Source: Sphingobacteriales bacterium (GTDB taxonomy: Bacteria; Bacteroidota; Bacteroidia; Chitinophagales; CAIOSU01). Taken from it: 64,000 nucleotides of DNA. Position numbers and translations under genes: made by a program. Below the pieces are notes generated by a model. It did not search any database. It was not told the origin of the DNA and saw nothing but the letters and a program-made list of their open reading frames with translations. The stretch covers positions 40,659 to 104,658 of the forward strand of contig JAIXOI010000039.1 in assembly GCA_027486795.1 (NCBI GenBank), read 5' to 3'. This document shows positions 1 to 64,000 of this stretch, piece after piece. The number at the start of each line of letters is the position of its first letter. The first letter of the stretch is position 1.

Positions 1-122
1 CGATAGGAGCAGACATAGAAGTAGATTTCAGATATGAAATGACAAATGAGAAACAGCAACAAGACGTGATTAGTTTACTATCCTATCTTTTGTTTGTCAT
101 CTCTCATCTCTTATTTGTTATT
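1..122. other. Left-edge intergenic stretch with family F repeat words
   Basis: No gene is supported here. The stretch downstream of glyS holds A-rich words of the type 'ATGAAATGACAAATGAG' near 39-55. Roughly the opposite orientation ('TTTGTCATCTCTCATCTC') follows near 94-112. The same vocabulary recurs in other gaps of this window (near 2392, 11840 and 16770). The 104-aa ORF that starts here runs antisense into glyS and is a shadow. Confidence 0.4.
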
Positions 123-1655
123 TTAAAGCAGGTGTTTCCAGCCCACTTTTTTACCCACAATAGCTTCAAGGGTATCAATGGATACACGTTCTTGGGCCAT
201 GGTGTCGCGGTCGCGGAGGGTAACGGTATTATCTTCCAGCGTTTGGTGGTCGATGGTGATGCAATACGGCGTGCCCAACGCATCTTGACGACGGTAGCGC
301 TTGCCGATGCTGTCCTTCTCATCGTAAAACAATTGGTGGTCGAATTTCAATAAGCTCATTACCTCGCGGGCTTTTTCTGGCAGGCCGTCTTTCTTCATCA
401 ATGGTAATACACCCACTTTAATTGGTGCCAAAAAGGCCGGTAAAGCCAATACCACCCGGCTCTCGCCATTTTCTAAGGTTTCCTCTTTGTAGCTGTTGCA
501 AAGCACGGCCAAGAAAGTACGGTTAAGTCCCACAGAGGTTTCTACCACATAAGGTACATAGTGCTCGTTAATCTCCGGGTCGAAGTAGCGAAGCTTCTTG
601 CCACTGTGCTTCTCATGCTGGGTAAGGTCATAATCGGTACGAGAGTGGATACCTTCCATTTCCTTGAATCCGAACGGATAATCAAACTCAATATCAACGG
701 CAGCGTTGGCGTAGTGGGCAGTTTTCAAGTGGTCGTGAAAGCGAAGTTTATCAGCGCCGAAGCCCAAGGCGCGGTGCCATTTCATTCGAGAATCTTTCCA
801 GTAGTTGTACCACTGCATTTCCTCGCCCGGGCGAACGAAGAATTGCATCTCCATTTGCTCAAACTCGCGGGTACGGAAGATAAACTGGCGCGCCACAATC
901 TCGTTACGGAACGCTTTACCTACCTGGGCAATACCAAACGGAATGCGCTGGCGGCTGGTGTTCAATACATTCAAAAAGTTAACGAAAATACCCTGTGCGG
1001 TTTCCGGCCTTAGGTATATGGTAGATGACTCGTCGGCCACCGAACCCAATTGGGTGCTGAACATCAGGTTAAACTGGCGTACCTCCGTCCAGTTGCGGGT
1101 ACCGCTCACTGAGCAGGCAATCTCCAGGTCTTCAATAATCTGTTTAATCTCCGCCATATCGCCCGCCTCTAGCGCGGCTTTAAAACGGGTCTCTATCTCG
1201 TCCATTTTGGCTTGGTTGCGCAAAATGTTTGGGTTGGTGGCACGAAACTGGGCCTCATCAAAGGCATCGCCAAAGCGCTTTTGTGCCTTCTCCACTTCTT
1301 TGTCGTTCTTTTGGCGGTACTTTTCCACTACATCCTCAATCAACACATCGGCACGGTAGCGTTTCTTGCTGTCCTTGTTGTCAATAAGCGGATCGTTAAA
1401 GGCATCCACGTGGCCACTGGCCTTCCAGGTGGTAGGGTGCATAAATATGGCCGAGTCAAGCCCCACGATGTTTTCGTGCAGTTGTACCATGGCTTTCCAC
1501 CAAAAGTCTTGGATGTTCTTTTTCAGTTCTATGCCATAGGGGCCATAGTCGTACACAGCACCCAAACCGTCATATATTTCGCTTGAAGGGAAGATAAATC
1601 CGTACTCCTTACAGTGGGAGACAATGTTCTTAAACAAATCGTCTTGCTGGCTCAT
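123..1655 (-). CDS. glyS: Glycine--tRNA ligase (class II, alpha2 type)
   Basis: Charges tRNA-Gly with glycine using ATP in the cytosol. The 510 residues match the homodimeric (eukaryote/archaea-like) glycyl-tRNA synthetase rather than the alpha2beta2 form. Visible are the N-terminal 'YGFIFPSSEIYDG' (about residue 18), the class II core 'RPETAQGIFVNF' (about 216), motif 2 'GKAFRNEI' (about 246), 'TREFEQMEMQFF' (about 262), and a C-terminal anticodon-binding domain starting near 'APIKVGVLP'. The ATG is preceded by TATCTTTG with only 5 nt between, so the transcript is probably leaderless. It is transcribed alone; the toxin-antitoxin pair upstream has the same orientation but is separated by a gap of about 120 bp. 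Identification is secure from the full-length motif set. Confidence 0.96.
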   Translation of the reverse strand: MSQQDDLFKNIVSHCKEYGFIFPSSEIYDGLGAVYDYGPYGIELKKNIQDFWWKAMVQLHENIVGLDSAIFMHPTTWKASGHVDAFNDPLIDNKDSKKRYRADVLIEDVVEKYRQKNDKEVEKAQKRFGDAFDEAQFRATNPNILRNQAKMDEIETRFKAALEAGDMAEIKQIIEDLEIACSVSGTRNWTEVRQFNLMFSTQLGSVADESSTIYLRPETAQGIFVNFLNVLNTSRQRIPFGIAQVGKAFRNEIVARQFIFRTREFEQMEMQFFVRPGEEMQWYNYWKDSRMKWHRALGFGADKLRFHDHLKTAHYANAAVDIEFDYPFGFKEMEGIHSRTDYDLTQHEKHSGKKLRYFDPEINEHYVPYVVETSVGLNRTFLAVLCNSYKEETLENGESRVVLALPAFLAPIKVGVLPLMKKDGLPEKAREVMSLLKFDHQLFYDEKDSIGKRYRRQDALGTPYCITIDHQTLEDNTVTLRDRDTMAQERVSIDTLEAIVGKKVGWKHLL

Positions 1656-1660
1656 GGGCG

Positions 1661-1668
1661 CAAAGATA
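1661..1668 (-). promoter_or_regulatory. Candidate -7 element of glyS
   Basis: TATCTTTG on the minus strand matches the Bacteroidota -7 consensus TAnnTTTG and ends 5 nt before the glyS ATG. The start point would then fall at or beside the initiation codon. No clear -33 TTTG is seen; repeat family A occupies that position. Confidence 0.55.
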
Positions 1669-1674
1669 AATATT

Positions 1675-1707
1675 GTAGTCCATAGTCCATGGACGATGGT
1701 CGATGGA
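1675..1707. repeat. Dispersed repeat family A (GTCCATGG words)
   Basis: Tandem related words 'GTCCATAG', 'GTCCATGGACGATGG', 'TCGATGG' sit just upstream of the glyS -7 element. The same words recur at 13972-14022 and 61273-61299, always between genes. Confidence 0.6.
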
Positions 1708-1773
1708 AAAATTTAAAGTGTTGTAAGTAGATGGACGGTAGCCAAATTGGCTCCAGAAATAAAGCCAATCTGG

Positions 1774-2103
1774 CTAGTCATTTAAGAACTTCAATAAAGC
1801 CTCTAGTTCTTTATCGGTAATATTTTCTTTCTCCGACTTATCAAATACTGAAAGTAAATAAACGATATTTCCCTTGATGTAAACATTGGTAATTACTCTT
1901 GCTCCTGCCGATTTCCCCTTTCCTTTGGCCGATATTGCCATTCTTATTTTATAACAATCTTTCCCTAACGATACTCCCTGCTTAGGGTCTTTCTCAATTT
2001 CATCAAGAAGGTGGGCTAAATCGACTTTTATTGACCGATACTTTTTGGCCAACTTTTTAAGCTCTCGCTCAAAATTTTCGGTATATACTATCTCAAAGCT
2101 CAT
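1774..2103 (-). CDS. RelE/ParE-like toxin of a type II toxin-antitoxin pair
   Basis: A 109-residue basic protein starting 'MSFEIVYTENFERELKKLAKKY', which resembles the first helix-turn of RelE/ParE-fold toxins. It continues with 'YKIRMAISAKGKGKSAGARVITNV' and 'NIVYLLSVFDKSEKENI', the beta-strand pattern and terminal aliphatic strand expected of the fold. RelE members cleave mRNA in the ribosomal A site and ParE members poison gyrase; the sequence alone does not settle which applies. It overlaps the upstream antitoxin gene by 11 nt, so translation is probably coupled. The order antitoxin-toxin is the usual one for autoregulated pairs. Family membership is inferred from the pattern and the gene pairing. 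Confidence 0.75.
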   Translation of the reverse strand: MSFEIVYTENFERELKKLAKKYRSIKVDLAHLLDEIEKDPKQGVSLGKDCYKIRMAISAKGKGKSAGARVITNVYIKGNIVYLLSVFDKSEKENITDKELEALLKFLND

Positions 2104-2299
2104 CCACTAATTGGCGGGCCGATTTCAATTTGATTTTACCTTCTTTGGCAAGGTTTACTTGGTCTATTGCTTCTTTTAATCCAGCTATGGCCCTAGCTTT
2201 TGAAGGTGAAATTTCTTTAGTTTTTACGTAAGGAAAACTCTTAAGAAGCTCCATGATGAAGTCCGCCTTTTCATCCTTAATGTCCAATAGTAGTTTCAT
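2093..2299 (-). CDS. Antitoxin partner of the RelE/ParE-like toxin
   Basis: A 68-residue protein beginning 'MKLLLDIKDEKADFIMELLKSF', with a short N-terminal strand-helix of the kind that can dimerise and bind DNA. It is followed by a charged helical tail ending 'KLKSARQLVDEL', which could wrap the toxin. The ORF track starts it at 2359, but the internal ATG at 2299 is preferred: it is preceded by AAAGG a few bases upstream and the extra N-terminus has no family-like character. It overlaps the toxin start by 11 nt. The role is inferred from size, position and coupling; no named family is claimed. Confidence 0.68.
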   Translation of the reverse strand: MKLLLDIKDEKADFIMELLKSFPYVKTKEISPSKARAIAGLKEAIDQVNLAKEGKIKLKSARQLVDEL

Positions 2300-2389
2300 T
2301 TCAATAACCTTTACTGCAAAACGCATTTTAAAGATAAATGGTTTGTGGCTGGGTTGCAAATTTTTATGTCCGAAGAATTATCTTCCTAT

Positions 2390-2447
2390 AATTGGTCATT
2401 TCTCATTTCATATCCCATATTTGACAACTCTCGCCTCAGGAGCGGAG
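2390..2447. repeat. Intergenic repeat words of families F and E
   Basis: 'CATTTCTCATTTCATATC' (family F) is followed directly by 'CTCTCGCCTCAGGAGCGGAG', a degenerate copy of the family E palindrome found intact at 14122 and 61211. No gene is supported between 2300 and 2633. Confidence 0.45.
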
Positions 2448-2633
2448 GTAAGATTTACGAATGAGCCATGCCATAAATAGTCCTAACAACCTGCATGATT
2501 CACTTAACATAAAACTAGCCTTGCGGGGGTTACTATTCAAAACCAATAGATACAAGCAACCCGTAAATTAACCCCAACCCGACCCAGTAACCCTTTTTTT
2601 TGTATCTTAACCTGCCCAAAACAACAACCCGCG

Positions 2634-4727
2634 ATGGCTGATACGAACATAAAGGACAGAACCTTGAAGGTAGACGTGGCCGTGCTGAAGAAGGCTTTTA
2701 GCCTAATGGCTACTGCCCGCGAGATGAGTAAACTATACGAAGACCGTAAGGATATCTGTGCCAAATACGTGCATGCCACCAGCAAAGGCCACGAAGCCAT
2801 TCAACTGGCACTGGCACTGCAACTGCTGCCACAAGATTTTGTGGCGCCCTACTACCGCGACGATTCATTGCTGTTGGGCATCGGGTATAAGCCATACGAT
2901 TTGATGTTGCAGCTATTGGCCCGTAAAGACGACCCCTTCAGTGGCGGCCGCACTTACTACAGTCACCCGAGCAGCAACCGTGCCGATATGCCCAAAATAC
3001 CGCACCAAAGTTCGGCAACGGGCATGCAGGCCATACCCACCACAGGCATTGCGCAAGGCGTAAAATATAAAGAACTACAAGGCCTGGCCGATGAAAGCTT
3101 AACCCACAAACCAGTAGTGGTTTGCTCGTTGGGCGATGCCAGCGTAACCGAAGGCGAGGTGGCGGAAGCATTGCAGTTTGCAGGCTTAAAGCAGTTGCCG
3201 ATATTGTATTTGGTACAAGACAATGAGTGGGACATTAGCGCCCATGCCCGCGAAATACGCGCCATGAATGCTTTTGAATATGCTAAGGGCTTTAAAGGTA
3301 TTGAGGCTTACACCATTAATGGCAACGATTTTTTAGAAAGCTACGAGACCTTGAAAAAGGTGCTCCACATTATACGCACGGAGCGCAGGCCGGTGCTGCT
3401 GCATGCCAAAGTGCCGCTGCTTAACCACCACACCAGTGGCGTGCGCAAAGAGTGGTACCGCAGCGAAGCCGATTTGGCCGAACACGCCAGCCGCGACCCC
3501 TACCCTATCCTCCGCGACCAACTGGGCATATATGGCGTAAGCGAAGATGAAGTGTTTGCAATGGAGGCCGAGGCCCGCACCAAGGTAGCTACCGATTTTG
3601 AGCGCGCCTTGTTGGCACCCGACCCGCAGCCCGAAGACCTGCTGACCCACATATTTGCCCATACCCCCATAACCGAAGAAAAGGGCGAGCGCAGCCCCGC
3701 CAATGCCGAAAAGGTAGTGATGGTGGATGCTGCCCTGCATGCCGTAGATGAGATTTTGCGCCAACACCCCGAAGCCCTGCTATACGGACAAGACGTTGGT
3801 GGCGAACTGGGGGGAGTGTTCCGCGAAGCGGCGCTACTGGCCAAAAAGTACGGCGATGGCCGCGTGTTCAATACCCCCATTATGGAGGCGTATATCATTG
3901 GTAGCACGGTGGGTATGAGCGCTGCAGGCACCAAACCCATTGTAGAGGTGCAGTTTGCCGACTATGTGTGGCCGGGCCTCAACCAGCTCTTTACCGAAGT
4001 GAGCCGCTCTTGCTACCTCAGCAACGGCAAATGGCCCGTGCAGGCGCTTATACGCATACCCATTGGGGCGTATGGCAGCGGCGGGCCGTATCACAGCAGT
4101 AGCGTGGAGAGTGTATTGCTGCAAATAAAAGGCATAAAAGTAGTGTACCCAAGCAATGCCGCCGATATGAAGGGCTTGATGAAAGCCGCTTTTTACGACC
4201 CTAACCCAGTGGTAATGCTGGAGCACAAAGGCCTTTATTGGAGCAAAGTACCCGGCACCCTCGCTGCCAAAACCGCCGAGCCGGATGGCGATTACATCAT
4301 TCCGCTGGGTAAAGGGCGCATAGCCTTAGATGCCGACGAAACCGAAACCGCCAACGGCAACACGCTTACCGTAATAACCTACGGCATGGGCGTGCATTGG
4401 GCCAGCAACGCCGCGACGCAATACCCCGGCCGCATTGAGGTGGTAGACCTACGCACGCTAAACCCGCTGGACGAAGAACTGATTTACGAGCGCGTAAACC
4501 TACACAGTAAGTGTATCGTGCTTACCGAGGAAACCATTAGCAACACCTTTGCCGAATCGCTGGCTGGGCGCATAGGCAGCCATTGCTTTAAGCAATTGGA
4601 TGCGCCCGTGCGCATCATTGGTGCCGCCAACACCCCCGCCATACCCCTTAACAGCACCCTCGAGCACACCATGCTCCCCAATGCCGACAAAGTGGCTAAG
4701 GTGATGGGGGAATTGTTAGGGTTTTGA
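2634..4727 (+). CDS. Fused E1 alpha/beta subunits of a 2-oxoacid dehydrogenase (probably branched-chain)
   Basis: Thiamine-diphosphate-dependent E1 that decarboxylates 2-oxoacids and loads the acyl group onto the lipoyl E2 of the complex. The 697 residues hold both subunits in one chain. The alpha-like half (about 1-340) carries the TPP motif 'GDASVTEGEVAEALQFAG' closing with 'VQDNEW'. The beta-like half (about 362-697) carries 'YGQDVGGELGGVFREA', 'FNTPIMEAYIIGSTVGMSAAG' and 'IPIGAYGSGGPYHSSSVE'. The fusion is typical of Bacteroidota 2-oxoisovalerate/pyruvate-type E1 proteins. Substrate specificity (2-oxoisovalerate versus pyruvate) is inferred by family habit only. It stands alone; E2 and E3 are not in the window. 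It converges on the next gene with a 24-bp gap. Confidence 0.92.
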   Translation: MADTNIKDRTLKVDVAVLKKAFSLMATAREMSKLYEDRKDICAKYVHATSKGHEAIQLALALQLLPQDFVAPYYRDDSLLLGIGYKPYDLMLQLLARKDDPFSGGRTYYSHPSSNRADMPKIPHQSSATGMQAIPTTGIAQGVKYKELQGLADESLTHKPVVVCSLGDASVTEGEVAEALQFAGLKQLPILYLVQDNEWDISAHAREIRAMNAFEYAKGFKGIEAYTINGNDFLESYETLKKVLHIIRTERRPVLLHAKVPLLNHHTSGVRKEWYRSEADLAEHASRDPYPILRDQLGIYGVSEDEVFAMEAEARTKVATDFERALLAPDPQPEDLLTHIFAHTPITEEKGERSPANAEKVVMVDAALHAVDEILRQHPEALLYGQDVGGELGGVFREAALLAKKYGDGRVFNTPIMEAYIIGSTVGMSAAGTKPIVEVQFADYVWPGLNQLFTEVSRSCYLSNGKWPVQALIRIPIGAYGSGGPYHSSSVESVLLQIKGIKVVYPSNAADMKGLMKAAFYDPNPVVMLEHKGLYWSKVPGTLAAKTAEPDGDYIIPLGKGRIALDADETETANGNTLTVITYGMGVHWASNAATQYPGRIEVVDLRTLNPLDEELIYERVNLHSKCIVLTEETISNTFAESLAGRIGSHCFKQLDAPVRIIGAANTPAIPLNSTLEHTMLPNADKVAKVMGELLGF

Positions 4728-4751
4728 GGGGAGAGGTATGGTTAACGGCCT

Positions 4752-6647
4752 TTATTTCTTCGGTACCGTTAGTATGGGTACGTTAAAGGTTATGCCAATT
4801 TCGCTTTGGCCCTCGTTATCAGCGTCGTATTTTAGGCCTTTCTCGGTTACGTTTCCAAACTTGATGTAAGGCTCAATACCCACCACCGATTTACCATCTT
4901 TGTTTGCCACGTTGCCCACGATGCCGAAGCCTATGCCGAGGCGCTCATTATCGTCAAAATCATTACGATAGTCAAAGAAGGTATGTACCCCGAAGATTTT
5001 CGTTTTGCCGAACATGGCGTAAATATTGCCATAGAGTAACAAGCCGAATGTTGGGGCAATGCCGTTGCCTGCAGAATCGATGAAGGCTGTGTATTTTTTG
5101 GTATAGTCTTTACTTCTTCCGGTAAGGGATGCGGAATCTTTTATAGCAGTTTTCTCAGTGTAGTCGCGTTTGTCGTAAAAGCTTTGGCGATTATCGTAAC
5201 GCTCGCCTCCTATGCCAAAGTTGAACAGTATAGCTGCTGATTTTGGCCACCAAAAGTAGTGGTTATACTCGATAGCAGATGAGTAAGTTACCAATTGGTT
5301 CTTTTTGATAGTGGCGCCATCCGCAGGAAGTGGTTGGTTAGGGCTTACTATTGTGTCGGGTTTGAAAGTATATAGAATACTACCGCCTATTTTTTGTCTA
5401 AAACTAAGCCAGCCGAATTTTACCGATGTCCATTCAGCACTATGATATATGGCTAGTTTTTTCTTTTCTACGAAAGTGATTAATGTATCTACGGCTGTAA
5501 ATAATTGGGTATAGGTACTAGGTTTATCTAATTTTTCAATCTCGATGCGAAGGCTGTTACGTGCAGTCCCTGCATCAGTATAGGCAGCTAAAGGGAGGTA
5601 TTTCTTATTCCTTAATATGGCGTACTCAGCGATAAATCTTTGCTCGTAACGGAGCGCAAGGAAGTCAAGGGCAAGTATGTCATCAAAAAATAAATTTTCA
5701 TTCGGGCCTTTAGGTTTTGCTAGCTTGCGATTTGCCTTTTTAATAGCTTCAATTTGGTCATCTGTTACTGGTCCAGTTGCTGATATATTGGCAAGAGGAT
5801 TAGCGGCAGCAGTAGTTAATTTTCCAAAGCGAGCATAATATATTCTGTAAATACTGATAAATTCTTCGTTAGGAAGTTTATTTATTTCATCAAGTATAAC
5901 ACGAAGTATGTAGTTAAGATAATCTACCTTTTCTTGGGATGTTAAGTTTGTTAATAAGTTATTTATATCAATAATCAACTGCACTTTTGTACCGGGAATA
6001 TCAATAACACCGGCTGTATGCTTAAAGTCACTAATTCCTAAGTTCTTGCCAGTAATATAGCTGTTGTACTCTTTTTTTAAATTGAGGACATCGCTTTGGG
6101 CATATACGCGCTCCAACATTAAAAGAGCCTGATAATTCTGGGCATCAGCCATAGGAATACTAACTGAATAGATTTCGCTGAATCTCTTTAAGTTTTCATT
6201 TTCCAACTGCCTTAGCTTTATTTGGTTAGTTCTACGAGAGTCTGAGCTGAATTTGTATCGAGTATGTACCTTCCAGGATAATGCAACTTCCCCATTAAAA
6301 TTCCCCCCAGTTTTGTAATCGTTAAATAATGAAGCAGTAGTTCCTTCTTTATCACCGCTAACCTTAACATTTAAGAGCAGCGAATGTGATTTGTTCAGTG
6401 AAATAGCTCCTGTTAGCGAAAATTTGGCATCTGCCAAATCCATTGATATATTGTTTACAAATGGGGCATTCAGATCTTGACCTGCTGCCAAAAAACTAAA
6501 GTAACGACCAGAAATTTGGTTAAAAAATTTGGGGTCTACTTGAGTAAATCCTCTCCGGTTTACAAAATTATCAATCCTAATAGTATCCTGAGCAAACATA
6601 GAAGAAGAACACATGAGGATACCTAGGCAAATTAACAAGCTTTTCAC
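4752..6647 (-). CDS. Secreted or outer-membrane protein of unknown function
   Basis: 631 residues that I do not recognise. A signal peptide 'MKSLLICLGILMCSSSMFA' ends before Q20, so the protein leaves the cytoplasm. The middle (about 130-420) is helical and charged with many Tyr and Asn. The last 200 residues alternate aromatic and glycine positions ('GGSILYTFKP', 'ILFNFGIGGERYDNRQ', 'GIGFGIVGNVANKDG', 'GITFNVPILTVPKK'), like strands of an outer-membrane barrel. The start codon is GTG; the next ATG would remove the signal peptide, so GTG is kept. No T9SS sorting domain is present. The fragment 'FRQKIGGSILYTF' and the barrel-like end are the only functional hints. Confidence 0.8.
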   Translation of the reverse strand: MKSLLICLGILMCSSSMFAQDTIRIDNFVNRRGFTQVDPKFFNQISGRYFSFLAAGQDLNAPFVNNISMDLADAKFSLTGAISLNKSHSLLLNVKVSGDKEGTTASLFNDYKTGGNFNGEVALSWKVHTRYKFSSDSRRTNQIKLRQLENENLKRFSEIYSVSIPMADAQNYQALLMLERVYAQSDVLNLKKEYNSYITGKNLGISDFKHTAGVIDIPGTKVQLIIDINNLLTNLTSQEKVDYLNYILRVILDEINKLPNEEFISIYRIYYARFGKLTTAAANPLANISATGPVTDDQIEAIKKANRKLAKPKGPNENLFFDDILALDFLALRYEQRFIAEYAILRNKKYLPLAAYTDAGTARNSLRIEIEKLDKPSTYTQLFTAVDTLITFVEKKKLAIYHSAEWTSVKFGWLSFRQKIGGSILYTFKPDTIVSPNQPLPADGATIKKNQLVTYSSAIEYNHYFWWPKSAAILFNFGIGGERYDNRQSFYDKRDYTEKTAIKDSASLTGRSKDYTKKYTAFIDSAGNGIAPTFGLLLYGNIYAMFGKTKIFGVHTFFDYRNDFDDNERLGIGFGIVGNVANKDGKSVVGIEPYIKFGNVTEKGLKYDADNEGQSEIGITFNVPILTVPKK

Positions 6648-6995
6648 GGGGCAGTATTTTATAGGTTAGAAGTAGTGTTATAAATGCAGTGATAAAGAAA
6701 GAAATTTTTTGTGAAATATTCAATAATATAATTTGGTTTTGTTTAAAATTATAGAAAAATATATAGGCCTTTTCGCTACCAGCAGCCTTCTGGCTAAGGT
6801 GTCCCCAATCCTCACCTTATTCTATCGAAAATGAAATGGCCCTCACGGCACTGAACGCAAGTTAAATGTTGCTAATCCTAAGTACCCAACCCACTGCAAC
6901 ATGCCAGCGCACACTTCTCCTCACAAAAACAACTTTCGCGCCAGCGTATGGTTGGGTCTAGCTATTTTGGCACAAAAAATGCATAATTTGTTGCC
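6648..6995. other. Divergent intergenic region, no gene seen
   Basis: 348 bp between divergent genes. The left part is AT-rich (promoter side of the minus gene). Near the right end 'GCATAATTTG' stands 6 nt before the ATG at 6996 and is a one-base-short match to the -7 consensus. Nothing else was recognised. Confidence 0.4.
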
Positions 6996-7712
6996 ATGAA
7001 AAAGGCACTTTGTTTACTTGTGCTGCTGCTCACATTCAGTGCAGCATTTGCGCAGCTTGAGTATGAATCGTATACCGTTGCGGCAACCAATGGACTCACT
7101 TTGAGAGATGCGCCCGATAAAAATGGGGCCAAAGTAGCCATTATACCCAAAGGCGGAAGGGTTTCAATTGCAGAGAACGTTGATAGTAGCTTGTCTTTTT
7201 CGGTTACCGAATTTCCCGGATTTACGATTCAGGGATATTGGGTGAAAGTGCGCTATTTGGATTACACTGGCTATGTGTTTTCGGGTTATTTGTCCCGTTT
7301 CCTTCCATTGTTACGGTACATAACCCCCGAAGGCGAGCAGTATAATGAAAATGAGTATGAATACTTTATGCGGTATTTTACTGAAAGAGGGCACAAGCCG
7401 TTCAATTACCTCGATCAAGACTCTATCTATCAAGATTTTGAAACCAAATTTAACGAGGGAATCCGCTACCACTATCACTCCAGCGAAGCACTGTATATAT
7501 CTATTGAGTTTACCCAACACTCTTTTCAGGAGGTGTATCTATTCTATTTGCTCATGACAGAGCCTCGCGCCAAAGCCGAATACAATAGAGAAACGAACGA
7601 AATATATGCCTTTCAGGGCATTTCAGATGATCCGGAGGAAGGAATTGGCTGCGATTACACGATTACCAAAAAGGGCAAAACCATAATACTATCCCTTTTT
7701 TGCCATTGCTAG
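6996..7712 (+). CDS. Secreted protein with bacterial SH3-like domain
   Basis: 238 residues beginning with signal peptide 'MKKALCLLVLLLTFSAAFA'. Residues about 25-95 form a bacterial SH3 (SH3_3-like) domain: 'YTVAATNGLTLRDAPDKNGAKVAIIPKGGRVSI', then 'GYWVKVRYLDYTGYVFSGYLSRF'. Such domains bind cell-wall peptides or other proteins in the periplasm. The remainder is acidic and aromatic ('YNENEYEYFMRYFTERGHK', 'ISDDPEEGIGCDYTITKKG') and not recognised. No enzymatic domain is visible. It converges on the ABC-F gene with a 10-bp gap. The SH3 call is from the 'GLTLRDAPDKNGAKV ... GYV' pattern; the biological role is unknown. Confidence 0.78.
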   Translation: MKKALCLLVLLLTFSAAFAQLEYESYTVAATNGLTLRDAPDKNGAKVAIIPKGGRVSIAENVDSSLSFSVTEFPGFTIQGYWVKVRYLDYTGYVFSGYLSRFLPLLRYITPEGEQYNENEYEYFMRYFTERGHKPFNYLDQDSIYQDFETKFNEGIRYHYHSSEALYISIEFTQHSFQEVYLFYLLMTEPRAKAEYNRETNEIYAFQGISDDPEEGIGCDYTITKKGKTIILSLFCHC

Positions 7713-7722
7713 TGGCAACAAA

Positions 7723-9681
7723 CTACCCTTCAATTTGCTCGCCCAAATCTTCCCAGCGTTTCATGCTTTTAGCGAGTTGTTGTTTCAGGTCGTCGTGTTT
7801 TTTAACCACAGTTTTGCTCTTGGCATCGTCTTTAAACAGTTCAGGGTCTTGCATTTGGGCTACCAAAACCGCAATTTCCTTCTCTAGGCGCTCAATAGTA
7901 TCTTCTTCTTGCTTCAAGTCGTTCTTTAGCTTGCGAAGTTCCTTTTCCTGGTCCTTCTTCTGTTGGGCATCGTCTTTGGCGGCATTGTCGTTGGGGCTGC
8001 TTTTGCCAAACGCCTGTTGTTTAAGGGCTTTATCCTTGTCTTTGGTAGTCTCAAAGTCGCGAAAACTCTCCACGGCGTGGCTATCCAAAAACACTTGGAT
8101 GTCGCCATAGTGCTCCTTGATGCGCTTTTCGGTAAATTCAAAAGTCTTGTTGGTCAAGCCTTGCAAAAAGTCCCTATCGTGGCTCACCAGTATCAACGTA
8201 CCATCGTAGGCTAGCAAGGCTTCTTTCAATACCTCTTTGCTGGCAATGTCCAAGTGGTTGGTAGGCTCATCCAGAATCAAGAGGTTCACGGGCTTAAGCA
8301 GCATACGCGCCAATGCCAAACGCGATTTTTCTCCGCCCGAAAGTACTTTTACCTTCTTGTCAATCTCTTCTTCGCCAAATAAGAAAGCACCCAGCAGGCC
8401 GCGCATTTTAGCTTGGTTGGTCCACTCATGGGTAGCTTCGTCTTCAATGGTTTGCAACACGGTGCGGTTCTCGTTCAGGGTTTTTTCCTGTATCTGGGCA
8501 TAGTAGCCAATTTCCACGTTATGCCCTATTTTCAGCATGCCGTCAAAATCTGTTTCGCCGTTAATCATTTTCACCAACGTCGATTTACCCATGCCGTTTT
8601 TGCCTACAAAGGCCACCCGTTCGCCACGTACAATATCAAACATCAGGTCTTTCAAAATAACCTTATCGCCGTAGTTTTTATGGGTATGTTCGGCCCTTAG
8701 CACCACATCGCCGCTACGCGGGGCTTTAGGAAAATGGAATTGGATTGAAGAGGTATCCAACTCATCAAAATCGATGCGCTCTACCTTATCCAATAGCTTT
8801 TGTGCCGATTTGGCCTGTCCAGCTTTCGATGCCTTGGCTTTAAATCGTTCAATAAAGCGCTCCTGCTGGGCAATGTAGCGTTGTTGGTTTTTATAAGCGT
8901 TTTGCTGCTGCTCTAAGCGCTCTTCGCGTAGCTCAAAGTACTTAGTGTAGTTGGCCTTGTAATCGTATATTTTACCGAAAACGATTTCGATGGTACGGTT
9001 GGTAATGTTATCCAAAAAAGCCCTATCGTGGCTCACCATCAAAATAGCGCCAGGATAATTGATAAACACTTCCTCCAACCAAAGAATAGACTCGATATCC
9101 AAGTGATTGGTAGGCTCATCCAGCAACAGTAGGGTAGGCTTTTGCAAAATCAGTTTTGCCAGCTCTACACGCATTTGCCAACCACCGCTAAACTCGGTCA
9201 TAGGGCGCTGCATATCGGCATCGCTAAAACCAAGGCCTTTCAATATCTTTATCACTTCGCTCTCCAACTTGCCTGCACCCAAGGTGTGCACCCGTTCATG
9301 GCAATCGCTCAAGCGATTAATCATTTCCATGTACTCATCGCTCTCGTAATCTTCGCGGGTTGCCAGTTGCTCGTTTATTTCCTCAATCTCGCGCTCCATT
9401 TTCAACACTTCATCAAAAGCCGTCATAGTTTCGTCCATAATGGTTTTGGTGGAGTCGTTACTTACTTCTTGAGGTAGATAACCAATGGTTTCGCCAGGGC
9501 CGCAAGTTACACTGCCTTTGGTCGGGTTGTCGTGCCCAGCCATTATCTTCAGTAGGGTAGATTTGCCCACGCCGTTCTTGCCCACCAGACCAATACGGTC
9601 CTTTGGGTTTATTACAAAGGAAATTTCTTTGAACAGGTCGCGGCTACCGAACGTAACCGACATATTTGCCACATTAATCAT
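7723..9681 (-). CDS. ABC-F family ATP-binding protein
   Basis: A soluble tandem ATPase without membrane domains that acts on the ribosome (translation factor or antibiotic protection class). The 652 residues contain two nucleotide-binding domains. The first has Walker A 'GLVGKNGVGKSTLLK', signature 'EFSGGWQMRVELAK' and Walker B 'LLLLDEPTNHLD'. The second has 'AFVGKNGMGKSTLVK', 'VLSGGEKSRLALAR' and 'LLILDEPTNHLD'. The linker with 'RYIAQQERFIERFKAK' is the P-site tRNA interaction motif region. The C-terminus is a charged coiled coil from about residue 545. The ORF track begins at a TTG (9690); the ATG at 9681 ('MINVANMSVTFG') is the better start and lies 6 nt after a TATCTTTG element. The exact subfamily (Uup/YbiT-like) is not resolved. 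Confidence 0.94.
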   Translation of the reverse strand: MINVANMSVTFGSRDLFKEISFVINPKDRIGLVGKNGVGKSTLLKIMAGHDNPTKGSVTCGPGETIGYLPQEVSNDSTKTIMDETMTAFDEVLKMEREIEEINEQLATREDYESDEYMEMINRLSDCHERVHTLGAGKLESEVIKILKGLGFSDADMQRPMTEFSGGWQMRVELAKLILQKPTLLLLDEPTNHLDIESILWLEEVFINYPGAILMVSHDRAFLDNITNRTIEIVFGKIYDYKANYTKYFELREERLEQQQNAYKNQQRYIAQQERFIERFKAKASKAGQAKSAQKLLDKVERIDFDELDTSSIQFHFPKAPRSGDVVLRAEHTHKNYGDKVILKDLMFDIVRGERVAFVGKNGMGKSTLVKMINGETDFDGMLKIGHNVEIGYYAQIQEKTLNENRTVLQTIEDEATHEWTNQAKMRGLLGAFLFGEEEIDKKVKVLSGGEKSRLALARMLLKPVNLLILDEPTNHLDIASKEVLKEALLAYDGTLILVSHDRDFLQGLTNKTFEFTEKRIKEHYGDIQVFLDSHAVESFRDFETTKDKDKALKQQAFGKSSPNDNAAKDDAQQKKDQEKELRKLKNDLKQEEDTIERLEKEIAVLVAQMQDPELFKDDAKSKTVVKKHDDLKQQLAKSMKRWEDLGEQIEG

Positions 9682-9687
9682 AGGGCG

Positions 9688-9695
9688 CAAAGATA
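9688..9695 (-). promoter_or_regulatory. Candidate -7 element of the ABC-F gene
   Basis: TATCTTTG on the minus strand, 6 nt before the ATG, in the same arrangement as glyS (TATCTTTGCGCCC then ATG). It argues for a leaderless transcript and for the ATG at 9681 rather than the TTG at 9690. Confidence 0.55.
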
Positions 9696-9704
9696 CTTGT
9701 AAAT

Positions 9705-9734
9705 GTACGATTTACGATGTACGAAGTACGATTT
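9705..9734. repeat. Dispersed repeat family B (TACGATTTACGA words)
   Basis: 'GTACGATTTACGATGTACGA' and a following 'AGTACGATTT' abut the ABC-F promoter. The same words recur at 40613-40648. The repeat sits where a -33 element would be expected. Confidence 0.6.
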
Positions 9735-9783
9735 AATGTATAATTGACCCTTTGACGGGAATATGGCTATGCCAGATAGCTTA

Positions 9784-9828
9784 TTCCCTCCTAAAAAAGA
9801 AGGGGCAAGGGAGGTGTAATTCGCAGTA
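9784..9828 (-). repeat. Dispersed repeat family D (CCCTCCT...AGGAGGG)
   Basis: Read on the minus strand this is 'ACTGCGAATTACACCTCCCT' followed by a C-rich stretch and 'TTTTAGGAGGGAA'. It is nearly the same as 39574-39615 on the plus strand, and a shorter copy lies at 40750-40784. All three copies are intergenic. Confidence 0.65.
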
Positions 9829-9888
9829 TTTAATCTAAAGGTTTTAGAAAATTACTGGTCGAAAAAAGCTTGAAAACAACAAACCAAT

Positions 9889-10434
9889 TTAAGCCTTCGG
9901 AAAATCGGGATGATCTTGGATGCGCTTTATTTGTGCTCGGTGGTGCTCAACGTGCTCGTACATAAACCGCAAGGTTTGTTCTAAGTTGAAACGGCCCATT
10001 AGGGGGTGCTTAAACAATAGCTTTTCGGCAGATTCTTTATCAAACTCATCCAAAAACTCTTGCCACTCGGTACGTAGCTCGTTCCATTCGCCTTCAATTT
10101 CCTTAAAATCGTAGTACTCGCGCGGCTGAAACTGCGCTGCCGCAGGCGCTTCATATTTCACAGGCAAACGCAAAAAACTGTTCAACAGCGCCAATCGTAA
10201 GTCGGAGGTTATGCCTCCTTTCTCTAGATCGTCGATACTCTGTACCTTTTTATTCATGTAGGTAAGCCCATTGCGCTCGGCGGTCATGAGGTGCACAAAC
10301 ACCTCTAGCAAGCACCAAGCATCGGGAGCTGGGCGCCAAGTGCGCTGCTCGTTGGTTAAGCTTCTTACTTCGCTAATAATGTCTTTGCGTTGCTTTTCTA
10401 GGCGTTCAAACTCTTTTTCCAGTACCAGTATCAT
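9889..10434 (-). CDS. DinB-like four-helix protein
   Basis: 181 residues with the DinB/DUF664-like layout: 'ERLEKQRKDIISEVRSLTNEQRTWRPAPDAWCLLEVFVHL', a first histidine in 'VFVHLMTAERNG' (about 47), and the C-terminal 'FMYEHVEHHRAQIKRI' that supplies the remaining metal-ligand histidines. The fold is a four-helix bundle binding a divalent metal; members include thiol transferases (bacillithiol, mycothiol) and uncharacterised proteins. It overlaps the upstream amidohydrolase by 4 nt (ATGA), so the two genes form an operon with coupled translation. The chemical reaction cannot be told from the sequence. Confidence 0.85.
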   Translation of the reverse strand: MILVLEKEFERLEKQRKDIISEVRSLTNEQRTWRPAPDAWCLLEVFVHLMTAERNGLTYMNKKVQSIDDLEKGGITSDLRLALLNSFLRLPVKYEAPAAAQFQPREYYDFKEIEGEWNELRTEWQEFLDEFDKESAEKLLFKHPLMGRFNLEQTLRFMYEHVEHHRAQIKRIQDHPDFPKA

Positions 10435-11717
10435 TTACCAGAGTATTTAGTTTTGAATTTATCGTAAAGCTCCTGTTGGTGGTCGCTCAGGTCTACTTCT
10501 CTACCTTGTATAAAGGCTGCTTCTAGTTGGTTGGTGCGCATATCTAAGGCATCGCCCAACGATATGAACAAATTAGCGTCCTTACCTGGTTCCAGCGAGC
10601 CCGTTTGCTTGTCGATGCCCAATATTTTGGCAGTGTTCAAGGTAATGGCCGAAAGCGCTTGTTCTTTGGTTAAGCCATAAGCCGCCGCAGTGCCTGCATG
10701 AAACGGCAGGTTGCGTTGCTCCCAGCTACCGTAAATGGTAAGCCCTATTAATATACCTTCCTTTTGCAGCAGGTAAGGCAGTTTGTAGCTTTGATCAATG
10801 TCGTCTTCGGGAGCGCCCGGTAAGGCATGCACATTGCCCAAAAGCACGGGTACGTTAAACTGTTTCAACTGTTCGGTTACCCTCCAGCTATCGGCACCGC
10901 CTACAATCACTAAATCGATGCCAAATTCTTTCGTGAAATTAAGGGCATGAAGTATCTCGCGGCTGCCATCAACATGCACCATTAGTTTGCGGCCCTTATC
11001 AAACAAGCCCTTCATGGCCTCAAACTTCAAGTTGGTAGTGGCAGGCTTGTCTTGTAGGGCATAGGCTTGTGCCTCTTTAAAGTAATCGAGTAATTTTTCA
11101 ATATTGCCATCATATTCTTTGTTCTGCTCCACAGGGCCCAGCTCGGCCCACCAGCCAGTGCGGCGGTACATTTCGGGCCAATTCAGGTGAATGGCATCGT
11201 CGGTTTTGTAGGCAGCATCTTCCCAGTTCCAAGCATCTAGTTGCACCACGCTGCTCATGCCCGGTATGCGGCCACCTTGCGGGGTGGTTTGCGCTAGCAA
11301 TATACCATTAAAGCGTAGGGTGGGTATAATTTTGCTATCGGTGTTGTAGGCTATAATGGAGCGTACATTGGGGTTTAGGTCGCCTACTTCGTTAAAATCG
11401 CGGGTAGGGCGCACGGCATCTACTTCGGTAAGTCCCAAGGTAGTGTTGGCCGAAATAAAGCCCGGGTACACGTGTTTGCCCTTGGCATCAATAGTTTTAG
11501 CACCAGCAACGGCTTGATAAGTGGTTTGTGTGCCCGTGGCTACAATCTTTCCTTTATCAAAATGGATAAAACCGTTCTCTATAACCTGACCATTGCCAAC
11601 ATGGATGGTGGCATTAATGATAACTATGGGTTGCTGTTGTGCTGCCCCTGGGGTGGTTTGCGCCCCCAAAATGGCGGCCCAGCAGCAAAAGAGGAGCAGT
11701 AAAAGATGCTTTTTCAT
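10431..11717 (-). CDS. Secreted amidohydrolase-family protein lacking the usual HxH motif
   Basis: 428 residues with signal peptide 'MKKHLLLLLFCCWAAILGAQ'. The body follows the amidohydrolase plan: an N-terminal beta-sandwich ('IVIINATIHVGNGQVIENG'), a TIM-barrel core, and the closing 'LSAITLNTAKILGIDKQTGSLEPGKDANLF'. In active members the first strand ends in a metal-binding HxH ('GFIDxHxH'); here it reads 'VYPGFISANTTLGLTEV', so both histidines are missing. A histidine in 'KLMVHVDGSREIL' and one in 'LLGNVHALPGA' remain. It may be catalytically dead or use another arrangement. First gene of an operon with the DinB-like gene (4-nt overlap). Periplasmic location is inferred from the signal peptide. 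Confidence 0.87.
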   Translation of the reverse strand: MKKHLLLLLFCCWAAILGAQTTPGAAQQQPIVIINATIHVGNGQVIENGFIHFDKGKIVATGTQTTYQAVAGAKTIDAKGKHVYPGFISANTTLGLTEVDAVRPTRDFNEVGDLNPNVRSIIAYNTDSKIIPTLRFNGILLAQTTPQGGRIPGMSSVVQLDAWNWEDAAYKTDDAIHLNWPEMYRRTGWWAELGPVEQNKEYDGNIEKLLDYFKEAQAYALQDKPATTNLKFEAMKGLFDKGRKLMVHVDGSREILHALNFTKEFGIDLVIVGGADSWRVTEQLKQFNVPVLLGNVHALPGAPEDDIDQSYKLPYLLQKEGILIGLTIYGSWEQRNLPFHAGTAAAYGLTKEQALSAITLNTAKILGIDKQTGSLEPGKDANLFISLGDALDMRTNQLEAAFIQGREVDLSDHQQELYDKFKTKYSGK

Positions 11718-11975
11718 AGGTAGAAGCTAATGACGCAGTATACAAAAGTGCAAAAAAATGGGAACTGTAGTGAATAACTGGCGAGGGCATTTTAAATGAG
11801 ATGGGTTTGGGGATGGTTTTAAGTAGTTAAAACGCCTTTTCTCCTCTCTCATTTCACAATCCCAAATCTAATCCACGCCTCCCCATTACTACGGGTACGT
11901 TTTCAGTGTTGTTAGGTATTTCGCAGCGCAAAAAAGTTAAGGAAATTTACCATGTATTTATAAACCCCACGTACC

Positions 11976-12956
11976 ATGAAGTTTTCTGCACGCCTTGTTA
12001 TGCTATTGCTACTTTTGGGCTCATCCATTACGGCTTTTGCCCAGCGCGGCGATCAGCAACGGAATGCACCTAGTAACAATAGCAGCAGCAGTAATAGCAG
12101 TAGTAGTTACAACATAGAGTATAAATACCTGTACGACGACCCATACGCCTTCCGGAAATTTAAAATACACCTCGATATTTTGGGTCTCGACTGGACCGCT
12201 GGGAACTTCCCGATACATGGGGGTTTGCAAATAAACTACAGTCCGCACCCACGTATCAACTTCGAGGTATTGGGTAGAGCAGCCTACTACGATTTTCGGT
12301 TTTTTGCCGCCAAAAAGAACGACAACAAAATGAGCGACAATAAGCTGTTGCCGTTTATGTACGGCGAAGCATTGATAGAGTGGAACGCCATGGACAAAGA
12401 GCGCCGCCGCAACCTAAAGTTTAACCTTACCCAACTTACCATAGACTACTACTGGCAATATACCGAGTATGCCTACATACCCATTACCTATCGCAGGTTT
12501 TTTAGCTTTAGGGGTGGTGCCAACTACTACATGATGCCCGTTGAAGGCACCAGCAAAGCACCCCTAACCGACCAGACCACGGGCACCAGTTATGAAAAAG
12601 ACTACTATACCATGGCCAAAGCGCTATCGTTTTTTGGGGGTATTAGTTGGGGCCGCAAGGCGCGTACTGCCATCCGCATAACCGATTATGGTATTAGGCG
12701 TGTGGTACAGCAAAACCAGTTTATGGTTGATGTAATGTATGGTTTCCCTGATATTGGCAACCTAGATGTATTGGGCACTGAGCGTGTAATCACGATGACC
12801 AAACCGCGCAACTTGGGCTGGCGCATTGGTTGGCAGTGGAACAACTACAACATGCATCAACGCTTTGAGTTTGGCCAGCGCCCCAGTTACGATAAGTCTA
12901 ATTTTTTCTTGATGTACACCCTTGGGTTTACCATTATTGGTAGAGAGAAAGGATAA
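11976..12956 (+). CDS. Outer-membrane protein of unknown function
   Basis: 326 residues with signal peptide 'MKFSARLVMLLLLLGSSITAFA' followed by a Gln/Asn/Ser-rich linker ('NAPSNNSSSSNSSSSYN', about 30-46). The rest is rich in Tyr, Phe and Arg in alternating patterns ('RINFEVLGRAAYYDFRFFAA', 'FNLTQLTIDYYWQYTEYAYI', 'RFFSFRGGANYYMMPVEG'). It ends 'FFLMYTLGFTIIGREKG', so a beta-barrel is likely. I do not recognise a family. It stands alone between the amidohydrolase and oxyR. A 258-bp gap upstream carries family F words near 11840 and no obvious promoter. Confidence 0.8.
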   Translation: MKFSARLVMLLLLLGSSITAFAQRGDQQRNAPSNNSSSSNSSSSYNIEYKYLYDDPYAFRKFKIHLDILGLDWTAGNFPIHGGLQINYSPHPRINFEVLGRAAYYDFRFFAAKKNDNKMSDNKLLPFMYGEALIEWNAMDKERRRNLKFNLTQLTIDYYWQYTEYAYIPITYRRFFSFRGGANYYMMPVEGTSKAPLTDQTTGTSYEKDYYTMAKALSFFGGISWGRKARTAIRITDYGIRRVVQQNQFMVDVMYGFPDIGNLDVLGTERVITMTKPRNLGWRIGWQWNNYNMHQRFEFGQRPSYDKSNFFLMYTLGFTIIGREKG

Positions 12957-13043
12957 TAATTTTACTGCAATATTTGCTTTCATTCTCTTCAATTTTAAGT
13001 ATCAGTTAAATTGATTAAGTTTATAGCTTTATCAATTATAGCT

Positions 13044-13973
13044 ATGACTATCACCCAATACGAATACATTGTTGCGGTAGATACTTACCGCCACTTTGCC
13101 ACTGCTGCCGCCCATTGCCACGTAACGCAACCTACCTTGAGTATGCAGATTCAGAAGCTGGAAGACCAACTAGGTATCATCCTTTTCGATAGGGATAAAC
13201 ACCCCGTACTGCCAACCGATGCAGGAGTGGCTATTATAAACCAAGCTCGACACATTATTGCCGAGCACGATAGGCTGATTGAGATTGCCCGAGAAAGCAA
13301 AAACATTGTTGCAGGTACTTTATCCATAGGTGTTATACCCACCCTTGCTCCCTATTTGCTGCCGCTGTTTGTAAACAAGTTTATGAAAAAGTACCCCGAT
13401 GTAACCTTGCAGGTATGGGAACTTACTACCGAGCAGATAACCGACCAACTGAAACGGGGTTTGATTGATTGTGGCCTTATGGCTGTGCCTATTGAGGACA
13501 CCAGCATAACCAGCATAACGCTATTTTATGAGCGATTGATTGCCTACGTATCGCCGCAAAGTAAGCTGTATGCTAAAAAGCACTTGGTAGCCGATGACCT
13601 TGAGCCCGCTAATGCCTGGATTTTGCAAGAAGGGCACTGCCTGCGCAACCAGTTACTTAGGCTTTGCAATCTAAAAGCCAACCAACAGCGCCAATTGGCA
13701 TATGAAAGCGGCAGCCTAGAAACACTCAAGAGATTAGTGGATATTAATGGGGGCTTTACCATTTTACCCGAACTGGCGGTGCTTGATTTGCCGAAGAAAA
13801 AACTAGACCAGGTGCGCTATTTCCGCGACCCAGAGCCGGTGCGCGAAATAGCCTTGGTTACACACCGCAGTTTTGTTAAGCGCAAACTACTGGAACTATT
13901 GGCTCATAGCATCCAAAAAGCAGTGCCTAAGGAGTTGTTAGACGAAGGGAAGAAAGAGGTGGTTGGTATTTAG
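13044..13973 (+). CDS. oxyR: OxyR-like LysR-type peroxide-sensing regulator
   Basis: 309-residue LysR-type regulator: N-terminal winged HTH ('MTITQYEYIVAVDTYRHFAT', 'CHVTQPTLSMQIQKLEDQLG', about 1-60) and a C-terminal ligand-binding fold. The region 'LQEGHCLRNQLLRLCNLK' carries two cysteines at the spacing of the redox-active pair of OxyR (Cys199/Cys208 in E. coli). This supports disulfide switching by hydrogen peroxide. The regulated genes (catalase, Dps, AhpCF) are not in the window, although a peroxiredoxin-like lipoprotein lies 13 kb away. The ORF track begins at 13011 with a short hydrophobic extension; the ATG at 13044 gives the normal LysR N-terminus and is preferred. Confidence 0.9.
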   Translation: MTITQYEYIVAVDTYRHFATAAAHCHVTQPTLSMQIQKLEDQLGIILFDRDKHPVLPTDAGVAIINQARHIIAEHDRLIEIARESKNIVAGTLSIGVIPTLAPYLLPLFVNKFMKKYPDVTLQVWELTTEQITDQLKRGLIDCGLMAVPIEDTSITSITLFYERLIAYVSPQSKLYAKKHLVADDLEPANAWILQEGHCLRNQLLRLCNLKANQQRQLAYESGSLETLKRLVDINGGFTILPELAVLDLPKKKLDQVRYFRDPEPVREIALVTHRSFVKRKLLELLAHSIQKAVPKELLDEGKKEVVGI

Positions 13974-14022
13974 TCCACAGTCCATTGTCGATGGTCCACG
14001 GTCCATGGTGTATGGTGTATGG
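13972..14022. repeat. Dispersed repeat family A, longest copy
   Basis: Tandem variants of GTCCATGG/GTCGATGG/GTGTATGG begin directly at the oxyR stop codon and run for about 50 bp. They match the words upstream of glyS (1675-1707) and at 61273-61299. Confidence 0.6.
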
Positions 14023-14121
14023 TAGGAAATAGTCTTGGGGTGAGGAGAAAGGCAGGGGATAACGGTCGGGCTAGAATTGCTTCTACATCCGAGCCTAAGT
14101 CGAGGTGTTATAAGTCCCTCT

Positions 14122-14138
14122 TCTCGCCTGAGGCGAGA
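14122..14138. repeat. Dispersed repeat family E palindrome
   Basis: TCTCGCC-TGA-GGCGAGA, 7-bp arms with a 3-nt loop, identical in core to 61211-61227. It lies 38 bp before the start of the next gene and could fold in its leader RNA. Confidence 0.6.
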
Positions 14139-14175
14139 GAGAGGTTAGGTGAGGGTAACACAAAACACAATAGAA

Positions 14176-14793
14176 ATGGGAGAGATTAGCAACATACAGA
14201 CCTATGCCAAAGTAACCGAAGCTAATTACCAGCTGGCATTGGATAGGTTTGTGAATGCACTAAAAGCTATTGGGCTTTGGAACGAAGCGATAGCCGAATC
14301 AATGGAATCGTTTAAGTGGGAGCGCGATGAAGTAGGCGCAGTATTTTCAACGTTTACCGCACCACCCGACTATGCAACCCAAGTGATGGATACGCAAGTG
14401 TCGCCGTACATATTTATTAGTCTGCTTAGCGAAGAGCCAAAAGGGGCAGACTATTGGCTATCATTTAACCTTTATATCGAGACCGAAGAGCTACAAAACT
14501 ATTATAATGGCGAGTATTACCAAGAAACGTACCCCTTAATAAAGCATCTTACTCAGGCCATGCATAAGGAGTTGGACCAAACGGGTGTGTACTTTACTGA
14601 CGAGTTACAAGACATGGAAGCCTTAGAGGCTTTTAGCGAAAAAGACTTGAGCAAATTGTGGGAGTTTGATTATGCCATCATCCCCAACCATTTGGCCGTT
14701 TTATACGGCAAACCACCTGTAACACACTCCATTAAAAAGCACAAAACCCATATTGAGGCTTGGTATACCCAGCGCTGGAAAGAACCGGTATAG
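14176..14793 (+). CDS. Hypothetical cytoplasmic protein
   Basis: 205 residues that I do not recognise. There is no signal peptide and no membrane segment. It is acidic and rich in Glu, Tyr and Trp ('SMESFKWERDEVGAVFSTF', 'NYYNGEYYQETYPLIKHLT', 'IEAWYTQRWKEPV'). The ORF track opens with a GTG at 14149 inside the family E/gap sequence; the ATG at 14176 ('MGEISNIQTYAKV') is preferred. Codon use and aromatic content resemble neighbouring chromosomal genes, so it is probably a real gene. The gap of 107 bp to the next gene suggests separate transcription. Confidence 0.7.
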   Translation: MGEISNIQTYAKVTEANYQLALDRFVNALKAIGLWNEAIAESMESFKWERDEVGAVFSTFTAPPDYATQVMDTQVSPYIFISLLSEEPKGADYWLSFNLYIETEELQNYYNGEYYQETYPLIKHLTQAMHKELDQTGVYFTDELQDMEALEAFSEKDLSKLWEFDYAIIPNHLAVLYGKPPVTHSIKKHKTHIEAWYTQRWKEPV

Positions 14794-14900
14794 ACATAAA
14801 ATGATGTTGTGGTAAGCGATAGAAAAGTTTAATTAACTATCTGCCCTTTTTAAACAAATTGATACTATTTTAGAAGTTCATTAACAGTTAAAAAAGGGAA

Positions 14901-15482
14901 ATGAAAAAACTATCGGAGATATATATTGACGGCGAAAGAAATGCCTTTCAACCAGCAAGCGCACCGGGCGAAATACCCAAACAAAGATCAGAAGCGTATA
15001 GAACCCGTATAACTGTAAAAACCGTAAGCACAGGTGCGAGGTTTGGACATTATATTTTGGACCTCGTAGTGTTCTACATATTAGCAATAGGCATTATGGC
15101 GGGCGTAGTTATAGCAACGGGCGATGAAGCATTTCTGGACTCTGGCTTAGGAACCCTGCTACAATATGGTTTCTTGGTTTTCTATTACTTCTTCTTCGAA
15201 GCGGTTTTTCAAACTACACCAGGCAAACTGGCAACCCAATGTGTAGTGGTTGATGAGTATGGCCAAAAGCCAACCGTAGGACAGATATTGGGACGCAGTT
15301 TTTCAAGATTGGTTCCATTCGAGGCTTTTTCTTGCCTCGGCGATTATAGCCGTGGCTGGCACGATAAATGGTCGGACACCTATGTGGTGCGCAAAAAAGA
15401 TCTTGCATGGATGCTCGACCGCTTAGCCGAGCAAGAGGGCGAAAACGTGCATATATACAACTCCATGGTTAGCGAGCAATAA
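14901..15482 (+). CDS. RDD family membrane protein
   Basis: 193 residues with an RDD-like arrangement: 'TGARFGHYILDLVVFYILAIGIMAGVVI' (first membrane helix, about 46-72), then 'GTLLQYGFLVFYYFFFEAVF' (second helix, about 85-104) and the family hallmark 'TTPGKLATQCVVVDEYGQKPTVGQILGRS'. The third segment is weak ('SRLVPFEAFSCLG'). In RDD proteins the R and two D residues lie in or beside helices and the proteins are thought to transport or sense small solutes; the actual function is unknown. A purine-rich 'AAAAAAGGGAA' stands directly before the ATG. Family assignment is by pattern, function is not inferred. Confidence 0.85.
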   Translation: MKKLSEIYIDGERNAFQPASAPGEIPKQRSEAYRTRITVKTVSTGARFGHYILDLVVFYILAIGIMAGVVIATGDEAFLDSGLGTLLQYGFLVFYYFFFEAVFQTTPGKLATQCVVVDEYGQKPTVGQILGRSFSRLVPFEAFSCLGDYSRGWHDKWSDTYVVRKKDLAWMLDRLAEQEGENVHIYNSMVSEQ

Positions 15483-15544
15483 CTTTATTGCAGCCATAAG
15501 CAACTGCAGCGCTAATTGTATCGTTCTCCTAAAAACAGGTTATC

Positions 15545-16228
15545 ATGCAAGCCAAATACCTCTGCTCCTTATTGCTGCTGTTTAGTATTGTGGTACATGC
15601 CCAACAAACCCGTTACTTTCAATTTACCACCCAATGTGGCCACGGCAATTGGCAGGATACCGCCTTTATAGCTGCCACCAACAACCAAGCGGTAATTGAT
15701 TCAATACTAGCTAACATAGCGCGCCCAATGCAGCAGCGCAACTTTATTAATGGCCCCATTGATGCAGGAGATGGGGGCCATAACCTCAATGCCAGCCATT
15801 CGTTTAAATGGCACTTTGTGCCCAACGAATGGAGTTTAGTTGAAATGGCCATCGAGGTTTGCGATGGTTGCCCATATACCGATTTGGATGCCGATACCGC
15901 CTATTGGTTGAACAACATAGGGCAGTTTTGCCCCTGGAGCGGACAACCCATGCGTGAAGTTTCCGAACCAACAGCAATTTCAATAATTGGCAGCCCAATT
16001 ACGGTGCGCATTTACCCCAACCCAGCGGTAAACTCCGTTTTTATCGACCATGACTATGCTGGCGATGCCACCATAACGCTAATGAATATGTTGGGCCAGC
16101 GGGTATTTTACGAAGAACACTTTGTAGGTAAAATGTTAAACGTTCGCCCTTACGATGCAGGAGTGTATTGGCTACACATAACCCTTGGACAGGAAACGTT
16201 TATGGAGCAGATTATTATTGGTAAGTAG
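15545..16228 (+). CDS. T9SS-exported protein with C-terminal sorting domain
   Basis: 227 residues. Signal peptide 'MQAKYLCSLLLLFSIVVHA' followed by a Cys-containing N-terminal domain ('FQFTTQCGHGNWQDTAFIAA', 'VEMAIEVCDGCPYTDLDAD') that I do not recognise. The last 75 residues are a type A T9SS sorting domain: 'VRIYPNPAVNSVFIDHDY', 'ITLMNMLGQRVFYEE', 'YDAGVYWLHITLGQETF', 'EQIIIGK'. The protein should be passed through the outer membrane by the type IX system and anchored or released. A PorE-like component is encoded 14 kb downstream. The passenger function is unknown. Confidence 0.87.
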   Translation: MQAKYLCSLLLLFSIVVHAQQTRYFQFTTQCGHGNWQDTAFIAATNNQAVIDSILANIARPMQQRNFINGPIDAGDGGHNLNASHSFKWHFVPNEWSLVEMAIEVCDGCPYTDLDADTAYWLNNIGQFCPWSGQPMREVSEPTAISIIGSPITVRIYPNPAVNSVFIDHDYAGDATITLMNMLGQRVFYEEHFVGKMLNVRPYDAGVYWLHITLGQETFMEQIIIGK

Positions 16229-16301
16229 TTATTGGTTTATTGGTTATTAGACAATGGAATTTCCCCTCAACTAGTTAACCAATAACCCGTAACCAATAAC
16301 C
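16227..16301. repeat. Dispersed repeat family C, inverted pair between convergent genes
   Basis: 'TTATTGGTTTATTGGTTATT' at the left and 'TTAACCAATAACCCGTAACC' at the right are inverted copies of the same word, AACCAATAACC. The pair can fold into a long hairpin between two convergent genes and may act as a bidirectional terminator. Related words occur at 42682-42709. Confidence 0.6.
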
Positions 16302-16303
16302 AT

Positions 16304-16762
16304 TCAACCCACCTTCCATCGACTAACAACAGCATCACATGCTTTATCTAGCATAGCATAAACTTCTTCAAAGCCGTTGTCGTCGTAGTAGGGGTCGGGT
16401 ACTTCGCGGTTTTGGCCAGGGTATATTTCGTTCAATATCATATACACCTTAGCCCGTTCTTCGTCGGTAGCGGCAAGGGCTAACACGTTGGCTAGGTTGC
16501 TGCGGTCCATAACATATATAACGTCAAAAGCCTCAAAATCATAGTGCCGAAACTGGCGGCTATGCTGGCCACTAATATCCAAACCATATTTTTTGGCTAC
16601 CTGCACCGAGCGACCATCAGGCGGTCCGCCCGCATGCCAGCCCGAAGTACCGGCAGAGTCAACGGTCCAATCAAGCCCTTGCTCAGCTATTTTGGCTTCC
16701 AAAATACCGTGCGCCAGCGGCGACCTACAAATATTTCCTAAACAAACCATTAGAAACCTCAT
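16304..16762 (-). CDS. Low-molecular-weight protein-tyrosine phosphatase
   Basis: 152 residues starting 'MRFLMVCLGNICRSPLAHGIL', which contains the P-loop CxxxxxRS at residues about 7-14. The general-acid region near the end reads 'EVPDPYYDDNGFEEVY', the DPYY motif of the family. It removes phosphate from tyrosine (or arginine) residues of proteins in the cytosol; in bacteria these enzymes often counter a tyrosine kinase of polysaccharide export, which is not present here. The ORF track extends the start to 16834 with a hydrophobic leader; the ATG at 16762 gives the family's normal length and puts the P-loop at its usual place. Confidence 0.93.
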   Translation of the reverse strand: MRFLMVCLGNICRSPLAHGILEAKIAEQGLDWTVDSAGTSGWHAGGPPDGRSVQVAKKYGLDISGQHSRQFRHYDFEAFDVIYVMDRSNLANVLALAATDEERAKVYMILNEIYPGQNREVPDPYYDDNGFEEVYAMLDKACDAVVSRWKVG

Positions 16763-16769
16763 GGTTGCA

Positions 16770-16815
16770 AATATGAGATATGAAAGGAGAAATGCCAAAA
16801 TAAACAGGAAATGAG
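16770..16815. repeat. Family F repeat words upstream of the phosphatase gene
   Basis: 'ATGAGATATGAAAGGAGAAATG' type words and 'GGAAATGAGG' lie immediately upstream of the phosphatase ATG. Related words occur at the left edge of the window, near 2392 and near 11840. Confidence 0.45.
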
Positions 16816-16903
16816 GTAAGAAATATAAAACCAACCATTTCCTAGCACCTCCTTATCGGCTTTGCCCTAATTTTTAGGGTAAGTTGGGATTTATAGTACA
16901 AAA

Positions 16904-18256
16904 CTACCGCACCGTCACCTCAACCGTAATCAACCTATTGCTTTCAAAAGGCTCACCATAAGGCTGTGGGGCCTCCCAATTGGGCATTTTGTTAAGGTGC
17001 ATATACAATAGGGTATCCAACGGTTCGCCAACACCCTGTACTATGGTCGATTTTACAATTTTGCCCTTCTTATCAAACTTCACCTCAAAAGTAATTACCC
17101 CTTTGTAGCCCTTCGGGGTACCAGGCGGGTACATCACTTTATCAAAATACTTTTGCACTTCATCCATACCGCCCGGGTATTGGGCTTGCGCTACCGAAGC
17201 ATCGGTAAGGGACAGGTTCGCGGCGTTGGAAACACTAAAATTATCATTGCTGGAACCTTTATTTACCGTAACTGGCACCGGTGCAGTTCTACCTGCAGAA
17301 ACACTGCTATTGTTAGTATTAACCAATGAAACCGTATCATCTTGTACTGTTTTAAACTTATCATCAATATTTCTAAACCTATCCTTATCTGCCGATACCT
17401 CTTCCAATGCCACCAAATCGTCAGGCCTTTCCAATTGAATTTCTTCGTCTGCAGTAGGCATTGGCTCGCTATCGGCAGGAGCTGATGCGCTAGGCTTTTG
17501 GGCTACAAAATTACCTTCTTCCTTTTTCGATTTCGCATTTCCATTAGCATCTGCAATGGTTACTTTATAAGACCCTGCACCTGAACCATTTGAAGCTACG
17601 TTATGTTCTTTGTCTGCACTACTGCCTGGACTCCACTCGTAAGTATTAGGGGCGCTTGTTCCACTAATAGTTGAAGTTATCGTGCCTGCGCTGTCTAAAA
17701 CAACACTAGTCTCTTCTATTGGTGCACTTTCGGCATCAATGCTAGCACTGCCGGTTTCTGCATCCTTCGATTTCTTAAACAAACCCAAACTATCTTCTTT
17801 GCCCATGGCAATGCCTTCCGCTTGGTTTTGCATGGTTTGATTGAAGAACCAAAAAGCTGAACCAACCACCAATAGTAAGCTTGCCGCTAAAGCATAGCGG
17901 TACCAACCAATGCGGCGCTGCGGTTTCTCTGCTTTTAGTTTAAACGGCTCTTTGCTGTTAGATTGATTCATGAAAGCTTCACGACCATCGCGGGTAACTT
18001 TCTGTTTAAGCACTTCCAAGCGTTCCATTAGCTTGGCATCGGCCATTGCTAAGACACCAATGGCCTGCTCTTTGGTGCCGAGCAAAGCCATGCCCTCGGC
18101 CGCATCGCGGCACATCTCACAGCCATCCAAATGCTGCTCCACGGCTTGGCGGGCTTCGTTCTCTAGCGGGCCAAACACATATAGCAACAAGGTTTCCTGG
18201 GTCAGGTCGCCGCTGCCGTCAAACAAAAAATCATATCGTTCCCTCAGGTCGTTCAT
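16904..18256 (-). CDS. Anti-sigma factor with TonB-like C-terminal domain
   Basis: 450-residue single-pass membrane protein. The cytoplasmic N-terminus carries a zinc-finger motif 'HLDGCEMCRDAAEG' (HxxxCxxC, about residue 42), typical of anti-sigma factors. The membrane helix is 'YALAASLLLVVGSAFWFF' (about 120-137). The periplasmic part is long and Ser/Asn/Glu-rich, and its end resembles a TonB C-terminal domain: 'YKGVITFEVKFDKKGKIVKSTIVQGVGEPLD', 'EVTV'. Its start overlaps the upstream sigma gene by 4 nt, the usual sigma/anti-sigma pairing. The extra TonB-like domain could couple release of the sigma to a periplasmic or outer-membrane partner; that link is inference. A stretch 'TYEWSPGSS' resembles the SprB-type repeat. 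Confidence 0.82.
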   Translation of the reverse strand: MNDLRERYDFLFDGSGDLTQETLLLYVFGPLENEARQAVEQHLDGCEMCRDAAEGMALLGTKEQAIGVLAMADAKLMERLEVLKQKVTRDGREAFMNQSNSKEPFKLKAEKPQRRIGWYRYALAASLLLVVGSAFWFFNQTMQNQAEGIAMGKEDSLGLFKKSKDAETGSASIDAESAPIEETSVVLDSAGTITSTISGTSAPNTYEWSPGSSADKEHNVASNGSGAGSYKVTIADANGNAKSKKEEGNFVAQKPSASAPADSEPMPTADEEIQLERPDDLVALEEVSADKDRFRNIDDKFKTVQDDTVSLVNTNNSSVSAGRTAPVPVTVNKGSSNDNFSVSNAANLSLTDASVAQAQYPGGMDEVQKYFDKVMYPPGTPKGYKGVITFEVKFDKKGKIVKSTIVQGVGEPLDTLLYMHLNKMPNWEAPQPYGEPFESNRLITVEVTVR

Positions 18257-18840
18257 GGTCGTTTTTCAATCAAATTCTTTAGGTTGCGTTTACCATTTTG
18301 TATGTGGCTTTTCACTTGCATATCGGTTAGGCCCATCTGGTCCACAATCTCCTTGTAGCTCTTACCCTCAATATAAAACAGCACAATGCACTGCCGTTGG
18401 TCGGGGTTGAGCGCCTCTATGCTCGTTTCCAGCCTTTGTAACAATAATTCTTTTTCGTCCTCCTTATGAAGATGCGGTTCTACCTCCGTTTCCATAACCG
18501 ACTCCAAAAATTGCGTATACTCTTTGGTGCGGCCTACCTGCACTTGCTCCTTGCGCAGCAGTTGCAAGCAGTGGTTTTTGGTTACGGTGTATAGCCACGG
18601 TTTAAACTGCTCCACTTCCCTATCCCGCAAATCTTTGGCCAACTTTTCAAACACATCGGCTACAGCATCTTGGGCAGCGGCGGCGTCTTTCAAATATTTC
18701 ATACAAACACCGAGCGCTAAATGCAGGTGCCTACGATAAAGCTCGGCCAAATATTCAGGTTCGCCCAGTTTACGGTACGCCTCCAGCAATGCCTCATCGG
18801 CTTGCTGTGCATCGTTAATATGGCCCCCCGCTTGGTTCAA
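18253..18840 (-). CDS. ECF-type RNA polymerase sigma factor
   Basis: 195 residues. Region 2 'YRRHLHLALGVCMKYLKDAAAAQDAVADVFEKL' (about 35-70) and 'PWLYTVTKNHCLQLLRKEQ', then region 4 'LNPDQRQCIVLFYIEGKSYKEIVDQMGLTDMQVKSHIQNGKRNL'. It redirects RNA polymerase under control of the overlapping anti-sigma gene. The start codon appears to be TTG (MNQAGG...), because an in-frame stop lies just upstream and the next ATG would remove region 2. Region 2 begins close to the start, which is normal. The inducing signal is unknown; the TonB-like domain on the partner suggests an envelope cue. Confidence 0.92.
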   Translation of the reverse strand: MNQAGGHINDAQQADEALLEAYRKLGEPEYLAELYRRHLHLALGVCMKYLKDAAAAQDAVADVFEKLAKDLRDREVEQFKPWLYTVTKNHCLQLLRKEQVQVGRTKEYTQFLESVMETEVEPHLHKEDEKELLLQRLETSIEALNPDQRQCIVLFYIEGKSYKEIVDQMGLTDMQVKSHIQNGKRNLKNLIEKRP

Positions 18841-19410
18841 TTTATTCTTAAACTATTGTTTTTCAGTTGGTTGCGGCAGCATTAATAACAATCACTACAC
18901 GGATTATGGAATCCCCAATCCAGCCGCATCATACTTATAAGCTACTGCGCAATGGGAAATTACTAAAACCGTACCAATTCTTTCATTTTCAAAGATAGAC
19001 TTATGAAAACCTCCAAATTAAACCAAAAAATTTATTCGCTTTTGCCTTTGGGATTTTTCATTGGCATAGTTAGCCATCCAGTTTAAAACGCGGCGCCAGA
19101 TAGGAGGACTGATTGAAATAGATAGGCTTGTGTAGGCAGCCTGCCACTATCAGTTGCACGTAGGCCTGAAATAGCCTACGAGCAGAATGAGCACGGTTTT
19201 GGCTTAGGGATAGCAGCGTAAATACTTCATTGAAGATTGCAGCTGATAGCCCGATTCGCAAGGGAAGCCCAAGTATTAGTTTTAGACATACACAATTTTC
19301 GGCGCCGATAGTGCTTTTTGGTCATTATGCCTTAGTAAAATAAGGCTGACTTTCATGGGGGACTGTAGGTTTAAGATGTAGGGGGAGAAATAGCCCCAGC
19401 ATATTGCTCA
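18841..19410. other. 570-bp gap, no gene supported
   Basis: Upstream of the sigma gene on one side and downstream of the giant exported protein on the other. A small hairpin GTAGGC...GCCTAC lies near 19159. The only ORF here (19070-19261, minus) has no family character and unusual composition and was not accepted. No other structure was recognised. Confidence 0.4.
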
Positions 19411-22400
19411 TCACTTCAACAAGGTTATGCTCCCCTTTTGATACCGCACGTTCACCCCATCGCAGTTGAGATAGCTCAATTGGTATACGTATACATCGGG
19501 TGATAAGTAGCGGCCTTTAAAGGTACCATCCCAAGTATAGTTAATATTGTTGGTGCGGAATACCAGCTCCCCCCAGCGGTTGAACACTTGCAGCTCAAGG
19601 AGCTGTATATCGTTGTGGAACAACTCAAACCGATCGTTGATGCCGTTGCCGTCTGGCGAGAATACGTTGGGTATGTATAGATAGCTATCGCTACAATCGC
19701 TGGGCTGCTCCAATAAACTGACAAAAATGGAATCAATAGCCACACAATTGTTGTTGCCCCAAGCCTCCATCGTTATCCAAGTAGGCTCGGTAATAATGGC
19801 AATTGGTTGTTGACTGTTAGGGTTGTTCAACAAAGCAGCATCGGCGGTCCAGTTATAGCTTAATACCGCTGTCGCAGTAGTATTCAGCAAAACGGTATCG
19901 CCAGGATACACTTCGGTGGCGTTGGCCAGTATTTCCACATCTGGCGCGCTATCTACGGTAAGGCTTAGGGTAATGATACTATCGCAACCGTTAATGGCCA
20001 CAAGCGTATCGCGATAAATTCCAGCGTTGATATAGGCAATGCCGCCCATCACCACGCTCTCGCCGGCACATATGGTGCGGTTAATAATAGTGTCGGCCAC
20101 GGGTACAATGCTTAAGCGCAGTGTGAGTATACTGTCGCAGCCCGGTCCGCTTACGGTATCAGTATAAGTACCTGCCGCTGTATAGTTATTACCCTGAAAA
20201 ATATAGCTGCTACCTGCACAAACCAGCGCCGCAACCGTATCCCGCAAATAAGGAAGTACTGCCAAAGTAAGAGTAACTATACTATCACAGGCGGGGCCGC
20301 TTAACGTATCCGTATATATACCAGCAGTGGTATAAACGGTACCATGAAAGTTATAGCCATCGCCAGCACAAATGGTTTGGGTGGTGGTGGCGGTAAGGTA
20401 TGGCAATACGCCTAGCAACAATGTGTGGATGCTGTCGCAGCTAGGGGTGATAATGGTATCGTGGTATGTACCTGCTGCAGTGTAAGTAATGCCTTGAAAG
20501 TTGAAGCTGCCGCCGGGGCAGATAAAGCCCGCCACCGTATCGCGCAAATAGAAAATCACAATTAGGTTGAGGGTAACAATGCTATCACAAAACGGCCCGC
20601 TCACGGTATCGCTGTAAGTACCTGCTGCCGTATATACGTTTCCATGGAAGACATAGCCATCGCCGGCACAAATAGTTTGATTGGTGGTATCTGTAAGGTA
20701 GTTGCTTACCGTTAAGTTTAGTACCACGATGCTATCGCACCCATCGGCCGTTTGCAGGGTATCTCTATAGGTGCCGGTAGCGTTGTGCCCGTTTATCGAT
20801 TGGCCTTGGCAAATAGATTGGCTGATTACCGTACTATCAGCAGGAGTTACGGTTAATATTAATAATATAATGCTATCGCATTGAGTTATGGTGGCAAGGG
20901 TATCCATATAGGTGCCCGCCTGCGTATGTATGTAGGGCCCTATGGCCACGCTCTGCCCTTGGCAAATGGTTTCCATACGCAGATCGAAATAGCTGGGCCG
21001 CACCTCAACTCTGACGAAAATGGTACTATCGCAGCCGTTACCTTGTTGGTGCAGTTCTTTCAATACTATTTGGCTGGTGGTGATGTGGAGGGTATCGTAC
21101 TGCACCGAGCCTGGCAAATGATATACGGTGGGTATGTGCGCGGTATCGCCTTGGCAAATACTCACTGTGCGCATAACACTGTAAGCGGGCTTATGGGTAA
21201 TGTTAGTGGTAACAATACTGTCGCAACCTGAGGCTGCCGGTATGGTATCTATACGCACCTGTATAGAGGTATCGGCAGCGGAGTACGTGAAAGGCCCTAC
21301 TCTTATCACATCGTTAGGGCAAACTATTACGCTTTGGCTACCATACTTAGTAGGGATAATGGTAAGGTTGGTGGTAACGATACTATCGCAGCCGGTAAAT
21401 GCAGAAAGCGTATCTATATAAATACCCGTAGCAGTATAGCGTTGCGTGCCTACCTTTATGGTATCGCCTTGGCAGGCCGTGAAACTTTGGTTTACACGGG
21501 CAAGCATCTCCAAGTGGTAAATGGATTGCACCGTATCGCGACAGCCGTTTATGTCGGCATAGCGGGTAATGATGTACATGCCGGTATCGCTGGCCGATAC
21601 ATTGAGCACACTAAGGGTATCGCCATTAAAGGTGCTACCGTTGGGCTTCTGCCAATGGTATGTATAAAATGGGCTTACCATGGGTATCAGCAATATATCT
21701 TCGCCGGGGCAGGGCGTATTGCTGATGGTGATAGGCGGGAAACGCAGCGTGTCAATATCAGTAGCCGAAACGTAACTGTTGCCACAAGCATCTACCACCC
21801 TAAAGGTATAAGTACCTATAACTGGCAGGTAGAAGATGTTGCTCAATTGGGGGGCAAAGGTTTGCGGGCCAGATATTACCTCGTAGGTGTAAGGTGGCAC
21901 TCCGCCCGAACTATCAACTAGCACCTGTGTGGTAACACTGGCTTGGCAAAAACTATTTACAAATTCGCTTATGTACGGAAACGGCGAGCCGTTAACCACG
22001 ATTGTATCGTAAATAATGTTACAGAAGTCATTATTGTCGAGGTAATACCCCTGCGTAGGAAACTCAAAAAAGTCAATCTTGATGGTGTAGATACCATTGG
22101 GGATGTTGTAGATGGTCTTTCTAACCGAGTCTACCACATCATCCGTCTCTATCACTTGCCCAGTGGTAATATTGGTAATGGTATAAGTAAAGTGCGGCAA
22201 CGGAAAGGGATAGGCATACCTATGCCCACGGTTGATGGCCAAGTTGATAGCATTAAAGATGCCGCACTGCCCCGTGATGGTGCTATTGAAGGTGTAGCTC
22301 TTGCTATCCACCTCGCTGGGCAGTATGGTAAAACTGCTATCAATGCGCTGCCCGCAACTATCCTGCACGCTAAAGTTGTAAGTGCCTGCTGGCAGGTTCT

Positions 22401-23769
22401 TTATCTCGAACAACTGGCCCGCGGGCACCACAAAGGTATCTGGGTAGCTAAGGGTGGATTGGTACTCAAACCCCGGCTTGGTGCTTTGCAGCGTGGGCGG
22501 ACCCGAATCGATAACCCATACCAAGGGTGAAGTATTGTTAAAACCCTGGGTTTGGATTTCAATGGCGATGGTGGAATCCAAACACTCGCGACCCACGGGA
22601 AACGGGTATACGGTAGGTGGTGCCGGGTCGGCCCAAACCCAATCAACCGAAGTATATGTCTTTCCACATTTATCAACCAGTATCAACCGATAAGAATGGC
22701 CCACGATGCCGTTCTGTAGCAATGCATTGGTTACCATTCCCGAGTCGGTTACCATATTCAAGGTAATATCGAACAGGTAATACTCTAATGTATCTGGAAG
22801 CAATGTTGTCATGCCCTGATTATTGATGGTTTGGAAGGCATAGCCCAGCTTTGGTGGGCAAGAGCCAGCTATAACCCCTACAGGAAACGGAATAACATCT
22901 GAGGCTGTGTAGCCATCCATCCGTAAGCTTACCCCGCACGCGTTGGTAATGATGGCATGCCATGGCGAACCACCGAAAACCGCATGCGGCAGTATCGTGT
23001 ATATCTGTACAATGTTGTATTGCGTTATCACATTCCAAAAGGTATTGTTATTGATAGCGCCGTTCATAGTATTGATAGTGATTGATGTGGTATTGCCCAT
23101 ATCATCATGTACCTCCACCGTCATGGGAAATTGTAGGTTGGTATATGTAAAATTAATAATCAGCCTGGCTGAATCGCCACACAGTAAGTAGTGCGTGTAT
23201 TGGTCAGGTGCGAGCGAGCTGGGCACCGACGACAGTACCACGCCCTTGGTTTGAAAGTTGCCACAAGCATCGGTTACGCGCAAAGTGTAGCTGCCATCGG
23301 GCAAATTGTAAAAGGTATCAATGCTTTGCGGCGGTGTGGTTACCGGCGATGGCGGCACTAACTGCCAAGTATAAGGCGCCACTCCTCCTGATTCCAAATT
23401 GCCAATAATATAGCCGTTGGAGCTACTGGTGCATTGTATAACAGGTATCGGGTCAATGTCCATCAATTGGTAGTTGCCCGTAATTATTACGTCAACCAAA
23501 GTAGCCGTTTCGCCAAGCTGGTTCTGTACCTGTACCGTATAGCTACCGGCAGGCAATGCATTAAAGATAGGGCTGCTCTGGCTGGGGCGGGTAAGGGGTC
23601 CAGCGGTGATGCTATATATAAACGGCGCGCCCGTGCCGCTGGCTATTACTTCTATTGTGCCATTGGCTTGGCAGGTACTAATGGTTGTATTGGTATTATC
23701 GATGGCTACTGAGGCAGTGCTTGTCGCCGCCCATAACAGTATTGCTATCAAAGCAAAAGTGCCCTTCAT
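19411..23769 (-). CDS. Giant T9SS-exported repeat protein with type B (gliding-associated) C-terminus
   Basis: 1452 residues. Signal peptide 'MKGTFALIAILLWAATSTA'. The N-terminal half consists of SprB/Ig-like modules ('TVQVQNQLGETATLVDV', 'YTLRVTDACGNFQ', 'YNFSVQDSCGQRI'), each ending in a 'DxCG' or 'xxCG' turn. The second half holds a tandem array of 55-70-residue modules of the form 'xxxICxGDxYxFxGxxYTAAGTYxDTxxGxxCDSIVTL'. The extreme C-terminus is the gliding motility-associated type B sorting domain: 'YIPNVFSPDGNGINDRFELF', 'LELQVFNRWGELVFRT', 'WDGTFKGRYLSPDVYVYQL'. It is probably an exported adhesin-like filament. The ORF track opens at a TTG; the ATG at 23769 is chosen because it begins a clean signal peptide, though 23811 is possible. 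Confidence 0.88.
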   Translation of the reverse strand: MKGTFALIAILLWAATSTASVAIDNTNTTISTCQANGTIEVIASGTGAPFIYSITAGPLTRPSQSSPIFNALPAGSYTVQVQNQLGETATLVDVIITGNYQLMDIDPIPVIQCTSSSNGYIIGNLESGGVAPYTWQLVPPSPVTTPPQSIDTFYNLPDGSYTLRVTDACGNFQTKGVVLSSVPSSLAPDQYTHYLLCGDSARLIINFTYTNLQFPMTVEVHDDMGNTTSITINTMNGAINNNTFWNVITQYNIVQIYTILPHAVFGGSPWHAIITNACGVSLRMDGYTASDVIPFPVGVIAGSCPPKLGYAFQTINNQGMTTLLPDTLEYYLFDITLNMVTDSGMVTNALLQNGIVGHSYRLILVDKCGKTYTSVDWVWADPAPPTVYPFPVGRECLDSTIAIEIQTQGFNNTSPLVWVIDSGPPTLQSTKPGFEYQSTLSYPDTFVVPAGQLFEIKNLPAGTYNFSVQDSCGQRIDSSFTILPSEVDSKSYTFNSTITGQCGIFNAINLAINRGHRYAYPFPLPHFTYTITNITTGQVIETDDVVDSVRKTIYNIPNGIYTIKIDFFEFPTQGYYLDNNDFCNIIYDTIVVNGSPFPYISEFVNSFCQASVTTQVLVDSSGGVPPYTYEVISGPQTFAPQLSNIFYLPVIGTYTFRVVDACGNSYVSATDIDTLRFPPITISNTPCPGEDILLIPMVSPFYTYHWQKPNGSTFNGDTLSVLNVSASDTGMYIITRYADINGCRDTVQSIYHLEMLARVNQSFTACQGDTIKVGTQRYTATGIYIDTLSAFTGCDSIVTTNLTIIPTKYGSQSVIVCPNDVIRVGPFTYSAADTSIQVRIDTIPAASGCDSIVTTNITHKPAYSVMRTVSICQGDTAHIPTVYHLPGSVQYDTLHITTSQIVLKELHQQGNGCDSTIFVRVEVRPSYFDLRMETICQGQSVAIGPYIHTQAGTYMDTLATITQCDSIILLILTVTPADSTVISQSICQGQSINGHNATGTYRDTLQTADGCDSIVVLNLTVSNYLTDTTNQTICAGDGYVFHGNVYTAAGTYSDTVSGPFCDSIVTLNLIVIFYLRDTVAGFICPGGSFNFQGITYTAAGTYHDTIITPSCDSIHTLLLGVLPYLTATTTQTICAGDGYNFHGTVYTTAGIYTDTLSGPACDSIVTLTLAVLPYLRDTVAALVCAGSSYIFQGNNYTAAGTYTDTVSGPGCDSILTLRLSIVPVADTIINRTICAGESVVMGGIAYINAGIYRDTLVAINGCDSIITLSLTVDSAPDVEILANATEVYPGDTVLLNTTATAVLSYNWTADAALLNNPNSQQPIAIITEPTWITMEAWGNNNCVAIDSIFVSLLEQPSDCSDSYLYIPNVFSPDGNGINDRFELFHNDIQLLELQVFNRWGELVFRTNNINYTWDGTFKGRYLSPDVYVYQLSYLNCDGVNVRYQKGSITLLK
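19990..21490 (-). repeat. Tandem protein-coding repeats inside the exported protein
   Basis: About eight modules with a DNA period of roughly 150-190 bp. The DNA of neighbouring copies is strikingly alike, for example around 20150, 20290, 20430 and 20590 ('GCTATCACA...CGGCCCGCT', 'GTACCTGCTGC', 'GCACAAAT'). Copy number is likely to vary by recombination. Confidence 0.75.
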
Positions 23770-24088
23770 ACCCTTTGCAGCAACATATAGAATTGTTAGT
23801 GCTATTCTCATGCCTTCAAATTTAGATGGACTATATGCCGCAGAGGGGGAGATTTCCGTAAAAAGGGTAGAAAATTCCTGCAATTGCTCATTTCCTAGTT
23901 CAAAAGTATATAAAATGGCTTAAAATTAAACTAGTGGCAATGCGGGTGGCATATCGTTTCCCCCAACAGCGTAATGATACTAAACAGTATGGAGGGTATT
24001 ACGTAGCCATGTTGCGTGACTGTGTTACGCATGGTTCGGCTCCGCTCATTATGACTGTAAAAAAATCGAACAAAGACAAGCCAGGCTT
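23770..24088. other. 319-bp gap, no gene supported
   Basis: Lies upstream of the giant protein and downstream of the hybrid regulator, both on the minus strand. The 111-aa ORF at 23934 overlaps the regulator antisense and looks like a shadow. No terminator or repeat was recognised. Confidence 0.35.
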
Positions 24089-26551
24089 TTACCATTTTAC
24101 CACCTTCGGCAAATACCCAGTCTCAGCTTTATACACCTTGCTGAAGTACTTGGGGTCGTTGAAACCACAGCTGTATGCTACTTCCTTCACGGTAGAGTAT
24201 TGTTTGGATTCGATAAGCTCCATGGCCCGTAAAATCTTAAGTTTGGTAATGAGCTGTATAGGCGAATAACCGGTAAGGGCTTTAATCTTTCGGTACATGC
24301 TGTTCTCATCCACCTTTAGGTGCTTGGCAAGTTGGGCATTGTGTATCTCAGTGGTACTGATGTTGGATAGCACGTAATATTTAAACTCGCCCACAAACTT
24401 CTCTGCGGGCGATTCGGGCTTTACTTTCTTATCCGTTCCGCTGGCTAACAAGGCCTCTATGCGCTCCTGGATGCGGGTGCTGGTATGCAAGGTGTTGTGT
24501 ATACAATGTTCCAACTCGGTAATGGAAAACGGCTTGCGTAAAAACACATCGATACCCGCTTCCCAACCTTTGATGCGATTGGGTAGCGAACCCTTGGCAG
24601 TAAGCATAATAACGGGTAGATGGCTAAGTGCTGCATCTTGTTTTATGTGGGTAGTCAACTCAATGCCGTTCATGCGGGGCATCATCAGGTCGGTAATTAC
24701 CAAATCTGGTAGATAAGTTGCCAATAGCTCTTTGGCTTCCTGTCCGTCACCAGTGGTTTTAATGGTATAGTTGCCTTCTAGCGATGCGGTAATGACTTCT
24801 AGCAAATCCATATTATCCTCCACTATCAATAGCCGTGGTTTGTTGATGTGATTAATTGGCTTCGCAGTTTTAGGTTTATATGGTAGGTGTACCTGTTTGT
24901 AATTTAACCGCTTGCCTATATGGTTTTGTTGGGTAGCTTTAAGTTCTACCAGTGGCAATTTTACGGTAAATGTACTGCCTTTGCCTAGCTCGCTATTTAC
25001 GCTTATGGTGCCGCTTAGTAATTCAACCAACTGTTTTACCAAGTATAGCCCAATGCCGAAACCCGTGGCGTTTTTAATGTTTTCGCTATCGTTTTTGGCG
25101 GAGTAGAACTGCGCGAATATGGTCTCCAATTCATGCTTTGCAATGCCGATACCGGTATCTGTTACTTGCAGGGTTAGGGTACGTGCCTTTTTATCGGTCG
25201 AGAGTTTCAGCGTTATCTTACCTTTTGGTGCAGTAAACTTCACCGCATTCGTAAGCAAATTGTATAGCACCCGCTCCAGCTTGGCGAAATCCAGTTCGCA
25301 GATAAGCGCTGGGGACTTACTGATATCCAACTTCAAGGAGATGTCTTTCTGCTCGCATAGTGTAGCGAAGTCAGTTTCCATTAGTTGTAGAAACTGCACC
25401 AAGTCGCCAACCTCGTTATTCACTTGATTGAACTGGAGGTTGGTTTTGTTGATTTCAATAAACTGGTCGATAATGTTGAGCAAGTTATAGCTCTGGTTTT
25501 GAATGGCGCCTAGTCGCCTTGAGCCTGCTTCCGACAGGTTTATGTCGCGCGTTATCAGTTCACAATTACTTAGGATAATATTGAGTGGCGTGCGCAGCTC
25601 GTGGTTGAAGTTGGAGAACACCGAGTCTTTTACCTTACTCATTTCTTGCGAATCCTTCAGTTTCTGTTCTTGCAGGAAGTAATCGCTCTGGTATTTCTGC
25701 TCATAAATTTTGATGTCGATGTTTTCCTCCACATACTCGTTTATAGAGAAGTATAGGTCGCTAAAGGTTTTTTTCAACCCGTCCACATCCCCCAGCTTGG
25801 CATAAGCGTTTGCCATGGCCCTCAGCCAAAAAAAGACTCCCGCCGAGTGGAGAAACTTCTCCGTTTTGTTTTTCTCCAGCAGTGCCTTTGCATGGTTGAT
25901 GAGCTTATGTTGGTCGGGATCGTTGCGCATTTCCCCAATGCTCAACTGGTACAGATAGTTCTTGAACCTATCCTTATAGGCATCGCTCAGTTCGGGGCTG
26001 GACTCCAGCAGCTGTTGTAGCTTGTTTTTATACTCCCTGCCTTTCTCTCCATCGCCCCTATTAAAGTATGCGTTAGAAAGCTCCATGTAATAATCGAGCT
26101 TTTGCACCGTGGTTTGCGGCTTAATTTGGGTTTCGTACTGTCTTAAGTACTCTTGGTGCTGCACCTTGTACTTCTCATCGCGAAGCGAAAGGGAGTAATA
26201 GATGCCCATCAGCTTGGCCAGGTAATCTTCCCTTACGGCCACGTTGGTAAAATCGCATAGTCCTAATGAATACTCCAAGTGCTCTAATCCTTGCTGTACT
26301 TTGCCGTTGTCAATAAGTAGCTTGCACAGGCGCAGCTCCTCAACTATTATCTTGTTTTTGGGCAAGCGTGCCCGTTGATGCACTATTAAATCGAGCGTGA
26401 TTTTCTCTGCCTCCAGCAGCAAGCCCATTCGGGCATAGCGATTGTATATACTCTCGTATAAGCCTATCTTCTCGTCATCAAGAGCGGTGTTGAGCTGCTG
26501 TTTGAGCTCAACAATTTCTTTGATGTATTCTTTATTGCCAAAGCCTATCAT
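24089..26551 (-). CDS. Cytoplasmic hybrid histidine kinase / response regulator / AraC regulator
   Basis: 820 residues combining a two-component pathway in one chain. Residues 1-300 are helical repeats of TPR type (for example 'YMELSNAYFNRGDGEKGREYKNKLQ'). Next come the H-box 'FSNFNHELRTPLNIILSNCEL' (about 313), the N-box 'RVLYNLLTNAVKFT', G-boxes 'VTDTGIGI' and 'GFGIGLYLVKQLV', then a receiver domain 'RLLIVEDNMDLLEVI ... VITDLMMPRMNG ... VIMLTAKG' and a C-terminal AraC HTH ('YSPIQLITKLKILRAMELIESK', 'VAYSCGFNDPKYFSKVYKAETG'). No transmembrane or periplasmic sensor is present, unlike classic Bacteroides hybrid systems, so the signal is probably internal. The ORF track starts at a TTG (26602); the ATG at 26551 is used. 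Targets are unknown. Confidence 0.92.
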   Translation of the reverse strand: MIGFGNKEYIKEIVELKQQLNTALDDEKIGLYESIYNRYARMGLLLEAEKITLDLIVHQRARLPKNKIIVEELRLCKLLIDNGKVQQGLEHLEYSLGLCDFTNVAVREDYLAKLMGIYYSLSLRDEKYKVQHQEYLRQYETQIKPQTTVQKLDYYMELSNAYFNRGDGEKGREYKNKLQQLLESSPELSDAYKDRFKNYLYQLSIGEMRNDPDQHKLINHAKALLEKNKTEKFLHSAGVFFWLRAMANAYAKLGDVDGLKKTFSDLYFSINEYVEENIDIKIYEQKYQSDYFLQEQKLKDSQEMSKVKDSVFSNFNHELRTPLNIILSNCELITRDINLSEAGSRRLGAIQNQSYNLLNIIDQFIEINKTNLQFNQVNNEVGDLVQFLQLMETDFATLCEQKDISLKLDISKSPALICELDFAKLERVLYNLLTNAVKFTAPKGKITLKLSTDKKARTLTLQVTDTGIGIAKHELETIFAQFYSAKNDSENIKNATGFGIGLYLVKQLVELLSGTISVNSELGKGSTFTVKLPLVELKATQQNHIGKRLNYKQVHLPYKPKTAKPINHINKPRLLIVEDNMDLLEVITASLEGNYTIKTTGDGQEAKELLATYLPDLVITDLMMPRMNGIELTTHIKQDAALSHLPVIMLTAKGSLPNRIKGWEAGIDVFLRKPFSITELEHCIHNTLHTSTRIQERIEALLASGTDKKVKPESPAEKFVGEFKYYVLSNISTTEIHNAQLAKHLKVDENSMYRKIKALTGYSPIQLITKLKILRAMELIESKQYSTVKEVAYSCGFNDPKYFSKVYKAETGYLPKVVKW

Positions 26552-26900
26552 AGCAGAGTAATTAGTATTAGAACTTAAAGATATTGCCTTGCCCTGTATC
26601 AATCTATGAAAAGTAAGTTTATTAGACGTAATAACCTGAATTCACATTTTCAACGCAGACTTGAAGATCATTTCCGGTAGGCGCCCCCTCCTGCGCATAG
26701 GTTTACCGCCTATGCGCAACTAATGTTGGTAGGCATAGCCTTACACTATCAGGTGGGTAGAAAGGGCCAAGCAATGGCGTGGCCACTTTCGTTTTTTACA
26801 TTACGGCAATCGTTATTTGTTAATACCCGATTGGGTAATGACAACCCGTATTTTTTCAGCATATTTGTAAGTACGTTTTACCCCTTACATACCCTTTGCT
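26552..26900. other. Divergent intergenic region with one hairpin
   Basis: 349 bp between the hybrid regulator and the peroxiredoxin-like gene. A 9-bp inverted repeat GCGCATAGG...CCTATGCGC lies at 26693-26717, flanked by GGTAGGC words on both sides. It could be an operator for the divergent pair or a fold-back element. Nothing else was recognised. Confidence 0.45.
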
Positions 26901-27635
26901 ATGAAAAAGTATTTGCTACTATTGCCCTTGGCGCTTTTAATGTTTTCATGCGGAAGCGATACCGAAACCACCGATGCGGAAACCGTTGCTACCGATACCA
27001 CCGCTGCACCAGCGCCTGTTGAAGACCCCGCATTGAAGGGCCTTACCGACGAGGACAAAAAACGCTACTACGACGAATACGGTATTGATTATAGCAAAGG
27101 CATGCCCGCCGGATTGAAGGTAGGCGACCAAGCTCCCATTTTTAAGGCTAAAGACCACAAAGGCAACGAATTGTTTTTGCCCGATTTGTACAAAGACAAA
27201 CCACTGGTGCTGGTTTTCTATCGTGGTGCATGGTGCCCCGTGTGCAACAAGCAGCTATCGGCCATCGAAGATTCCCTAAAATACATTAAAAATGCTGGTG
27301 CTACTTTGGTTGCAATTGCGCCGGAAACGATGGATAAAGTGGGCGAAACTGTAGAAAAAACCAAAGCGAGCTATTCAGTAATCGCCGACCCGAATGGCCA
27401 TATTATGAACGCTTACAAGCTCGATTTTTACGTAACTACCGAGTATCAAAAGAAGATAAACGAGTTCTTAAATGCCGACATTGCAACATACAACGGCACC
27501 GAAGAGGCTCGCCTACCAGTACCTGCAACTTATATTATAGGCACCGATGGCAGAATAAAATACGTGTACTTCCACCCCGATTACAACCAAAGGCCCACCA
27601 TTAATGAAATAATACAGGAACTTAAAAAGTTATAA
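26901..27635 (+). CDS. Peroxiredoxin-like (AhpC/TSA) lipoprotein
   Basis: 244 residues. The N-terminus 'MKKYLLLLPLALLMFSCGS' ends in a lipobox (LMFSC), so the mature protein is a lipoprotein with a Thr/Ala/Asp-rich tether. The thioredoxin-fold domain contains 'FYRGAWCPVCNKQLSAIED' with the peroxidatic-type cysteine motif WCPxC at about residue 112, preceded by 'GDQAPIFKAKDHKGNELFLPDL'. It should reduce peroxides or disulfides in the periplasm or at the membrane. Length and motif fit the AhpC/TSA family with a membrane tether. It is followed by a gap of 118 bp and then a small membrane protein. Confidence 0.9.
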   Translation: MKKYLLLLPLALLMFSCGSDTETTDAETVATDTTAAPAPVEDPALKGLTDEDKKRYYDEYGIDYSKGMPAGLKVGDQAPIFKAKDHKGNELFLPDLYKDKPLVLVFYRGAWCPVCNKQLSAIEDSLKYIKNAGATLVAIAPETMDKVGETVEKTKASYSVIADPNGHIMNAYKLDFYVTTEYQKKINEFLNADIATYNGTEEARLPVPATYIIGTDGRIKYVYFHPDYNQRPTINEIIQELKKL

Positions 27636-27753
27636 TATTATCGGAAAGTCGTATTTTTATTGTTCAGGGCAGACCGCTGCGGCATCGAGCTGCAACATTG
27701 GCCCTTGGTAGTGTTATCAACCTAGGTGTATCTGCACCAAAACCTGTAATGTA

Positions 27754-28002
27754 ATGAGTGAAAGCCCATTTATGCCGCAACAACCTAATCAAGTAAAGGC
27801 TCCACTGTTGGTGGGTACTGTGCTAGTGGGCATCGGCATGTTTTTGTTTAGCTATGTAAAGTGGGGGAGTATATTAGTCTCTCTTGGATTGACTGCAGCC
27901 AGCACCGGTCTGCTATACTTTTTGTTGAAAGGCTTTTTACTGAAAAGAACACAGCCCAAATATGGCAACCGCGATATTGACCCCAAGCGTCGCCGAAAAT
28001 AA
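27754..28002 (+). CDS. Small membrane protein, unknown
   Basis: 82 residues with two hydrophobic segments ('APLLVGTVLVGIGMFLFSYV' and 'GSILVSLGLTAASTGLLYFLL') and a strongly basic tail ('RDIDPKRRRK') that should stay in the cytoplasm. No family is recognised. A strong terminator starts on its last bases (28002-28041), which supports it as a real gene. Confidence 0.62.
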   Translation: MSESPFMPQQPNQVKAPLLVGTVLVGIGMFLFSYVKWGSILVSLGLTAASTGLLYFLLKGFLLKRTQPKYGNRDIDPKRRRK

Positions 28003-28041
28003 AAACGGGTATGGCTAATCCGACAAAGCCATACCCGTTTT
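28002..28041. terminator. Bidirectional intrinsic terminator
   Basis: Perfect 14-bp arms AAAACGGGTATGGC / GCCATACCCGTTTT with a 12-nt loop and A/T runs on both sides. It lies after the small membrane protein gene and also downstream of the repressor on the other strand. Confidence 0.88.
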
Positions 28042-28160
28042 CTACAATCTCCCGAAAAGAACAAACTGCTATAATTCATTCTTGGTATAATAACGTAATT
28101 AGGCTCTTGCGCGTTGCCTGCTACCTTGTTTTATTCGCCAACTTTTGCAAATCTTAACAC

Positions 28161-29171
28161 TTAACGAAAATCGCGTAGCGTGCGGCGGCTATAAAAACCC
28201 TTATAATACCACAGCTCATGCACCTCGGTTAGGTTTATGGTATAGTCTTGATACAGGTTGTTAAACGAATGCAACTGAATATTGCCTGTAGTGCTATCAT
28301 GGCCAATAAGCTGCTTGCACACCACGCCATCGCGTGTAACCACTATAAACACCTCGTTTAGGCGCAACTTATCGCGCCAGTGAGCTGGAGGTAGGTACTT
28401 GGCCTTTACAAAATCGCCCTCCATCAAATGCGGATACATGCTATCGCCCTTCAACTCAAATACACGATAGGTGCCTTCGTCATCGTTATAAAAATCGTAA
28501 TCAGGCAAGTTTTCAATATACTCTGGGTCGGCAAATCCCTTTTGGTAGCCCGCCTGAGCATATACTGGTACCGCTTTTATTACCTCATTATTCTGTCTAT
28601 CCACTACTATTGATAGCACCCTTACATCATCCTCGGGTTTTAAAAACATATCTGGGTCGTCATAAAAAACGTAGCCCAAGTTGGCCTTGTACTTACGGTA
28701 TAGCACATCATACACCAACTTATTGGGGTCCTTTATTCGGTTGGCCTGAAACTCGTATAAATAGTTGTGATAAAGCCCGTTTTTTAAGCAAAAGTCCTCA
28801 TAGTTGGCAATTTCTTGCTCGTCCACAATCTTGTCAACCACCTCCATTACCTTATCGGTACGCTTTTTCGTAAACTTAGGGGTATAGCCCTCCATAGGCT
28901 CCGTAACTACTATGCCATCAGGCTTAGAAAAATACATTTCGCCTTCGCCATATTCTAGCCAATCTGGGTTCAGGTTATAAATTTCTCTTAACTTTCTTGT
29001 GTGCCAGTAAGCAAATTCGGTTTTGCTATTCTCTACCATCGAAATCAAGGCCTGCTCTACCTTTAGCACATCGGCTAGGGCTTTTTGGTTCATTTTCAGG
29101 CTTTTACGAAACTCCTTTAAGCGCTCACCAAGTTTTTCCCTTGATTTAGAGGGGTTTATTTTCATATCCAT
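28161..29171 (-). CDS. XRE-family HTH regulator with S24 (LexA/CI-like) domain
   Basis: 336 residues. N-terminal HTH 'LGERLKEFRKSLKMNQKALADVLKVEQALISMVENSK' (about 14-50). A middle linker with charged and Tyr-rich stretches leads to a C-terminal S24-like domain beginning near 'PVYAQAGYQKGFADPEY' and containing 'VFELKGDSMYPHLMEGDFVKAKYL', the serine-containing motif (GDSMxP) of LexA/CI proteins, with 'EVFIVVTRDGVVCKQLIGHD' holding the catalytic lysine region. Such proteins repress a divergent unit and may self-cleave after DNA damage. It is divergent from three small genes, with a perfect 16-bp palindrome at 29302 in the shared region. Whether it is a phage-type repressor is inference. Confidence 0.9.
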   Translation of the reverse strand: MDMKINPSKSREKLGERLKEFRKSLKMNQKALADVLKVEQALISMVENSKTEFAYWHTRKLREIYNLNPDWLEYGEGEMYFSKPDGIVVTEPMEGYTPKFTKKRTDKVMEVVDKIVDEQEIANYEDFCLKNGLYHNYLYEFQANRIKDPNKLVYDVLYRKYKANLGYVFYDDPDMFLKPEDDVRVLSIVVDRQNNEVIKAVPVYAQAGYQKGFADPEYIENLPDYDFYNDDEGTYRVFELKGDSMYPHLMEGDFVKAKYLPPAHWRDKLRLNEVFIVVTRDGVVCKQLIGHDSTTGNIQLHSFNNLYQDYTINLTEVHELWYYKGFYSRRTLRDFR

Positions 29172-29199
29172 GTTTTCCTAAAAATTTAACGTCATTTTT

Positions 29200-29231
29200 C
29201 TTGACAAGCATAAAATACCTTTATAAATTTG
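29200..29231 (+). promoter_or_regulatory. Candidate promoter for the small-gene cluster
   Basis: CTTG at 29200 and TAAATTTG at 29224-29231, separated by 20 bp, fit the Bacteroidota -33/-7 pair. Transcription would head toward 29448 with a long leader that includes the palindrome at 29302. Confidence 0.4.
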
Positions 29232-29301
29232 TACTATTACTTCACAATATTAGTAAAGTTTAAATTAAAATGCAAGTTAGCAAGCAAGGCGCTGAATAAC
29301 T

Positions 29302-29317
29302 CTTCGTTTAAACGAAG
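29302..29317. promoter_or_regulatory. Perfect 16-bp palindrome, candidate operator
   Basis: CTTCGTTTAAACGAAG lies in the 276-bp region between the S24 repressor and the divergent small genes. The symmetry suits a dimeric HTH repressor. It may instead act as RNA structure in the leader. Confidence 0.5.
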
Positions 29318-29447
29318 CCTTTTATACCAGACTATACTTTATGAATAGTTAAAGGGCCCTGCAAACAATGCAATTCATCGCCATTGCAATACGTGTATCG
29401 CTTTTTACGACACACCCGTTGGCAACAACGGCATAAAGCAAACTGCT

Positions 29448-29711
29448 ATGACTTTACCAATGAAGTACCGTGAAAAAACCTATAAACCAAGGCACATGCA
29501 ACCACACAACCGAGCAAAAGAAATACTCAAACACCTTATAAGCCATAGGTTTGACCAACTAAACACTTATGGGCTACTTACTATTGGGCCTTACTTGATA
29601 CACATTGCCCGAGATGCCGGATTGGATGGGCTTGCCAACGAAATGGAACAAAACCTTAAGCAAGAGCTACCCCCACAAGCCTACTATAGCAGCCAAAAGG
29701 TTGCTGCGTAA
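29448..29711 (+). CDS. Small protein of unknown function, first of a three-gene cluster
   Basis: 87 residues, basic N-terminus and a helical body ('RAKEILKHLISHRFDQLNTYGLLTIGPYLIHIARDAGLDGLANEMEQNLKQEL'). No signal peptide or membrane segment. I do not recognise a family. It is divergent from the S24 repressor and leads two further small genes in the same orientation, so they may form one regulated unit. ATG starts are possible at 29448, 29460 and 29496; the first is kept. Confidence 0.6.
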   Translation: MTLPMKYREKTYKPRHMQPHNRAKEILKHLISHRFDQLNTYGLLTIGPYLIHIARDAGLDGLANEMEQNLKQELPPQAYYSSQKVAA

Positions 29712-29737
29712 CACACCCTTACCGCAGCCAAAGAACT

Positions 29738-29807
29738 GCAGCACCTCTATTTTTTGTGCAGCAAGTGCTGCAATATTTTTTTGTAGCCAAGCACCTTGCC
29801 TTGGCTA
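29738..29807 (+). promoter_or_regulatory. Hairpin pair in the leader between the first two small genes
   Basis: TGCAGCA-AG-TGCTGCA (29757-29772), followed by a run of seven T, looks like an intrinsic terminator or attenuator; an alternative upper arm GCAGCAC lies at 29738. A second hairpin TAGCCAAG...CTTGGCTA spans 29784-29807, ending 12 nt before the next ATG. Confidence 0.55.
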
Positions 29808-29819
29808 GATGGCCAACCT

Positions 29820-30134
29820 ATGCACCTAGAAACCATAATTGATATAGACCCGAACCTGCAAATCATATACTACTATGAGCAGGATGTGAGTGCTACCGTT
29901 TTGGAAGTGCTATGGAGCGAGCTAGACCACTTTTGCGAACAGCACCAACCATACGAGTTAATGCTAGAGCGCTACAACTACGAAGCTGAAGATATTTCGC
30001 AAACCTACTACACAACCGACCTAAAAACATGGGTAGACCATTTGCCCAAACAATATAAACAAGAGCTGGTAGCGCAATTTGTAAGCTACTGCCAACAGTG
30101 CCAGCCCAGTAACAGCATCCGTATTTTTAAATAA
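29820..30134 (+). CDS. Small acidic protein of unknown function, second of the cluster
   Basis: 104 residues, acidic and aromatic-rich: 'IDPNLQIIYYYEQDVSATVLEVLWSELDHFCEQHQPYELMLERYNY', then 'YTTDLKTWVDHLPKQYKQELVAQFVSYCQQCQ'. Three cysteines but no metal motif I can name. The ORF track begins at a TTG in the upstream hairpin; the ATG at 29820 is preferred. Its composition (acidic, small) would suit a DNA mimic or inhibitor, but there is no direct evidence for that. Confidence 0.58.
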   Translation: MHLETIIDIDPNLQIIYYYEQDVSATVLEVLWSELDHFCEQHQPYELMLERYNYEAEDISQTYYTTDLKTWVDHLPKQYKQELVAQFVSYCQQCQPSNSIRIFK

Positions 30135-30158
30135 CCGCGCGGACAAAAAACCAATGCC

Positions 30159-30440
30159 ATGAAACGAGACCAAAAAGCTAAAATGAACCTGAACCTTAAC
30201 CCTATAACTGGCTTACCTAACGAAAACAAGCGATACTATTACCCAAAAGCCGATGAAACCGAAGCTGCCAACGAAGAAGAGCCCGAAAACTGCTCCGAAA
30301 TAGACGATGCCAAAATAGCTATGGTGCTAGAGCGCTTACGCTGGAAAGGCGCCCGCCGAATAAGAGGATATAAATACAAAGGCACCATACCCGAGCCAAA
30401 ATCGATAAGCGACTATATACCATGGCTGAAAGAAGACTAA
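30159..30440 (+). CDS. Small protein of unknown function, third of the cluster
   Basis: 93 residues. Basic N-terminus 'MKRDQKAKMNLNLNPITGLPNENKRYYYPKADE', an acidic middle ('ETEAANEEEPENCSEIDD'), then 'VLERLRWKGARRIRGYKYKGTIPEPKSISDYIPWLKED'. No domain recognised. It ends against the terminator of the gene on the opposite strand. The 24-bp gap to the previous gene supports cotranscription. ATG at 30183 is an alternative start. Confidence 0.58.
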   Translation: MKRDQKAKMNLNLNPITGLPNENKRYYYPKADETEAANEEEPENCSEIDDAKIAMVLERLRWKGARRIRGYKYKGTIPEPKSISDYIPWLKED

Positions 30441-30474
30441 AAAAGAAGGCTGCCCAGTAGTTGGGCAGCCTTCG
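30441..30474 (-). terminator. Intrinsic terminator of the PorE-like gene
   Basis: 12-bp stem GAAGGCTGCCCA / TGGGCAGCCTTC with a 5-nt loop and a T-run on the minus strand. It abuts the stop codon of the plus-strand small gene. Confidence 0.85.
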
Positions 30475-30496
30475 GAATGCGCTATCAAGAGGTCAA

Positions 30497-32752
30497 TTAT
30501 TTTTTAACCGAGCTCTCAACATATATCGCTTTAGGTTGTACCAAAACTAAGAACTCGGTACGTCTGTTAAACTGGTGTTTATCAATCAAATCTTGGCTCA
30601 ATAATCCATCGCGTATACCTTGGTCGTCGGCACACAAGCCGCCGTAAATAGGTAGGGTTTCGCCAAAGCCTGCTGCGGTAATAGTTTTCATCATGTTCAA
30701 AATACCATTGGTCATGCCTTTACCTATCAGGTAGTTGGCAGCCGACTGGGCACGGTTGGCCGATAAGCGCATGTTGTAAACCTTAGAACCACGGCAATCC
30801 GTGTGCGAACGCATTTGAATTACCATGTCAGGGTATTTCACCAAATAACCATACAAGCGGTCAAGCTCTTTGGCTGCATCAGGGCGAATGTTATACTTGT
30901 CAAAATTATAGTAAATATTCACCAAGCGAATAACCCCAGCCAATTTGTAAAGCTCTAGGTCTGCTTCTACAATACCCGAAATTTTACCTTTGGTGTCGAA
31001 GTTCTTCTCGCTCTTCAAGAAATACAGCTCTTTGTCGCCATCAAGCATATACTCTTTCTCCGACTCCAACTGGAAAGCAAATTTGCCATCTTGGCCAGTG
31101 GTGGTTGAGTCGATGGTTTTATCGGTTAGGTTGTGCAACCTTACAATGGTACCTGGTAGCGGTCCAACCCTTAATTCCTCTTTAGTGTTGTCGTCTACTT
31201 TTACTTCAAAAGTAGTACCAACCAACATCAAATCACCACGGTCGAGCGGCACGCGGATAGCAGGAGAATTATTGTCCAAGCCATTGGTGCTTACGTTTAC
31301 CCTATTAGGCAAGTAGCCTTCTTTGGTAGCGTATATGCCATAGCTCTTGTCGGTTTCTACTTTAAAGGTAGCGGCACCTCCATTTTCGGTAAGTACTTTG
31401 CCCAAAGTATCGGTGCCACTGAGCAATGATGCGTATGCGCTATCAATTGGGTCGCCAGTAAGCCTGTCATACACAATAACCTTCAGGCGCAGGCCATAGG
31501 TATCAAAGTAATAGATGTCGTCATCTCCAACACCACCATCGCGGTTAGAAGCAAAGTAACCTTTCTTCTTTTCCTTATTAAAAATTAAACCAAGGTCGTC
31601 AAAGTGGGTGTTAATAGGGTAGCCCATGTTGGTTGGTTTACCATACTTGCCATTGGTAGGTGTAGCATAGTAAATATCTAAACCCCCTAAACCAACTAGC
31701 CCATCGGAGGCAAAAAACAAGGTACCATCTTCGTGCAAAAACGGGAACTGTTCGTTTCCGGGACCATTTACACCTTCACCCAAGTTTTCAGGGGTCCCGT
31801 ACGTATCTTCAGCTACCGAAACCCGCCACAAATCCAATCCACCAAAACCACCAGGCATATCCGAAGAAAAATAAAGGTACTTTCCGTCTGCCGACAAAGT
31901 AGGGTGACCGCAGGTATAATCATCGTTGTTAAAAGGCAGGCGCACTACACTGCCCCAGTTGCCGTTCTCTAATTTCGATTTGAAAACACTCAGGCGCATA
32001 ATATCTTTCTCGCCTTTCTTCTTGCTCTTCACAAAGGAGTTTCTGGTAAAATACATTACCGTATAGTCTTTGTTAAAGGTTACCGGACCTTCGTGAAACT
32101 TGCTGTTCACCTTGCCGTCTAGCACTTGCACATCGCCTACGGCGGTATCATTGTCTATAGCGCCGGTGTACAAGTCAAGAAATGCACCGCCTTGCCACAC
32201 GTCTTTACCTTTAGCTCCCCTGTTCGATGGGAAAATAAGCAAGGAATCTTGGTAATAAGATGGGCTAAATTCGCTTCCCGGTGTGTTGGCTTCACCAATG
32301 TTAACCACATTGTAGCGCAATGAATCAGCTTTAAGCTTGTTTATTTCATCCATTGATTTGGCTAGGCTAGCACCCCGTGGGTCGTTGGGTGCCATGGTGC
32401 TGTAACGCTTGTATTGCTCTTTGGCATCGGTATATTTGCCATTAGAGCGCAACGCCTGGGCATAGTTAAATACTACTGCCGAGTCGGCACTGGCATGTTT
32501 TGCTGCCGAGCCGTACCAAAATTCCGAATCGGCCGGTTTGCCCAACAAACGATAGCTATCGCCAAGGCGTACAAGGGCATGATAGTTGTCAGGCTCCTTC
32601 TTTATTATACGTTGATACTGTTCAATGGCCTTATCAAACTGAAACAAATCATAGTAGCGATCTGCTTTCTTTGTTTTAACATCTTGTGCGCTTAACGCAC
32701 CAACGGCTAAAAACAACGTAGATATTAAAATCAGGAACGATTTGTGGTTCAT
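30497..32752 (-). CDS. PorE-like TPR/PD40/OmpA outer-membrane protein
   Basis: 751 residues. Signal peptide 'MNHKSFLILISTLFLAVGALSA'. Then TPR-like helices ('ADRYYDLFQFDKAIEQYQRIIKKEPDNYHALVRLGDSYRLLGK'), a PD40/WD40-like propeller ('HPTLSADGKYLYFSSDMPGGFGGLDLWRV', 'HEDGTLFFASDGLVGLGGLDIYY', 'KKKGYFASNRDGGVGDDDIYYF'), a carboxypeptidase-regulatory-like region and a C-terminal OmpA domain ('YYNFDKYNIRPDAAKELDRLYGYL', 'QMRSHTDCRGSKVYNMRLSANRAQSAANYL'). This order matches the T9SS component PorE, which ties the secretion machine to peptidoglycan. Paralogues of the same layout exist, so the T9SS role is inferred. The start at 32752 gives a clean signal peptide. Confidence 0.88.
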   Translation of the reverse strand: MNHKSFLILISTLFLAVGALSAQDVKTKKADRYYDLFQFDKAIEQYQRIIKKEPDNYHALVRLGDSYRLLGKPADSEFWYGSAAKHASADSAVVFNYAQALRSNGKYTDAKEQYKRYSTMAPNDPRGASLAKSMDEINKLKADSLRYNVVNIGEANTPGSEFSPSYYQDSLLIFPSNRGAKGKDVWQGGAFLDLYTGAIDNDTAVGDVQVLDGKVNSKFHEGPVTFNKDYTVMYFTRNSFVKSKKKGEKDIMRLSVFKSKLENGNWGSVVRLPFNNDDYTCGHPTLSADGKYLYFSSDMPGGFGGLDLWRVSVAEDTYGTPENLGEGVNGPGNEQFPFLHEDGTLFFASDGLVGLGGLDIYYATPTNGKYGKPTNMGYPINTHFDDLGLIFNKEKKKGYFASNRDGGVGDDDIYYFDTYGLRLKVIVYDRLTGDPIDSAYASLLSGTDTLGKVLTENGGAATFKVETDKSYGIYATKEGYLPNRVNVSTNGLDNNSPAIRVPLDRGDLMLVGTTFEVKVDDNTKEELRVGPLPGTIVRLHNLTDKTIDSTTTGQDGKFAFQLESEKEYMLDGDKELYFLKSEKNFDTKGKISGIVEADLELYKLAGVIRLVNIYYNFDKYNIRPDAAKELDRLYGYLVKYPDMVIQMRSHTDCRGSKVYNMRLSANRAQSAANYLIGKGMTNGILNMMKTITAAGFGETLPIYGGLCADDQGIRDGLLSQDLIDKHQFNRRTEFLVLVQPKAIYVESSVKK

Positions 32753-32890
32753 CCTGGACGGTTTTTTATTCAAGTGTATATGAAGGAGCAATAAGGCACA
32801 AAAATATTAAAATAAAACTAGAAATCACAAGCATTGTCACCCACCCATGTGGCAATTGTTTACTATAGCATACAGTCTTGGGAGTGTAAC

Positions 32891-32926
32891 AAAAAAGCCG
32901 CTAACAAGATTTTTGCTAGCGGCTTC
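32891..32926 (-). terminator. Intrinsic terminator of the M43 protease gene
   Basis: Stem AGCCGCTAGC / GTTAGCGGCT on the minus strand followed by six T. It starts about 20 bp past the stop codon. Confidence 0.85.
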
Positions 32927-32944
32927 AATGTAATATGCATTTAG

Positions 32945-34828
32945 TTAATAAACCAATAATTTTGTTGTTTTTACGCCTTCTTTGCTCACCACGCGCACAA
33001 AGTATAGGCCAGAGCTGAGTTGCGATACCGGAATTTGTGCTATGTTAACGCCAGATATAAAGTTTTCAGTGCCTGTGTACACATTTCTACCGGCATTATC
33101 AACCACCTCAATGGTAGCATTTACGGCTTGGGGAGTGGTAAACTCAACCGCAAAACCAGCCGCCGAGGCGGCAGGGTTCGGATAAACTCTTAGGCTACTA
33201 GCTGCATCTACTTGATTAATACCAACAACATAGTTATATGACTTGGTTGCCGTGCAACCGTTTCTATCGGTTATGGTAACAGAGTAAGTGCTGCCTGCTG
33301 TGGCAACAATACCAGCAGCAGTTGAACCTGTTGACCAGCTGTAGGTGTAAGGCAAGACACCGCCATTAGCCTGTATCGTTAAGCTTGTGCCGTTTAGTAC
33401 CAAATCCAGATTAATCGGGTCAGGCTGTGCTACATCAATGCTAAGCACCAATGATTCGTTGCTGCTATTGGTAACGGTTACCAAGTAGTTTCCTTCGTCA
33501 ACGAATGTTAACTGAGAACTTGTGCTGCCATTTGACCATTCATACTGATATGGCCCTTGACCACCGCTTACCGAAACAGTTATGTTTCCGTCGAAAGCAC
33601 CGTTGCAGGAAATTGGGTCAATATCTACTATTGGGATAATAGATGTTGGAGCAGTAGTGACAAAGGTAGAGAAAATGGTGTATGGCGAACAGGTAGAATA
33701 CTTGTTGAAAGCCCTAACACGCCAGCGGTAGGTGTAGCCCGGCAACAAGTCGGTGAAGATAAGTGAGGTGTCGGATACAAGCGTATCAATAGTAAGGTTG
33801 TTGATATTATTTGAGCGGGTGCCCTGTATCTGGTAGTGGGTAGCGCCTGGCACCATTTTCCATTTCAGGTTTACGTAATTGGCTGGAACACCAGTAGCTC
33901 CGGTTGGCGGAAACAAAGTAGCCGATGTATCGGTAATGATAGGGTAGTTAGGAAAGTTTATGCCCAACATGTAACTGCGCCTATCGCTCAAATAAGCTTT
34001 AATGGCATCAACTTGTTCAACGCTGTGGTGGTCTTGGCACGCATCGTTTGCATACGACATGTACAAGCTGCCATCAGGGTTGTAAGGATTGCCTTGAAAA
34101 TCGTTTTTGGTTAGAGTATATGGGCAATTCCATCGGTCGCTAATGAAATCAGCTGGGGTGTCACAGAAGAAATCGGCACTTGAGTTACAATTGCTTCCGT
34201 TTACGCGCTCGTCTGATGATCGTGGAGCATCGGTTGCCGAACGGCCTTCCCAACCATAAAAGGTATGTGGCAAGGAGAAAAAGTGGCCCAACTCATGGGC
34301 TATTGTGCTATTTTCATCGCCTGCACAAGAATTATTGATGGCTATAAAGCCCTGACGACCACCGCCGCCTGGGTTTTGAGGGCCACCAAAACTTGAAAAA
34401 TAACCGCAAGCACCGCTTGGGTCAGCCACAAAAAACATGTTTATCACATTGGCCACACTCTGAGCGTTAATTATGCTTTGATAGCTGCCCGTGTGATTAT
34501 ACAGCGCATCGCTGTTGATGTAGTTAATTTCGTCGTAAATATAGAACTGCCAATCGTATGGCGCGTACTGCCTGTTTAAGGTACACATAGCATCTAGCAG
34601 GGTGCCCAACTTATAATATCCACCGCCAGCGTTGGTGCCAACAATATGCACTTTAATGGGTAAATAGGTAATGCTGGTGCTCTTGTTTGTATACGGACCT
34701 TGATTTACGGCCTTATAGTCGCGCAACCAACTGGTCATTTCAACGGGCATGTCGGTAGCACAAAAGTTTTGGGCGTTTGCATTGCTAATAATTAGAAGAG
34801 CAAACAATGGGGCAAAGAATTTTTTCAT
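32945..34828 (-). CDS. T9SS-exported M43 (pappalysin-type) metalloprotease
   Basis: 627 residues. Signal peptide 'MKKFFAPLFALLIISNANA'. The catalytic domain has the extended zinc site 'TIAHELGHFFSLPHTFYG' (HExxHxxxxxH, about residue 177) and a Met-turn candidate 'SLYMSYANDACQDH'. A fibronectin type III domain follows ('NLKWKMVPGATHYQIQG', 'GYTYRWRVRAFNKYS'), then SprB-type repeats ('ITVSVSGGQGPYQYEWSNG', 'LPYTYSWSTGS') and a type A sorting domain ('LRVYPNPAASAAGF', 'LSSGLYFVRVVSKEGVKT'). It is secreted through the T9SS and should digest proteins outside the cell. It lies beside the PorE-like gene but has its own terminator, so they are separate units. Confidence 0.92.
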   Translation of the reverse strand: MKKFFAPLFALLIISNANAQNFCATDMPVEMTSWLRDYKAVNQGPYTNKSTSITYLPIKVHIVGTNAGGGYYKLGTLLDAMCTLNRQYAPYDWQFYIYDEINYINSDALYNHTGSYQSIINAQSVANVINMFFVADPSGACGYFSSFGGPQNPGGGGRQGFIAINNSCAGDENSTIAHELGHFFSLPHTFYGWEGRSATDAPRSSDERVNGSNCNSSADFFCDTPADFISDRWNCPYTLTKNDFQGNPYNPDGSLYMSYANDACQDHHSVEQVDAIKAYLSDRRSYMLGINFPNYPIITDTSATLFPPTGATGVPANYVNLKWKMVPGATHYQIQGTRSNNINNLTIDTLVSDTSLIFTDLLPGYTYRWRVRAFNKYSTCSPYTIFSTFVTTAPTSIIPIVDIDPISCNGAFDGNITVSVSGGQGPYQYEWSNGSTSSQLTFVDEGNYLVTVTNSSNESLVLSIDVAQPDPINLDLVLNGTSLTIQANGGVLPYTYSWSTGSTAAGIVATAGSTYSVTITDRNGCTATKSYNYVVGINQVDAASSLRVYPNPAASAAGFAVEFTTPQAVNATIEVVDNAGRNVYTGTENFISGVNIAQIPVSQLSSGLYFVRVVSKEGVKTTKLLVY

Positions 34829-34963
34829 TGTAAGATAGCCTTATTAATAATTTAGTTACAAAAAAGTAAATAGCCGGTAACAGTATGGGTGGATAAATTT
34901 AGTCGAAAAGAAACGGATTCCCAAATTTTTGTTAACCTCCGCCCCTATAACACAATTTTTGGC

Positions 34964-34971
34964 TAGTTTTG
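34964..34971 (+). promoter_or_regulatory. Candidate -7 element of mdh
   Basis: TAGTTTTG matches TAnnTTTG and lies 19 nt before the mdh ATG. No -33 TTTG at the usual spacing was seen. Confidence 0.4.
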
Positions 34972-34990
34972 TTCAAAAAATAAGAGAATC

Positions 34991-35920
34991 ATGAAGATAT
35001 CAGTTATCGGTGCAGGCAATGTAGGCTCAACCTGCGCTAATGTTTTAGCCCATTACGATTTGGTAAAAGAGGTGGTTTTGCTCGATATTAAGCAAGGTAT
35101 AGCCGAAGGCAAATCTTTGGATATGTGGCAAGCATCGCACATCAACGGTTACAGCACTCGTATCAAAGGTGTTACTAATGATTATAACGCAACTGCCGGT
35201 TCTGATGTAGTGGTTATTACCTCGGGCTTGCCTCGTAAACCAGGCATGACCCGCGACGACTTAATTAATACCAATGCGGAGATTGTAAAGAGCGTTACCG
35301 AAAACGTGGTGAAACACTCGCCAAACACTATCATCATTGTGGTATCAAACCCATTGGATGTAATGACCTACTGCGCATACCTTAATGCTGGTTTGCCATC
35401 GAAACAAGTGATGGGCATGGCTGGTATTTTGGATACTGCCCGCTACAAAGCTTTCTTGGCTGACGAATTGAACTGCTCGCCAAAGGACGTGCAAGCTATG
35501 TTGCTTGGTGGCCACGGCGATACTATGGTGCCGCTGCCACGCTACACTACCGTTTCTGGTATCCCAGTTACGGAGTTTGTTGAGGCTGGCCGTTTGGACG
35601 AAATTATCAACCGTACCAAATCTGGCGGTGGCGAAATCGTTAACCTTATGGGAACTTCAGCTTGGTATGCACCAGGCGCTGCTGCTGCCCAAATGGTAGA
35701 AAGCATTATTAAAGACGAAGACCGCATTTACCCAGTATGTGCTTGGTTGCAAGGCGAGTATGGTTTGAATGACATTTACCTAGGTGTACCCGTTAAATTG
35801 GGCAAAGGTGGTATCAAAGAAATCATTGAGCTTAAATTGAACGATGCCGAAAAAGCATTGCTATACAAATCTGCCGACGCGGTGCGCGAAGTATGCTCTG
35901 TATTGGATGCTACTGCGTAA
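34991..35920 (+). CDS. mdh: Malate dehydrogenase
   Basis: 309 residues of the LDH-like malate dehydrogenase type. It oxidises malate to oxaloacetate with NAD in the TCA cycle. N-terminal Rossmann motif 'ISVIGAGNVGSTCANVLA', substrate-binding arginines in 'GLPRKPGMTRDDL', the 'VVSNPLDVMTY' strand, and the catalytic histidine in 'LLGGHGDTMVPLPR' (about residue 174). The start is clear from the Rossmann motif. It is followed by a strong intrinsic terminator, the first of two very similar ones that flank the next two genes. PEP carboxykinase, another oxaloacetate enzyme, lies 6 kb away but is not linked. Confidence 0.96.
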   Translation: MKISVIGAGNVGSTCANVLAHYDLVKEVVLLDIKQGIAEGKSLDMWQASHINGYSTRIKGVTNDYNATAGSDVVVITSGLPRKPGMTRDDLINTNAEIVKSVTENVVKHSPNTIIIVVSNPLDVMTYCAYLNAGLPSKQVMGMAGILDTARYKAFLADELNCSPKDVQAMLLGGHGDTMVPLPRYTTVSGIPVTEFVEAGRLDEIINRTKSGGGEIVNLMGTSAWYAPGAAAAQMVESIIKDEDRIYPVCAWLQGEYGLNDIYLGVPVKLGKGGIKEIIELKLNDAEKALLYKSADAVREVCSVLDATA

Positions 35921-35945
35921 TTAGCGCATAGTGCTATAAATTTCA

Positions 35946-35984
35946 AACGCCCCTGCCATTGAGTTGGTAGGGGCGTTTTTTTGT
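35946..35984 (+). terminator. mdh terminator (copy 1 of a near-duplicate pair)
   Basis: AACGCCCCTGCC / GGTAGGGGCGTT stem followed by seven T and GTTGTG. A near copy occurs at 37157-37194, beyond the mystery A/B cassette. Confidence 0.9.
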
Positions 35985-36000
35985 TGTGAATACTAATAAA

Positions 36001-36018
36001 GTCAAGTTATGACTTTAC
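36001..36018. promoter_or_regulatory. Operator-like palindrome, distal copy
   Basis: GTCAAGTTATGACTTTAC differs from the perfect palindrome at 36065 in two positions. The two sites are 64 bp apart and flank the likely promoter of the A/B cassette. Confidence 0.6.
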
Positions 36019-36064
36019 TTTTTATAAATTTAGTAAGGCAATATCTTTACTTTTTGTTGTTTTT

Positions 36065-36082
36065 GTAAAGTTATAACTTTAC
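36065..36082. promoter_or_regulatory. Operator-like palindrome, proximal copy
   Basis: GTAAAGTTATAACTTTAC is a perfect 18-bp palindrome 23 bp before the ATG of the HTH gene. A half site TCTTTAC occurs between the two copies. This is probably the autoregulatory site of protein A. Confidence 0.65.
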
Positions 36083-36105
36083 TTTTATTGCAATAATGAA
36101 TCGCC

Positions 36106-36564
36106 ATGAGTAAGAAAACCCTTATAAGACAGCAGCTTGAAAGCAAAATGTCTTCTTTTTCAGTTTTACAAAATATGAAGAGTCCGCCTACTGGGTGGAT
36201 TAAAGCCGTTCGAGATGCCCTAGGAATGTCATTGGAGCAATTAGGAACCAAATTATCGACCACTAAACAAGGTGTTTTGGATATGGAGCGACGCGAAAAA
36301 AATGGCTCCATTACCCTCAATACCTTAGAGCAAGCGGCAAAAGCACTAGACATGGAGCTTGTTTACGGTTTTGTGCCTAAAGATGGATCGTTGGAAGCGC
36401 TAATTGATAGAAAAGCTAAAGAACTTGCAACGGAAATAGTTTTAAGGGCCTCGAACACCATGAAGCTCGAAGACCAAGAAAACACCTCAAGCCGCATTGC
36501 TAAAGCTATTGAGGAGCGCGCCGATATTATTAAAAGGGAAACACCTAAAATACTATGGGATTGA
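36106..36564 (+). CDS. Mobile mystery protein A (HTH regulator, probable antitoxin)
   Basis: 152 residues that match the pattern of mobile mystery protein A: 'LIRQQLESKM' at the start, then 'PPTGWIKAVRDALGMSLEQLGTKLSTTKQGVLDMERREKNGSITLNTLEQAAKALDMELVYGFVP', an HTH of XRE type (about 38-95). The charged helical C-terminus ('AIEERADIIKRETPKILWD') may contact the partner. The gene overlaps the Fic-domain gene by 10 nt, so the pair is co-translated. The pair is known as a frequently transferred unit and resembles toxin-antitoxin modules; the antitoxin role is inferred from HTH content, overlap and operator sites upstream. Confidence 0.87.
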   Translation: MSKKTLIRQQLESKMSSFSVLQNMKSPPTGWIKAVRDALGMSLEQLGTKLSTTKQGVLDMERREKNGSITLNTLEQAAKALDMELVYGFVPKDGSLEALIDRKAKELATEIVLRASNTMKLEDQENTSSRIAKAIEERADIIKRETPKILWD

Positions 36565-37151
36565 ATATGGAATACATCAATGGACAGACACCTTTGGATG
36601 AAACGGAACTAGAAGGTTTATTAATTCCTACCATTACAACAAGGGGCGAGCTTGACGAATTTGAGCAGCAAAATATTGAGCAAGCGCTTCAGCGGTTAGT
36701 TGGGAGGCGATTGACTGCTGAAAAAATTCTTACAGAGCAGTTTGTAATGAACCTTCACAAAAGAATGTATGGCGAGGTTTGGTCATGGGCTGGTAGTTTT
36801 AGACAAACCGACAAGAATCTCGGTATTGATAAATGGCAAGTACCGAGTGCGTTGAAGATATTATTAGATGATACCGTGTATTGGATAAACAATAAGACAA
36901 TGACCCCAGACGAGATTGCCATAAGTTTTAAGCATAGAATTGTAAGCATACATTGCTTCTCCAATGGAAACGGAAGGCACAGCCGCTTAATGGCAGACAT
37001 TATTATTGAGAAAGTATTTGGACAAAAGGTATATACTTGGGGAGCTGGAAATTTAGTTTATCAAAGCCAATCCCGCACGGAATACTTAAGAGCTGTAAGA
37101 GCGGCAGATAAAGGAGATATTAAACCCTTAATAATGTTTGCCAAATCTTAG
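36555..37151 (+). CDS. Mobile mystery protein B (Fic-domain protein)
   Basis: 198 residues with a Fic core: 'HCFSNGNGRHSRLMADIII' near residue 135, which fits HxFxxGNGRxxR, and upstream 'FVMNLHKRMYGEVWSWAGSFRQTDKNLGI', the region before the flap. Fic enzymes transfer AMP or other nucleotides to target hydroxyls; the catalytic histidine, the GNG phosphate loop and the arginine are all present, so activity is plausible. No inhibitory motif (S/TxxxE(G/N)) was recognised in the chain, which suggests control by protein A. Start at 36555 or 36567; the first is kept. The target is unknown. Confidence 0.9.
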   Translation: MGLNMEYINGQTPLDETELEGLLIPTITTRGELDEFEQQNIEQALQRLVGRRLTAEKILTEQFVMNLHKRMYGEVWSWAGSFRQTDKNLGIDKWQVPSALKILLDDTVYWINNKTMTPDEIAISFKHRIVSIHCFSNGNGRHSRLMADIIIEKVFGQKVYTWGAGNLVYQSQSRTEYLRAVRAADKGDIKPLIMFAKS

Positions 37152-37156
37152 ACTAT

Positions 37157-37194
37157 AAACGCCCCTACCAACACCATGGAAGGGGCGTTTTTTT
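37157..37194 (+). terminator. Terminator after the A/B cassette (copy 2 of the pair)
   Basis: AAACGCCCCT / AGGGGCGTTT stem, then seven T in total and GTG. It shares the stem sequence and the run 'GGGGCGTTTTTTTGT' with the mdh terminator. Confidence 0.88.
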
Positions 37195-37211
37195 GTGATT
37201 TTATAGTGATG

Positions 37212-37394
37212 CTACTTTTTGAAAAACCAAGCCAGCGTTGAAACTACTGACATAACTGTGCCACTAACTAAAGGCCAAGTGCCATTGCCATGGTCACCTA
37301 GTTTTATAATTGCACCAGTGGCAACTAACAATACTCCGCTTATCATAAAGTATATAACAAGGATATTCATTTTACGGCTATCAACAGTTTTCAT
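37212..37394 (-). CDS. Small membrane protein, unknown
   Basis: 60 residues with two hydrophobic segments ('MNILVIYFMISGVLLVATGAI' and 'WPLVSGTVMSVVSTLAWFF') and a basic end (FKK). No family recognised. It lies in a minority orientation between two plus-strand units. The residue pattern looks like a real two-helix protein, but short length keeps confidence modest. ATG at 37370 is an alternative. Confidence 0.52.
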   Translation of the reverse strand: MKTVDSRKMNILVIYFMISGVLLVATGAIIKLGDHGNGTWPLVSGTVMSVVSTLAWFFKK

Positions 37395-37591
37395 AGGGTA
37401 CAGAATTTTAATAATGATACGAAATTATATCAATACTAGCAAAAATCTTGCTTTGGAAAGTTTTTTATAATTGGTACCCAATTCTTGGTCTTTTTCTTCC
37501 CGTGCTACGATTAAATTTACTGATCGGCTCAAAAAATGTCCAATTGCGAGCCGATTAGCAAGCCACCATACCAGCCCTCACCATTTCCCCT

Positions 37592-37599
37592 TACTTTTG
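37592..37599 (+). promoter_or_regulatory. Candidate -7 element of the EamA gene
   Basis: TACTTTTG matches TAnnTTTG and ends 8 nt before the ATG at 37608, again in the form (T)TTTGCACCCaacATG seen at glyS and ABC-F. Confidence 0.5.
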
Positions 37600-37607
37600 C
37601 ACCCAAC

Positions 37608-38537
37608 ATGCAGCCCACCAACCGTAGCAAGTACCTGCCCCATGCCGCATTAATGGCCGTGAGCCTGATTTATGGCACCAACTTTACGCTGGCCAAGCAG
37701 GTTATGCCACTATACATTCAGCCGTTTGGGTTTATACTGCTGCGGGTTATTTTTGCTACTATCATGTTCTGGCTATCAGGGTTGATGATAAAGGAAACCA
37801 TAGCCCGTGCCGATATACCCCGGTTGATGGCGTGCGGTTTGTTTGGCGTAGCCATCAACCAACTGTTCTTTTTCAAAGGCCTTAACATTACCAGCCCTAT
37901 CAATGCTTCGCTGCTGATGATAGTAACCCCCATATTGGTGCTGGTGTTTGCGGTTCTGGGCAAGCAAGAAAAAATGAGCGTGCGAAAGATATTAGGTATC
38001 GTGTTGGGCACAGCAGGCGCCTCGGCCATTATACTATTTAGCAATGCCGCAACCAACAAAGAAGCTAGCATTCTGGGGGATTTATACGTATTTCTGAACG
38101 CAGCGGCCTATGGCACTTTTTTGGTAATTGTAAAACCGCTGATGAGTAAATACCATCCGTTTACGGTCATTAAATGGGTGTTTTTGTTTGGTTTGATACC
38201 CGTGTTGCCGGCAGGATACTCAGAGCTGGTGGCTGTTGATTGGTCGTTGCTTGATACCAGTGCCTGGCTCATTGTGGGCTATGTGCTGCTGTTTACTACT
38301 TACTTGGCTTATGCCCTCAATACCTACGCCATGCGCAGTGTTGAGCCGTCGGTGGTGGGCTACTACATTTATGTGCAACCCATATGCGCCACCATAATAG
38401 CGCTCAGCCTCGGCAGCGACCACCTTACTTGGATAAAAGTAGTGGCCGGCCTCGTAACCTTTGCCGGGGTTTATTTGGCAACTACGAAGCCGACGGCCAA
38501 GGTTACAACTTCCAGCCCACAATCCGTTGCTGAGTAG
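37608..38537 (+). CDS. EamA/DMT-family transporter
   Basis: 309 residues with about ten hydrophobic helices arranged as two EamA repeats. The first begins 'HAALMAVSLIYGTNFTLAKQVMPLYIQPFGFILLR', the second 'ILGDLYVFLNAAAYGTFLVIVKPLMSKYHPF'. Drug/metabolite transporters of this family export amino acids or other metabolites across the inner membrane; the substrate is not predictable. The ORF track start at 37536 adds a proline-rich lead; the ATG at 37608 is preferred because of the adjacent -7 element. Its 3' end overlaps the convergent nitronate monooxygenase gene by 35 bp. Confidence 0.9.
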   Translation: MQPTNRSKYLPHAALMAVSLIYGTNFTLAKQVMPLYIQPFGFILLRVIFATIMFWLSGLMIKETIARADIPRLMACGLFGVAINQLFFFKGLNITSPINASLLMIVTPILVLVFAVLGKQEKMSVRKILGIVLGTAGASAIILFSNAATNKEASILGDLYVFLNAAAYGTFLVIVKPLMSKYHPFTVIKWVFLFGLIPVLPAGYSELVAVDWSLLDTSAWLIVGYVLLFTTYLAYALNTYAMRSVEPSVVGYYIYVQPICATIIALSLGSDHLTWIKVVAGLVTFAGVYLATTKPTAKVTTSSPQSVAE

Positions 38538-39453
38538 CAGTAAACTCTGCCCACATTTCGTTTAGTATTTGTGCGGCGGGTTTCACTTCGTTTATCATGG
38601 CCGCTACTTGGCCTATCTCTAGTTCGCCCTCTTCAAGGTCGCCTTCAAACATGCCTTTTTTGGCACGGGCGCGGCCTAAAAGTATGGCCAACTCTTCGCG
38701 GCTTGCGCCGCGTAGTTCAGCCTCTTGCACTTGCTCAAAAAAGCGGTTTTTTATCAGCCTTACCGGGGTTATCTGCTTCATGGTAAGCAGCGTATCCCCT
38801 TCTTGGGCCTGCAATATACTATGCTTAAAGTTATCATGCGCACTCGATTCGAAGCTGGCCGCAAACCTTGAGCCTACCTGAACGCCATCGGCTCCTAAAG
38901 CCATTACGGCCATCATGGCACGGCCACTGGCAATGCCGCCAGCTGCTATTAAAGGAATGGTAATAGCATCGCGAACCATTGGTATCAGGCATAAGGTGGT
39001 AGTTTCTTCGCGGCCATTGTGCCCGCCCGCTTCAAAGCCCTCTGCCACCACCGCATCCACCCCAGCTTCTTGACACTTTACCGCAAACTTTACGCTGCTC
39101 ACTACATGCACTACCATGATGTTGTGCTTTTTAAGGTGGCTCGTCCAGGTTTTGGGGCTACCTGCCGAAGTGAAGACAATAGGCACTTGCTCTTGCACAA
39201 TAATCTCTATAATATCCACGATATCAGGGTATAGCAGTGGCACGTTTACGGCAAAGGGTTTACCACCCACCGCAGCTTTACACTTTTGTATGTGCTCGCG
39301 CAACACTTCGGGGTACATGCTACCGGCGCCTATTATGCCCAGCCCGCCCGCATTGGTTACGGCAGCGGCCAAGCGCCAGCCCGAGCACCAAATCATGCCT
39401 GCTTGAATAATAGGATACTGAATGCCGAAAAGTTGAGTAATAGCGGTTTGCAT
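38503..39453 (-). CDS. Nitronate monooxygenase / FabK-like flavoprotein
   Basis: 316 residues of the NMO (2-nitropropane dioxygenase) TIM-barrel family. 'FGIQYPIIQAGMIWCSGWRLAAAVTNAGGLGIIGAG' starts the FMN barrel, 'GVDAVVAEGFEAGGHNGREETTTLCLIP' holds the conserved histidine region, and 'AAGGIASGRAMMAVMALGADGVQVGSRF' binds the FMN phosphate. The family oxidises nitronates or, as FabK, reduces enoyl-ACP; the GHNG motif is shared by both, so the reaction is left open. It is a single gene that converges on the EamA gene with a 35-bp overlap. Confidence 0.9.
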   Translation of the reverse strand: MQTAITQLFGIQYPIIQAGMIWCSGWRLAAAVTNAGGLGIIGAGSMYPEVLREHIQKCKAAVGGKPFAVNVPLLYPDIVDIIEIIVQEQVPIVFTSAGSPKTWTSHLKKHNIMVVHVVSSVKFAVKCQEAGVDAVVAEGFEAGGHNGREETTTLCLIPMVRDAITIPLIAAGGIASGRAMMAVMALGADGVQVGSRFAASFESSAHDNFKHSILQAQEGDTLLTMKQITPVRLIKNRFFEQVQEAELRGASREELAILLGRARAKKGMFEGDLEEGELEIGQVAAMINEVKPAAQILNEMWAEFTATQQRIVGWKL

Positions 39454-39573
39454 AGTACAAGGTTATGGGGTAAAAATAAGGGTACTATTGATGCGGGACA
39501 AACCTACCTTAAATCATTTAAGAGGACGGGCTAAAATTGCTCGACTATTGCATAGCGTATAACCAATAGTAAC

Positions 39574-39615
39574 ACTGCGAATTACACCTCCCTACCCCTC
39601 CTTTTTAGGAGGGAA
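39574..39615 (+). repeat. Dispersed repeat family D, second copy
   Basis: 'ACTGCGAATTACACCTCCCT' followed by 'ACCCCTCC' and 'TTTTTAGGAGGGAA'. It matches the reverse strand of 9784-9828 closely and the shorter copy at 40750. The CCCTCC/AGGAGGG ends can pair. Confidence 0.65.
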
Positions 39616-39632
39616 GTGTTATGAATAAGACA

Positions 39633-39671
39633 ATAAAAAAAGTGCCAGGGAACCTTACAACCCTGGCACTT
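39633..39671 (-). terminator. Intrinsic terminator of the ECF sigma gene
   Basis: Perfect 11-bp stem AAGTGCCAGGG / CCCTGGCACTT followed by a T-run on the minus strand. Confidence 0.88.
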
Positions 39672-39723
39672 ACTACTAACTAAAAACCTGATTTAACTAA
39701 CTCCTAAGCTTTATAATCTCCTC

Positions 39724-40314
39724 TCACATCGAGATGGCATTTTCTTCAATCAATTTGCGCAAATTAATAAGCGCATAGCGCATACGACCCAAAGCAGTAT
39801 TAATACTTACGCCAGTGGTATCTGCTATCTCTTTGAAAGATAGGTTACCATAGTGGCGAAGTATTACCACCTCCTTTTGCTCATCGGGTAGGCTCTCCAC
39901 TAACTTACGCACCTTGAGGTGCGTTTCGTTGCGAATGATGCGGTCTTCGGCGTTGTCGTCGGCAAACTTAAGCACCTCGAAAATATCGAAACCATCGCTG
40001 GTAGCAATCATCGGGTTGCGTTTCAACCTACGGAAATGGTCGATGCACAGGTTATACGATATACGCATTACCCATGGCGCAAACTTACCCTCCTCTTTAT
40101 AGGCACCAGAGCGTAGCGTGTGCAACACTTTGATGAACGTATCCTGGAAAATGTCCTCTGCTAGGTTTGTGTCTTTCACAAACATCATAATAGAAGTGAA
40201 CACCTTGTCTTGATGACGGTTGATTAAACATTCCAAGGCATATTCATGCCCTTCCATGTACAAGTCAATCAACTCCTTGTCCGTTTTGGTAGTAATGTTT
40301 GCGGCCGTAAGCAT
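39724..40314 (-). CDS. ECF-type RNA polymerase sigma factor
   Basis: 196 residues. Region 2 'LIDLYMEGHEYALECLINRHQDKVFTSIMMFVKDTNLAEDIFQDTFIKVLHTL' and 'FAPWVMRISYNLCIDHFRR', region 4 'LPDEQKEVVILRHYGNLSFKEIADTTGVSINTALGRMRYALINLRKL'. No anti-sigma gene follows; a terminator sits 53 bp beyond the stop, so the sigma is transcribed alone and would need control from elsewhere or none. Proteins of this type in Bacteroidota are often highly conserved single genes. A 476-bp upstream gap may contain the regulatory region. Confidence 0.93.
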   Translation of the reverse strand: MLTAANITTKTDKELIDLYMEGHEYALECLINRHQDKVFTSIMMFVKDTNLAEDIFQDTFIKVLHTLRSGAYKEEGKFAPWVMRISYNLCIDHFRRLKRNPMIATSDGFDIFEVLKFADDNAEDRIIRNETHLKVRKLVESLPDEQKEVVILRHYGNLSFKEIADTTGVSINTALGRMRYALINLRKLIEENAISM

Positions 40315-40612
40315 AATGTAGTCCCTCTGTTTAGTTTACAATACCTAGTATGTGTTCGCTAAACGTAAGCCAACTACCGTGCCAAAAATGAAAAAGAACG
40401 ATATTATGCCCCAAACAGCACCATAACAGGTGCCTCGAGCATATTTTGTATGCTTTAGTGCACAGCAAGTGTACACTATAATGACTACTACAATCTACAA
40501 TTTAACTACCCTAAAGTAACGCAAACAAATCCTTACTCATTGTTTACCTACCCCCGAATTGACATTCTTTAACAATTAACCGACGAATTGGTGGGGTGGA
40601 TTGGGGAGTGTT

Positions 40613-40648
40613 TTCGATTTACGATTTACGATTGACGATGTACGATTG
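40613..40648. repeat. Dispersed repeat family B, second copy
   Basis: 'TCGATTTACGATTTACGATT' followed by 'GACGATGTACGATTG'. It shares its words with the repeat at 9705-9734 beside the ABC-F promoter. Confidence 0.6.
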
Positions 40649-40707
40649 AAATAGAAAAAGGGTAATTAGAAACAAGACTCCGTATGACGGCGACTTTATA
40701 TCAAAAA

Positions 40708-40744
40708 CAAAAAAAGCCGCGACACCCATCGGCATTGCGGCTTT
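40708..40744 (-). terminator. Intrinsic terminator of pckA
   Basis: AAAGCCGC / GCGGCTTT stem with a 16-nt loop that contains GCCGATGG, and a T-run on the minus strand. Confidence 0.8.
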
Positions 40745-40749
40745 AATAT

Positions 40750-40784
40750 TTACACCTCCCTTGCCCTCCTTATAAGGAGGGAAA
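40750..40784 (+). repeat. Dispersed repeat family D, third copy
   Basis: 'TTACACCTCCCTTGCCCTCC' followed by 'TTATAAGGAGGGAAAA'. Lacks the ACTGCGAA lead of the other two copies. It lies between pckA and its terminator. Confidence 0.62.
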
Positions 40785-40790
40785 ATAGGT

Positions 40791-42407
40791 TTATCCGTGG
40801 TTTACACTCGGCTTAGGCGCACCAGCCAAAATTTCGGCGTTGGCTTTGTCGGCGTATTTTGCAAAGTTTTTGTTAAACTCTTCGGCCAAGTGGTTTGCTT
40901 TCTGGTCGTAGGCTTCTTTATCGGCCCATGAGTTGCGTGGGCTCAATACTTCGCTAGGCACGTTAGGGCAAGTGGTTGGCATGGCTAGGCCAAATACCAC
41001 GTGTTGGTTATACTCCACGTTATCCAACTCGCCGTTAAGGGCAGCAGTAATCATAGCGCGGGTGTAGCTAAGTTTCATGCGGTTGCCAATGCCGTAAGGG
41101 CCACCGGTCCAGCCAGTGTTTATCAACCAAACCTTAACCTCGTGCTTACGCATTTTTTCGCCCAACATTTCGGCATACTTGGTTGGGTGCAACGGCAAAA
41201 ATACCGCACCAAAGCAAGCAGAGAAAGTGGTTTTAGGCTCGGTAATGCCCGCTTCGGTACCTGCTACCTTAGCCGTGTAGCCCGATATAAAGTGGAACAT
41301 AGCCTGGCCTGGGGTCAAGCGGCTAATTGGAGGCAATACACCAAAAGCATCAGCTGTAAGGAAGAAGATGTTTTTAGGTATCGGGCCATAAGACGGCTCA
41401 ACGGCATTATCAATAAACGTAAGCGGGTAGCTCACGCGGGTGTTCTCGGTGCGAGCGATATTGGTAAAATCGACAGTAGTAGTACCCGGTAAAAACTGGG
41501 TGTTCTCTAGCAAAGCGCCCGGGCGAACAGCAGCAAAAATCTGCGGCTCTTTTTCGGCAGATAGGTCAACGCACTTCGCGTAGCAACCACCTTCAAAGTT
41601 AAACACCGAGTCGTCGCTCCAGCCGTGCTCATCGTCGCCAATCAGGCCACGGTTAGGGTCGGCGCTAAGCGTCGTTTTGCCCGTGCCGCTCAAGCCAAAG
41701 AAAATAGCGGTATCGCCATCGCTGCCAATGTTGGCCGAGCAGTGCATGCTCAATACGCCTTTATCGTGCGGCAATACGTAGTTCAATACCGAGAAAATTC
41801 CTTTCTTAATTTCGCCAGTATAACCAGTGCCACCAATCAAAATCATCTTTTTGGTGAAGTTAAGGATAGCGAAGTTTTTGCTGCGGGTACCATCGGTAGC
41901 TGGGTCGGCCTCAAAGTCAGAAACGCAAATAACGGTCCACTCAGGCGTAACGGTTTTCAAAGTCTCCTCGCTGTGGCGCAAAAACATGTTGTAAGCAAAC
42001 AAGCTCTGCCAAGGCTTCTCGGCAATTACGCGCAAGTTCATTTGGTACTCGGGGTGGGCGCAAGCATAAGCATCGCGCACATATATGGTTTTGCCTTCTA
42101 GGTAATCAACCATTTTGGCATGCAACTTATCAAAGTATTCCGGTGCAATAGGAATGTTCACTTCGCCCCAGTTTACCGAGTTTTCGGTAACGCTGTCTTT
42201 TACAGTGTATTTATCTTTAGGAGCACGGCCTGTAAAAGTACCCGTATCAATAACCAAAGCGCCACTGTCGGCCAATACTCCTTGTTTTTGGTCAAGGGCA
42301 TGTTGGGTAAGCGTTGCGGGGCTCAAATTCCAATAAGCTGTACCGATGTTTTTCAGACCAACTGAATCCAATCCTACTTTCTCATTCTTGATACCTACAT
42401 TTTGCAT
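40791..42407 (-). CDS. pckA: Phosphoenolpyruvate carboxykinase (ATP)
   Basis: 538 residues. It converts oxaloacetate and ATP to phosphoenolpyruvate and CO2 in gluconeogenesis. The kinase P-loop 'FFGLSGTGKTTLSADPNRGL' (about 245) and the following 'IGDDEHGWSDDSVFNFEGGCYAKC' hold the metal ligands. 'TGRAPKDKYTVKD' near residue 60 binds the substrate. Length and motifs fit the ATP-dependent enzyme of bacteria. The ORF track start at 42488 adds 27 residues of no family character; the ATG at 42407 ('MQNVGIKNEKVGL') is preferred. A TAACTTTG element lies 36 nt upstream. It has its own terminator. Confidence 0.96.
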   Translation of the reverse strand: MQNVGIKNEKVGLDSVGLKNIGTAYWNLSPATLTQHALDQKQGVLADSGALVIDTGTFTGRAPKDKYTVKDSVTENSVNWGEVNIPIAPEYFDKLHAKMVDYLEGKTIYVRDAYACAHPEYQMNLRVIAEKPWQSLFAYNMFLRHSEETLKTVTPEWTVICVSDFEADPATDGTRSKNFAILNFTKKMILIGGTGYTGEIKKGIFSVLNYVLPHDKGVLSMHCSANIGSDGDTAIFFGLSGTGKTTLSADPNRGLIGDDEHGWSDDSVFNFEGGCYAKCVDLSAEKEPQIFAAVRPGALLENTQFLPGTTTVDFTNIARTENTRVSYPLTFIDNAVEPSYGPIPKNIFFLTADAFGVLPPISRLTPGQAMFHFISGYTAKVAGTEAGITEPKTTFSACFGAVFLPLHPTKYAEMLGEKMRKHEVKVWLINTGWTGGPYGIGNRMKLSYTRAMITAALNGELDNVEYNQHVVFGLAMPTTCPNVPSEVLSPRNSWADKEAYDQKANHLAEEFNKNFAKYADKANAEILAGAPKPSVNHG

Positions 42408-42443
42408 AATGATAGGGGGTTGTGGGGGTGCGAATAAAGAGCG

Positions 42444-42451
42444 CAAAGTTA
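42444..42451 (-). promoter_or_regulatory. Candidate -7 element of pckA
   Basis: TAACTTTG on the minus strand, 36 nt before the ATG. A TTTG lies upstream but only 13 nt away, less than the usual spacing. Confidence 0.42.
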
Positions 42452-42527
42452 AAGAAATTTTCCTCAAACATTGTTGATTTTTAAGCACTTTTACTGATAT
42501 AGGGTAGATGATTAGTGGAATAGCTTG

Positions 42528-42581
42528 CCTCGCCTTGGGCGAGGGTTATCTGTTAATTGCTTGCCTCGTCTCAGACGATGG
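42528..42581. repeat. Dispersed repeat family E, tandem hairpins
   Basis: CCTCGCC-TTG-GGCGAGG is followed by a second copy with arms CGTCT/AGACG. The cores resemble the TCTCGCC-TGA-GGCGAGA palindromes at 14122 and 61211. Confidence 0.55.
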
Positions 42582-42681
42582 GTTAATTAGTTATTAGTGC
42601 TAGGTAAATCTGTTACCGGTTATTAGTTTATCGGATTCGAAAGATGCCTATATTTAATGTCATGGTTGCTACTTATGCATT

Positions 42682-42709
42682 ACCAATAACCAATTAACCA
42701 ATAACCACA
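42682..42709. repeat. Dispersed repeat family C, second site
   Basis: 'ACCAATAACCAATTAACC' and 'AATAACCACAC' stand directly before the ElaA-like start. Words match 16227-16301. Inverted counterparts ('GGTTATTAG') occur near 42619. Confidence 0.55.
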
Positions 42710-42715
42710 CACCCT

Positions 42716-43165
42716 ATGCAATGGCACTGCCTACCCTTTGAGCAATTGAGCGCCAAGCAGCTATATAACATTATGGCCCTTAGGCAAGAGGTGTTTGTGG
42801 TAGAGCAAGCATGCGCCTACCTAGATGCCGACGGCAAAGACCAAAAGTGCTACCATATATGGGCCGAGGAAAACGGGCAAACACTGGCTTATGCCCGCAT
42901 CGTGAAACCGGGCGTCAGTTACCCCGAAGTATCAATAGGCAGGGTGGCCACAGCCCCATCGGCGCGGCGCATGGGGTTGGGCAAAGAGTTGATGCGCGTA
43001 TGTATTGATTGCATTACCGACCTATACGGCGAAGTGCCCATCCACATATCGGCACAATGTTATTTGGAGGTGTTTTATCAAGGCTTCCAGTTTGTAACCA
43101 TCTCTGAGCCTTATCTGGAAGATGATATACCGCATGTGGGCATGATGAGGGCGGCGCGAAAGTAG
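42716..43165 (+). CDS. ElaA-like GNAT N-acetyltransferase
   Basis: 149 residues of the GNAT fold, close to ElaA. Motif A/acetyl-CoA site 'SIGRVATAPSARRMGLGKELM' (V-A-x-x-x-x-R-x-x-G-x-G, about 73-93) and, earlier, 'ALRQEVFVVEQACAYLDADGKDQKCYHIWAEENGQTLAYARI', typical of ElaA. It moves the acetyl group from acetyl-CoA to a small amine or protein; the substrate is unknown. The downstream gap to scpB is 309 bp and rich in hairpins, so it is likely a single gene. Confidence 0.9.
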   Translation: MQWHCLPFEQLSAKQLYNIMALRQEVFVVEQACAYLDADGKDQKCYHIWAEENGQTLAYARIVKPGVSYPEVSIGRVATAPSARRMGLGKELMRVCIDCITDLYGEVPIHISAQCYLEVFYQGFQFVTISEPYLEDDIPHVGMMRAARK

Positions 43166-43240
43166 CTTAGCGAGGTATAGCCTCTTTACTTTGTTGCTTC
43201 GCAGGCGCAGCCTACGAAGAGGGCTGGGGGCTATTACTTT

Positions 43241-43347
43241 CAGTTGGGTAGTGGCACTAACCAACTGGTTATTTTCTTTCTTCAGCTTGGCCCCCATTTG
43301 AAAATGGGACTCAGTTATTTTCAACTGGTTAGTGGCACTAACCACTT
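43241..43347. repeat. Tandem inverted repeats with a shared TAGTGGCACTA core
   Basis: Two hairpins 80 bp apart share the loop sequence 'TAGTGGCACTAACCA'. The arms differ by one or two bases. The layout resembles a REP/BIME-type element or a pair of processing signals. Confidence 0.55.
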
Positions 43348-43457
43348 CCCTATTTCTTTCCCCCTTCTTGTCCTCATCTTATTTTGAAGCGGACGAGTTA
43401 GGATTACTACCAAGCTTAGCACAGAACAACCATAACACAAAACCCGTAACTAAACCG

Positions 43458-43465
43458 TATCTTTG
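43458..43465 (+). promoter_or_regulatory. Candidate -7 element of scpB
   Basis: TATCTTTG ends 9 nt before the scpB ATG, in the order TATCTTTGCCCCTTAGC then ATG. Same class as the glyS and ABC-F elements. Confidence 0.5.
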
Positions 43466-43474
43466 CCCCTTAGC

Positions 43475-44059
43475 ATGAACCTGTTACGGCAACATATTGA
43501 GGCGATTATTTTCGCGGCGGAGCAGCCAGTGGCATTCAAAGAGGTGCACGAGTGCCTGCTCACTACCTTTGGGTGGGAAGTAAATAAAGAGGATATTGAG
43601 GAGGCCATAACGGCCCTGAAAGAACGGTATGATAGCGATGAATACTCGTTTTACCTGACCGAAAGCGGTGGCGGTTATGTGTTTATGACCAAGCGCGACT
43701 ACTACCCCGTGGTGGCTACCTTGCTCAACCAAAAAGCCAACAAAAAGCTCAGTACTGCGGCGCTTGAAACGCTGGCCATAATAGCCTACAAGCAGCCGAT
43801 AACCAAGAGCGAAATTGAAGAAATACGCGGCGTAAGCTGCGACTATACGGTGCAGAAACTAATGGAAAAGGACTTAGTGGCCGTGGCTGGGCGGGCCGAC
43901 GGCCCCGGAAAGCCCCTGCTGTACAAAACCAGCTCCACGTTTATGGACCACTTTGGCATAAACTCTACCAAAGACCTGCCCAAACTTAAAGAAATAGAAA
44001 CCCAGCAAGAAAATGCCATCGGAGAAACGTCCATCGAAATTGCAGAGCAAGCGAACTAA
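43475..44059 (+). CDS. scpB: Segregation and condensation protein B
   Basis: 194 residues of the ScpB fold, two winged-helix domains: 'LRQHIEAIIFAAEQPVAFKEVHECL' (first) and 'LSTAALETLAIIAYKQPITKSEIEEIRGVSCDYTVQKLMEKDLVAVAGRADGPGKPLLYKTSSTFMDHFGINS' (second). It bridges ScpA and the SMC ATPase in chromosome condensation. The ORF track opens at a TTG at 43463, but the ATG at 43475 (MNLLRQHIEAII) is the normal start. The 3' end overlaps the pseudouridine synthase gene by 47 nt, which makes the two genes a tight operon. ScpA is not in the window. Confidence 0.92.
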   Translation: MNLLRQHIEAIIFAAEQPVAFKEVHECLLTTFGWEVNKEDIEEAITALKERYDSDEYSFYLTESGGGYVFMTKRDYYPVVATLLNQKANKKLSTAALETLAIIAYKQPITKSEIEEIRGVSCDYTVQKLMEKDLVAVAGRADGPGKPLLYKTSSTFMDHFGINSTKDLPKLKEIETQQENAIGETSIEIAEQAN

Positions 44060-45575
44060 CCAAGCCCCCGACGAGAGGTCGGCACGCGCCCCTAAGGCTG
44101 CTGGGAAAAAATTTGCCCCTAAACCCGCACGCCCCACCGAAGGCGAGTGGGCCGATAAACCCAAACCCATGAAACGTGGCGAGCAGAGCTTCGGCAATGC
44201 CCCTCGTGCTACTGGCAAACCAGCTGCCAAAGGCAAGAGCTTTGGTGCCAAAAGCGGACCTAAGCGCAGCGGCGGCGGATTTGGCGTGAAACCGAAAGGC
44301 GACTGGGGCAAACCCCTAGAGAAGGATGACAAGCCTAAAAAAGGCGGCAAACCTACCGACCGTGGTGCATACGTAAGCAAAGACCGCAGCAGCAGCGACC
44401 GCCCAGAGCGCCCCTTTGGCGATAAATTCCGTGGTAGCGACGAACGCCCTGCACGCCCGTATGGCGATAAATCTCGTGGTGGCGATGAGCGCCCTGAGCG
44501 CCCATACGGCGCTAAGCCAGACAATAGACCCGGCCGTGGCAGACCACCAGGAGCCGGTGGCCGTGATGATAGACCACGTGGCGGCGGCGATAAAGCCCCA
44601 TACGCCCCAAGGCCCAACAGTGGCGCTGGGGAGCGTGTAAGGCGCAGTGAATCAGGCGCTAAACGAGGCCCGAAAGACCGCCCAGAGCGCGACCCGAACG
44701 AGCTATCGGAAGGGGCACAGCGTTTTGTGAAGTTTGTGAAAAGCAAACCCGAAAAGTCTGAAAAAAGTTACGACGAAATAGTTAGCAAGCAAGATGGCTT
44801 GCGCAAAGGCCGTGGCCCAAAGAAACCACCGCCGCCCGATAAGGAGCGTGGCGAAGAAGAAGGCATGCGCCTAAATAAATACCTGGCCCACTCTGGTGTG
44901 GCTGCCCGCCGCAAGGCCGATGAGCACATTGGGGCAGGACACGTAAAGGTGAATGGCGAGGTGGTGCGCGAAATGGGCCACCGCGTGATGCCCGGCGATA
45001 AGGTAACCTTTATGAACAGTGAGGTGAAACCTGCCCGCAACTTGGTGTACGTTCTGCTTAACAAGCCTAAAGACTTTATAACCACCAGCGAAGACGAGAA
45101 AGGCCGCCGCACGGTAATGGAACTGATTGCCAGTGCCACCGACGAGCGCATTTACCCCGTTGGCCGCTTAGATAGGCAAACCACTGGCCTGCTACTCTTT
45201 ACCAACGATGGCGAACTGGCCCAAAAGCTTACCCACCCGAGCTTTGAGATGCGCAAGGTATATGCCGTAACCCTCGATAAACCCCTACACCCGCAAGACC
45301 TTACCGCCATTAAGAAGGGCTTGACCTTGGAAGATGGATTGGTACATGTAGACGAAGTGGCCTACGTAAGCGATGAGGACAAGAAGGAGATTGGTATTGA
45401 GCTACACGTAGGCAAAAACCGCATTGTACGCCGCATATTTGAGCACCTAGGCTACGAAGTGGTAAAGCTAGACCGTGTAATGTACGCCGGCCTCACCAAA
45501 AAAGACCTGCCCCGCGGCCGCTACCGCCTCCTCGACGAACGAGAAATTATTATGCTGAAGCATTTTAAGGGGTGA
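44013..45575 (+). CDS. rluB: RsuA-family pseudouridine synthase (RluB-like) with long basic N-terminal tail
   Basis: 520 residues. The last 240 form the enzyme: S4 RNA-binding domain 'MRLNKYLAHSGVAARRKADEHIGAGHVKVNGEVV' (about 287-320), then the catalytic motif 'RIYPVGRLDRQTTGLLLFTNDGELAQKLTHPS' with Asp in 'GRLD' (about 387), and 'HVGKNRIVRRIFEHLGYEVVKLDR'. It converts a uridine of 23S rRNA to pseudouridine. The first 285 residues are low-complexity Lys/Arg/Gly/Pro with imperfect repeats 'RPERPYGDKxRGxDE', much longer than in E. coli RluB (about 290 in total). Such tails occur in Bacteroidota relatives and may bind RNA. The gene overlaps scpB by 47 nt. Symbol given by similarity to RluB; RluE/RsuA cannot be excluded. 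Confidence 0.9.
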   Translation: MPSEKRPSKLQSKRTNQAPDERSARAPKAAGKKFAPKPARPTEGEWADKPKPMKRGEQSFGNAPRATGKPAAKGKSFGAKSGPKRSGGGFGVKPKGDWGKPLEKDDKPKKGGKPTDRGAYVSKDRSSSDRPERPFGDKFRGSDERPARPYGDKSRGGDERPERPYGAKPDNRPGRGRPPGAGGRDDRPRGGGDKAPYAPRPNSGAGERVRRSESGAKRGPKDRPERDPNELSEGAQRFVKFVKSKPEKSEKSYDEIVSKQDGLRKGRGPKKPPPPDKERGEEEGMRLNKYLAHSGVAARRKADEHIGAGHVKVNGEVVREMGHRVMPGDKVTFMNSEVKPARNLVYVLLNKPKDFITTSEDEKGRRTVMELIASATDERIYPVGRLDRQTTGLLLFTNDGELAQKLTHPSFEMRKVYAVTLDKPLHPQDLTAIKKGLTLEDGLVHVDEVAYVSDEDKKEIGIELHVGKNRIVRRIFEHLGYEVVKLDRVMYAGLTKKDLPRGRYRLLDEREIIMLKHFKG

Positions 45576-45623
45576 GGTTCAGTTACATATTATTTTCGAT
45601 TACTGGGTTCGGTCATGGTTTTA

Positions 45624-45631
45624 TATCTTTG
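45624..45631 (+). promoter_or_regulatory. Candidate -7 element of the DUF262-HNH gene
   Basis: TATCTTTG 17 nt before the ATG at 45649. A TTTTCG/TTCGG stretch lies upstream at a spacing near the usual one. Confidence 0.45.
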
Positions 45632-45648
45632 GATAAATAAAGATAACC

Positions 45649-47229
45649 ATGGCTGGAAAAACAGTAAATCTTGATGCAATGATTCCACGTGAAGACTTGG
45701 AAACTGTTAGCACCACAAGTGAGGAAACTAATAAGGTGAGTGAGTTTTCTTTAAAGGATTTTGTTTCTGCAGGGTTTATTACACCAAACTTAAGAAAGCC
45801 TGATTTTCAAAGAGAAACAAATCATTGGACACCGGAGCAAATCGCATTGTTAATCGAAAGTTTTTTGGACGGAGATGTGATTCCATCAATAATTACTTGG
45901 CAGTCTACAACATCTCCTAGCATCTTTGTTATAGACGGTGGGCATAGACTTAGTGCTTTGAGAGCATGGATTGAGGATGATTATGGTGATAATATGATTT
46001 CTCTTAAGTTTTTTGGAAATGAAATAAGCAATGAACAGAAAGAGATTGCGAAAAAAACTAGAAGACTTGTTGAAAAAACCATTGGAAGATTTGAGTATTG
46101 GAATAAACTGAATCAAAACCCTAATAAACCAGATAACCTTTCACCACAAATACTTAAAAGGTTACGGAATTTTTCTACAGGTAAAATTCCAGTTCAATGG
46201 GTCTATGGTAATGCTGATAGGGCACAAGACTCATTCTTTAAAATCAATAAACAAGGAACTCCTTTAGATGATACGGAAGAATTGTTAATTAGGTATCGTA
46301 AAACATCGGTAGCAATTTCAGCTCGGGCTATAATTCGGGCAGGTAAAGGTCATAAGTATTGGTATGATTTCGAAAATGACAAAAAAAATGAAATTGAAAG
46401 ATTAGCATCAAGTATCCATAATCTACTCTTTAACCCTGAATTCAATTCACCGATAAAAAATTTGGATTTACCTCTTGCTGGAACAGCTGGGGTGAGAACT
46501 GCGTTATCACTGTTAATAGAATTTATTTTGATTTCTAATCGAAACCAACAAGGATACCCTGAGAAACTTGACAAATTATCAGAAGATAGAGTTGGAAATG
46601 AAACTATAGAATGCCTTTCTAAAGTACTCTATCTTGTCCAAAGAATGACAGGGAATGACCGCGGTAGTTTAGGCTTACACCCAGCAATATATTTCTACAG
46701 TAATTCTGGAAGATATGCTATTCCCTTATTTATGGGGATGTCCACATTATTGGCTAAAAAAATAGTAAATAATGACCCTGCTTTCTTCAAAAAGTTTACT
46801 TCTGTTCGCCGCAGATTTGAAGACTATTTAGTTGTTAATCGCTCTTTAATAGGTACAATTAGTCAACAAATCCGATCCAAAAAAAGATATCAAGTTATTG
46901 CAGACCTCTATGAATTCATAATTTTAGAGATGCTAAAAGATAAAATTCCCAATGCAGATGAAGTAGTTGAAAAAGCAGGACTAAAAGTTGATGTATTGGT
47001 TCCAAAGGCTGAATTATCGGCAATAAAATTTAGTGATGATACCAAAACAGCTATATTTTTTAAAAGCGCATTAACCTCTGCATTGCGATGTTCGGAATGT
47101 GGCGGATATCTAGATCCATCAAAATCTGTCTCTTACGATCATATTAAGAGAGTTAGGGACGGAGGAGTTGGAGATGAAAACAATGGACAAATGTTACATC
47201 CATTCTGTAATCAAGGGATAAAAAACTAA
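45649..47229 (+). CDS. DUF262-family protein with C-terminal HNH domain (defence-type nuclease)
   Basis: 526 residues. The N-terminal part is DUF262/GmrS-like with 'TNHWTPEQIALLIESFLDGDVIPSIITWQ' and the signature 'IFVIDGGHRLSALRAWI' (DGxHRxxAL, about residue 92), a ParB-like NTPase fold. The end is an HNH nuclease 'LRCSECGGYLDPSKSVSYDHIKRVRDGGVGDENNGQMLHPFCN' with CxxC, D-H and a final C-N pattern. GmrSD-type enzymes cut modified DNA; here the protein may restrict foreign or modified DNA. Base composition is AT-richer than the housekeeping genes before it. It converges on the EcoRII-like restriction gene with a 4-bp overlap, so the three genes form a defence block. Function as restriction factor is inference. 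Confidence 0.83.
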   Translation: MAGKTVNLDAMIPREDLETVSTTSEETNKVSEFSLKDFVSAGFITPNLRKPDFQRETNHWTPEQIALLIESFLDGDVIPSIITWQSTTSPSIFVIDGGHRLSALRAWIEDDYGDNMISLKFFGNEISNEQKEIAKKTRRLVEKTIGRFEYWNKLNQNPNKPDNLSPQILKRLRNFSTGKIPVQWVYGNADRAQDSFFKINKQGTPLDDTEELLIRYRKTSVAISARAIIRAGKGHKYWYDFENDKKNEIERLASSIHNLLFNPEFNSPIKNLDLPLAGTAGVRTALSLLIEFILISNRNQQGYPEKLDKLSEDRVGNETIECLSKVLYLVQRMTGNDRGSLGLHPAIYFYSNSGRYAIPLFMGMSTLLAKKIVNNDPAFFKKFTSVRRRFEDYLVVNRSLIGTISQQIRSKKRYQVIADLYEFIILEMLKDKIPNADEVVEKAGLKVDVLVPKAELSAIKFSDDTKTAIFFKSALTSALRCSECGGYLDPSKSVSYDHIKRVRDGGVGDENNGQMLHPFCNQGIKN

Positions 47230-48461
47230 TACTTCGCCTTCTTATTTCGGTCTTTTACTAGTTCTAAAAAATCTGAAACGGTTAGTATTTCTGATTTTTG
47301 CTTGTCATTATATGTTTCATGAATAGGTTTGGGTAGTACTAACTGTAGCATACTTGCACTCATTTCATCAGTTTGGTTTTCACTGATTCCGGGCTCGAGT
47401 GTGAGAAGGTGCTTTTTCTCAATTTTTGCAGCTTCTGAAAGAACCTGCCTCCATCTATCTTTACAAGACGTTTTAACGCCTAACATTGTTAACAAAGTAG
47501 GTGGAAATTTTGTATCATGGTATGCTGCCTCTGAAGGAAACAGAAAGTCTGGTTTAGAATGATTTTCTGTCCGCACTCCTTTTGAAAACTCAATAGCGTT
47601 TGCTCTAAAAATTTCTTCCAAATGATTCTCTAATGCGTGACCAGCTCTTGACTTTCTCCGATTTTGTACGCTCAATGAAAAACTTATAAACCCATCTATA
47701 TCAGCACCGTCACTATCTAAGAATCCAGCCTTTAACCTATCCTCAACTATTTGTCTTTCTAAACGCCTAAATAGTTTTTCCTCATGTGTAACCCAAGCTA
47801 TTAATGCATTATCTGGTTCCTCAATTGGATTTACACCCTTAAGCGTCTGCCTTGCAAAGGCCGAGAATTCAATTGTTTTAGGAAATGTCTTGCCAAATTC
47901 ATGTAACAAATGGTCAAGCCGCTCAGCTTCAGGCTCTTCTACTTCAATGCCTAATTCTTCCAGGATGAAGCGTACGGTAAAATCAACTTCCTTATCATCA
48001 GTGCCCAATTCTTGGGAAGTAAAATTTGTTCCTATTGATAGAGGAATTGCAAAAAGCCACAATAATTGGTTCTCCGCGGTACTTCCGGCAGAGGCAATTA
48101 TAATCATGACAGTGCCATCAGAACGCTTTGCGATAAAAAGCATGTCTCCTGGATTTGCCAAATCCATAACCTCATTATTGTAAAAATATAGACGGTATTC
48201 TGCTGACCTCAATGGGTTTCCGATTCTTGCATCATACCACGTTAAAGTTCCATCTGACGATATAGCTTCATTTTCCTCGCCAATCCATACAAATTTAGCT
48301 GGAAACTGCACTTTTTCCCCAGACCCAGTACCTAAAACATTTCTTAATTCTTTGGTTCCATTGAATTCATGTTGATGAGAGGTTTCTAAATCAGCTTCAA
48401 CTGCGCTTAGGCGCTTTGCAGCAACGGATTCAAAATATTGAGATAAATACCCTTGATTCAT
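47226..48461 (-). CDS. EcoRII-like type II restriction endonuclease
   Basis: 411 residues with the EcoRII layout: an N-terminal effector-binding domain ('TGSGEKVQFPAKFVWIGEE', 'LTWYDARIGNPLRSAEYRLYF', 'GDMLFIAKRSDGTVMIIIA') and a C-terminal catalytic domain ending 'ALENHLEEIFRANAIEFSKGVRTENHSKPDFLFPSEAAYHDTKF' with the PD...GVKTSCKDRWRQV motif (PD-(D/E)xK type, about 320-350). EcoRII cleaves before CCWGG after binding two sites; the same specificity here is plausible but unproved. The methyltransferase gene lies 44 bp upstream on the same strand. Composition is AT-rich. The C-terminus overlaps the DUF262 gene convergently by 4 nt. Confidence 0.87.
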   Translation of the reverse strand: MNQGYLSQYFESVAAKRLSAVEADLETSHQHEFNGTKELRNVLGTGSGEKVQFPAKFVWIGEENEAISSDGTLTWYDARIGNPLRSAEYRLYFYNNEVMDLANPGDMLFIAKRSDGTVMIIIASAGSTAENQLLWLFAIPLSIGTNFTSQELGTDDKEVDFTVRFILEELGIEVEEPEAERLDHLLHEFGKTFPKTIEFSAFARQTLKGVNPIEEPDNALIAWVTHEEKLFRRLERQIVEDRLKAGFLDSDGADIDGFISFSLSVQNRRKSRAGHALENHLEEIFRANAIEFSKGVRTENHSKPDFLFPSEAAYHDTKFPPTLLTMLGVKTSCKDRWRQVLSEAAKIEKKHLLTLEPGISENQTDEMSASMLQLVLPKPIHETYNDKQKSEILTVSDFLELVKDRNKKAKY

Positions 48462-48505
48462 ACAGTTATTTAAATCATTAACATATTAGTTAAGGACTAA
48501 AGTTA

Positions 48506-49576
48506 CTATAACTGTTCAACTAAATTCTCTTTCCTAACTAGTATTGCTTGCTCAATATACGGCAACATGAGTTTTGCTACTGCTTGGACAGCAGGTACAG
48601 CCACTGAATTGCCAAATTGGCGATATGCCTGCGTATCAGACACAGGGATGATAAATTTAGATTCTCCAGGGTTATCAAAACCCATTAGCCTAGAGCATTC
48701 TCGAGGAGTTAAACGTCTAGGACGATTGTCTTTTTGTTCAATCAATACTTCGGACCCATCTTTATAATATCTAGCTGATAGCGTTCTTGCCACATCCAAC
48801 GGGCCAAATAAACTATAACCAAAACCATTTCCTGCTGCCCTGTGCTTTTCTTTGTAAGCCTTTAAATATTCCCAAAGCCTTGGCGTCAAAGTATATTTTT
48901 CATTGACCTTTCCATCAATAATATAAGGTGGTTCATTTTTCTCAGTTCCGTCAGCTTTATGCAAGATAGATCCTAACATTGGTTTTTTTAATTGATTGGG
49001 GATTTCTAAATCTTTAAAACTGAAATCGGTATCATCCCTAAAACCAACTATGAATATTCGTTCCCTATGCTGTGGAACCCAGTGTTGTCCGTCTATAACA
49101 CGAAAATGTATATTGTATTTCAGTTCCTTCTCCAGGGTTTGCCGAATCACACGAAACGTATTACCCCCATCGTGACTCAATAAATTCTTAACGTTTTCTA
49201 ATAGTATAACAGCGGGTTTATGATATTCAATTATTTGAGCAAGGTCAAAAAATAAAGTACCCTGAGTCTCGCACTTAAAACCATGTAATTTGCCTAAAGA
49301 ATTCTTCTTTGATACTCCTGCAATAGAAAATGGTTGGCAAGGAAATCCCGCAAGTAGAACATCATGTTTTGGTATTTTATTAAGAGATTCTTCATCCTTA
49401 GTAAACTCCCTTATATCTCCCTCAACTTGATGGTTACTTTTAAAGTTTGCATTATAAGTGGTTTGACAAGGCTTATCCCACTCACTAGTAAATACACATT
49501 CGCCTCCTATTGAATCAAAAGCCTTTCGAAAGCCGCCAATGCCCGCGAATAAATCTATAAAACGAAACTTGCGCAT
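48506..49576 (-). CDS. DNA (cytosine-5)-methyltransferase of the EcoRII-like system
   Basis: 356 residues with all main m5C methyltransferase motifs in order: I '[15 protein letters not shown]' (7-20), IV '[11 protein letters not shown]' with catalytic Cys80, VI '[10 protein letters not shown]', VIII '[11 protein letters not shown]', and IX-X '[14 protein letters not shown]', '[16 protein letters not shown]'. It protects the host by methylating cytosine in the recognition site of the adjacent restriction enzyme. The pair M upstream of R on one strand, with 44 bp between, suggests one operon. No Vsr repair endonuclease is seen, although m5C systems often have one; mutL lies 5 kb downstream. 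Specificity is inferred from the EcoRII-like partner. Confidence 0.93.
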
Positions 49577-49671
49577 AATAATAAATTTAGGATGCCAACG
49601 GTATCAAGCGCTCAAAATACTAAAAAACCTGGTATTTGTCAAATTTTCTCATTAGTATTTCCACCAACCCC

Positions 49672-49713
49672 ACCTACCACTCCCCAAACCTCCCATCCAG
49701 CTCCCTGAAATCG
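49672..49713 (-). pseudogene. Fragment of the mutL 3' end
   Basis: On the minus strand the sequence encodes 'YDFRELDGRF' and then GEW and a stop. It matches the true mutL end 'FDFRELDGRFAAR'. At DNA level 21 identical bases (CCATCCAGCTCCCTGAAATC plus G) are followed after one mismatch by AAACCT. It lies about 100 bp upstream of the methyltransferase gene and in the same orientation as mutL. It is far too short to be functional. Confidence 0.7.
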
Positions 49714-49794
49714 TAATCACTGGCTATTTAAAATACCCATTTAACCTACCCGTTTTATAGCCTGACGAAATAGATATTTTTCCTATTTTGGAAC

Positions 49795-51135
49795 ATGCTT
49801 GTTGAGCCAGAACAAAAGCCACTTAAAAACATGATCCCCTTTGCCGATGCCGCAAAGGTTTGGGGCAAGGTAGCCCTGTATAGTTTTGGCGGCCCTGCCG
49901 GGCAAATTGCCGTAATGCACAAGTTTTTGGTGGAAGAAAAGAAGTGGGTTACGGAAGATGATTTCCTTCATGCGCTCAATTATTGTATGCTTTTGCCCGG
50001 CCCGGAGGCCCAACAATTGGCTACCTATACCGGTTGGCTGTTGCATGGGTTTAAAGGCGGCTTGCTTGCCGGTTGCCTCTTTATTCTACCAGGCTTTCTG
50101 AGTATTTTGCTATTGAGTATTTTGTACGTATTGTTTAGCGATACGCTGCTCATTGAGGGGCTGTTTTATGGCATTAAACCCGCTATACTGGCCATTGTGG
50201 CAGGGGCAGTATTGAAAATTGGCCAAAGGGCTTTAAAAACCCAAGCCATGTACATCATTGCAGTACTGGCTTTTGTGGCTATCTTCTTTTTCAATGTTCC
50301 ATTCCCATTTATTATTCTGTTTGCTGCGTTGGTGGCCCTCATTGGCGGGCGGCTTAATGAGAAACAGTTTTACGTCATTAAAGGCCATAAGGTAGGCGAC
50401 CAACATACCAAGCCCCAGCGGCCAAGTTTGCTGGCAACCATTGGCACGGGGCTATTTTGGGGATTTTTATGGGTGCTGCCAATAGCGGCTATCCTAATGT
50501 TTGCAGGTGCCGAGAGTATTTTCTTTACCGAGGCCACCTTCTTCAGCAAAACAGCTTTAGTAACTTTCGGTGGCGCTTACTCCGTGCTGGCTTACATCTC
50601 GCAAAAAGCCGTGGAAACCTATGGGTGGCTCAAGCCTGGAGAAATGTTGGATGGCCTAGGCATGGCCGAAACTACGCCCGGCCCGCTTATACAAGTAGTA
50701 CAATTTGTAGGCTTTATGGGCGCCTACCGCTTTCCCGGTGCACTCGACCCGCTGGTAGCTGGCATTATCGGTTCAGTAGTGGTCACGTGGGTTACCTTTG
50801 TGCCCTGCTTTTTGTTCATCTTTGTCGGCGCCCCGTATATCGAATACTTTAAGGGCAACAAATCGATGAGCACAGCCCTCTCAGGCATTACAGCGGCGGT
50901 TGTAGGCGTGGTGCTCAACCTTGCCATCTGGTTCTCGTTGCATACCTTATTCAGTAGCCATAACGATTTTCAATATGGCCCACTACAACTTTCAGTTCCC
51001 AATTTCACGAGCATCGATTGGTATGCTGCTGGCATTGCCGCTTTGGCCTTTATCGTTTATTTCGGCTTTAAGCTGGATATGTTTAAAACGATTGGGGTTT
51101 GTGTATTGGTGGGTTTACTGGTAAAACTTCTATAA
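49795..51135 (+). CDS. chrA: Chromate transporter (ChrA family)
   Basis: 446 residues with two homologous CHR domains and about ten membrane helices. Domain 1 'KVALYSFGGPAGQIAVMHKFLVEEKKWVTEDDFLHALNYCMLLPGPEAQQLATYTGWLLHG', domain 2 'KTALVTFGGAYSVLAYISQKAVETYGWLKPGEMLDGLGMAETTPGPLIQVVQFVGFMGAY'. The FGG(P/A) and PGP motifs are diagnostic. It is thought to efflux chromate with protons. It sits between the mutL fragment and a large secreted protein gene; nothing else of chromate resistance is nearby. Position between the two R-M systems suggests the segment was assembled by recombination. Confidence 0.92.
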   Translation: MLVEPEQKPLKNMIPFADAAKVWGKVALYSFGGPAGQIAVMHKFLVEEKKWVTEDDFLHALNYCMLLPGPEAQQLATYTGWLLHGFKGGLLAGCLFILPGFLSILLLSILYVLFSDTLLIEGLFYGIKPAILAIVAGAVLKIGQRALKTQAMYIIAVLAFVAIFFFNVPFPFIILFAALVALIGGRLNEKQFYVIKGHKVGDQHTKPQRPSLLATIGTGLFWGFLWVLPIAAILMFAGAESIFFTEATFFSKTALVTFGGAYSVLAYISQKAVETYGWLKPGEMLDGLGMAETTPGPLIQVVQFVGFMGAYRFPGALDPLVAGIIGSVVVTWVTFVPCFLFIFVGAPYIEYFKGNKSMSTALSGITAAVVGVVLNLAIWFSLHTLFSSHNDFQYGPLQLSVPNFTSIDWYAAGIAALAFIVYFGFKLDMFKTIGVCVLVGLLVKLL

Positions 51136-51230
51136 TTTTCCTGAAGAAAAATAGGTATCGGGATAAAGTATGTTTCTAGGCTTGCATTTGGGCCAAAGTA
51201 TCAGCAAAAGTCAGCAATAAGATTCCTTTA

Positions 51231-54200
51231 TCAATCGTTCAGCCTAAGCTCGCCACCTAGCAGCAGTTTACCTGCAGTGCTATTGTAAAAACTGTTAGCT
51301 CTGGCTACTCTCGTAAGGGGTATGCGCAGCTCGCCGGTAGTTACGTTAAGGCTGCCGGCAACCAATAAGTTATCGAGTAAGGTTACATGACCGCCACTGG
51401 CTTTGTTGGCTAACACTAGGTTTTTAAAACTTTTAGTGGTAGTTGTGGTACCCGTTCCTAGGCCACTCAGTATGGTTTGATTGGCGCTGCCATTAAAGGT
51501 TACGCTGCCGTTGTTGGGTATAAAAGTGCCCAAATTCACCCAATTGCCCGAAACATTTAAGTTAAAGTTGCTAAGCAATGTAACCGAAGCGCCCGAGCCA
51601 ATATTTACGTTTTGAGCCGTATGGTTGTTATCTGTTACGGTAACGTTAGTATTGCTTACACATCGAACCGCATCGGCAAGCGATACCACAAAAATGTTGG
51701 TGGTGGTGCTTGGTAAGCTACCGGCAACACTGTACTCACTGCCGTTAAACGATAGCCAGTTGGCCGTGGTGTTCCACTGAGTGTTGGTGTTTCCGGTCCA
51801 TAAATAATCGCCAGCAGCAATAGTATTGCCATTAACACTTACAGAAGTATTAGGCTGTTGGGCATCCGTATTGGCCGTAGCTGCCGTGGTAGGGGCGGTG
51901 CAACCAGTGTTGCCCACCCTGCGCACCCAATATGCGGTGCTATCCATTGCAGTAACGGTTATGGTCTGTCCGTCGGCGCTAAGCGGATTGCTGCCCACCG
52001 AGGTACCCGTACCCCATTGAAAACTGCTGCCCGAGCCCGCGCTACCGCCGCTGGCGGTAAGCTCTATAGGGCTGCCTAGGCAAGCGGTATAATATTGGAA
52101 TGGGTTGATTACAATCTGCTGCGAGGCCCAGCGCTCCGTAATACTGGCAGTAGCTGTGCGCACGGTAGTATTACCAGCAGTTGTTTGCGTAAAAAAGGCC
52201 ATCATATTAGACGGCTCTCCGCCAGCAGTGTTGGGCGCGTCATATATTTCGGTAACGCTTACAGGAGGAGCATAGGTTGCAGCCTTTTTATTGGTGTAAA
52301 ACGCCAAAACTAGTGCGTTTGCTTGAGCACCAGATACGGAAGGTGCCGTAACGCTTGTGCTGCTAGAGGCGCTTGATTGACCATTGGCGCCCCCTATAGG
52401 ATTTTGCAGGTTGAAACCCGTAATACGCAACATACCTACCGACCACTTTGGGGTATTAGTTACTGAAAAACTGTATGCGCTTACGGCAGCATCGGTGCTG
52501 GTGGCTATACGGTAGTATGTTGCCATACCTACGTTGTTACTTTGGTCGGTGCGGGCTACCAATATCCAACCGTTAGGTGGGGTAATGGTTACGCCTGTTC
52601 CCTTCTCAAACGTGAAACCCATAAAGAGCAAATCGCCCACTTGCACGCCGGATGGTTTGTTTACCGATATGCTGTTACCAGAGCCAACATTAGTGGTAAA
52701 CGATTGTATAACCGGTGCATTTGATACCACGGTAGCAGCACTAGTAATAGCAGTAGGTGCCGTAGGTAGGGTATCAACTTCAATTATAGCACTATCAGAC
52801 TCGGTTTGGCAGCCGCTGGCTGATACCACCGCGCGCACCAAAAAGTTGTTCCAGCCGTTACTTTCTGGGTTTGCAATAGTAAGGGTGGCTCCGCTGGTGC
52901 CTGTGGCACCTATGCCACTACCAATAGCTGCCCACGCATTGACAGGCGCATTGGTGGCTTTGCGCTGCCACTGATAGCTAGGGTTGCTGGCGGATGTGCC
53001 CACGGTAAAAGTAGCCGTGCTGTTGCCGCAAACTCCTACGCTGGTGGGTTGGCTATTAATAGAAACCTGCGGTGCTGCATTGATAACCACATTTGCCGAC
53101 GGTGCCGATGGGCAGCCACTAGAAGTAGTAAGCGTGGTCGGAAAAGTTGAACTAGCTATGCCAGGCCCAAAAGCTTCAATGTTAACCTGATTACAATTTT
53201 GGGAGAAAATGTTTGCAGTGGCACAATCTGTAGTTGTAGCAAAAGGGCGGGTAGTAGTGGTAAGTGTGCCTTTGTACACCACCGTAGTGCTGGCTGCACC
53301 TACTGTTGGAGCCGGCACCCGTATGGTGTAATAGCCATTGCTTTGGCTGTTGCAAAATATAAGTGGTTGTATGCCGACATCGCCATTATAGCAAGTGTTT
53401 ATTCCAGAAATGGTAACGGTGTAATTAAACTCCACATTATAATTGTAGCCATTGGTACAAGGGTTGTCAAGTGGCACTATACTAAATGGCTCAATAACTA
53501 CCACAGCGCTATATCCGCAGCTATTTAGGGTGGCTTGGTAGCCGTAATTATAGTCGCTCACGGTGTAGCTATAGGTATTGGCACCAAGTCCAGTTATGGT
53601 AGCGCTAGTGCCACTGCCAATGGTAGTATTGCCACCTGGCAATTGAGTAATGATCCAGTTGCCCACGGTAGGCAAGCCCGACAAAGTTACGCTGCCAACT
53701 GGGTTAGTGCAGGTAGGCTGCGTAACGGTACCCACCGTAGGGGCAGTAATAGTTTTAGTAATGGATACATTGTCAAATAGTGCCGCTTGGCTGGCGGTAG
53801 TTCCTCCTTGAAAGTAAGCACCCGAAAAGCTCAGGCTACTGCCTGTATAGGTATTGTTTACCGCTGTGCCTTGCGAAACCAATGTACCTGAATTAGGACT
53901 GACAAAGGCAGTATTACCATCATTGCGTAACAATAGCTGCCAAGTATCGGTTGCAGGGGTATAAGTAACCTGAATACTCAAATATTGGGTACCAAAATCG
54001 GTAAGGCCGCTGGTGTTCGATGAAATAATGTTAGTAAGCGTACCACGTAAGCCGTTGTTATACCGCACCAAGCGCACTGGGTCTGTGGTGCCACTTTGGC
54101 CCAACACTACGGCGTAGCCAGAGCCATTACTTGCCACACTAGCATCAGTGCCCCCTAACACATAAGCTACGCCAAATGTATTGTTGGCAAAGCCACCTGG

Positions 54201-54620
54201 GTCGGTTTGGCTTTGACGCATATTAAAGCTCCATGTAATTGAGCCCGAATTGTTATTTAACACTCCCGTAAAACATGTTTGACTCGCATTGGGTATGGAT
54301 GCAAACACCCAGCCATTGGCATTGCTGGTTGCGCTGGCATCGTTGGTAAGCTCTAACCGATTGCTGTTAATGCGCGCTGCCAAATCGTTTCCGGAGCGGG
54401 ACACCGTCCAAGATGAGCTGCCGATGTTGCCCGAGGTTATAAAAGTTGCGCTGTTATTGTTTGCAAAGTCATCGGTGAAAACGCTGCTCTGTGCATTAGC
54501 CTTAATGCTAGAAACTGCGATAACAAGTAGCAGCAAGGCTTTGGTAAAATTACTGGTAAATTGAGGAACAAAAAAAGCAGGTGTGGCATGCGTTGATTTG
54601 TCCGAATTTGTTTTGGTCAT
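51231..54620 (-). CDS. Large secreted Ig-like protein without a recognisable sorting domain
   Basis: 1129 residues. A signal peptide lies after a short polar lead ('FTKALLLLVIAVSSIKANA', about 26-44). The first part resembles a concanavalin-like domain ('NGWVFASIPNASQTCFTG', 'SITWSFNMRQSQTDPGGFANNTFGVAYVL'). Ig-like and PKD-like modules follow ('GSVTLSGLPTVGNWIITQLPGG', 'FTVGTSASNPSYQWQRKATN', 'GWILVARTDQSNNVGMATYYRIA'). The end has parallel-beta-like runs ('HTAQNVNIGSGASVTLLSNFNLNVSGNWVNLG'). It stops at 'LLLGGELRLND' without the T9SS sorting domain expected of such proteins, so it may be truncated. The ORF track start is GTG; the ATG at 54620 is preferred. Confidence 0.85.
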   Translation of the reverse strand: MTKTNSDKSTHATPAFFVPQFTSNFTKALLLLVIAVSSIKANAQSSVFTDDFANNNSATFITSGNIGSSSWTVSRSGNDLAARINSNRLELTNDASATSNANGWVFASIPNASQTCFTGVLNNNSGSITWSFNMRQSQTDPGGFANNTFGVAYVLGGTDASVASNGSGYAVVLGQSGTTDPVRLVRYNNGLRGTLTNIISSNTSGLTDFGTQYLSIQVTYTPATDTWQLLLRNDGNTAFVSPNSGTLVSQGTAVNNTYTGSSLSFSGAYFQGGTTASQAALFDNVSITKTITAPTVGTVTQPTCTNPVGSVTLSGLPTVGNWIITQLPGGNTTIGSGTSATITGLGANTYSYTVSDYNYGYQATLNSCGYSAVVVIEPFSIVPLDNPCTNGYNYNVEFNYTVTISGINTCYNGDVGIQPLIFCNSQSNGYYTIRVPAPTVGAASTTVVYKGTLTTTTRPFATTTDCATANIFSQNCNQVNIEAFGPGIASSTFPTTLTTSSGCPSAPSANVVINAAPQVSINSQPTSVGVCGNSTATFTVGTSASNPSYQWQRKATNAPVNAWAAIGSGIGATGTSGATLTIANPESNGWNNFLVRAVVSASGCQTESDSAIIEVDTLPTAPTAITSAATVVSNAPVIQSFTTNVGSGNSISVNKPSGVQVGDLLFMGFTFEKGTGVTITPPNGWILVARTDQSNNVGMATYYRIATSTDAAVSAYSFSVTNTPKWSVGMLRITGFNLQNPIGGANGQSSASSSTSVTAPSVSGAQANALVLAFYTNKKAATYAPPVSVTEIYDAPNTAGGEPSNMMAFFTQTTAGNTTVRTATASITERWASQQIVINPFQYYTACLGSPIELTASGGSAGSGSSFQWGTGTSVGSNPLSADGQTITVTAMDSTAYWVRRVGNTGCTAPTTAATANTDAQQPNTSVSVNGNTIAAGDYLWTGNTNTQWNTTANWLSFNGSEYSVAGSLPSTTTNIFVVSLADAVRCVSNTNVTVTDNNHTAQNVNIGSGASVTLLSNFNLNVSGNWVNLGTFIPNNGSVTFNGSANQTILSGLGTGTTTTTKSFKNLVLANKASGGHVTLLDNLLVAGSLNVTTGELRIPLTRVARANSFYNSTAGKLLLGGELRLND

Positions 54621-54832
54621 TTGCCGTTTAAATTTAATTAACACTTGTTAATTATTAGACACATATAACCAAAGTTATCCGTGCCTAATCGAATTTGATA
54701 CGGCAATGTAGTCGCTAAGTTTCCGCTGCGCAAGTATTTTTTTGAGGTCAACCGGTGATTGGAAAAATTAACGCCCAAAACCCCTACTAATGGCATTTAA
54801 AAAATAGCGGTGGGTTAATTCTGGCAATGCAC

Positions 54833-56731
54833 TTACCGCGCCGCAAACCTGCCATCCAGCTCCCTGAAATCGAAGGTACTTATGGTTTGGCGGCCGCCGG
54901 GGGCTATGTAGGGCTGCTCGCAGGCGAAGAGCTCGTCAATGAGCGTTTCCATTTCTTTTACGGTAAGGCTTTGGCCAGCTTTAATGCTCGTTTGGCGCGC
55001 CAAGCTGCGGGCCAAGCTCTCGCGCTTGTCCAGCTTTAGCACGGCCAGGTTGTTCTTAAAATCCTCCAGCAAGCTCTCTACAATATGCTGCTCGTTGCCG
55101 CCTTTTAGGTCGGCGGGCATTCCGTGGATAACAAAATCGTGGTTGCCAAACTCCTGTATATCAAACCCCAGACCGTTTATCTCGGGCAGCACCTCGCGCA
55201 GCAGCGCCGCATCGGCCGGGGCGCACTGTATGGTGGTAGGGAAAAGCAACTGCTGGCTACCCTGTGGCTTGGCCATGTGGCGTATAATGTGCTCGTATTG
55301 TATGCGCTCGTGCGCGGCCTGTTGGTCAATCAATATAAACCCGCTGCGGATGGGCGAAATGATGTAGCGGTTGTGCAACTGCGTAGGCGTGCGGTCGGCA
55401 GGGCCCTGAAAGAGCCGCTCGGTGCCGCCCTCCACCTGTTCGTGACGTTCAAAGTCGCTCTCAATGGTTACATGGCCTTGGGCAGTTTGCTTTATGGCGG
55501 GCAGCTCGTATAGGTCTTCCCAGTTTTTGCGGTTGTTTTTCTGTAAGCTAGTTTCGCGGGCCGTGCCGTTGTTGGCAGCCGTTTCTTTAAAGCTGGCACT
55601 ATTACCTGCACTTGGCATGGTTTTAAACTGCTGCGGGTCGTCCTCGCGCGGCCATTCGCGGGGTTTGGTTTGGCTATCGTCGCCAAAGGCCTGTAGTATG
55701 TTGAACCCCTGCTCTTGGTTAAAATCCAACGACGGCGTAACGCTGTACTTGCCCAGCGCATGACGCACCGAAACCCTCACAAAACCATATACCGATCGCT
55801 CATCATCGAACTTGATTTCTTGCTTCGTGGGGTGTACGTTGATGTCGATACGGGTAGGGTCGATATCAATGTAAAGGCAGAAAAACGGGAAGTGCTCACG
55901 TGGAATCAAATCCTCGTAGTTCATAAACACCGCGTGGTTCAGGTAGTTGTTCCTTACGTAGCGGTTGTTGATGAAAAAGTACTGGTCGCCACGGGTCTTT
56001 TTGGCCGAATCGGGCTTACCAATGAAGCCATAAATTTTGATAAAATCCACCTGCTCCTCTACCGGCACCAACTTGCCATCGTAGCCCTTACCAAACATGC
56101 CCACAATGCGTTGCTTTACGTTGCCCGCCTTTAAATGGAAAAGCTCGTGCTCGTTGTGGTGCAGGCTAAAGCCCACACTGGGGTGCGCCATGGCCACGCG
56201 CTGAAACTCCTCAATGATGTGTTTCAGCTCCACCGGGTTGCTCTTCAAAAAGTTGCGCCGCGCCGGTACGTTATAAAACAGGTTTTTAATGCTTAGGCTC
56301 GTGCCATCGGGGCACTGGCAGGGCTCTTGCTGCTTCACCTCGCTGCCCTCAATGCGGATGTAAGTACCCAGCGTATCGCCGCACTGTTTGGTCTTTAGTT
56401 CTACTTGCGCCACGGCGGCAATAGATGCCAGCGCCTCGCCACGGAAACCCATGGTGCGGATGGCAAACAAGTCGTCAATTTTTTTGATTTTGCTGGTCGC
56501 GTGGCGCTCAAAGCTCATGCGGGCATCCGTTTCGCTCATGCCGCAGCCATTGTCCACCACTTGTAGCAGGGTTTTACCCGCATCGCGCACAATCAGTTGC
56601 ACCATGGTGGCACCCGCATCAATCGAATTCTCCAGTAACTCCTTCACCGCCGATGCCGGCCGCTGAATCACCTCGCCCGCCGCAATTTGGTTGGCCAAGG
56701 CATCCGGCAGTAGCTGTATGATGTCCGCCAT
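54833..56731 (-). CDS. mutL: DNA mismatch repair protein MutL
   Basis: 632 residues. It couples MutS to the nicking step of mismatch repair. The N-terminal GHKL ATPase has 'MADIIQLLPDALANQIAAGEVIQRPASAVKELLENSIDAGAT' (ATP-lid helix and E-loop), 'DNGCGM', 'RHATSKI' and 'TMGFRGEALASIA'. The C-terminal dimerisation domain includes 'LIDQQAAHERIQYEHI' (DQHAxHER-like site, about 478), which in non-E. coli MutL is part of the endonuclease metal site, then 'ACEQPYIAPGGRQTISTFDFRELDGRF'. The gene is intact and flanked by diverged pieces of its own 3' and 5' ends. It is transcribed alone on the minus strand. Confidence 0.96.
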   Translation of the reverse strand: MADIIQLLPDALANQIAAGEVIQRPASAVKELLENSIDAGATMVQLIVRDAGKTLLQVVDNGCGMSETDARMSFERHATSKIKKIDDLFAIRTMGFRGEALASIAAVAQVELKTKQCGDTLGTYIRIEGSEVKQQEPCQCPDGTSLSIKNLFYNVPARRNFLKSNPVELKHIIEEFQRVAMAHPSVGFSLHHNEHELFHLKAGNVKQRIVGMFGKGYDGKLVPVEEQVDFIKIYGFIGKPDSAKKTRGDQYFFINNRYVRNNYLNHAVFMNYEDLIPREHFPFFCLYIDIDPTRIDINVHPTKQEIKFDDERSVYGFVRVSVRHALGKYSVTPSLDFNQEQGFNILQAFGDDSQTKPREWPREDDPQQFKTMPSAGNSASFKETAANNGTARETSLQKNNRKNWEDLYELPAIKQTAQGHVTIESDFERHEQVEGGTERLFQGPADRTPTQLHNRYIISPIRSGFILIDQQAAHERIQYEHIIRHMAKPQGSQQLLFPTTIQCAPADAALLREVLPEINGLGFDIQEFGNHDFVIHGMPADLKGGNEQHIVESLLEDFKNNLAVLKLDKRESLARSLARQTSIKAGQSLTVKEMETLIDELFACEQPYIAPGGRQTISTFDFRELDGRFAAR

Positions 56732-57394
56732 TTCTTCTCTATCGCTCCGCTTTGTTTGGAGGGTGTAAAGTTAGGGTTTTTTTGTGGGGGTGGGGAGCCG
56801 TGGTTGCCTTCTCCATGCCTATAAACCATCATAGCGTATTATCATCTTAGGTTTCAAGCGTGCAAAACAAGTTGCTAGAGTGAGATTGCCTAAAAACAAA
56901 CGAAAGAGCTAAAATGAGTATGGCCAATGTTCCGTTCAGGTTTCAGACGTATACCAGCGGTATAAGAATGATGTTGCCTACAATGTTGCATCGACCGATA
57001 CAGTACAAAGGTATAAGTCGTTTTTATATTTTACAAATAATTGGAGAAGTTTTTTTATTTTTTTTGTGGCGGGATTAAAATCAGATTTTTTTCTCTCGGC
57101 ATGCCCTACGGCTATATCGCCTCGCCCGCCGCAATCTGGTTGACCAAGGCATCCGGCAAAAGCTCTATGATGTCCGCCATTTCTTCTGTGTCGCTCCGCT
57201 TTGTTTGTGTTTTTGGAGAGGTGCAAAGTTAGGGAGAGTTTGGGTGGGGTGGAGAGGTGGGCCGTTGTTCTTAAAAAGTATTAAATATCGATGAGGTATT
57301 TTCAAAGCTTAGTTGCTAGAGGTCGAGTTATAAGTAGTTTTTCCTTAAATTTATGCTTCAAATTTTAGCAGAAAACTCAATTCAATAACCAATA
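56732..57394. other. Gap between mutL and the second R-M operon
   Basis: 663 bp. It contains a diverged copy of the mutL 5' end (57112-57240) and about 340 bp of AT-rich sequence without an ORF. The right part is the upstream region of the methyltransferase operon. Confidence 0.55.
57112..57180 (-). pseudogene. Truncated duplicate of the mutL 5' end
   Basis: On the minus strand it encodes 'MADIIELLPDALVNQIAAGE' followed by AI and a stop codon, against 'MADIIQLLPDALANQIAAGE' in mutL. The similarity runs on upstream past the ATG through 'CGCTCCGCTTTGTTTG' and 'AAAGTTAGGG', so promoter and leader were copied too. The copy keeps TAACTTTG (57224-57231) where mutL itself has TAACTTTA. It is a remnant, possibly still transcribed. 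Confidence 0.82.
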
Positions 57395-58612
57395 ATGCAA
57401 TCTAAATCCATGAATTATAAAATTGAAAATCCTGCGTTACTTATAGTTGAAGAGCCACAGATGCTTCTTTTTGATAAAGAGCCACTTATACTTGAGCCCC
57501 AAACAGAAGTAACATTTGAGCAAAGGGGATATAAAGTAAATGATAAAGTCGGAACTATAATTGATAGCAAAATACAAACTCTAGGTTTCTTTTCAGGAGC
57601 AGGAGGTTTAGATATTGGTGCTCAATTAGCTGGTTCAAAAGTAATATCTAGCTTAGATTTTGACAAGGATAGCGTTGCTACTATGAAAAGCAATCCATAT
57701 TTTGACCATACTAAGCACATTCTAAAGAATATAGAAACTGTTAACTACCATGATTTTAGCGGAGTATTAAAAACTAACAATCCAGAAAAATTAATTATTG
57801 TAGGGGGCCCTCCGTGTCAACCATTTTCTAAAGCTGGATATTGGGTAACTCATGAAAATCGGTTAGGTAGTAATGACCCAAGAAATATGATTGGCCAGTA
57901 TCTACGGATAATCAACGAAGTAAAACCCGATGGGTTTGTACTGGAAAATGTTGAGAGTCTTTTACATCCAAAGAATATTCATGTTGCTGAAGCTTTAGAA
58001 GAGACTATTGATAAAATGGGATATTATTTCATCAGGTACAAAGCAAATGCAATTGATTTTGGCGTACCTCAGAAGCGAAAAAGGGTTTTTTTTATAGCTA
58101 GCAGAAAGAAAATAGTGGGAATTCCAGAAGTAACACACGGCGACCCTAGCATGTGTTTGCTCAATTCCCATATTAGACCGCACGAAAGGGTGATTGATTG
58201 GATTGGCAAATTTGATAACTCTATTTATTTTGAAAAAGAAGAACTTACATTAGGTAAAACGTATTCAGATGAATTGCGAGCGGTGCCCCCTGGAAAAAAC
58301 TATATTGCATTAACCGCAAAGGAAGGATATCCTAATCCCAAATTTGAAGCCAATAAAAGATTTTGGACATTTCTTCTAAAATTACACCCATATTATCCAT
58401 CATGGACTATTGCGGCACAGCCTGGCCCCTGGGTAGGGCCTTTCCATTGGACAAATAGAAGATTGAGAGTACCTGAAATTGCCGCAATTCAAACATTTCC
58501 TGAAGATTATAATTTTGTCGGAAATAGAAGATCGATTCAAAAGCAAATTGGCAATGCGGTTCCATCATTACTAGGAAAGGCAATTGTTAAGCACCTAATT
58601 AAAAATATTTGA
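57395..58612 (+). CDS. DNA (cytosine-5)-methyltransferase, first of a two-enzyme pair
   Basis: 405 residues. After an unusual N-terminal extension of about 60 residues come motif I 'LGFFSGAGGLDIGAQLAG' (63-80), IV 'GGPPCQPFSKAGYW' with catalytic Cys141, VI 'VLENVESLL', VIII 'PQKRKRVFFIAS' and X 'IQKQIGNAVPSLLGKAI'. It should methylate one strand or one version of the recognition site of the HNH nuclease two genes downstream. The stop codon overlaps the start of the next methyltransferase by one base (TGATG), so the genes are coupled. Composition is AT-rich. M6 at 57410 is an alternative start. Confidence 0.92.
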   Translation: MQSKSMNYKIENPALLIVEEPQMLLFDKEPLILEPQTEVTFEQRGYKVNDKVGTIIDSKIQTLGFFSGAGGLDIGAQLAGSKVISSLDFDKDSVATMKSNPYFDHTKHILKNIETVNYHDFSGVLKTNNPEKLIIVGGPPCQPFSKAGYWVTHENRLGSNDPRNMIGQYLRIINEVKPDGFVLENVESLLHPKNIHVAEALEETIDKMGYYFIRYKANAIDFGVPQKRKRVFFIASRKKIVGIPEVTHGDPSMCLLNSHIRPHERVIDWIGKFDNSIYFEKEELTLGKTYSDELRAVPPGKNYIALTAKEGYPNPKFEANKRFWTFLLKLHPYYPSWTIAAQPGPWVGPFHWTNRRLRVPEIAAIQTFPEDYNFVGNRRSIQKQIGNAVPSLLGKAIVKHLIKNI

Positions 58613-59649
58613 TGAGCCCTAAGATTGTAAGTATATATTCAGGTGCAGGTGGCATTGATTTAGGATTTCATAAAGCCGGATTTGAAGTAGTTTTTTCTTC
58701 AGACATATGGAATATTGCGTGTTCCACTTTGAAACATAACTTCCCAAATACAGATGTAGTTTGTACATCAATCGTTAATATTGACTTTAAGACCGTAAAA
58801 AATAGTCACACACATATTGATGGTCTTGTAGGGGGCCCGCCTTGCCCACCCTTCTCTAAATCGCGATTTTATCGGACAGAAAAGGATAGAGGCATGGAAG
58901 ACCAAGATGGATTTATTACAATCTCGAATTATTTCCGAGCAGTAGAAGAACTTCAGCCTACATTTTTCTTATTCGAAAATGTACATGGTTTTGTTTACAA
59001 GCCTCATAGTTCTGCTTTAGAATTTTTAGAATCTGAAGCGAAAAGGTTGAATTATAGCGTAACCTTTAAGGTAATAAACACAGCAAATTTTGGGATTCCT
59101 CAAACAAGAGAGCGCTTTATTTGCATAGGAATTAAACATGGATTAAAACCGTTTGAGTTTCCGAAAGAAACGCATGGTTCATCAATAAAACCCACAAATG
59201 ATTTGAAACCTTGGGTAACTGCTGGAGATGTACTTTCGGATATAGATATTGTTATGCCCGAAGACAAAAAAATGGAAGCTGGTAGTAAACATAAAGACCT
59301 ATTGAAATTAGTTCCTCCAGGTGACAACTATTTGTTTTTTACTGAGGAAAGGGGGTATGAAAAACCCATTTTCAAATGGCGCTCAAGATATTGGAGCTTT
59401 CTTCTGAAACTATCTCCAGAAAGGCCTTCTTGGACTATTCAAGCGAGCCATTCAAATAATATGGGGCCGTTTCACTGGAAGAATAGATTTTTGAGAATCA
59501 GTGAGATAAAAAGGTTACAGACATTTGATGATAATTACTTTTTGGAAGGGTCGTTTAAAGAACAATGGAGACAAGTGGGCAATGCAGTACCGCCACTGAT
59601 GGTTGAAATTTTAGCAAATAAAATTTATAATGATTACTTTGCGTTATGA
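58612..59649 (+). CDS. DNA (cytosine-5)-methyltransferase, second of the pair
   Basis: 345 residues. Motif I 'IVSIYSGAGGIDLGFHKAGF', IV 'GGPPCPPFSKSRFYR' (catalytic Cys at about 78; the usual PCQ reads PCP), VI 'FLFENVHGFV', VIII 'PQTRERFICIGI', X 'WRQVGNAVPPLMVEIL'. The PCP variant is found in some pairs of cytosine methyltransferases. Together with the first enzyme it probably covers the two strands of an asymmetric site. The ORF track start at 58609 is a TTG; ATG at 58612 overlaps the preceding stop. It overlaps the HNH gene by 4 nt (ATGA). Confidence 0.92.
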   Translation: MSPKIVSIYSGAGGIDLGFHKAGFEVVFSSDIWNIACSTLKHNFPNTDVVCTSIVNIDFKTVKNSHTHIDGLVGGPPCPPFSKSRFYRTEKDRGMEDQDGFITISNYFRAVEELQPTFFLFENVHGFVYKPHSSALEFLESEAKRLNYSVTFKVINTANFGIPQTRERFICIGIKHGLKPFEFPKETHGSSIKPTNDLKPWVTAGDVLSDIDIVMPEDKKMEAGSKHKDLLKLVPPGDNYLFFTEERGYEKPIFKWRSRYWSFLLKLSPERPSWTIQASHSNNMGPFHWKNRFLRISEIKRLQTFDDNYFLEGSFKEQWRQVGNAVPPLMVEILANKIYNDYFAL

Positions 59650-60641
59650 GCGTTAGAGATACTAATATTTTAGAACCTTCAGATCTTAAGTACTTACTGA
59701 TCGATAGTCTTAGACTCTATTCTGACAATGTGGTTTTCATTGATGGAAATAATCCCTATCGGTTCTCGATAAACAAAAAAACATTTTATGTTTTAATAAA
59801 AAACGTACATGAATCGGGAAAAGGGCGAAGTAATCCAGATGAATGTAGAATCCAAATTAGCAAGACACCAAACTTTAATCAAGCATTAAATTCACACCAA
59901 GATGTTATTGTGCTAGGTTACTTTGCAGATGAAAACGTATTTACAGCATGGAACCCCTATCTGCTGCGAGATAGATTCAATTTACGACAAACAGTTTCGG
60001 TTTATTCAAGATTTTCAATCCAGCAAGAAGCTAGTATATATAAAATAGCTTCTTATAGGGACAATAATGGGCAGTCTATTATTAGTTTTAAACCTGACTA
60101 TCTTGGTCTATATCTGGAGAATCTCTCTCACATACATCTTCTTTCAGACCAGGAATTAAAAAAACTGGTTGAGATATCAGACAACTTGAATGTGGAAAAT
60201 GTTCAAGGCCAAGTTATGGTTGATGAACAAGAATTTACAATAACACATACTAGATATAAGAGAGACCCTCGCTTTAAAGATATAGTACACGAAGCTTACG
60301 GTCATCGTTGTGCAATGTGCGGAATACAATTGGAGTTAATCGAAGCAGCGCATATTGTTCCACATTCACATGAGTTAGGAACAGACGAAATAAGTAACGG
60401 TTTGACTTTATGCTCTTTACACCATAAAGCGTATGACCGTTCATTAATTTATTTTGACTCTACTTTTAAAATTTTTATTAACGAAAAGAAGATGGAATAT
60501 CTCCAAAAAGTAGGTAAAGATTCTGGTTTCAGAAAATTCCAGACTCTTGGATTTGAGAGTATTCAACTTCCAGATAACTATACCTTAAGGCCAAATCCTG
60601 CAAACATCAATTTAGCTAATAAAATTCGTGGAATAATATAA
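59646..60641 (+). CDS. HNH restriction endonuclease associated with the two methyltransferases
   Basis: 331 residues. The C-terminal third holds an HNH core 'YGHRCAMCGIQLELIEAAHIVPHSHELGTDEISNGLTLCSLHHKAYDRSLI' (CxxC, H-I-V-P, N-G-L-x-L-C-x-x-H-H-x-x-x-D) near 222-272. The N-terminal 200 residues are not recognised beyond resemblance to a methylase-associated domain ('RYSINKKTFYVLIKNVHESGKGRSNPDECRIQISK'-like). It overlaps the upstream methyltransferase gene by 4 nt, so the three genes form one operon. It probably cuts unmethylated foreign DNA. Recognition site unknown. AT-rich composition points to transfer. Confidence 0.85.
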   Translation: MSVRDTNILEPSDLKYLLIDSLRLYSDNVVFIDGNNPYRFSINKKTFYVLIKNVHESGKGRSNPDECRIQISKTPNFNQALNSHQDVIVLGYFADENVFTAWNPYLLRDRFNLRQTVSVYSRFSIQQEASIYKIASYRDNNGQSIISFKPDYLGLYLENLSHIHLLSDQELKKLVEISDNLNVENVQGQVMVDEQEFTITHTRYKRDPRFKDIVHEAYGHRCAMCGIQLELIEAAHIVPHSHELGTDEISNGLTLCSLHHKAYDRSLIYFDSTFKIFINEKKMEYLQKVGKDSGFRKFQTLGFESIQLPDNYTLRPNPANINLANKIRGII

Positions 60642-60650
60642 ATATGTTCA

Positions 60651-60896
60651 TCACATTCTAATTATCTCATCACCGTGATTGATTTGCCATATGTGGAACA
60701 GAATTTCTTCATAATCTTTATCGGTGCAATTGTCCTGCTCCAATCGCTCGGCAAGCGAATAAACATAATCGTATGAAACAAGCGATTTTTCACCTTCTTC
60801 ATCTACTTCATCATCAAATGTTTCAGCCCAAGAATAAAGTTCTTCAACAATCAAATCTCTATTTTTGAGTATTTTCGTAACTTCTGCTTTTTCCAT
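60651..60896 (-). CDS. Small acidic protein of unknown function
   Basis: 81 residues, strongly acidic ('ELYSWAETFDDEVDEEGEKSLVSYDYVYSLAERLEQDNCTDKDYEEILFHIW'). No signal peptide or membrane segment. It converges on the HNH gene with a 9-bp gap and could be part of the same acquired block, for example as a regulator or inhibitor, but no family is recognised. The ATG at 60896 is preferred over the ORF start at 60920. Three alternating GACAAT/ATTGTC half sites lie 65-95 bp upstream. Confidence 0.6.
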   Translation of the reverse strand: MEKAEVTKILKNRDLIVEELYSWAETFDDEVDEEGEKSLVSYDYVYSLAERLEQDNCTDKDYEEILFHIWQINHGDEIIRM

Positions 60897-60960
60897 ATGA
60901 ATTGATAAGATGGCAAACAAATATGTGAAATTTCACCTTGTTTTTCTGCAATAGACAAAA

Positions 60961-60992
60961 GACAATTAAAAAATTGTCAAAACTTTGACAAT
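60961..60992. promoter_or_regulatory. Three alternating inverted half sites
   Basis: GACAATT-AAAA-AATTGTC followed without a gap by ATTGTCAAA-AC-TTTGACAAT. It could be an operator for the small acidic gene or a structured RNA. It lies 65 bp upstream of its ATG. Confidence 0.4.
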
Positions 60993-61104
60993 AAAATTAT
61001 TGTGAACATTGATAATCAACAACTTACACAAGTACAAAGTGTAAATACTTCACAATCAACACCTTATAGCCAGTGCAAATAAATGCCTACAACCGCTGCA
61101 AAAT

Positions 61105-61275
61105 CTCACTTCCCAGACGACACAACCCCTTTAGATAGACACAAGATATCAGACACAAGACTTGCTTCAAACCATTCAACAGATTAACCAATCAATCCCC
61201 CAAACCCTCGTCTCGCCTGAGGCGAGACGAGACAAGCCCCACCAATCCTCACTTCGTGGACGACATAACCCCCTT
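61105..61275. repeat. Direct repeats bracketing a family E palindrome
   Basis: 'CTCACTTCCCAGACGACACA' at 61105 and 'CTCACTTCGTGGACGACATA' at 61248, both followed by 'ACCCC', enclose the perfect palindrome with arms CTCGTCTCGCC / GGCGAGACGAG (61207-61231). The layout is that of a small non-coding element. Confidence 0.5.
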
Positions 61276-61299
61276 GGTGCATGGTTGATGGTTCATAGG
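61273..61299. repeat. Dispersed repeat family A, third copy
   Basis: 'TTGGTGCATGGTTGATGGTT' followed by 'CATAGG' repeats the words found at 1675 and 13972. Confidence 0.45.
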
Positions 61300-61384
61300 C
61301 CTTAGCGTCAGGGATTTTCTTCCGTTACTATTTCCTTATCTCACTATAACCGTTTACATTAGCTATAATATAAACCGCCGCTAC

Positions 61385-63037
61385 ATGCATCTTAGTCCTG
61401 TCGACTACCTCATTATTGCTTTGTATTTCGTATTTGTACTGGGTATTGGATACCTGATAAAACGCCGAGTGCGCACCAGTACCGATTTTCTGATAAGCGA
61501 CCGCGCTGTGCCGCTCTGGATAACGAGCTTGGCCTTTATAGCGGCCAACTTGGGCGCGCAAGAAGTGATAGGCATGGCGGCCTCGGGCGCCAAGTACGGT
61601 ATTATGACCAGCCATTTCTATTGGATAGGCGCTATACCTGCCATGGTGTTTTTGGGGGTGTTTATGATGCCGTTTTACTACGGCAGCCGTGCCCGCTCTG
61701 TACCAGAGTACTTGGCCCTGCGCTTCGATGAAAAGACCCGCGGGTTCAACGCTGTTACGTTTGCGTTTATGACCATCTTCTCCTCAGGCATATCGCTGTA
61801 TGCGCTAGCCATGCTGCTGCAAGTGATATTGGGCTGGGATTTTAACCTCTCCATTCTGTTGGCGGCGGGCATTGTAATGGGCTATACCTTGCTGGGCGGC
61901 CTCACGAGTGCGGTGTATAACGAGGTGCTGCAGTTCTTTTTGATAGTATTGGGTATTGCGCCCGTGGTATTTATTGGCTTGCACGAAGTAGGCGGCTGGG
62001 AAGGCGTGGTAAAAAACGTGCCGCCCGTAATGACCCACTCTTGGCAGCACATGGATAATGCCGCCGACAACCCGATGGGCGTAAACATTTGGAGTATGGC
62101 CATGGGCTTGGGTTTTGTGCTCTCGTTCGGGTATTGGTGTACCGATTTTTTGGTGGTGCAGCGCGCCATGATAGCCCGCAGCATGAGCGCGGCACAGCGC
62201 ACGCCATTGATAGCGGCCTTCCCCAAAATGCTGATGCCTTTTGTTGTTATCCTGCCCGGTATCCTCATCATTGCCTTACAAAACATAGGCGCAGGCGTAG
62301 AGCTGCCCATAAAAGCCGACGGCACTACCGATTTCAACATGGCCTTGCCCACCCTTATTGGGCACTACTACCCTACCGGTTTGTTGGGCGTGGGCATTAC
62401 GGCCTTGTTGGCCTCGTTTATGTCGGGCATGGCGGGCAACGTTACGGCATTCAACACCGTGTTTACCTTTGATATATACCAAGCTTATTTCAATAAAAAG
62501 GGCAGCGACACGCACTACTTAACCGTGGGCAAGCTGGCCACGGTGTTCGGCATTGTGGCATCTATTGCTACTGCTTACTTGGCTTCCACTTTCAATAACA
62601 TTATGGACATGCTGCAACTGGTATTCGGCTTCGTGAATGCGCCGTTGTTCGCCACGTTCTTCCTAGGTATGTTTTGGAAACGCACCACCGGCCATGCCGC
62701 CTTCTGGGGCTTAGTAGCGGGTACCGTGGGCGCGGCCCTTTGCCATGGGCTTACCGGTGCCGAAGACAAGGGTGCTTGGATTGCCAATCTATATGAGTTT
62801 CAATCGACCATGGCGCAGAGTTTTATGATTGCCATTGTATCCTGGACGAGCTGTTTTGTTACCACTATAGTTATAAGCTTCTTTACCGCACCTAAGCCCG
62901 AAACCGAACTGCACGGCTTGGTATACAGTCTTACCCCGCGGCCAGTAGAAACCGAGAAGCACTGGTACAAACGCCCTATACCCCTGGCTATATTGATACT
63001 GGCACTGGTTATTTTACTCAACTTTATTTTCCGCTAA
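61385..63037 (+). CDS. Sodium/solute symporter (SSS family, sugar-type)
   Basis: 550 residues with about 14 membrane helices. It starts 'MHLSPVDYLIIALYFVFVLGIGYLIKRR', then 'STDFLISDRAVPLWITSLAFIAANLGAQEVIGMAASGAKYG' (the conserved substrate/sodium region), and later 'LGFVLSFGYWCTDFLVVQRAMIARSMSAAQRTPL' with the family's 'Y-W-C-T-D-x-x-V-V-Q' motif. It uses the sodium gradient to take up a sugar or similar solute; the substrate is not resolved. It is followed after 2 bp by a small two-helix protein, so they share an operon. Confidence 0.93.
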   Translation: MHLSPVDYLIIALYFVFVLGIGYLIKRRVRTSTDFLISDRAVPLWITSLAFIAANLGAQEVIGMAASGAKYGIMTSHFYWIGAIPAMVFLGVFMMPFYYGSRARSVPEYLALRFDEKTRGFNAVTFAFMTIFSSGISLYALAMLLQVILGWDFNLSILLAAGIVMGYTLLGGLTSAVYNEVLQFFLIVLGIAPVVFIGLHEVGGWEGVVKNVPPVMTHSWQHMDNAADNPMGVNIWSMAMGLGFVLSFGYWCTDFLVVQRAMIARSMSAAQRTPLIAAFPKMLMPFVVILPGILIIALQNIGAGVELPIKADGTTDFNMALPTLIGHYYPTGLLGVGITALLASFMSGMAGNVTAFNTVFTFDIYQAYFNKKGSDTHYLTVGKLATVFGIVASIATAYLASTFNNIMDMLQLVFGFVNAPLFATFFLGMFWKRTTGHAAFWGLVAGTVGAALCHGLTGAEDKGAWIANLYEFQSTMAQSFMIAIVSWTSCFVTTIVISFFTAPKPETELHGLVYSLTPRPVETEKHWYKRPIPLAILILALVILLNFIFR

Positions 63038-63039
63038 CT

Positions 63040-63225
63040 ATGGAACGCATCTCCGACCTTCGGTTTCTTATCGGCTCATTCTTCACCATCCTGGGCATCA
63101 TCCTTATAGTTGTAGCGTTTACGGTAGTTACCAGCACGGCATTCGGCAAAGAATTGAACCTATACTCCGGTGCGGCTATGCTGGCATTTGGATTATTGAT
63201 GCTGTTGCTGTCTACTAGGAAGTAG
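63040..63225 (+). CDS. Small two-helix membrane protein downstream of the symporter
   Basis: 61 residues: 'LIGSFFTILGIILIVVAFTVV' and 'LNLYSGAAMLAFGLLMLLLS' are hydrophobic. It starts 2 bp after the symporter stop, so it is probably cotranscribed and may be an accessory subunit. Function unknown. Confidence 0.78.
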   Translation: MERISDLRFLIGSFFTILGIILIVVAFTVVTSTAFGKELNLYSGAAMLAFGLLMLLLSTRK

Positions 63226-63245
63226 GCGGCTTTACCCCTTGCCCA

Positions 63246-63288
63246 TAAAAATCACTCCCTTAGCTGACCTTGGGCCAGAAGGAGTGAT
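63246..63288 (-). terminator. Candidate terminator between convergent units
   Basis: ATCACTCC / GGAGTGAT arms with a 22-nt loop and a T-rich stretch on the minus strand, after the ECF sigma gene. The A-run on the other side is modest. Confidence 0.6.
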
Positions 63289-63315
63289 ATACTTCATAAA
63301 TCTATAATCAAGAAC

Positions 63316-63852
63316 TCATTCTCCCTTAAGCACCGCTTCAATCTTTTTCACGGCATGGTGGTAGCTCGCTTTAAGGGCGCCTTCGCTGGTGCCGAGTAGC
63401 CGGCTCATTTCTTCGTAGGGCATTTCTTCGTAGTAGCGGAGGGTAAATACTTCGCGCTGCTTATCGGGTAAGGTATCTATTGCTGCCAATAGCTTTTGCT
63501 GTATTTCTTCGGCGGATGGGCCGCCAGTATCAGTATCAGGGGCATCGTAGTTTTCGGGGAGTTGGTGCAGTTGCTTGCGCTGTTGCTGCTTTGCAAAGGT
63601 ATGGCACTCATTAAATGCGATGCGGAACAGCCAAGTATACAGCGAGGCATCGCCCCTAAAGTTATCTAAATAGCGCCAAGCCTTAATCAAGACCAACTGC
63701 AATACATCGTTGGTATCCTCATGGTTGTTGGTGTAGCGGTATATTTGGCGGTAAAGGGGTTTGCTATACTCGTTTACAAGCATACCAAACGCAGCCTCAC
63801 GTTGGGTGGGGTCATTAAAAGCTTGAAGTATGGCTTTTTCGTTTTCGTGCAT
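63316..63852 (-). CDS. ECF-type RNA polymerase sigma factor
   Basis: 178 residues. Region 2 'FGMLVNEYSKPLYRQIYRYTNNHEDTNDVLQLVLIKAWRYLDNFRGDASLYTWLFRIAFNECHTFAKQQQ', region 4 'LPDKQREVFTLRYYEEMPYEEMSRLLGTSEGALKASYHHAVKKIEAVL'. No anti-sigma gene follows inside the window; a terminator lies just beyond its end. It is the third sigma factor of this type in the window. The promoter it reads is unknown. Confidence 0.92.
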   Translation of the reverse strand: MHENEKAILQAFNDPTQREAAFGMLVNEYSKPLYRQIYRYTNNHEDTNDVLQLVLIKAWRYLDNFRGDASLYTWLFRIAFNECHTFAKQQQRKQLHQLPENYDAPDTDTGGPSAEEIQQKLLAAIDTLPDKQREVFTLRYYEEMPYEEMSRLLGTSEGALKASYHHAVKKIEAVLKGE

Positions 63853-63923
63853 TAGCCTCAGCTATGGCATTAGCTTACCTTAAAACCATGCCAAAAATCG
63901 GTGCTAAGCAATATAAGGCAGTA

Positions 63924-64000
63924 CTATTTGCGGGCCAAAGCGCGTTTAGCGGCTGCATATACATCGGCAGTATCAATGCCATACTTGGTCATTAGTTGCT
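63924..64000 (-). CDS. C-terminal end of a protein cut by the window edge
   Basis: Reading leftward from the edge the minus strand encodes 'LMTKYGIDTADVYAAAKRAL' and then ARK and a TAG stop. The start lies outside the window. No family can be assigned from 25 residues. It would share direction with the sigma gene. Confidence 0.5.
   Translation of the reverse strand, partial: QLMTKYGIDTADVYAAAKRALARK

Follow-up and report, generated by a model that had tools for sequence, protein, structure and literature searches.

Two described modes of insertion bear on the locus reported here. Restriction-modification genes have been described as inserting with a long duplication of the target (Nobusato 2000 and Furuta 2010, as cited in PMC3031569). 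Elements of the SGI1 type use the 3' end of trmE, and genomic islands of other phyla are known to occupy trmE/mnmE (PMC8409611). The proteins considered here are called 'mobile mystery' proteins A and B, yet we found no way of moving, and no mode of insertion, described for them in the accessible text of the open-licence papers that name the family. Members of the family have a scattered distribution over Bacteroidota lineages and also occur on plasmids. One of its members lies in the window, by which we mean the whole stretch of 64,000 nucleotides analysed from the genome of a Sphingobacteriales bacterium.

The cassette downstream of mdh

The A/B cassette of the window follows mdh, a malate dehydrogenase gene (34991-35920, plus strand; TIGR01763, 441 bits) that is conserved in four congeners and whose terminator is the insertion point. 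Mobile mystery protein A (36106-36564, plus strand) is an antitoxin- or regulator-like HTH_3 protein scoring 140.6 bits against TIGR02612 (cut-off 122.6). Protein B (36555-37151, plus strand) carries a Fic domain (PF02661) and scores 245.6 bits against TIGR02613 (cut-off 124.4). Both values are above the curated HMM cut-offs, which makes the two proteins members of the A/B family. The gene for A lies directly 5' of that for B on the same strand, and the two overlap by 10 bp. With respect to the cut-offs, the A-B order and the overlapping junction the window pair is like the TIGR02612/TIGR02613 pair, and A was found adjacent to B in 87/89 and 29/29 surveyed loci. There is nothing unusual about the A/B proteins at this locus.

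The canonical Fic motif is HPFx[D/E]GN[G/K]RxxR. That of protein B, located by alignment, is not canonical: it reads HCFSNGNGRHSR, with Asn in place of the usual acidic residue before GNGR, and N-G-N-G-R-H-S-R is invariant in nine aligned B homologues. Because the usual acidic residue is missing, activity of B is not to be assumed. Protein B also matches the phage-defence candidate family PDC-S04 of PADLOC (7e-20).

Three operator-like repeats precede A in the promoter region of the cassette, spaced at 32 bp between 36001 and 36086 on the plus strand. The first (36001-36022, GTCAAGTTATGACTTTAC) and the third (36065-36086, GTAAAGTTATAACTTTAC) are palindromic, and the second (36033-36054), found by repeat comparison, is degenerate. 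Position and spacing of the array are kept between the window genome and one of the congeners, G004, while the sequence drifts. Related 18-bp palindromes, often four in number and spaced at 32-33 bp, were seen upstream of mobA at other loci, with at least three strict matches in 24 of 89. The palindrome consensus is near GTCAGGnnnnnnCCTKAC. These arrays look like conserved predicted operators for protein A. Addiction-like behaviour of the putative toxin-antitoxin pair would be a plausible reason for its retention.

The original prediction placed the cassette between near-duplicate terminators in the order mdh, T1, A, B, T2, and both the arrangement and the coordinates were correct. T1 (35945-35984, plus strand; AAACGCCCCTGCCATTGAGTTGGTAGGGGCGTTTTTTTGT) is the intrinsic terminator 3' of mdh, recognised by folding, by a genome pattern search and by comparison with the congeners. 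Its hairpin has a folding energy of -26.6 kcal/mol (z -7.4). T2 (37157-37196, plus strand; AAACGCCCCTACCAACACCATGGAAGGGGCGTTTTTTTGT) lies 5 bp 3' of the B stop codon and folds with -21.1 kcal/mol (z -4.9). A T-tract follows each hairpin. The two are direct repeats with 80% identity over 40 nt, 1212 bp apart, and have a 10-bp stem base in common. To the right of T2 the original site resumes with a small minus-strand ORF (37212-37394), for which no Pfam or NCBIfam match was found, and an EamA/DMT-type transporter gene (37536-38537, plus strand) that is syntenic in all four congeners and provides the right-hand anchor.

A stem motif that was common throughout the genome would have robbed this likeness of its meaning, but this is not the case. 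A whole-genome search with the pattern ACGCCCCT-N-GGGGCGTTTTTT gave exactly two matches in 3.9 Mb, namely T1 and T2, and the looser pattern CGCCC-N-GGGCGTTTTT added one further match at an unrelated site. When 46 strong terminators from 465 kb of the window genome were compared with each other, the T1/T2 pair scored higher than all 993 unlinked pairs. Among close pairs there was a single one with a higher score, two ordinary tandem terminators separated by 122 bp. Near-identical tandem terminators with this spacing (AAAGAGTCTTGGTTTTCCAAGGCTCTTT; positions 23396-23545 of contig C11 of the window genome, L185) are another terminator duplication in the same genome.

History of the mdh site

Four congeners, G001 to G004, belong to the same genus as the window genome (G000) and have kept the mdh region. 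Judged by nucleotide identity, G001 branches off first, followed by G004 and then by the group of G000, G002 and G003. G001 lacks the cassette: a single terminator (CGCCCCTACCGGTTTGGTAGGGGCG) follows mdh, and beyond it come the small minus-strand ORF and then the transporter gene. The same ORF, which flanks T2 on the right in the window, natively borders the single terminator on that side. G004 possesses T1, A, B and T2, and its two terminators are almost exactly alike in stem and loop. The stem and loop of T1 are the same in G002, G003 and G004 save for a 1-nt stem deletion in G004.

The two remaining congeners might be mistaken for further cases of either kind. G002 has T1 only, followed by degenerate copies of the operator repeats of the cassette. 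These remnants beside T1 identify it as a deletion derivative, and we rejected it as an empty site. After T1, G003 contains a DUF4172-type Fic gene and a duplicated piece from the 5' part of the transporter gene; next come the final codons of B, and behind these T2 and the small ORF. Since the last B codons still stand 5' of T2, an independent insertion at the terminator was rejected here as well, and the DUF4172 Fic segment appears to have overwritten an older A/B cassette.

The simplest history is a single insertion after the split of G001, a terminator on both sides thereafter, and later deletion or replacement in some lineages. As had been expected of empty and occupied sites, G001 has one terminator rather than two and the occupied G004 has two, with G002 not counted because it is a deletion remnant; G001 is the only clean empty site (n=1), and it provides the unit-free relative with a single copy. 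The original proposal therefore holds for the mdh terminator as the site of entry and for its present doubling; its further parts, the terminator as a general target or as a piece of the mobile unit, are not supported.

The interval between mdh and the transporter gene is a small variable island (7000-10466 of L066 in G003; 2151-3293 of L067 in G004). The DUF4172-type Fic gene, which has palindromic promoter repeats of its own, is found in both G003 and G004 by DUF4172 and Fic Pfam matches. G000 and G002 seem to retain a remnant of its promoter. In the window the probable remnant was located by eye at 37500-37562 (plus strand) through comparison with G002, G003 and G004, and a consensus search allowing up to three mismatches found no intact palindrome there.

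The generality of terminators was examined at 87 other A/B loci from other genera. No near-duplicate strong terminators were found among them at the chosen cut-off, and the T1/T2 stem was present in none. At most of them strong terminators are missing from both sides. L093 alone has a strong terminator on each side, and these two are only partly alike. A 39-bp terminator duplication with 97% identity at L158 was found only by the repeat search described below. On the strength of this survey we rejected terminators as a general A/B target.

Two explanations of the T1/T2 pair can be judged from these data. The terminators could be unrelated and alike by chance, or through a stem common in the genome, given that terminators of this genus generally have a G+C stem and a T-tract. 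However, the stem pattern is unique in the genome, the pair outscores every unlinked pair, and G004 has the same pairing with the same loop in both copies; a chance origin is refuted at the mdh locus and we give it practically no credence. Alternatively the terminators might belong to the mobile cassette itself, as the original prediction allowed when it had the module carry or duplicate the mdh terminator. T1 and T2 do lie at the cassette edges in both occupied genomes, G000 and G004. Nevertheless, this terminator is missing from the 87 other loci, most of which are without a strong terminator on either side, and a homologous single terminator exists in the cassette-free G001. A terminator-flanked unit is thus largely refuted and very improbable.

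Flanking repeats and insertion sites in the family

A search for repeats between the DNA 5' of A and the DNA 3' of B was made within each locus, using a fixed geometry of 100-500 bp upstream of A and 0-350 bp downstream of B. Direct repeats above threshold were present at 15 of 109 A/B loci, where near-copies of one species among the locus records affect the denominator and not the positive count, and in 17 of 1757 controls (odds ratio 16, p=3e-11). Of these controls, pseudo-cassettes (8/1072) and ORFs (6/246) came from the same loci, and further ORFs (3/439) from G000 and G003. In an independent second locus set taken alone the figure was 4/29 (p=3e-4); over all loci but those at mdh it was 14/107 (p=2e-10). 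The repeats are 27-240 bp long, have a sequence specific to each locus, and are located immediately beyond the operator array on one side and the B stop codon on the other. A unit between direct repeats of local sequence is accordingly seen not only with T1 and T2 but in 15/109 loci, against 1% of controls. In the A/B family it is the local sequence at the insertion point that is recurrently found doubled, not terminators as such. Whatever sits at that point, often the 3' end of a gene, is duplicated. On this view the insulation of host transcription that had been proposed as the merit of a terminator target follows incidentally from insertion at 3' ends and is not a demonstrated design.

About 86% of the A/B loci have no detectable repeat. 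Among the positives L223 is a weak case, its repeat being a member of a dispersed repeat family. The threshold was reached at none of 16 proteobacterial plasmid loci, and the repeat signature is so far an observation on the Bacteroidota side.

Repeats of another appearance were noted at some loci. A sequence of about 130 bp flanks the A/B pair at L247-L252 (G280 and relatives) and has many copies in G280 and its congeners, resembling a cassette-array or dispersed-repeat system. At L239 (G322) the A/B pair is situated directly 3' of a CRISPR-like repeat array, which lies to the left of the cassette.

At five loci (L070, L133, L236, L097 and L130) the repeat consists of the 3'-terminal part of a real gene. 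Inspection by eye suggests mnmE for L070 and L133, from the conserved C-terminus FCIGK and the protein sequence, and a DUF454-like gene for L236; the genes at L097 and L130 are unnamed. The differences between the copies at the five loci fall at third codon positions in 33 of 44 cases (p=2e-8 against one third, p=6e-4 against one half). This excess suggests that each copy had been diverging as coding sequence before the two were brought together. A dead copy made at insertion would change at all positions, and if the target were copied at insertion the third-position share should by our own estimate be about half at most, so the observed 33/44 speaks for donor-borne copies. The two copies resemble the ends of orthologous genes whose divergence took place in different genomes. 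Similarity extends to the stop codon at L097, L130 and L236, as is expected of orthologues with diverged intergenic DNA. At L236 eight sites differ between the copies; the single copy in a non-syntenic congener (G451) shares the downstream state at five of them and the upstream state at two, a weak hint that the fragment may be the native copy.

Certain neighbours recur. A BT4734-like gene, so assigned by eye from its sequence, is the upstream neighbour in 8, and mnmE in 6, of about 114 A/B loci. The mnmE loci are not one group on the tree of A and B but are spread over several of its parts, and the scattering of the cassette across families on this tree indicates frequent transfer. The 3' end of mnmE is duplicated in three of the six (L070, L133 and L110), with boundaries at about -77, -35 and -18 relative to the stop codon, and the other three are without a repeat. 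There is thus no constant att core at this target gene. A regular-expression search of the flanks of 116 loci gave no match to the canonical tyrosine recombinase motif.

Rhizobium plasmids (L263 and relatives) present a different picture. The cassette lies between two convergent genes in seven records and is lacking in many close relatives. Records with and without the cassette match as far as the stop codon of each gene, and their differences are confined to the interval between the two. To judge from this match, the Rhizobium boundaries are set by homology and not by a fixed target. The series forms a natural set of occupied and empty sites that is useful for studying insertion on a fine scale.

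Mode of insertion and comparison with known systems

The best explanation, to which we give somewhat better than an even chance, is a homology-assisted insertion of donor DNA that already contained a version of the neighbouring gene end or terminator. The HTH-Fic cassette would have entered the site of mdh, terminator and small ORF in the ancestor of G000, G002, G003 and G004, after the split of G001, on a donor segment that probably also bore the donor's mdh end and terminator. Homologous recombination within mdh or the mdh terminator would have made one join, and a junction with little or no homology, just 5' of the resident terminator, the other. As a result the incoming terminator would have become T1 while the resident one stayed as T2. 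The final structure would be no different if a circle had integrated by a single crossover. The same process, anchored on any gene end common to donor and recipient, could have given the variable-length repeats elsewhere, and the position of the low-homology junction would decide whether the outcome is duplication, as with T1 and T2, or replacement, as in Rhizobium. Because a terminator of 40 bp is short and non-coding, the codon test is inapplicable at mdh, and a donor origin of T1 is suggested by analogy with the coding repeats. Against this explanation it may be said that the recurrence of mnmE upstream would also be explained by a site-specific integrase acting in trans, that some 86% of the loci are without a repeat, and that G001 is the sole clean empty site at mdh. 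A wider reading, which we offer tentatively and regard as possible rather than probable, is that A/B cassettes are minimal recombinase-free units. They would spread by homologous recombination at the 3' ends or terminators of flanking genes, re-land at the orthologous site and leave donor and resident copies usable for excision or re-transfer.

Flanking repeats of local sequence, strongly enriched as they are, would also result from a true target duplication, in which an enzyme or a repair event inserts the cassette and copies 20-240 bp of target, the two copies diverging later. Long variable duplications are reported for restriction-modification genes (PMC3031569), and the 97% identical 39-bp terminator copies of L158 fit such an event. 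The third-position bias of 33/44 does not, as it exceeds the share of about half that we estimate for one dead and one selected copy; repeat lengths vary widely, and the Rhizobium plasmids display replacement without duplication at one site. We consider target duplication unlikely. A third possibility lies in site-specific integration in trans. The cassette would be mobilizable in cis, and its flanks would be att sites for the integrases of larger elements targeting gene 3' ends such as that of mnmE/trmE. This would account for the six mnmE loci over several parts of the A/B tree and for the L110 repeat starting 18 bp before the mnmE stop codon, it has a parallel in the SGI1 elements at the trmE 3' end (PMC8409611), and gene ends borne by an element would likewise diverge at third positions. 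On the other hand the mnmE repeat boundaries vary among loci, repeats are lacking at three of the six mnmE loci, the motif search found no canonical integrase motif nearby, and many targets would demand many integrases. The chances of this explanation, too, appear low.

Homology-assisted insertion of donor DNA would provide a testable account of the spread of a roughly 1-kb addiction-like cassette that has no recombinase of its own, one that takes in the repeats, the third-position divergence and the mnmE site. It would also extend an insertion mode of the restriction-modification type to Fic-type cassettes. As in the long target duplications of restriction-modification genes, a small selfish-type unit is found between local direct repeats of variable length, and a cassette-free relative has a single copy. 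The A/B case differs in its cargo, an HTH-Fic pair instead of restriction-modification genes, and in the third-position divergence of its coding copies, which suggests donor-borne flanks. With the SGI1-family islands (PMC8409611) the A/B cassettes share the mnmE 3' end as a recurrent site, occupied in six loci and duplicated in three. Unlike these islands they have no integrase motif near them by the motif search, their repeat boundaries vary, and the window locus is at mdh. Finally, protein B resembles Fic toxin-antitoxin modules and FICD, its closest solved relative by profile, in having a Fic fold, as judged from sequence, and a small HTH partner encoded upstream. It is set apart from them by the active-site motif HCFxNGNGRHSR, in which Asn takes the place of the usual acidic residue.

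Follow-up and report, generated by a model that had tools for sequence, protein, structure and literature searches.

Partial copies of both mutL ends lie at the borders of variable restriction-gene slots in a Sphingobacteriales bacterium and a relative

The window analyzed here, a stretch of 64,000 nucleotides from a Sphingobacteriales bacterium, carries an intact mutL gene on its minus strand. Genes matching restriction and methylation families lie on both sides of it, and at the inner border of each of these two groups there is a short, truncated copy of one mutL end. The genome of the window (G000) was compared with relatives in the genus (G001 to G004); two of the five genus genomes compared are broken at the locus. 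Functions were assigned to the slot genes by family matches only, and their action in defence is predicted on that basis. The features are the following, with positions in the window:

45576-49668, no strand: left putative defence slot; contents differ between G000 and G003, with synteny lost at 45573 and regained at 49669
45649-47229, plus strand: GmrSD_N/HNH protein (Pfam)
47226-48461, minus strand: EcoRII-type restriction endonuclease (Pfam EcoRII-C, 4.6e-72)
48506-49576, minus strand: C5 cytosine methyltransferase (Pfam DNA_methylase, 2.2e-79)
49671-49713, minus strand: mutL 3'-end remnant, 38/43 identical to the mutL 3' end (E 3e-9); also in G003
49795-51135, plus strand: chrA (chromate transporter; Pfam Chromate_transp), between the 3' remnant and mutL; 97% amino acid identity in G003
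54833-56731, minus strand: mutL, intact, 632 aa (Pfam HATPase_c_3, DNA_mis_repair, MutL_C)
56780-57115, no strand: spacer of about 350 bp from the mutL promoter to the 5' remnant, genus-type intergenic DNA; 94% in G003, absent upstream of mutL in G001
57112-57180, minus strand: 22-codon open frame inside the 5' remnant, reading MADIIELLPDALVNQIAAGEAI and then a stop; frame unconserved in G003
57116-57244, minus strand: mutL 5'-end remnant (promoter-like box, leader and first 20-23 codons or so), 82-90% identical to 56667-56790; also in G003
57245-60961, no strand: right putative defence slot, GC 34-38%; contents differ among G000, G003 and G001, with synteny to G003 lost at 57244 and regained at 60962
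57395-58612, plus strand: C5 cytosine methyltransferase 1 (Pfam DNA_methylase, 1.3e-48)
58612-59649, plus strand: C5 cytosine methyltransferase 2 (Pfam DNA_methylase, 1.9e-57), its ATG at 58612 overlapping the preceding stop
59646-60641, plus strand: MTaX1-HNH protein (Pfam MTaX1, 1.7e-26; HNH_2, 2.9e-13)
60962-61003, no strand: unique 42-bp palindrome bounding the slot on the right; a single copy in each of G000, G003 and G001, 92-98% identical

The copy of the mutL 5' end had been noticed in a first-pass annotation, and our alignments bear out what was reported of its place and extent. Positions 57111-57207 match 56662-56758 with 90% identity over 97 ungapped nucleotides, and a gapped alignment to the mutL 5' end covers 57116-57256 (82% over 141 bp, E 3e-34). 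We place the copy at about 57116-57244, at an offset of 449 bp from the resident mutL 5' end. The homology does continue 5' of the copy's ATG, as had been described, through the leader and then a promoter-like box (TAACTTTG) to about 57244, and the distance from this ATG to that of the first methyltransferase is indeed 215 bp. In the peptide read from the minus strand at 57180-57112, the residues AI stand before the stop. In G000 both the open frame and the box are intact and oriented towards mutL, and a candidate promoter of the remnant lies at about 57225. A search of the window's genome with the copy gave no match besides mutL itself. For control, we compared 80 ends, from 40 genes of the window, with the window; partial copies of coding sequence were found for the two mutL ends only, and the remaining matches were intergenic repeats outside genes. 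An assembly artefact is unlikely, since G003, the separate genome of a sister species in the genus, also carries the copy.

The MutL protein of G003 is 99% identical to that of G000, and the two genomes share the copy and the spacer (605 bp at 95%; 513 bp at 94%). Comparing codons 1-20 position by position, we found no change by which both copies depart alike from both mutL genes: one site is altered in both copies, to different bases, and the remaining changes are private to one genome. These changes therefore arose after the split of G000 and G003, and at that split the copy was essentially identical to the resident mutL. Differences common to both copies number five in the leader, where the length also differs by 9 nt, and four past codon 20, clustered at the edge of the match. 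Judging from these alignments, the copy is a remnant, old and decaying, that derives from the mutL of this very lineage, and both copies have decayed since the split. The first-pass annotation had considered the copy a possible leftover of a donor with a diverged mutL; given its identity to the resident gene at the split, such a donor is unnecessary, and for codons 1-20 it is ruled out as the source. The intact frame and box of G000, pointing to mutL, could suggest that the copy was retained for a function, as a leader peptide or a second mutL promoter. This we find hardly credible: in G003 the ATG has become ATC and the box reads TAACTCTG, and the altered start codon together with the private changes means that the frame is not conserved. 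A functional short peptide or promoter was accordingly dropped, and a search of Rfam with the spacer gave no match to a known RNA at gathering score.

The spacer has partial matches (71-73%) within intergenic DNA of G001 and G004. At 56840-57060 an intergenic motif, CTTAGGTTTCAAACGTATAC...GTGAGATTGCCT, occurs in it twice in diverged form; intergenic DNA of the same two genomes also has this motif. It is this spacer, and not the restriction-modification (R-M) genes, that the direct repeats of the mutL 5' end enclose. This bears on the idea, put forward in the first-pass annotation, that the copy is a boundary scar, for instance a target duplication, made when the present R-M operon was acquired. 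The 215-bp proximity and the low GC content and rarity of the operon speak for that idea. However, of the relatives lacking the methyltransferase pair, G003 has the same copy and spacer beside other restriction genes, and no relative of the first C5 methyltransferase was found in G003. Acquisition of this R-M block therefore did not create the copy, which predates the present R-M genes; these lie, moreover, outside the repeats. An origin of the copy with the present operon is thus very improbable, and a strict acquisition scar is ruled out by G003, unless that genome once carried the same operon and its present genes took the operon's place. A weaker form of the idea survives: the copy marks a border beside R-M genes that seem acquired, but the junction of mutL and defence slot that it records is an older one.

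R-M genes that inserted with a long target duplication are described in the passages of PMC3031569 that cite Nobusato et al. 2000 and Furuta et al. 2010. As far as those passages go, the likeness lies in long chromosomal direct repeats near restriction genes, the contents varying in close relatives. A long direct repeat flanking an insert is likewise present here, the mutL 5' end around the spacer and the 3' end around chrA. In contrast to the cases cited there, the R-M genes are not the insert and lie outside both repeats, with the spacer or chrA in between, and the duplication is older than the present R-M genes.

The restriction genes of the right slot stand out from their surroundings in base composition (GC 34-38% vs about 50%), and relatives of the first methyltransferase at 1e-40 were found in 2 of 398 other genomes of the order, at 35-36% identity; these genes look horizontally acquired. 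From its domains, the MTaX1-HNH protein is likely the restriction endonuclease of the C5 pair. An 89-aa ORF at 60651-60920, tail-to-tail with the HNH gene and matching no family, may also belong to the right cassette. In G003 the right slot is occupied by two methyltransferases, one D12 (Dam-type) and one N6/N4, along with an HTH protein of controller type and a small unassigned ORF; for a 170-aa ORF in G003, neither a solved relative nor a family was found.

The palindrome at the right border (42-44 bp) was also located at 7447-7490 of locus L038 and 8908-8951 of locus L039. It is about 98% identical between G001 and G000/G003, while mutL DNA is 86% identical, and nothing surrounding it aligns with G001. 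Its sequence folds into a hairpin (z -4.1 in the G003/G001-type version), and a terminator, an operator and a recombination site are candidates for its role. Across 399 genomes of the order, the motif was found in G000, G001 and G003 only, plus one similar site in G333. None was found in viral contigs, and a palindrome-like match in contig C306 of G002 lies in coding sequence and was taken as chance. Beyond the palindrome, at 61100-61275, lie short repeats of intergenic DNA (around CACTTCGTGGACGACA and neighbours), of which the genus genomes contain dozens of copies.

On the other side of mutL, the 3' remnant is short, with a 29-bp core and 29-43 bp in all. It lies beside the EcoRII-type island in G000 and a McrBC-like island in G003, whose left slot holds a McrBC-like pair (MrcB_N/AAA and DUF2357/PDDEXK_7). 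Between chrA and mutL, G000 alone has an ORF of 1137 aa (51231-54644), by appearance encoding a large secreted repeat protein; in G003 chrA adjoins mutL.

Synteny between G000 and G003 breaks at four points: 45573 (the rluB stop codon), 49669 (the 3' remnant), 57244 (the outer edge of the 5' remnant) and 60962 (the palindrome). Two of the four are thus outer edges of mutL remnants. The core common to both genomes runs 3' remnant, chrA, mutL, spacer, 5' remnant, between two restriction slots whose contents differ by species (left, the EcoRII-type set vs the McrBC-like pair; right, the C5 pair with HNH vs the Dam/N6 set). The remnants have the order and orientation of both ends of one minus-strand mutL, bracketing the working gene. 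The more distant G001 has neither the copy nor the spacer. Its single mutL 5' end is followed by an HNH gene and the palindrome, this lone HNH gene being the nearest one upstream of the mutL promoter; its outer flanks differ, and the defence gene adjoining mutL is another one. On the 3' side of mutL, G001 has ordinary genes, and its chrA and symporter genes are about 80 kb and 100 kb away from mutL; the order of genes in this neighbourhood is therefore fluid. G004 retains 57 bp of an rluB 3' end (6218-6276 of locus L040) as a remnant, followed by a ParE-type toxin gene and the mutL 3' end; polysaccharide genes lie alongside, and the contig lacks a full rluB and ends inside mutL. In G005, one genome of the same family outside the genus, genes that appear rhomboid-like come after mutL. 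At about 110 other mutL loci we found no mutL-linked R-M genes, querying only the systems seen here, and no copies of mutL ends, with a mutL-start pattern so strict that the G003 copy itself escaped it.

The locus resembles hotspots of defence-gene exchange, in which close relatives carry different restriction systems in the same slot between conserved flanks: differing genes within the same flanks were found for both slots in G000 and G003, for the right slot in G001 and for the left slot in G004 (ParE-type). It differs from such hotspots in that the borders include truncated mutL ends and a unique palindrome, and in that two slots flank one repair gene. Unlike an integrase-borne island with att sites, it gave no integrase or recombinase among the slot proteins scanned.

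Our preferred explanation, which we hold with about even confidence, is that mutL lies between two slots of defence-gene exchange, and that intruding DNA duplicated the mutL ends, the duplicates now marking the slot borders. The ancestral order in the lineage of G000 and G003 would most likely have been rluB, defence slot, mutL, defence slot, palindrome, with both mutL ends at first abutting the slots directly. Before the split, the genus-type intergenic piece of about 350 bp would have arrived 5' of mutL, and chrA on its 3' side. Each intrusion may have left a second mutL end beyond it, as in an insertion with target duplication, of about 115-125 bp on the 5' side and about 30-43 bp on the 3' side. 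The copy at 57116-57244 would then be the 5' duplicate, without conserved function, marking the old mutL/slot junction. The outer restriction genes, different in each species, were swapped later, presumably by recombination in the shared flanks or by repeated insertion at the same borders. We read the remnants as old mutL/slot junctions because, at their positions, G001 and G004 have a mutL end next to genes of this kind. Of the steps in this explanation, target duplication is the least certain. The explanation calls for two insertions at opposite ends of the gene, where a single replacement would be more economical. Further points against it are the shortness of the 3' remnant and the four shared differences of the copy past codon 20. 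Among the few genomes compared, none has mutL abutting both slots at once, since the G004 contig ends in mutL and the 3' genes of G001 are ordinary.

The main rival is a replacement, in which the middle of the original mutL was lost and a chrA-mutL-spacer segment from elsewhere took its place between the two ends, so that a working mutL was re-acquired and the remnants are the ends of the lost gene. We regard this as unlikely, though a serious alternative. A single event would account for both remnants, which surround the chrA-mutL-spacer segment in the order and orientation described above. The divergence of mutL itself also favours it: mutL is the least diverged at synonymous sites among 68 orthologue pairs of G000 and G001 (pS 0.425; next 0.546; median 0.72), and mutL has therefore probably been exchanged between lineages of the genus. 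Between G000 and G003, mutL ranks 26th of 32 in synonymous divergence, above the median if anything. A sliding comparison within mutL gave no sharp recombination boundary, and a recombination tract inside the gene was set aside. Against replacement, the first 20 codons and leader of the remnant are nearer the resident mutL than the mutL of G001, so the donor must have been very close; and the chrA-mutL-spacer arrangement was found elsewhere in no genome, chrA of G001 lying far from mutL.

The remnants could instead be a few dozen base pairs of donor mutL brought in as arms of earlier defence cassettes that abutted mutL in the donor, which amounts to the first-pass idea set back to a previous cassette. 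Donor DNA of this kind exists, as a defence-type gene abuts a mutL end in G001 and in G004, and the rluB-end remnant borders the G004 cassette. Homology-facilitated illegitimate recombination, in which one end is homologous and the other illegitimate, is documented (PMC3240628), and it could serve insertion or replacement as well. Nevertheless, such arms seem to us clearly improbable: the common ancestor would have had to acquire cassettes with mutL arms twice, both cassettes being exchanged afterwards, and codons 1-20 show no donor-type divergence.

The locus illustrates that partial gene ends can record where defence genes were swapped around a DNA-repair gene: both mutL ends are duplicated at slot borders, and mutL itself has apparently been exchanged between species. 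Horizontal transfer of mismatch-repair genes in E. coli is said to have been described by Denamur and colleagues in 2000. The present case is alike in the unusually low synonymous divergence of mutL between two species of the genus, and differs in the flanking defence slots and the gene-end remnants. It is also conceivable, if doubtful, that mutL and its flanking defence cassettes form a unit moving between genomes of the genus. If so, linkage of R-M genes and mutL could be favoured because a genome without mutL recombines more with foreign DNA, and the defence genes gained in that state become fixed when mutL returns; repeated rounds of this would have left the remnants of mutL and rluB ends as footprints. 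Given further strains, this genus may allow a test of whether mismatch-repair and restriction loci are linked because one influences how the other turns over.
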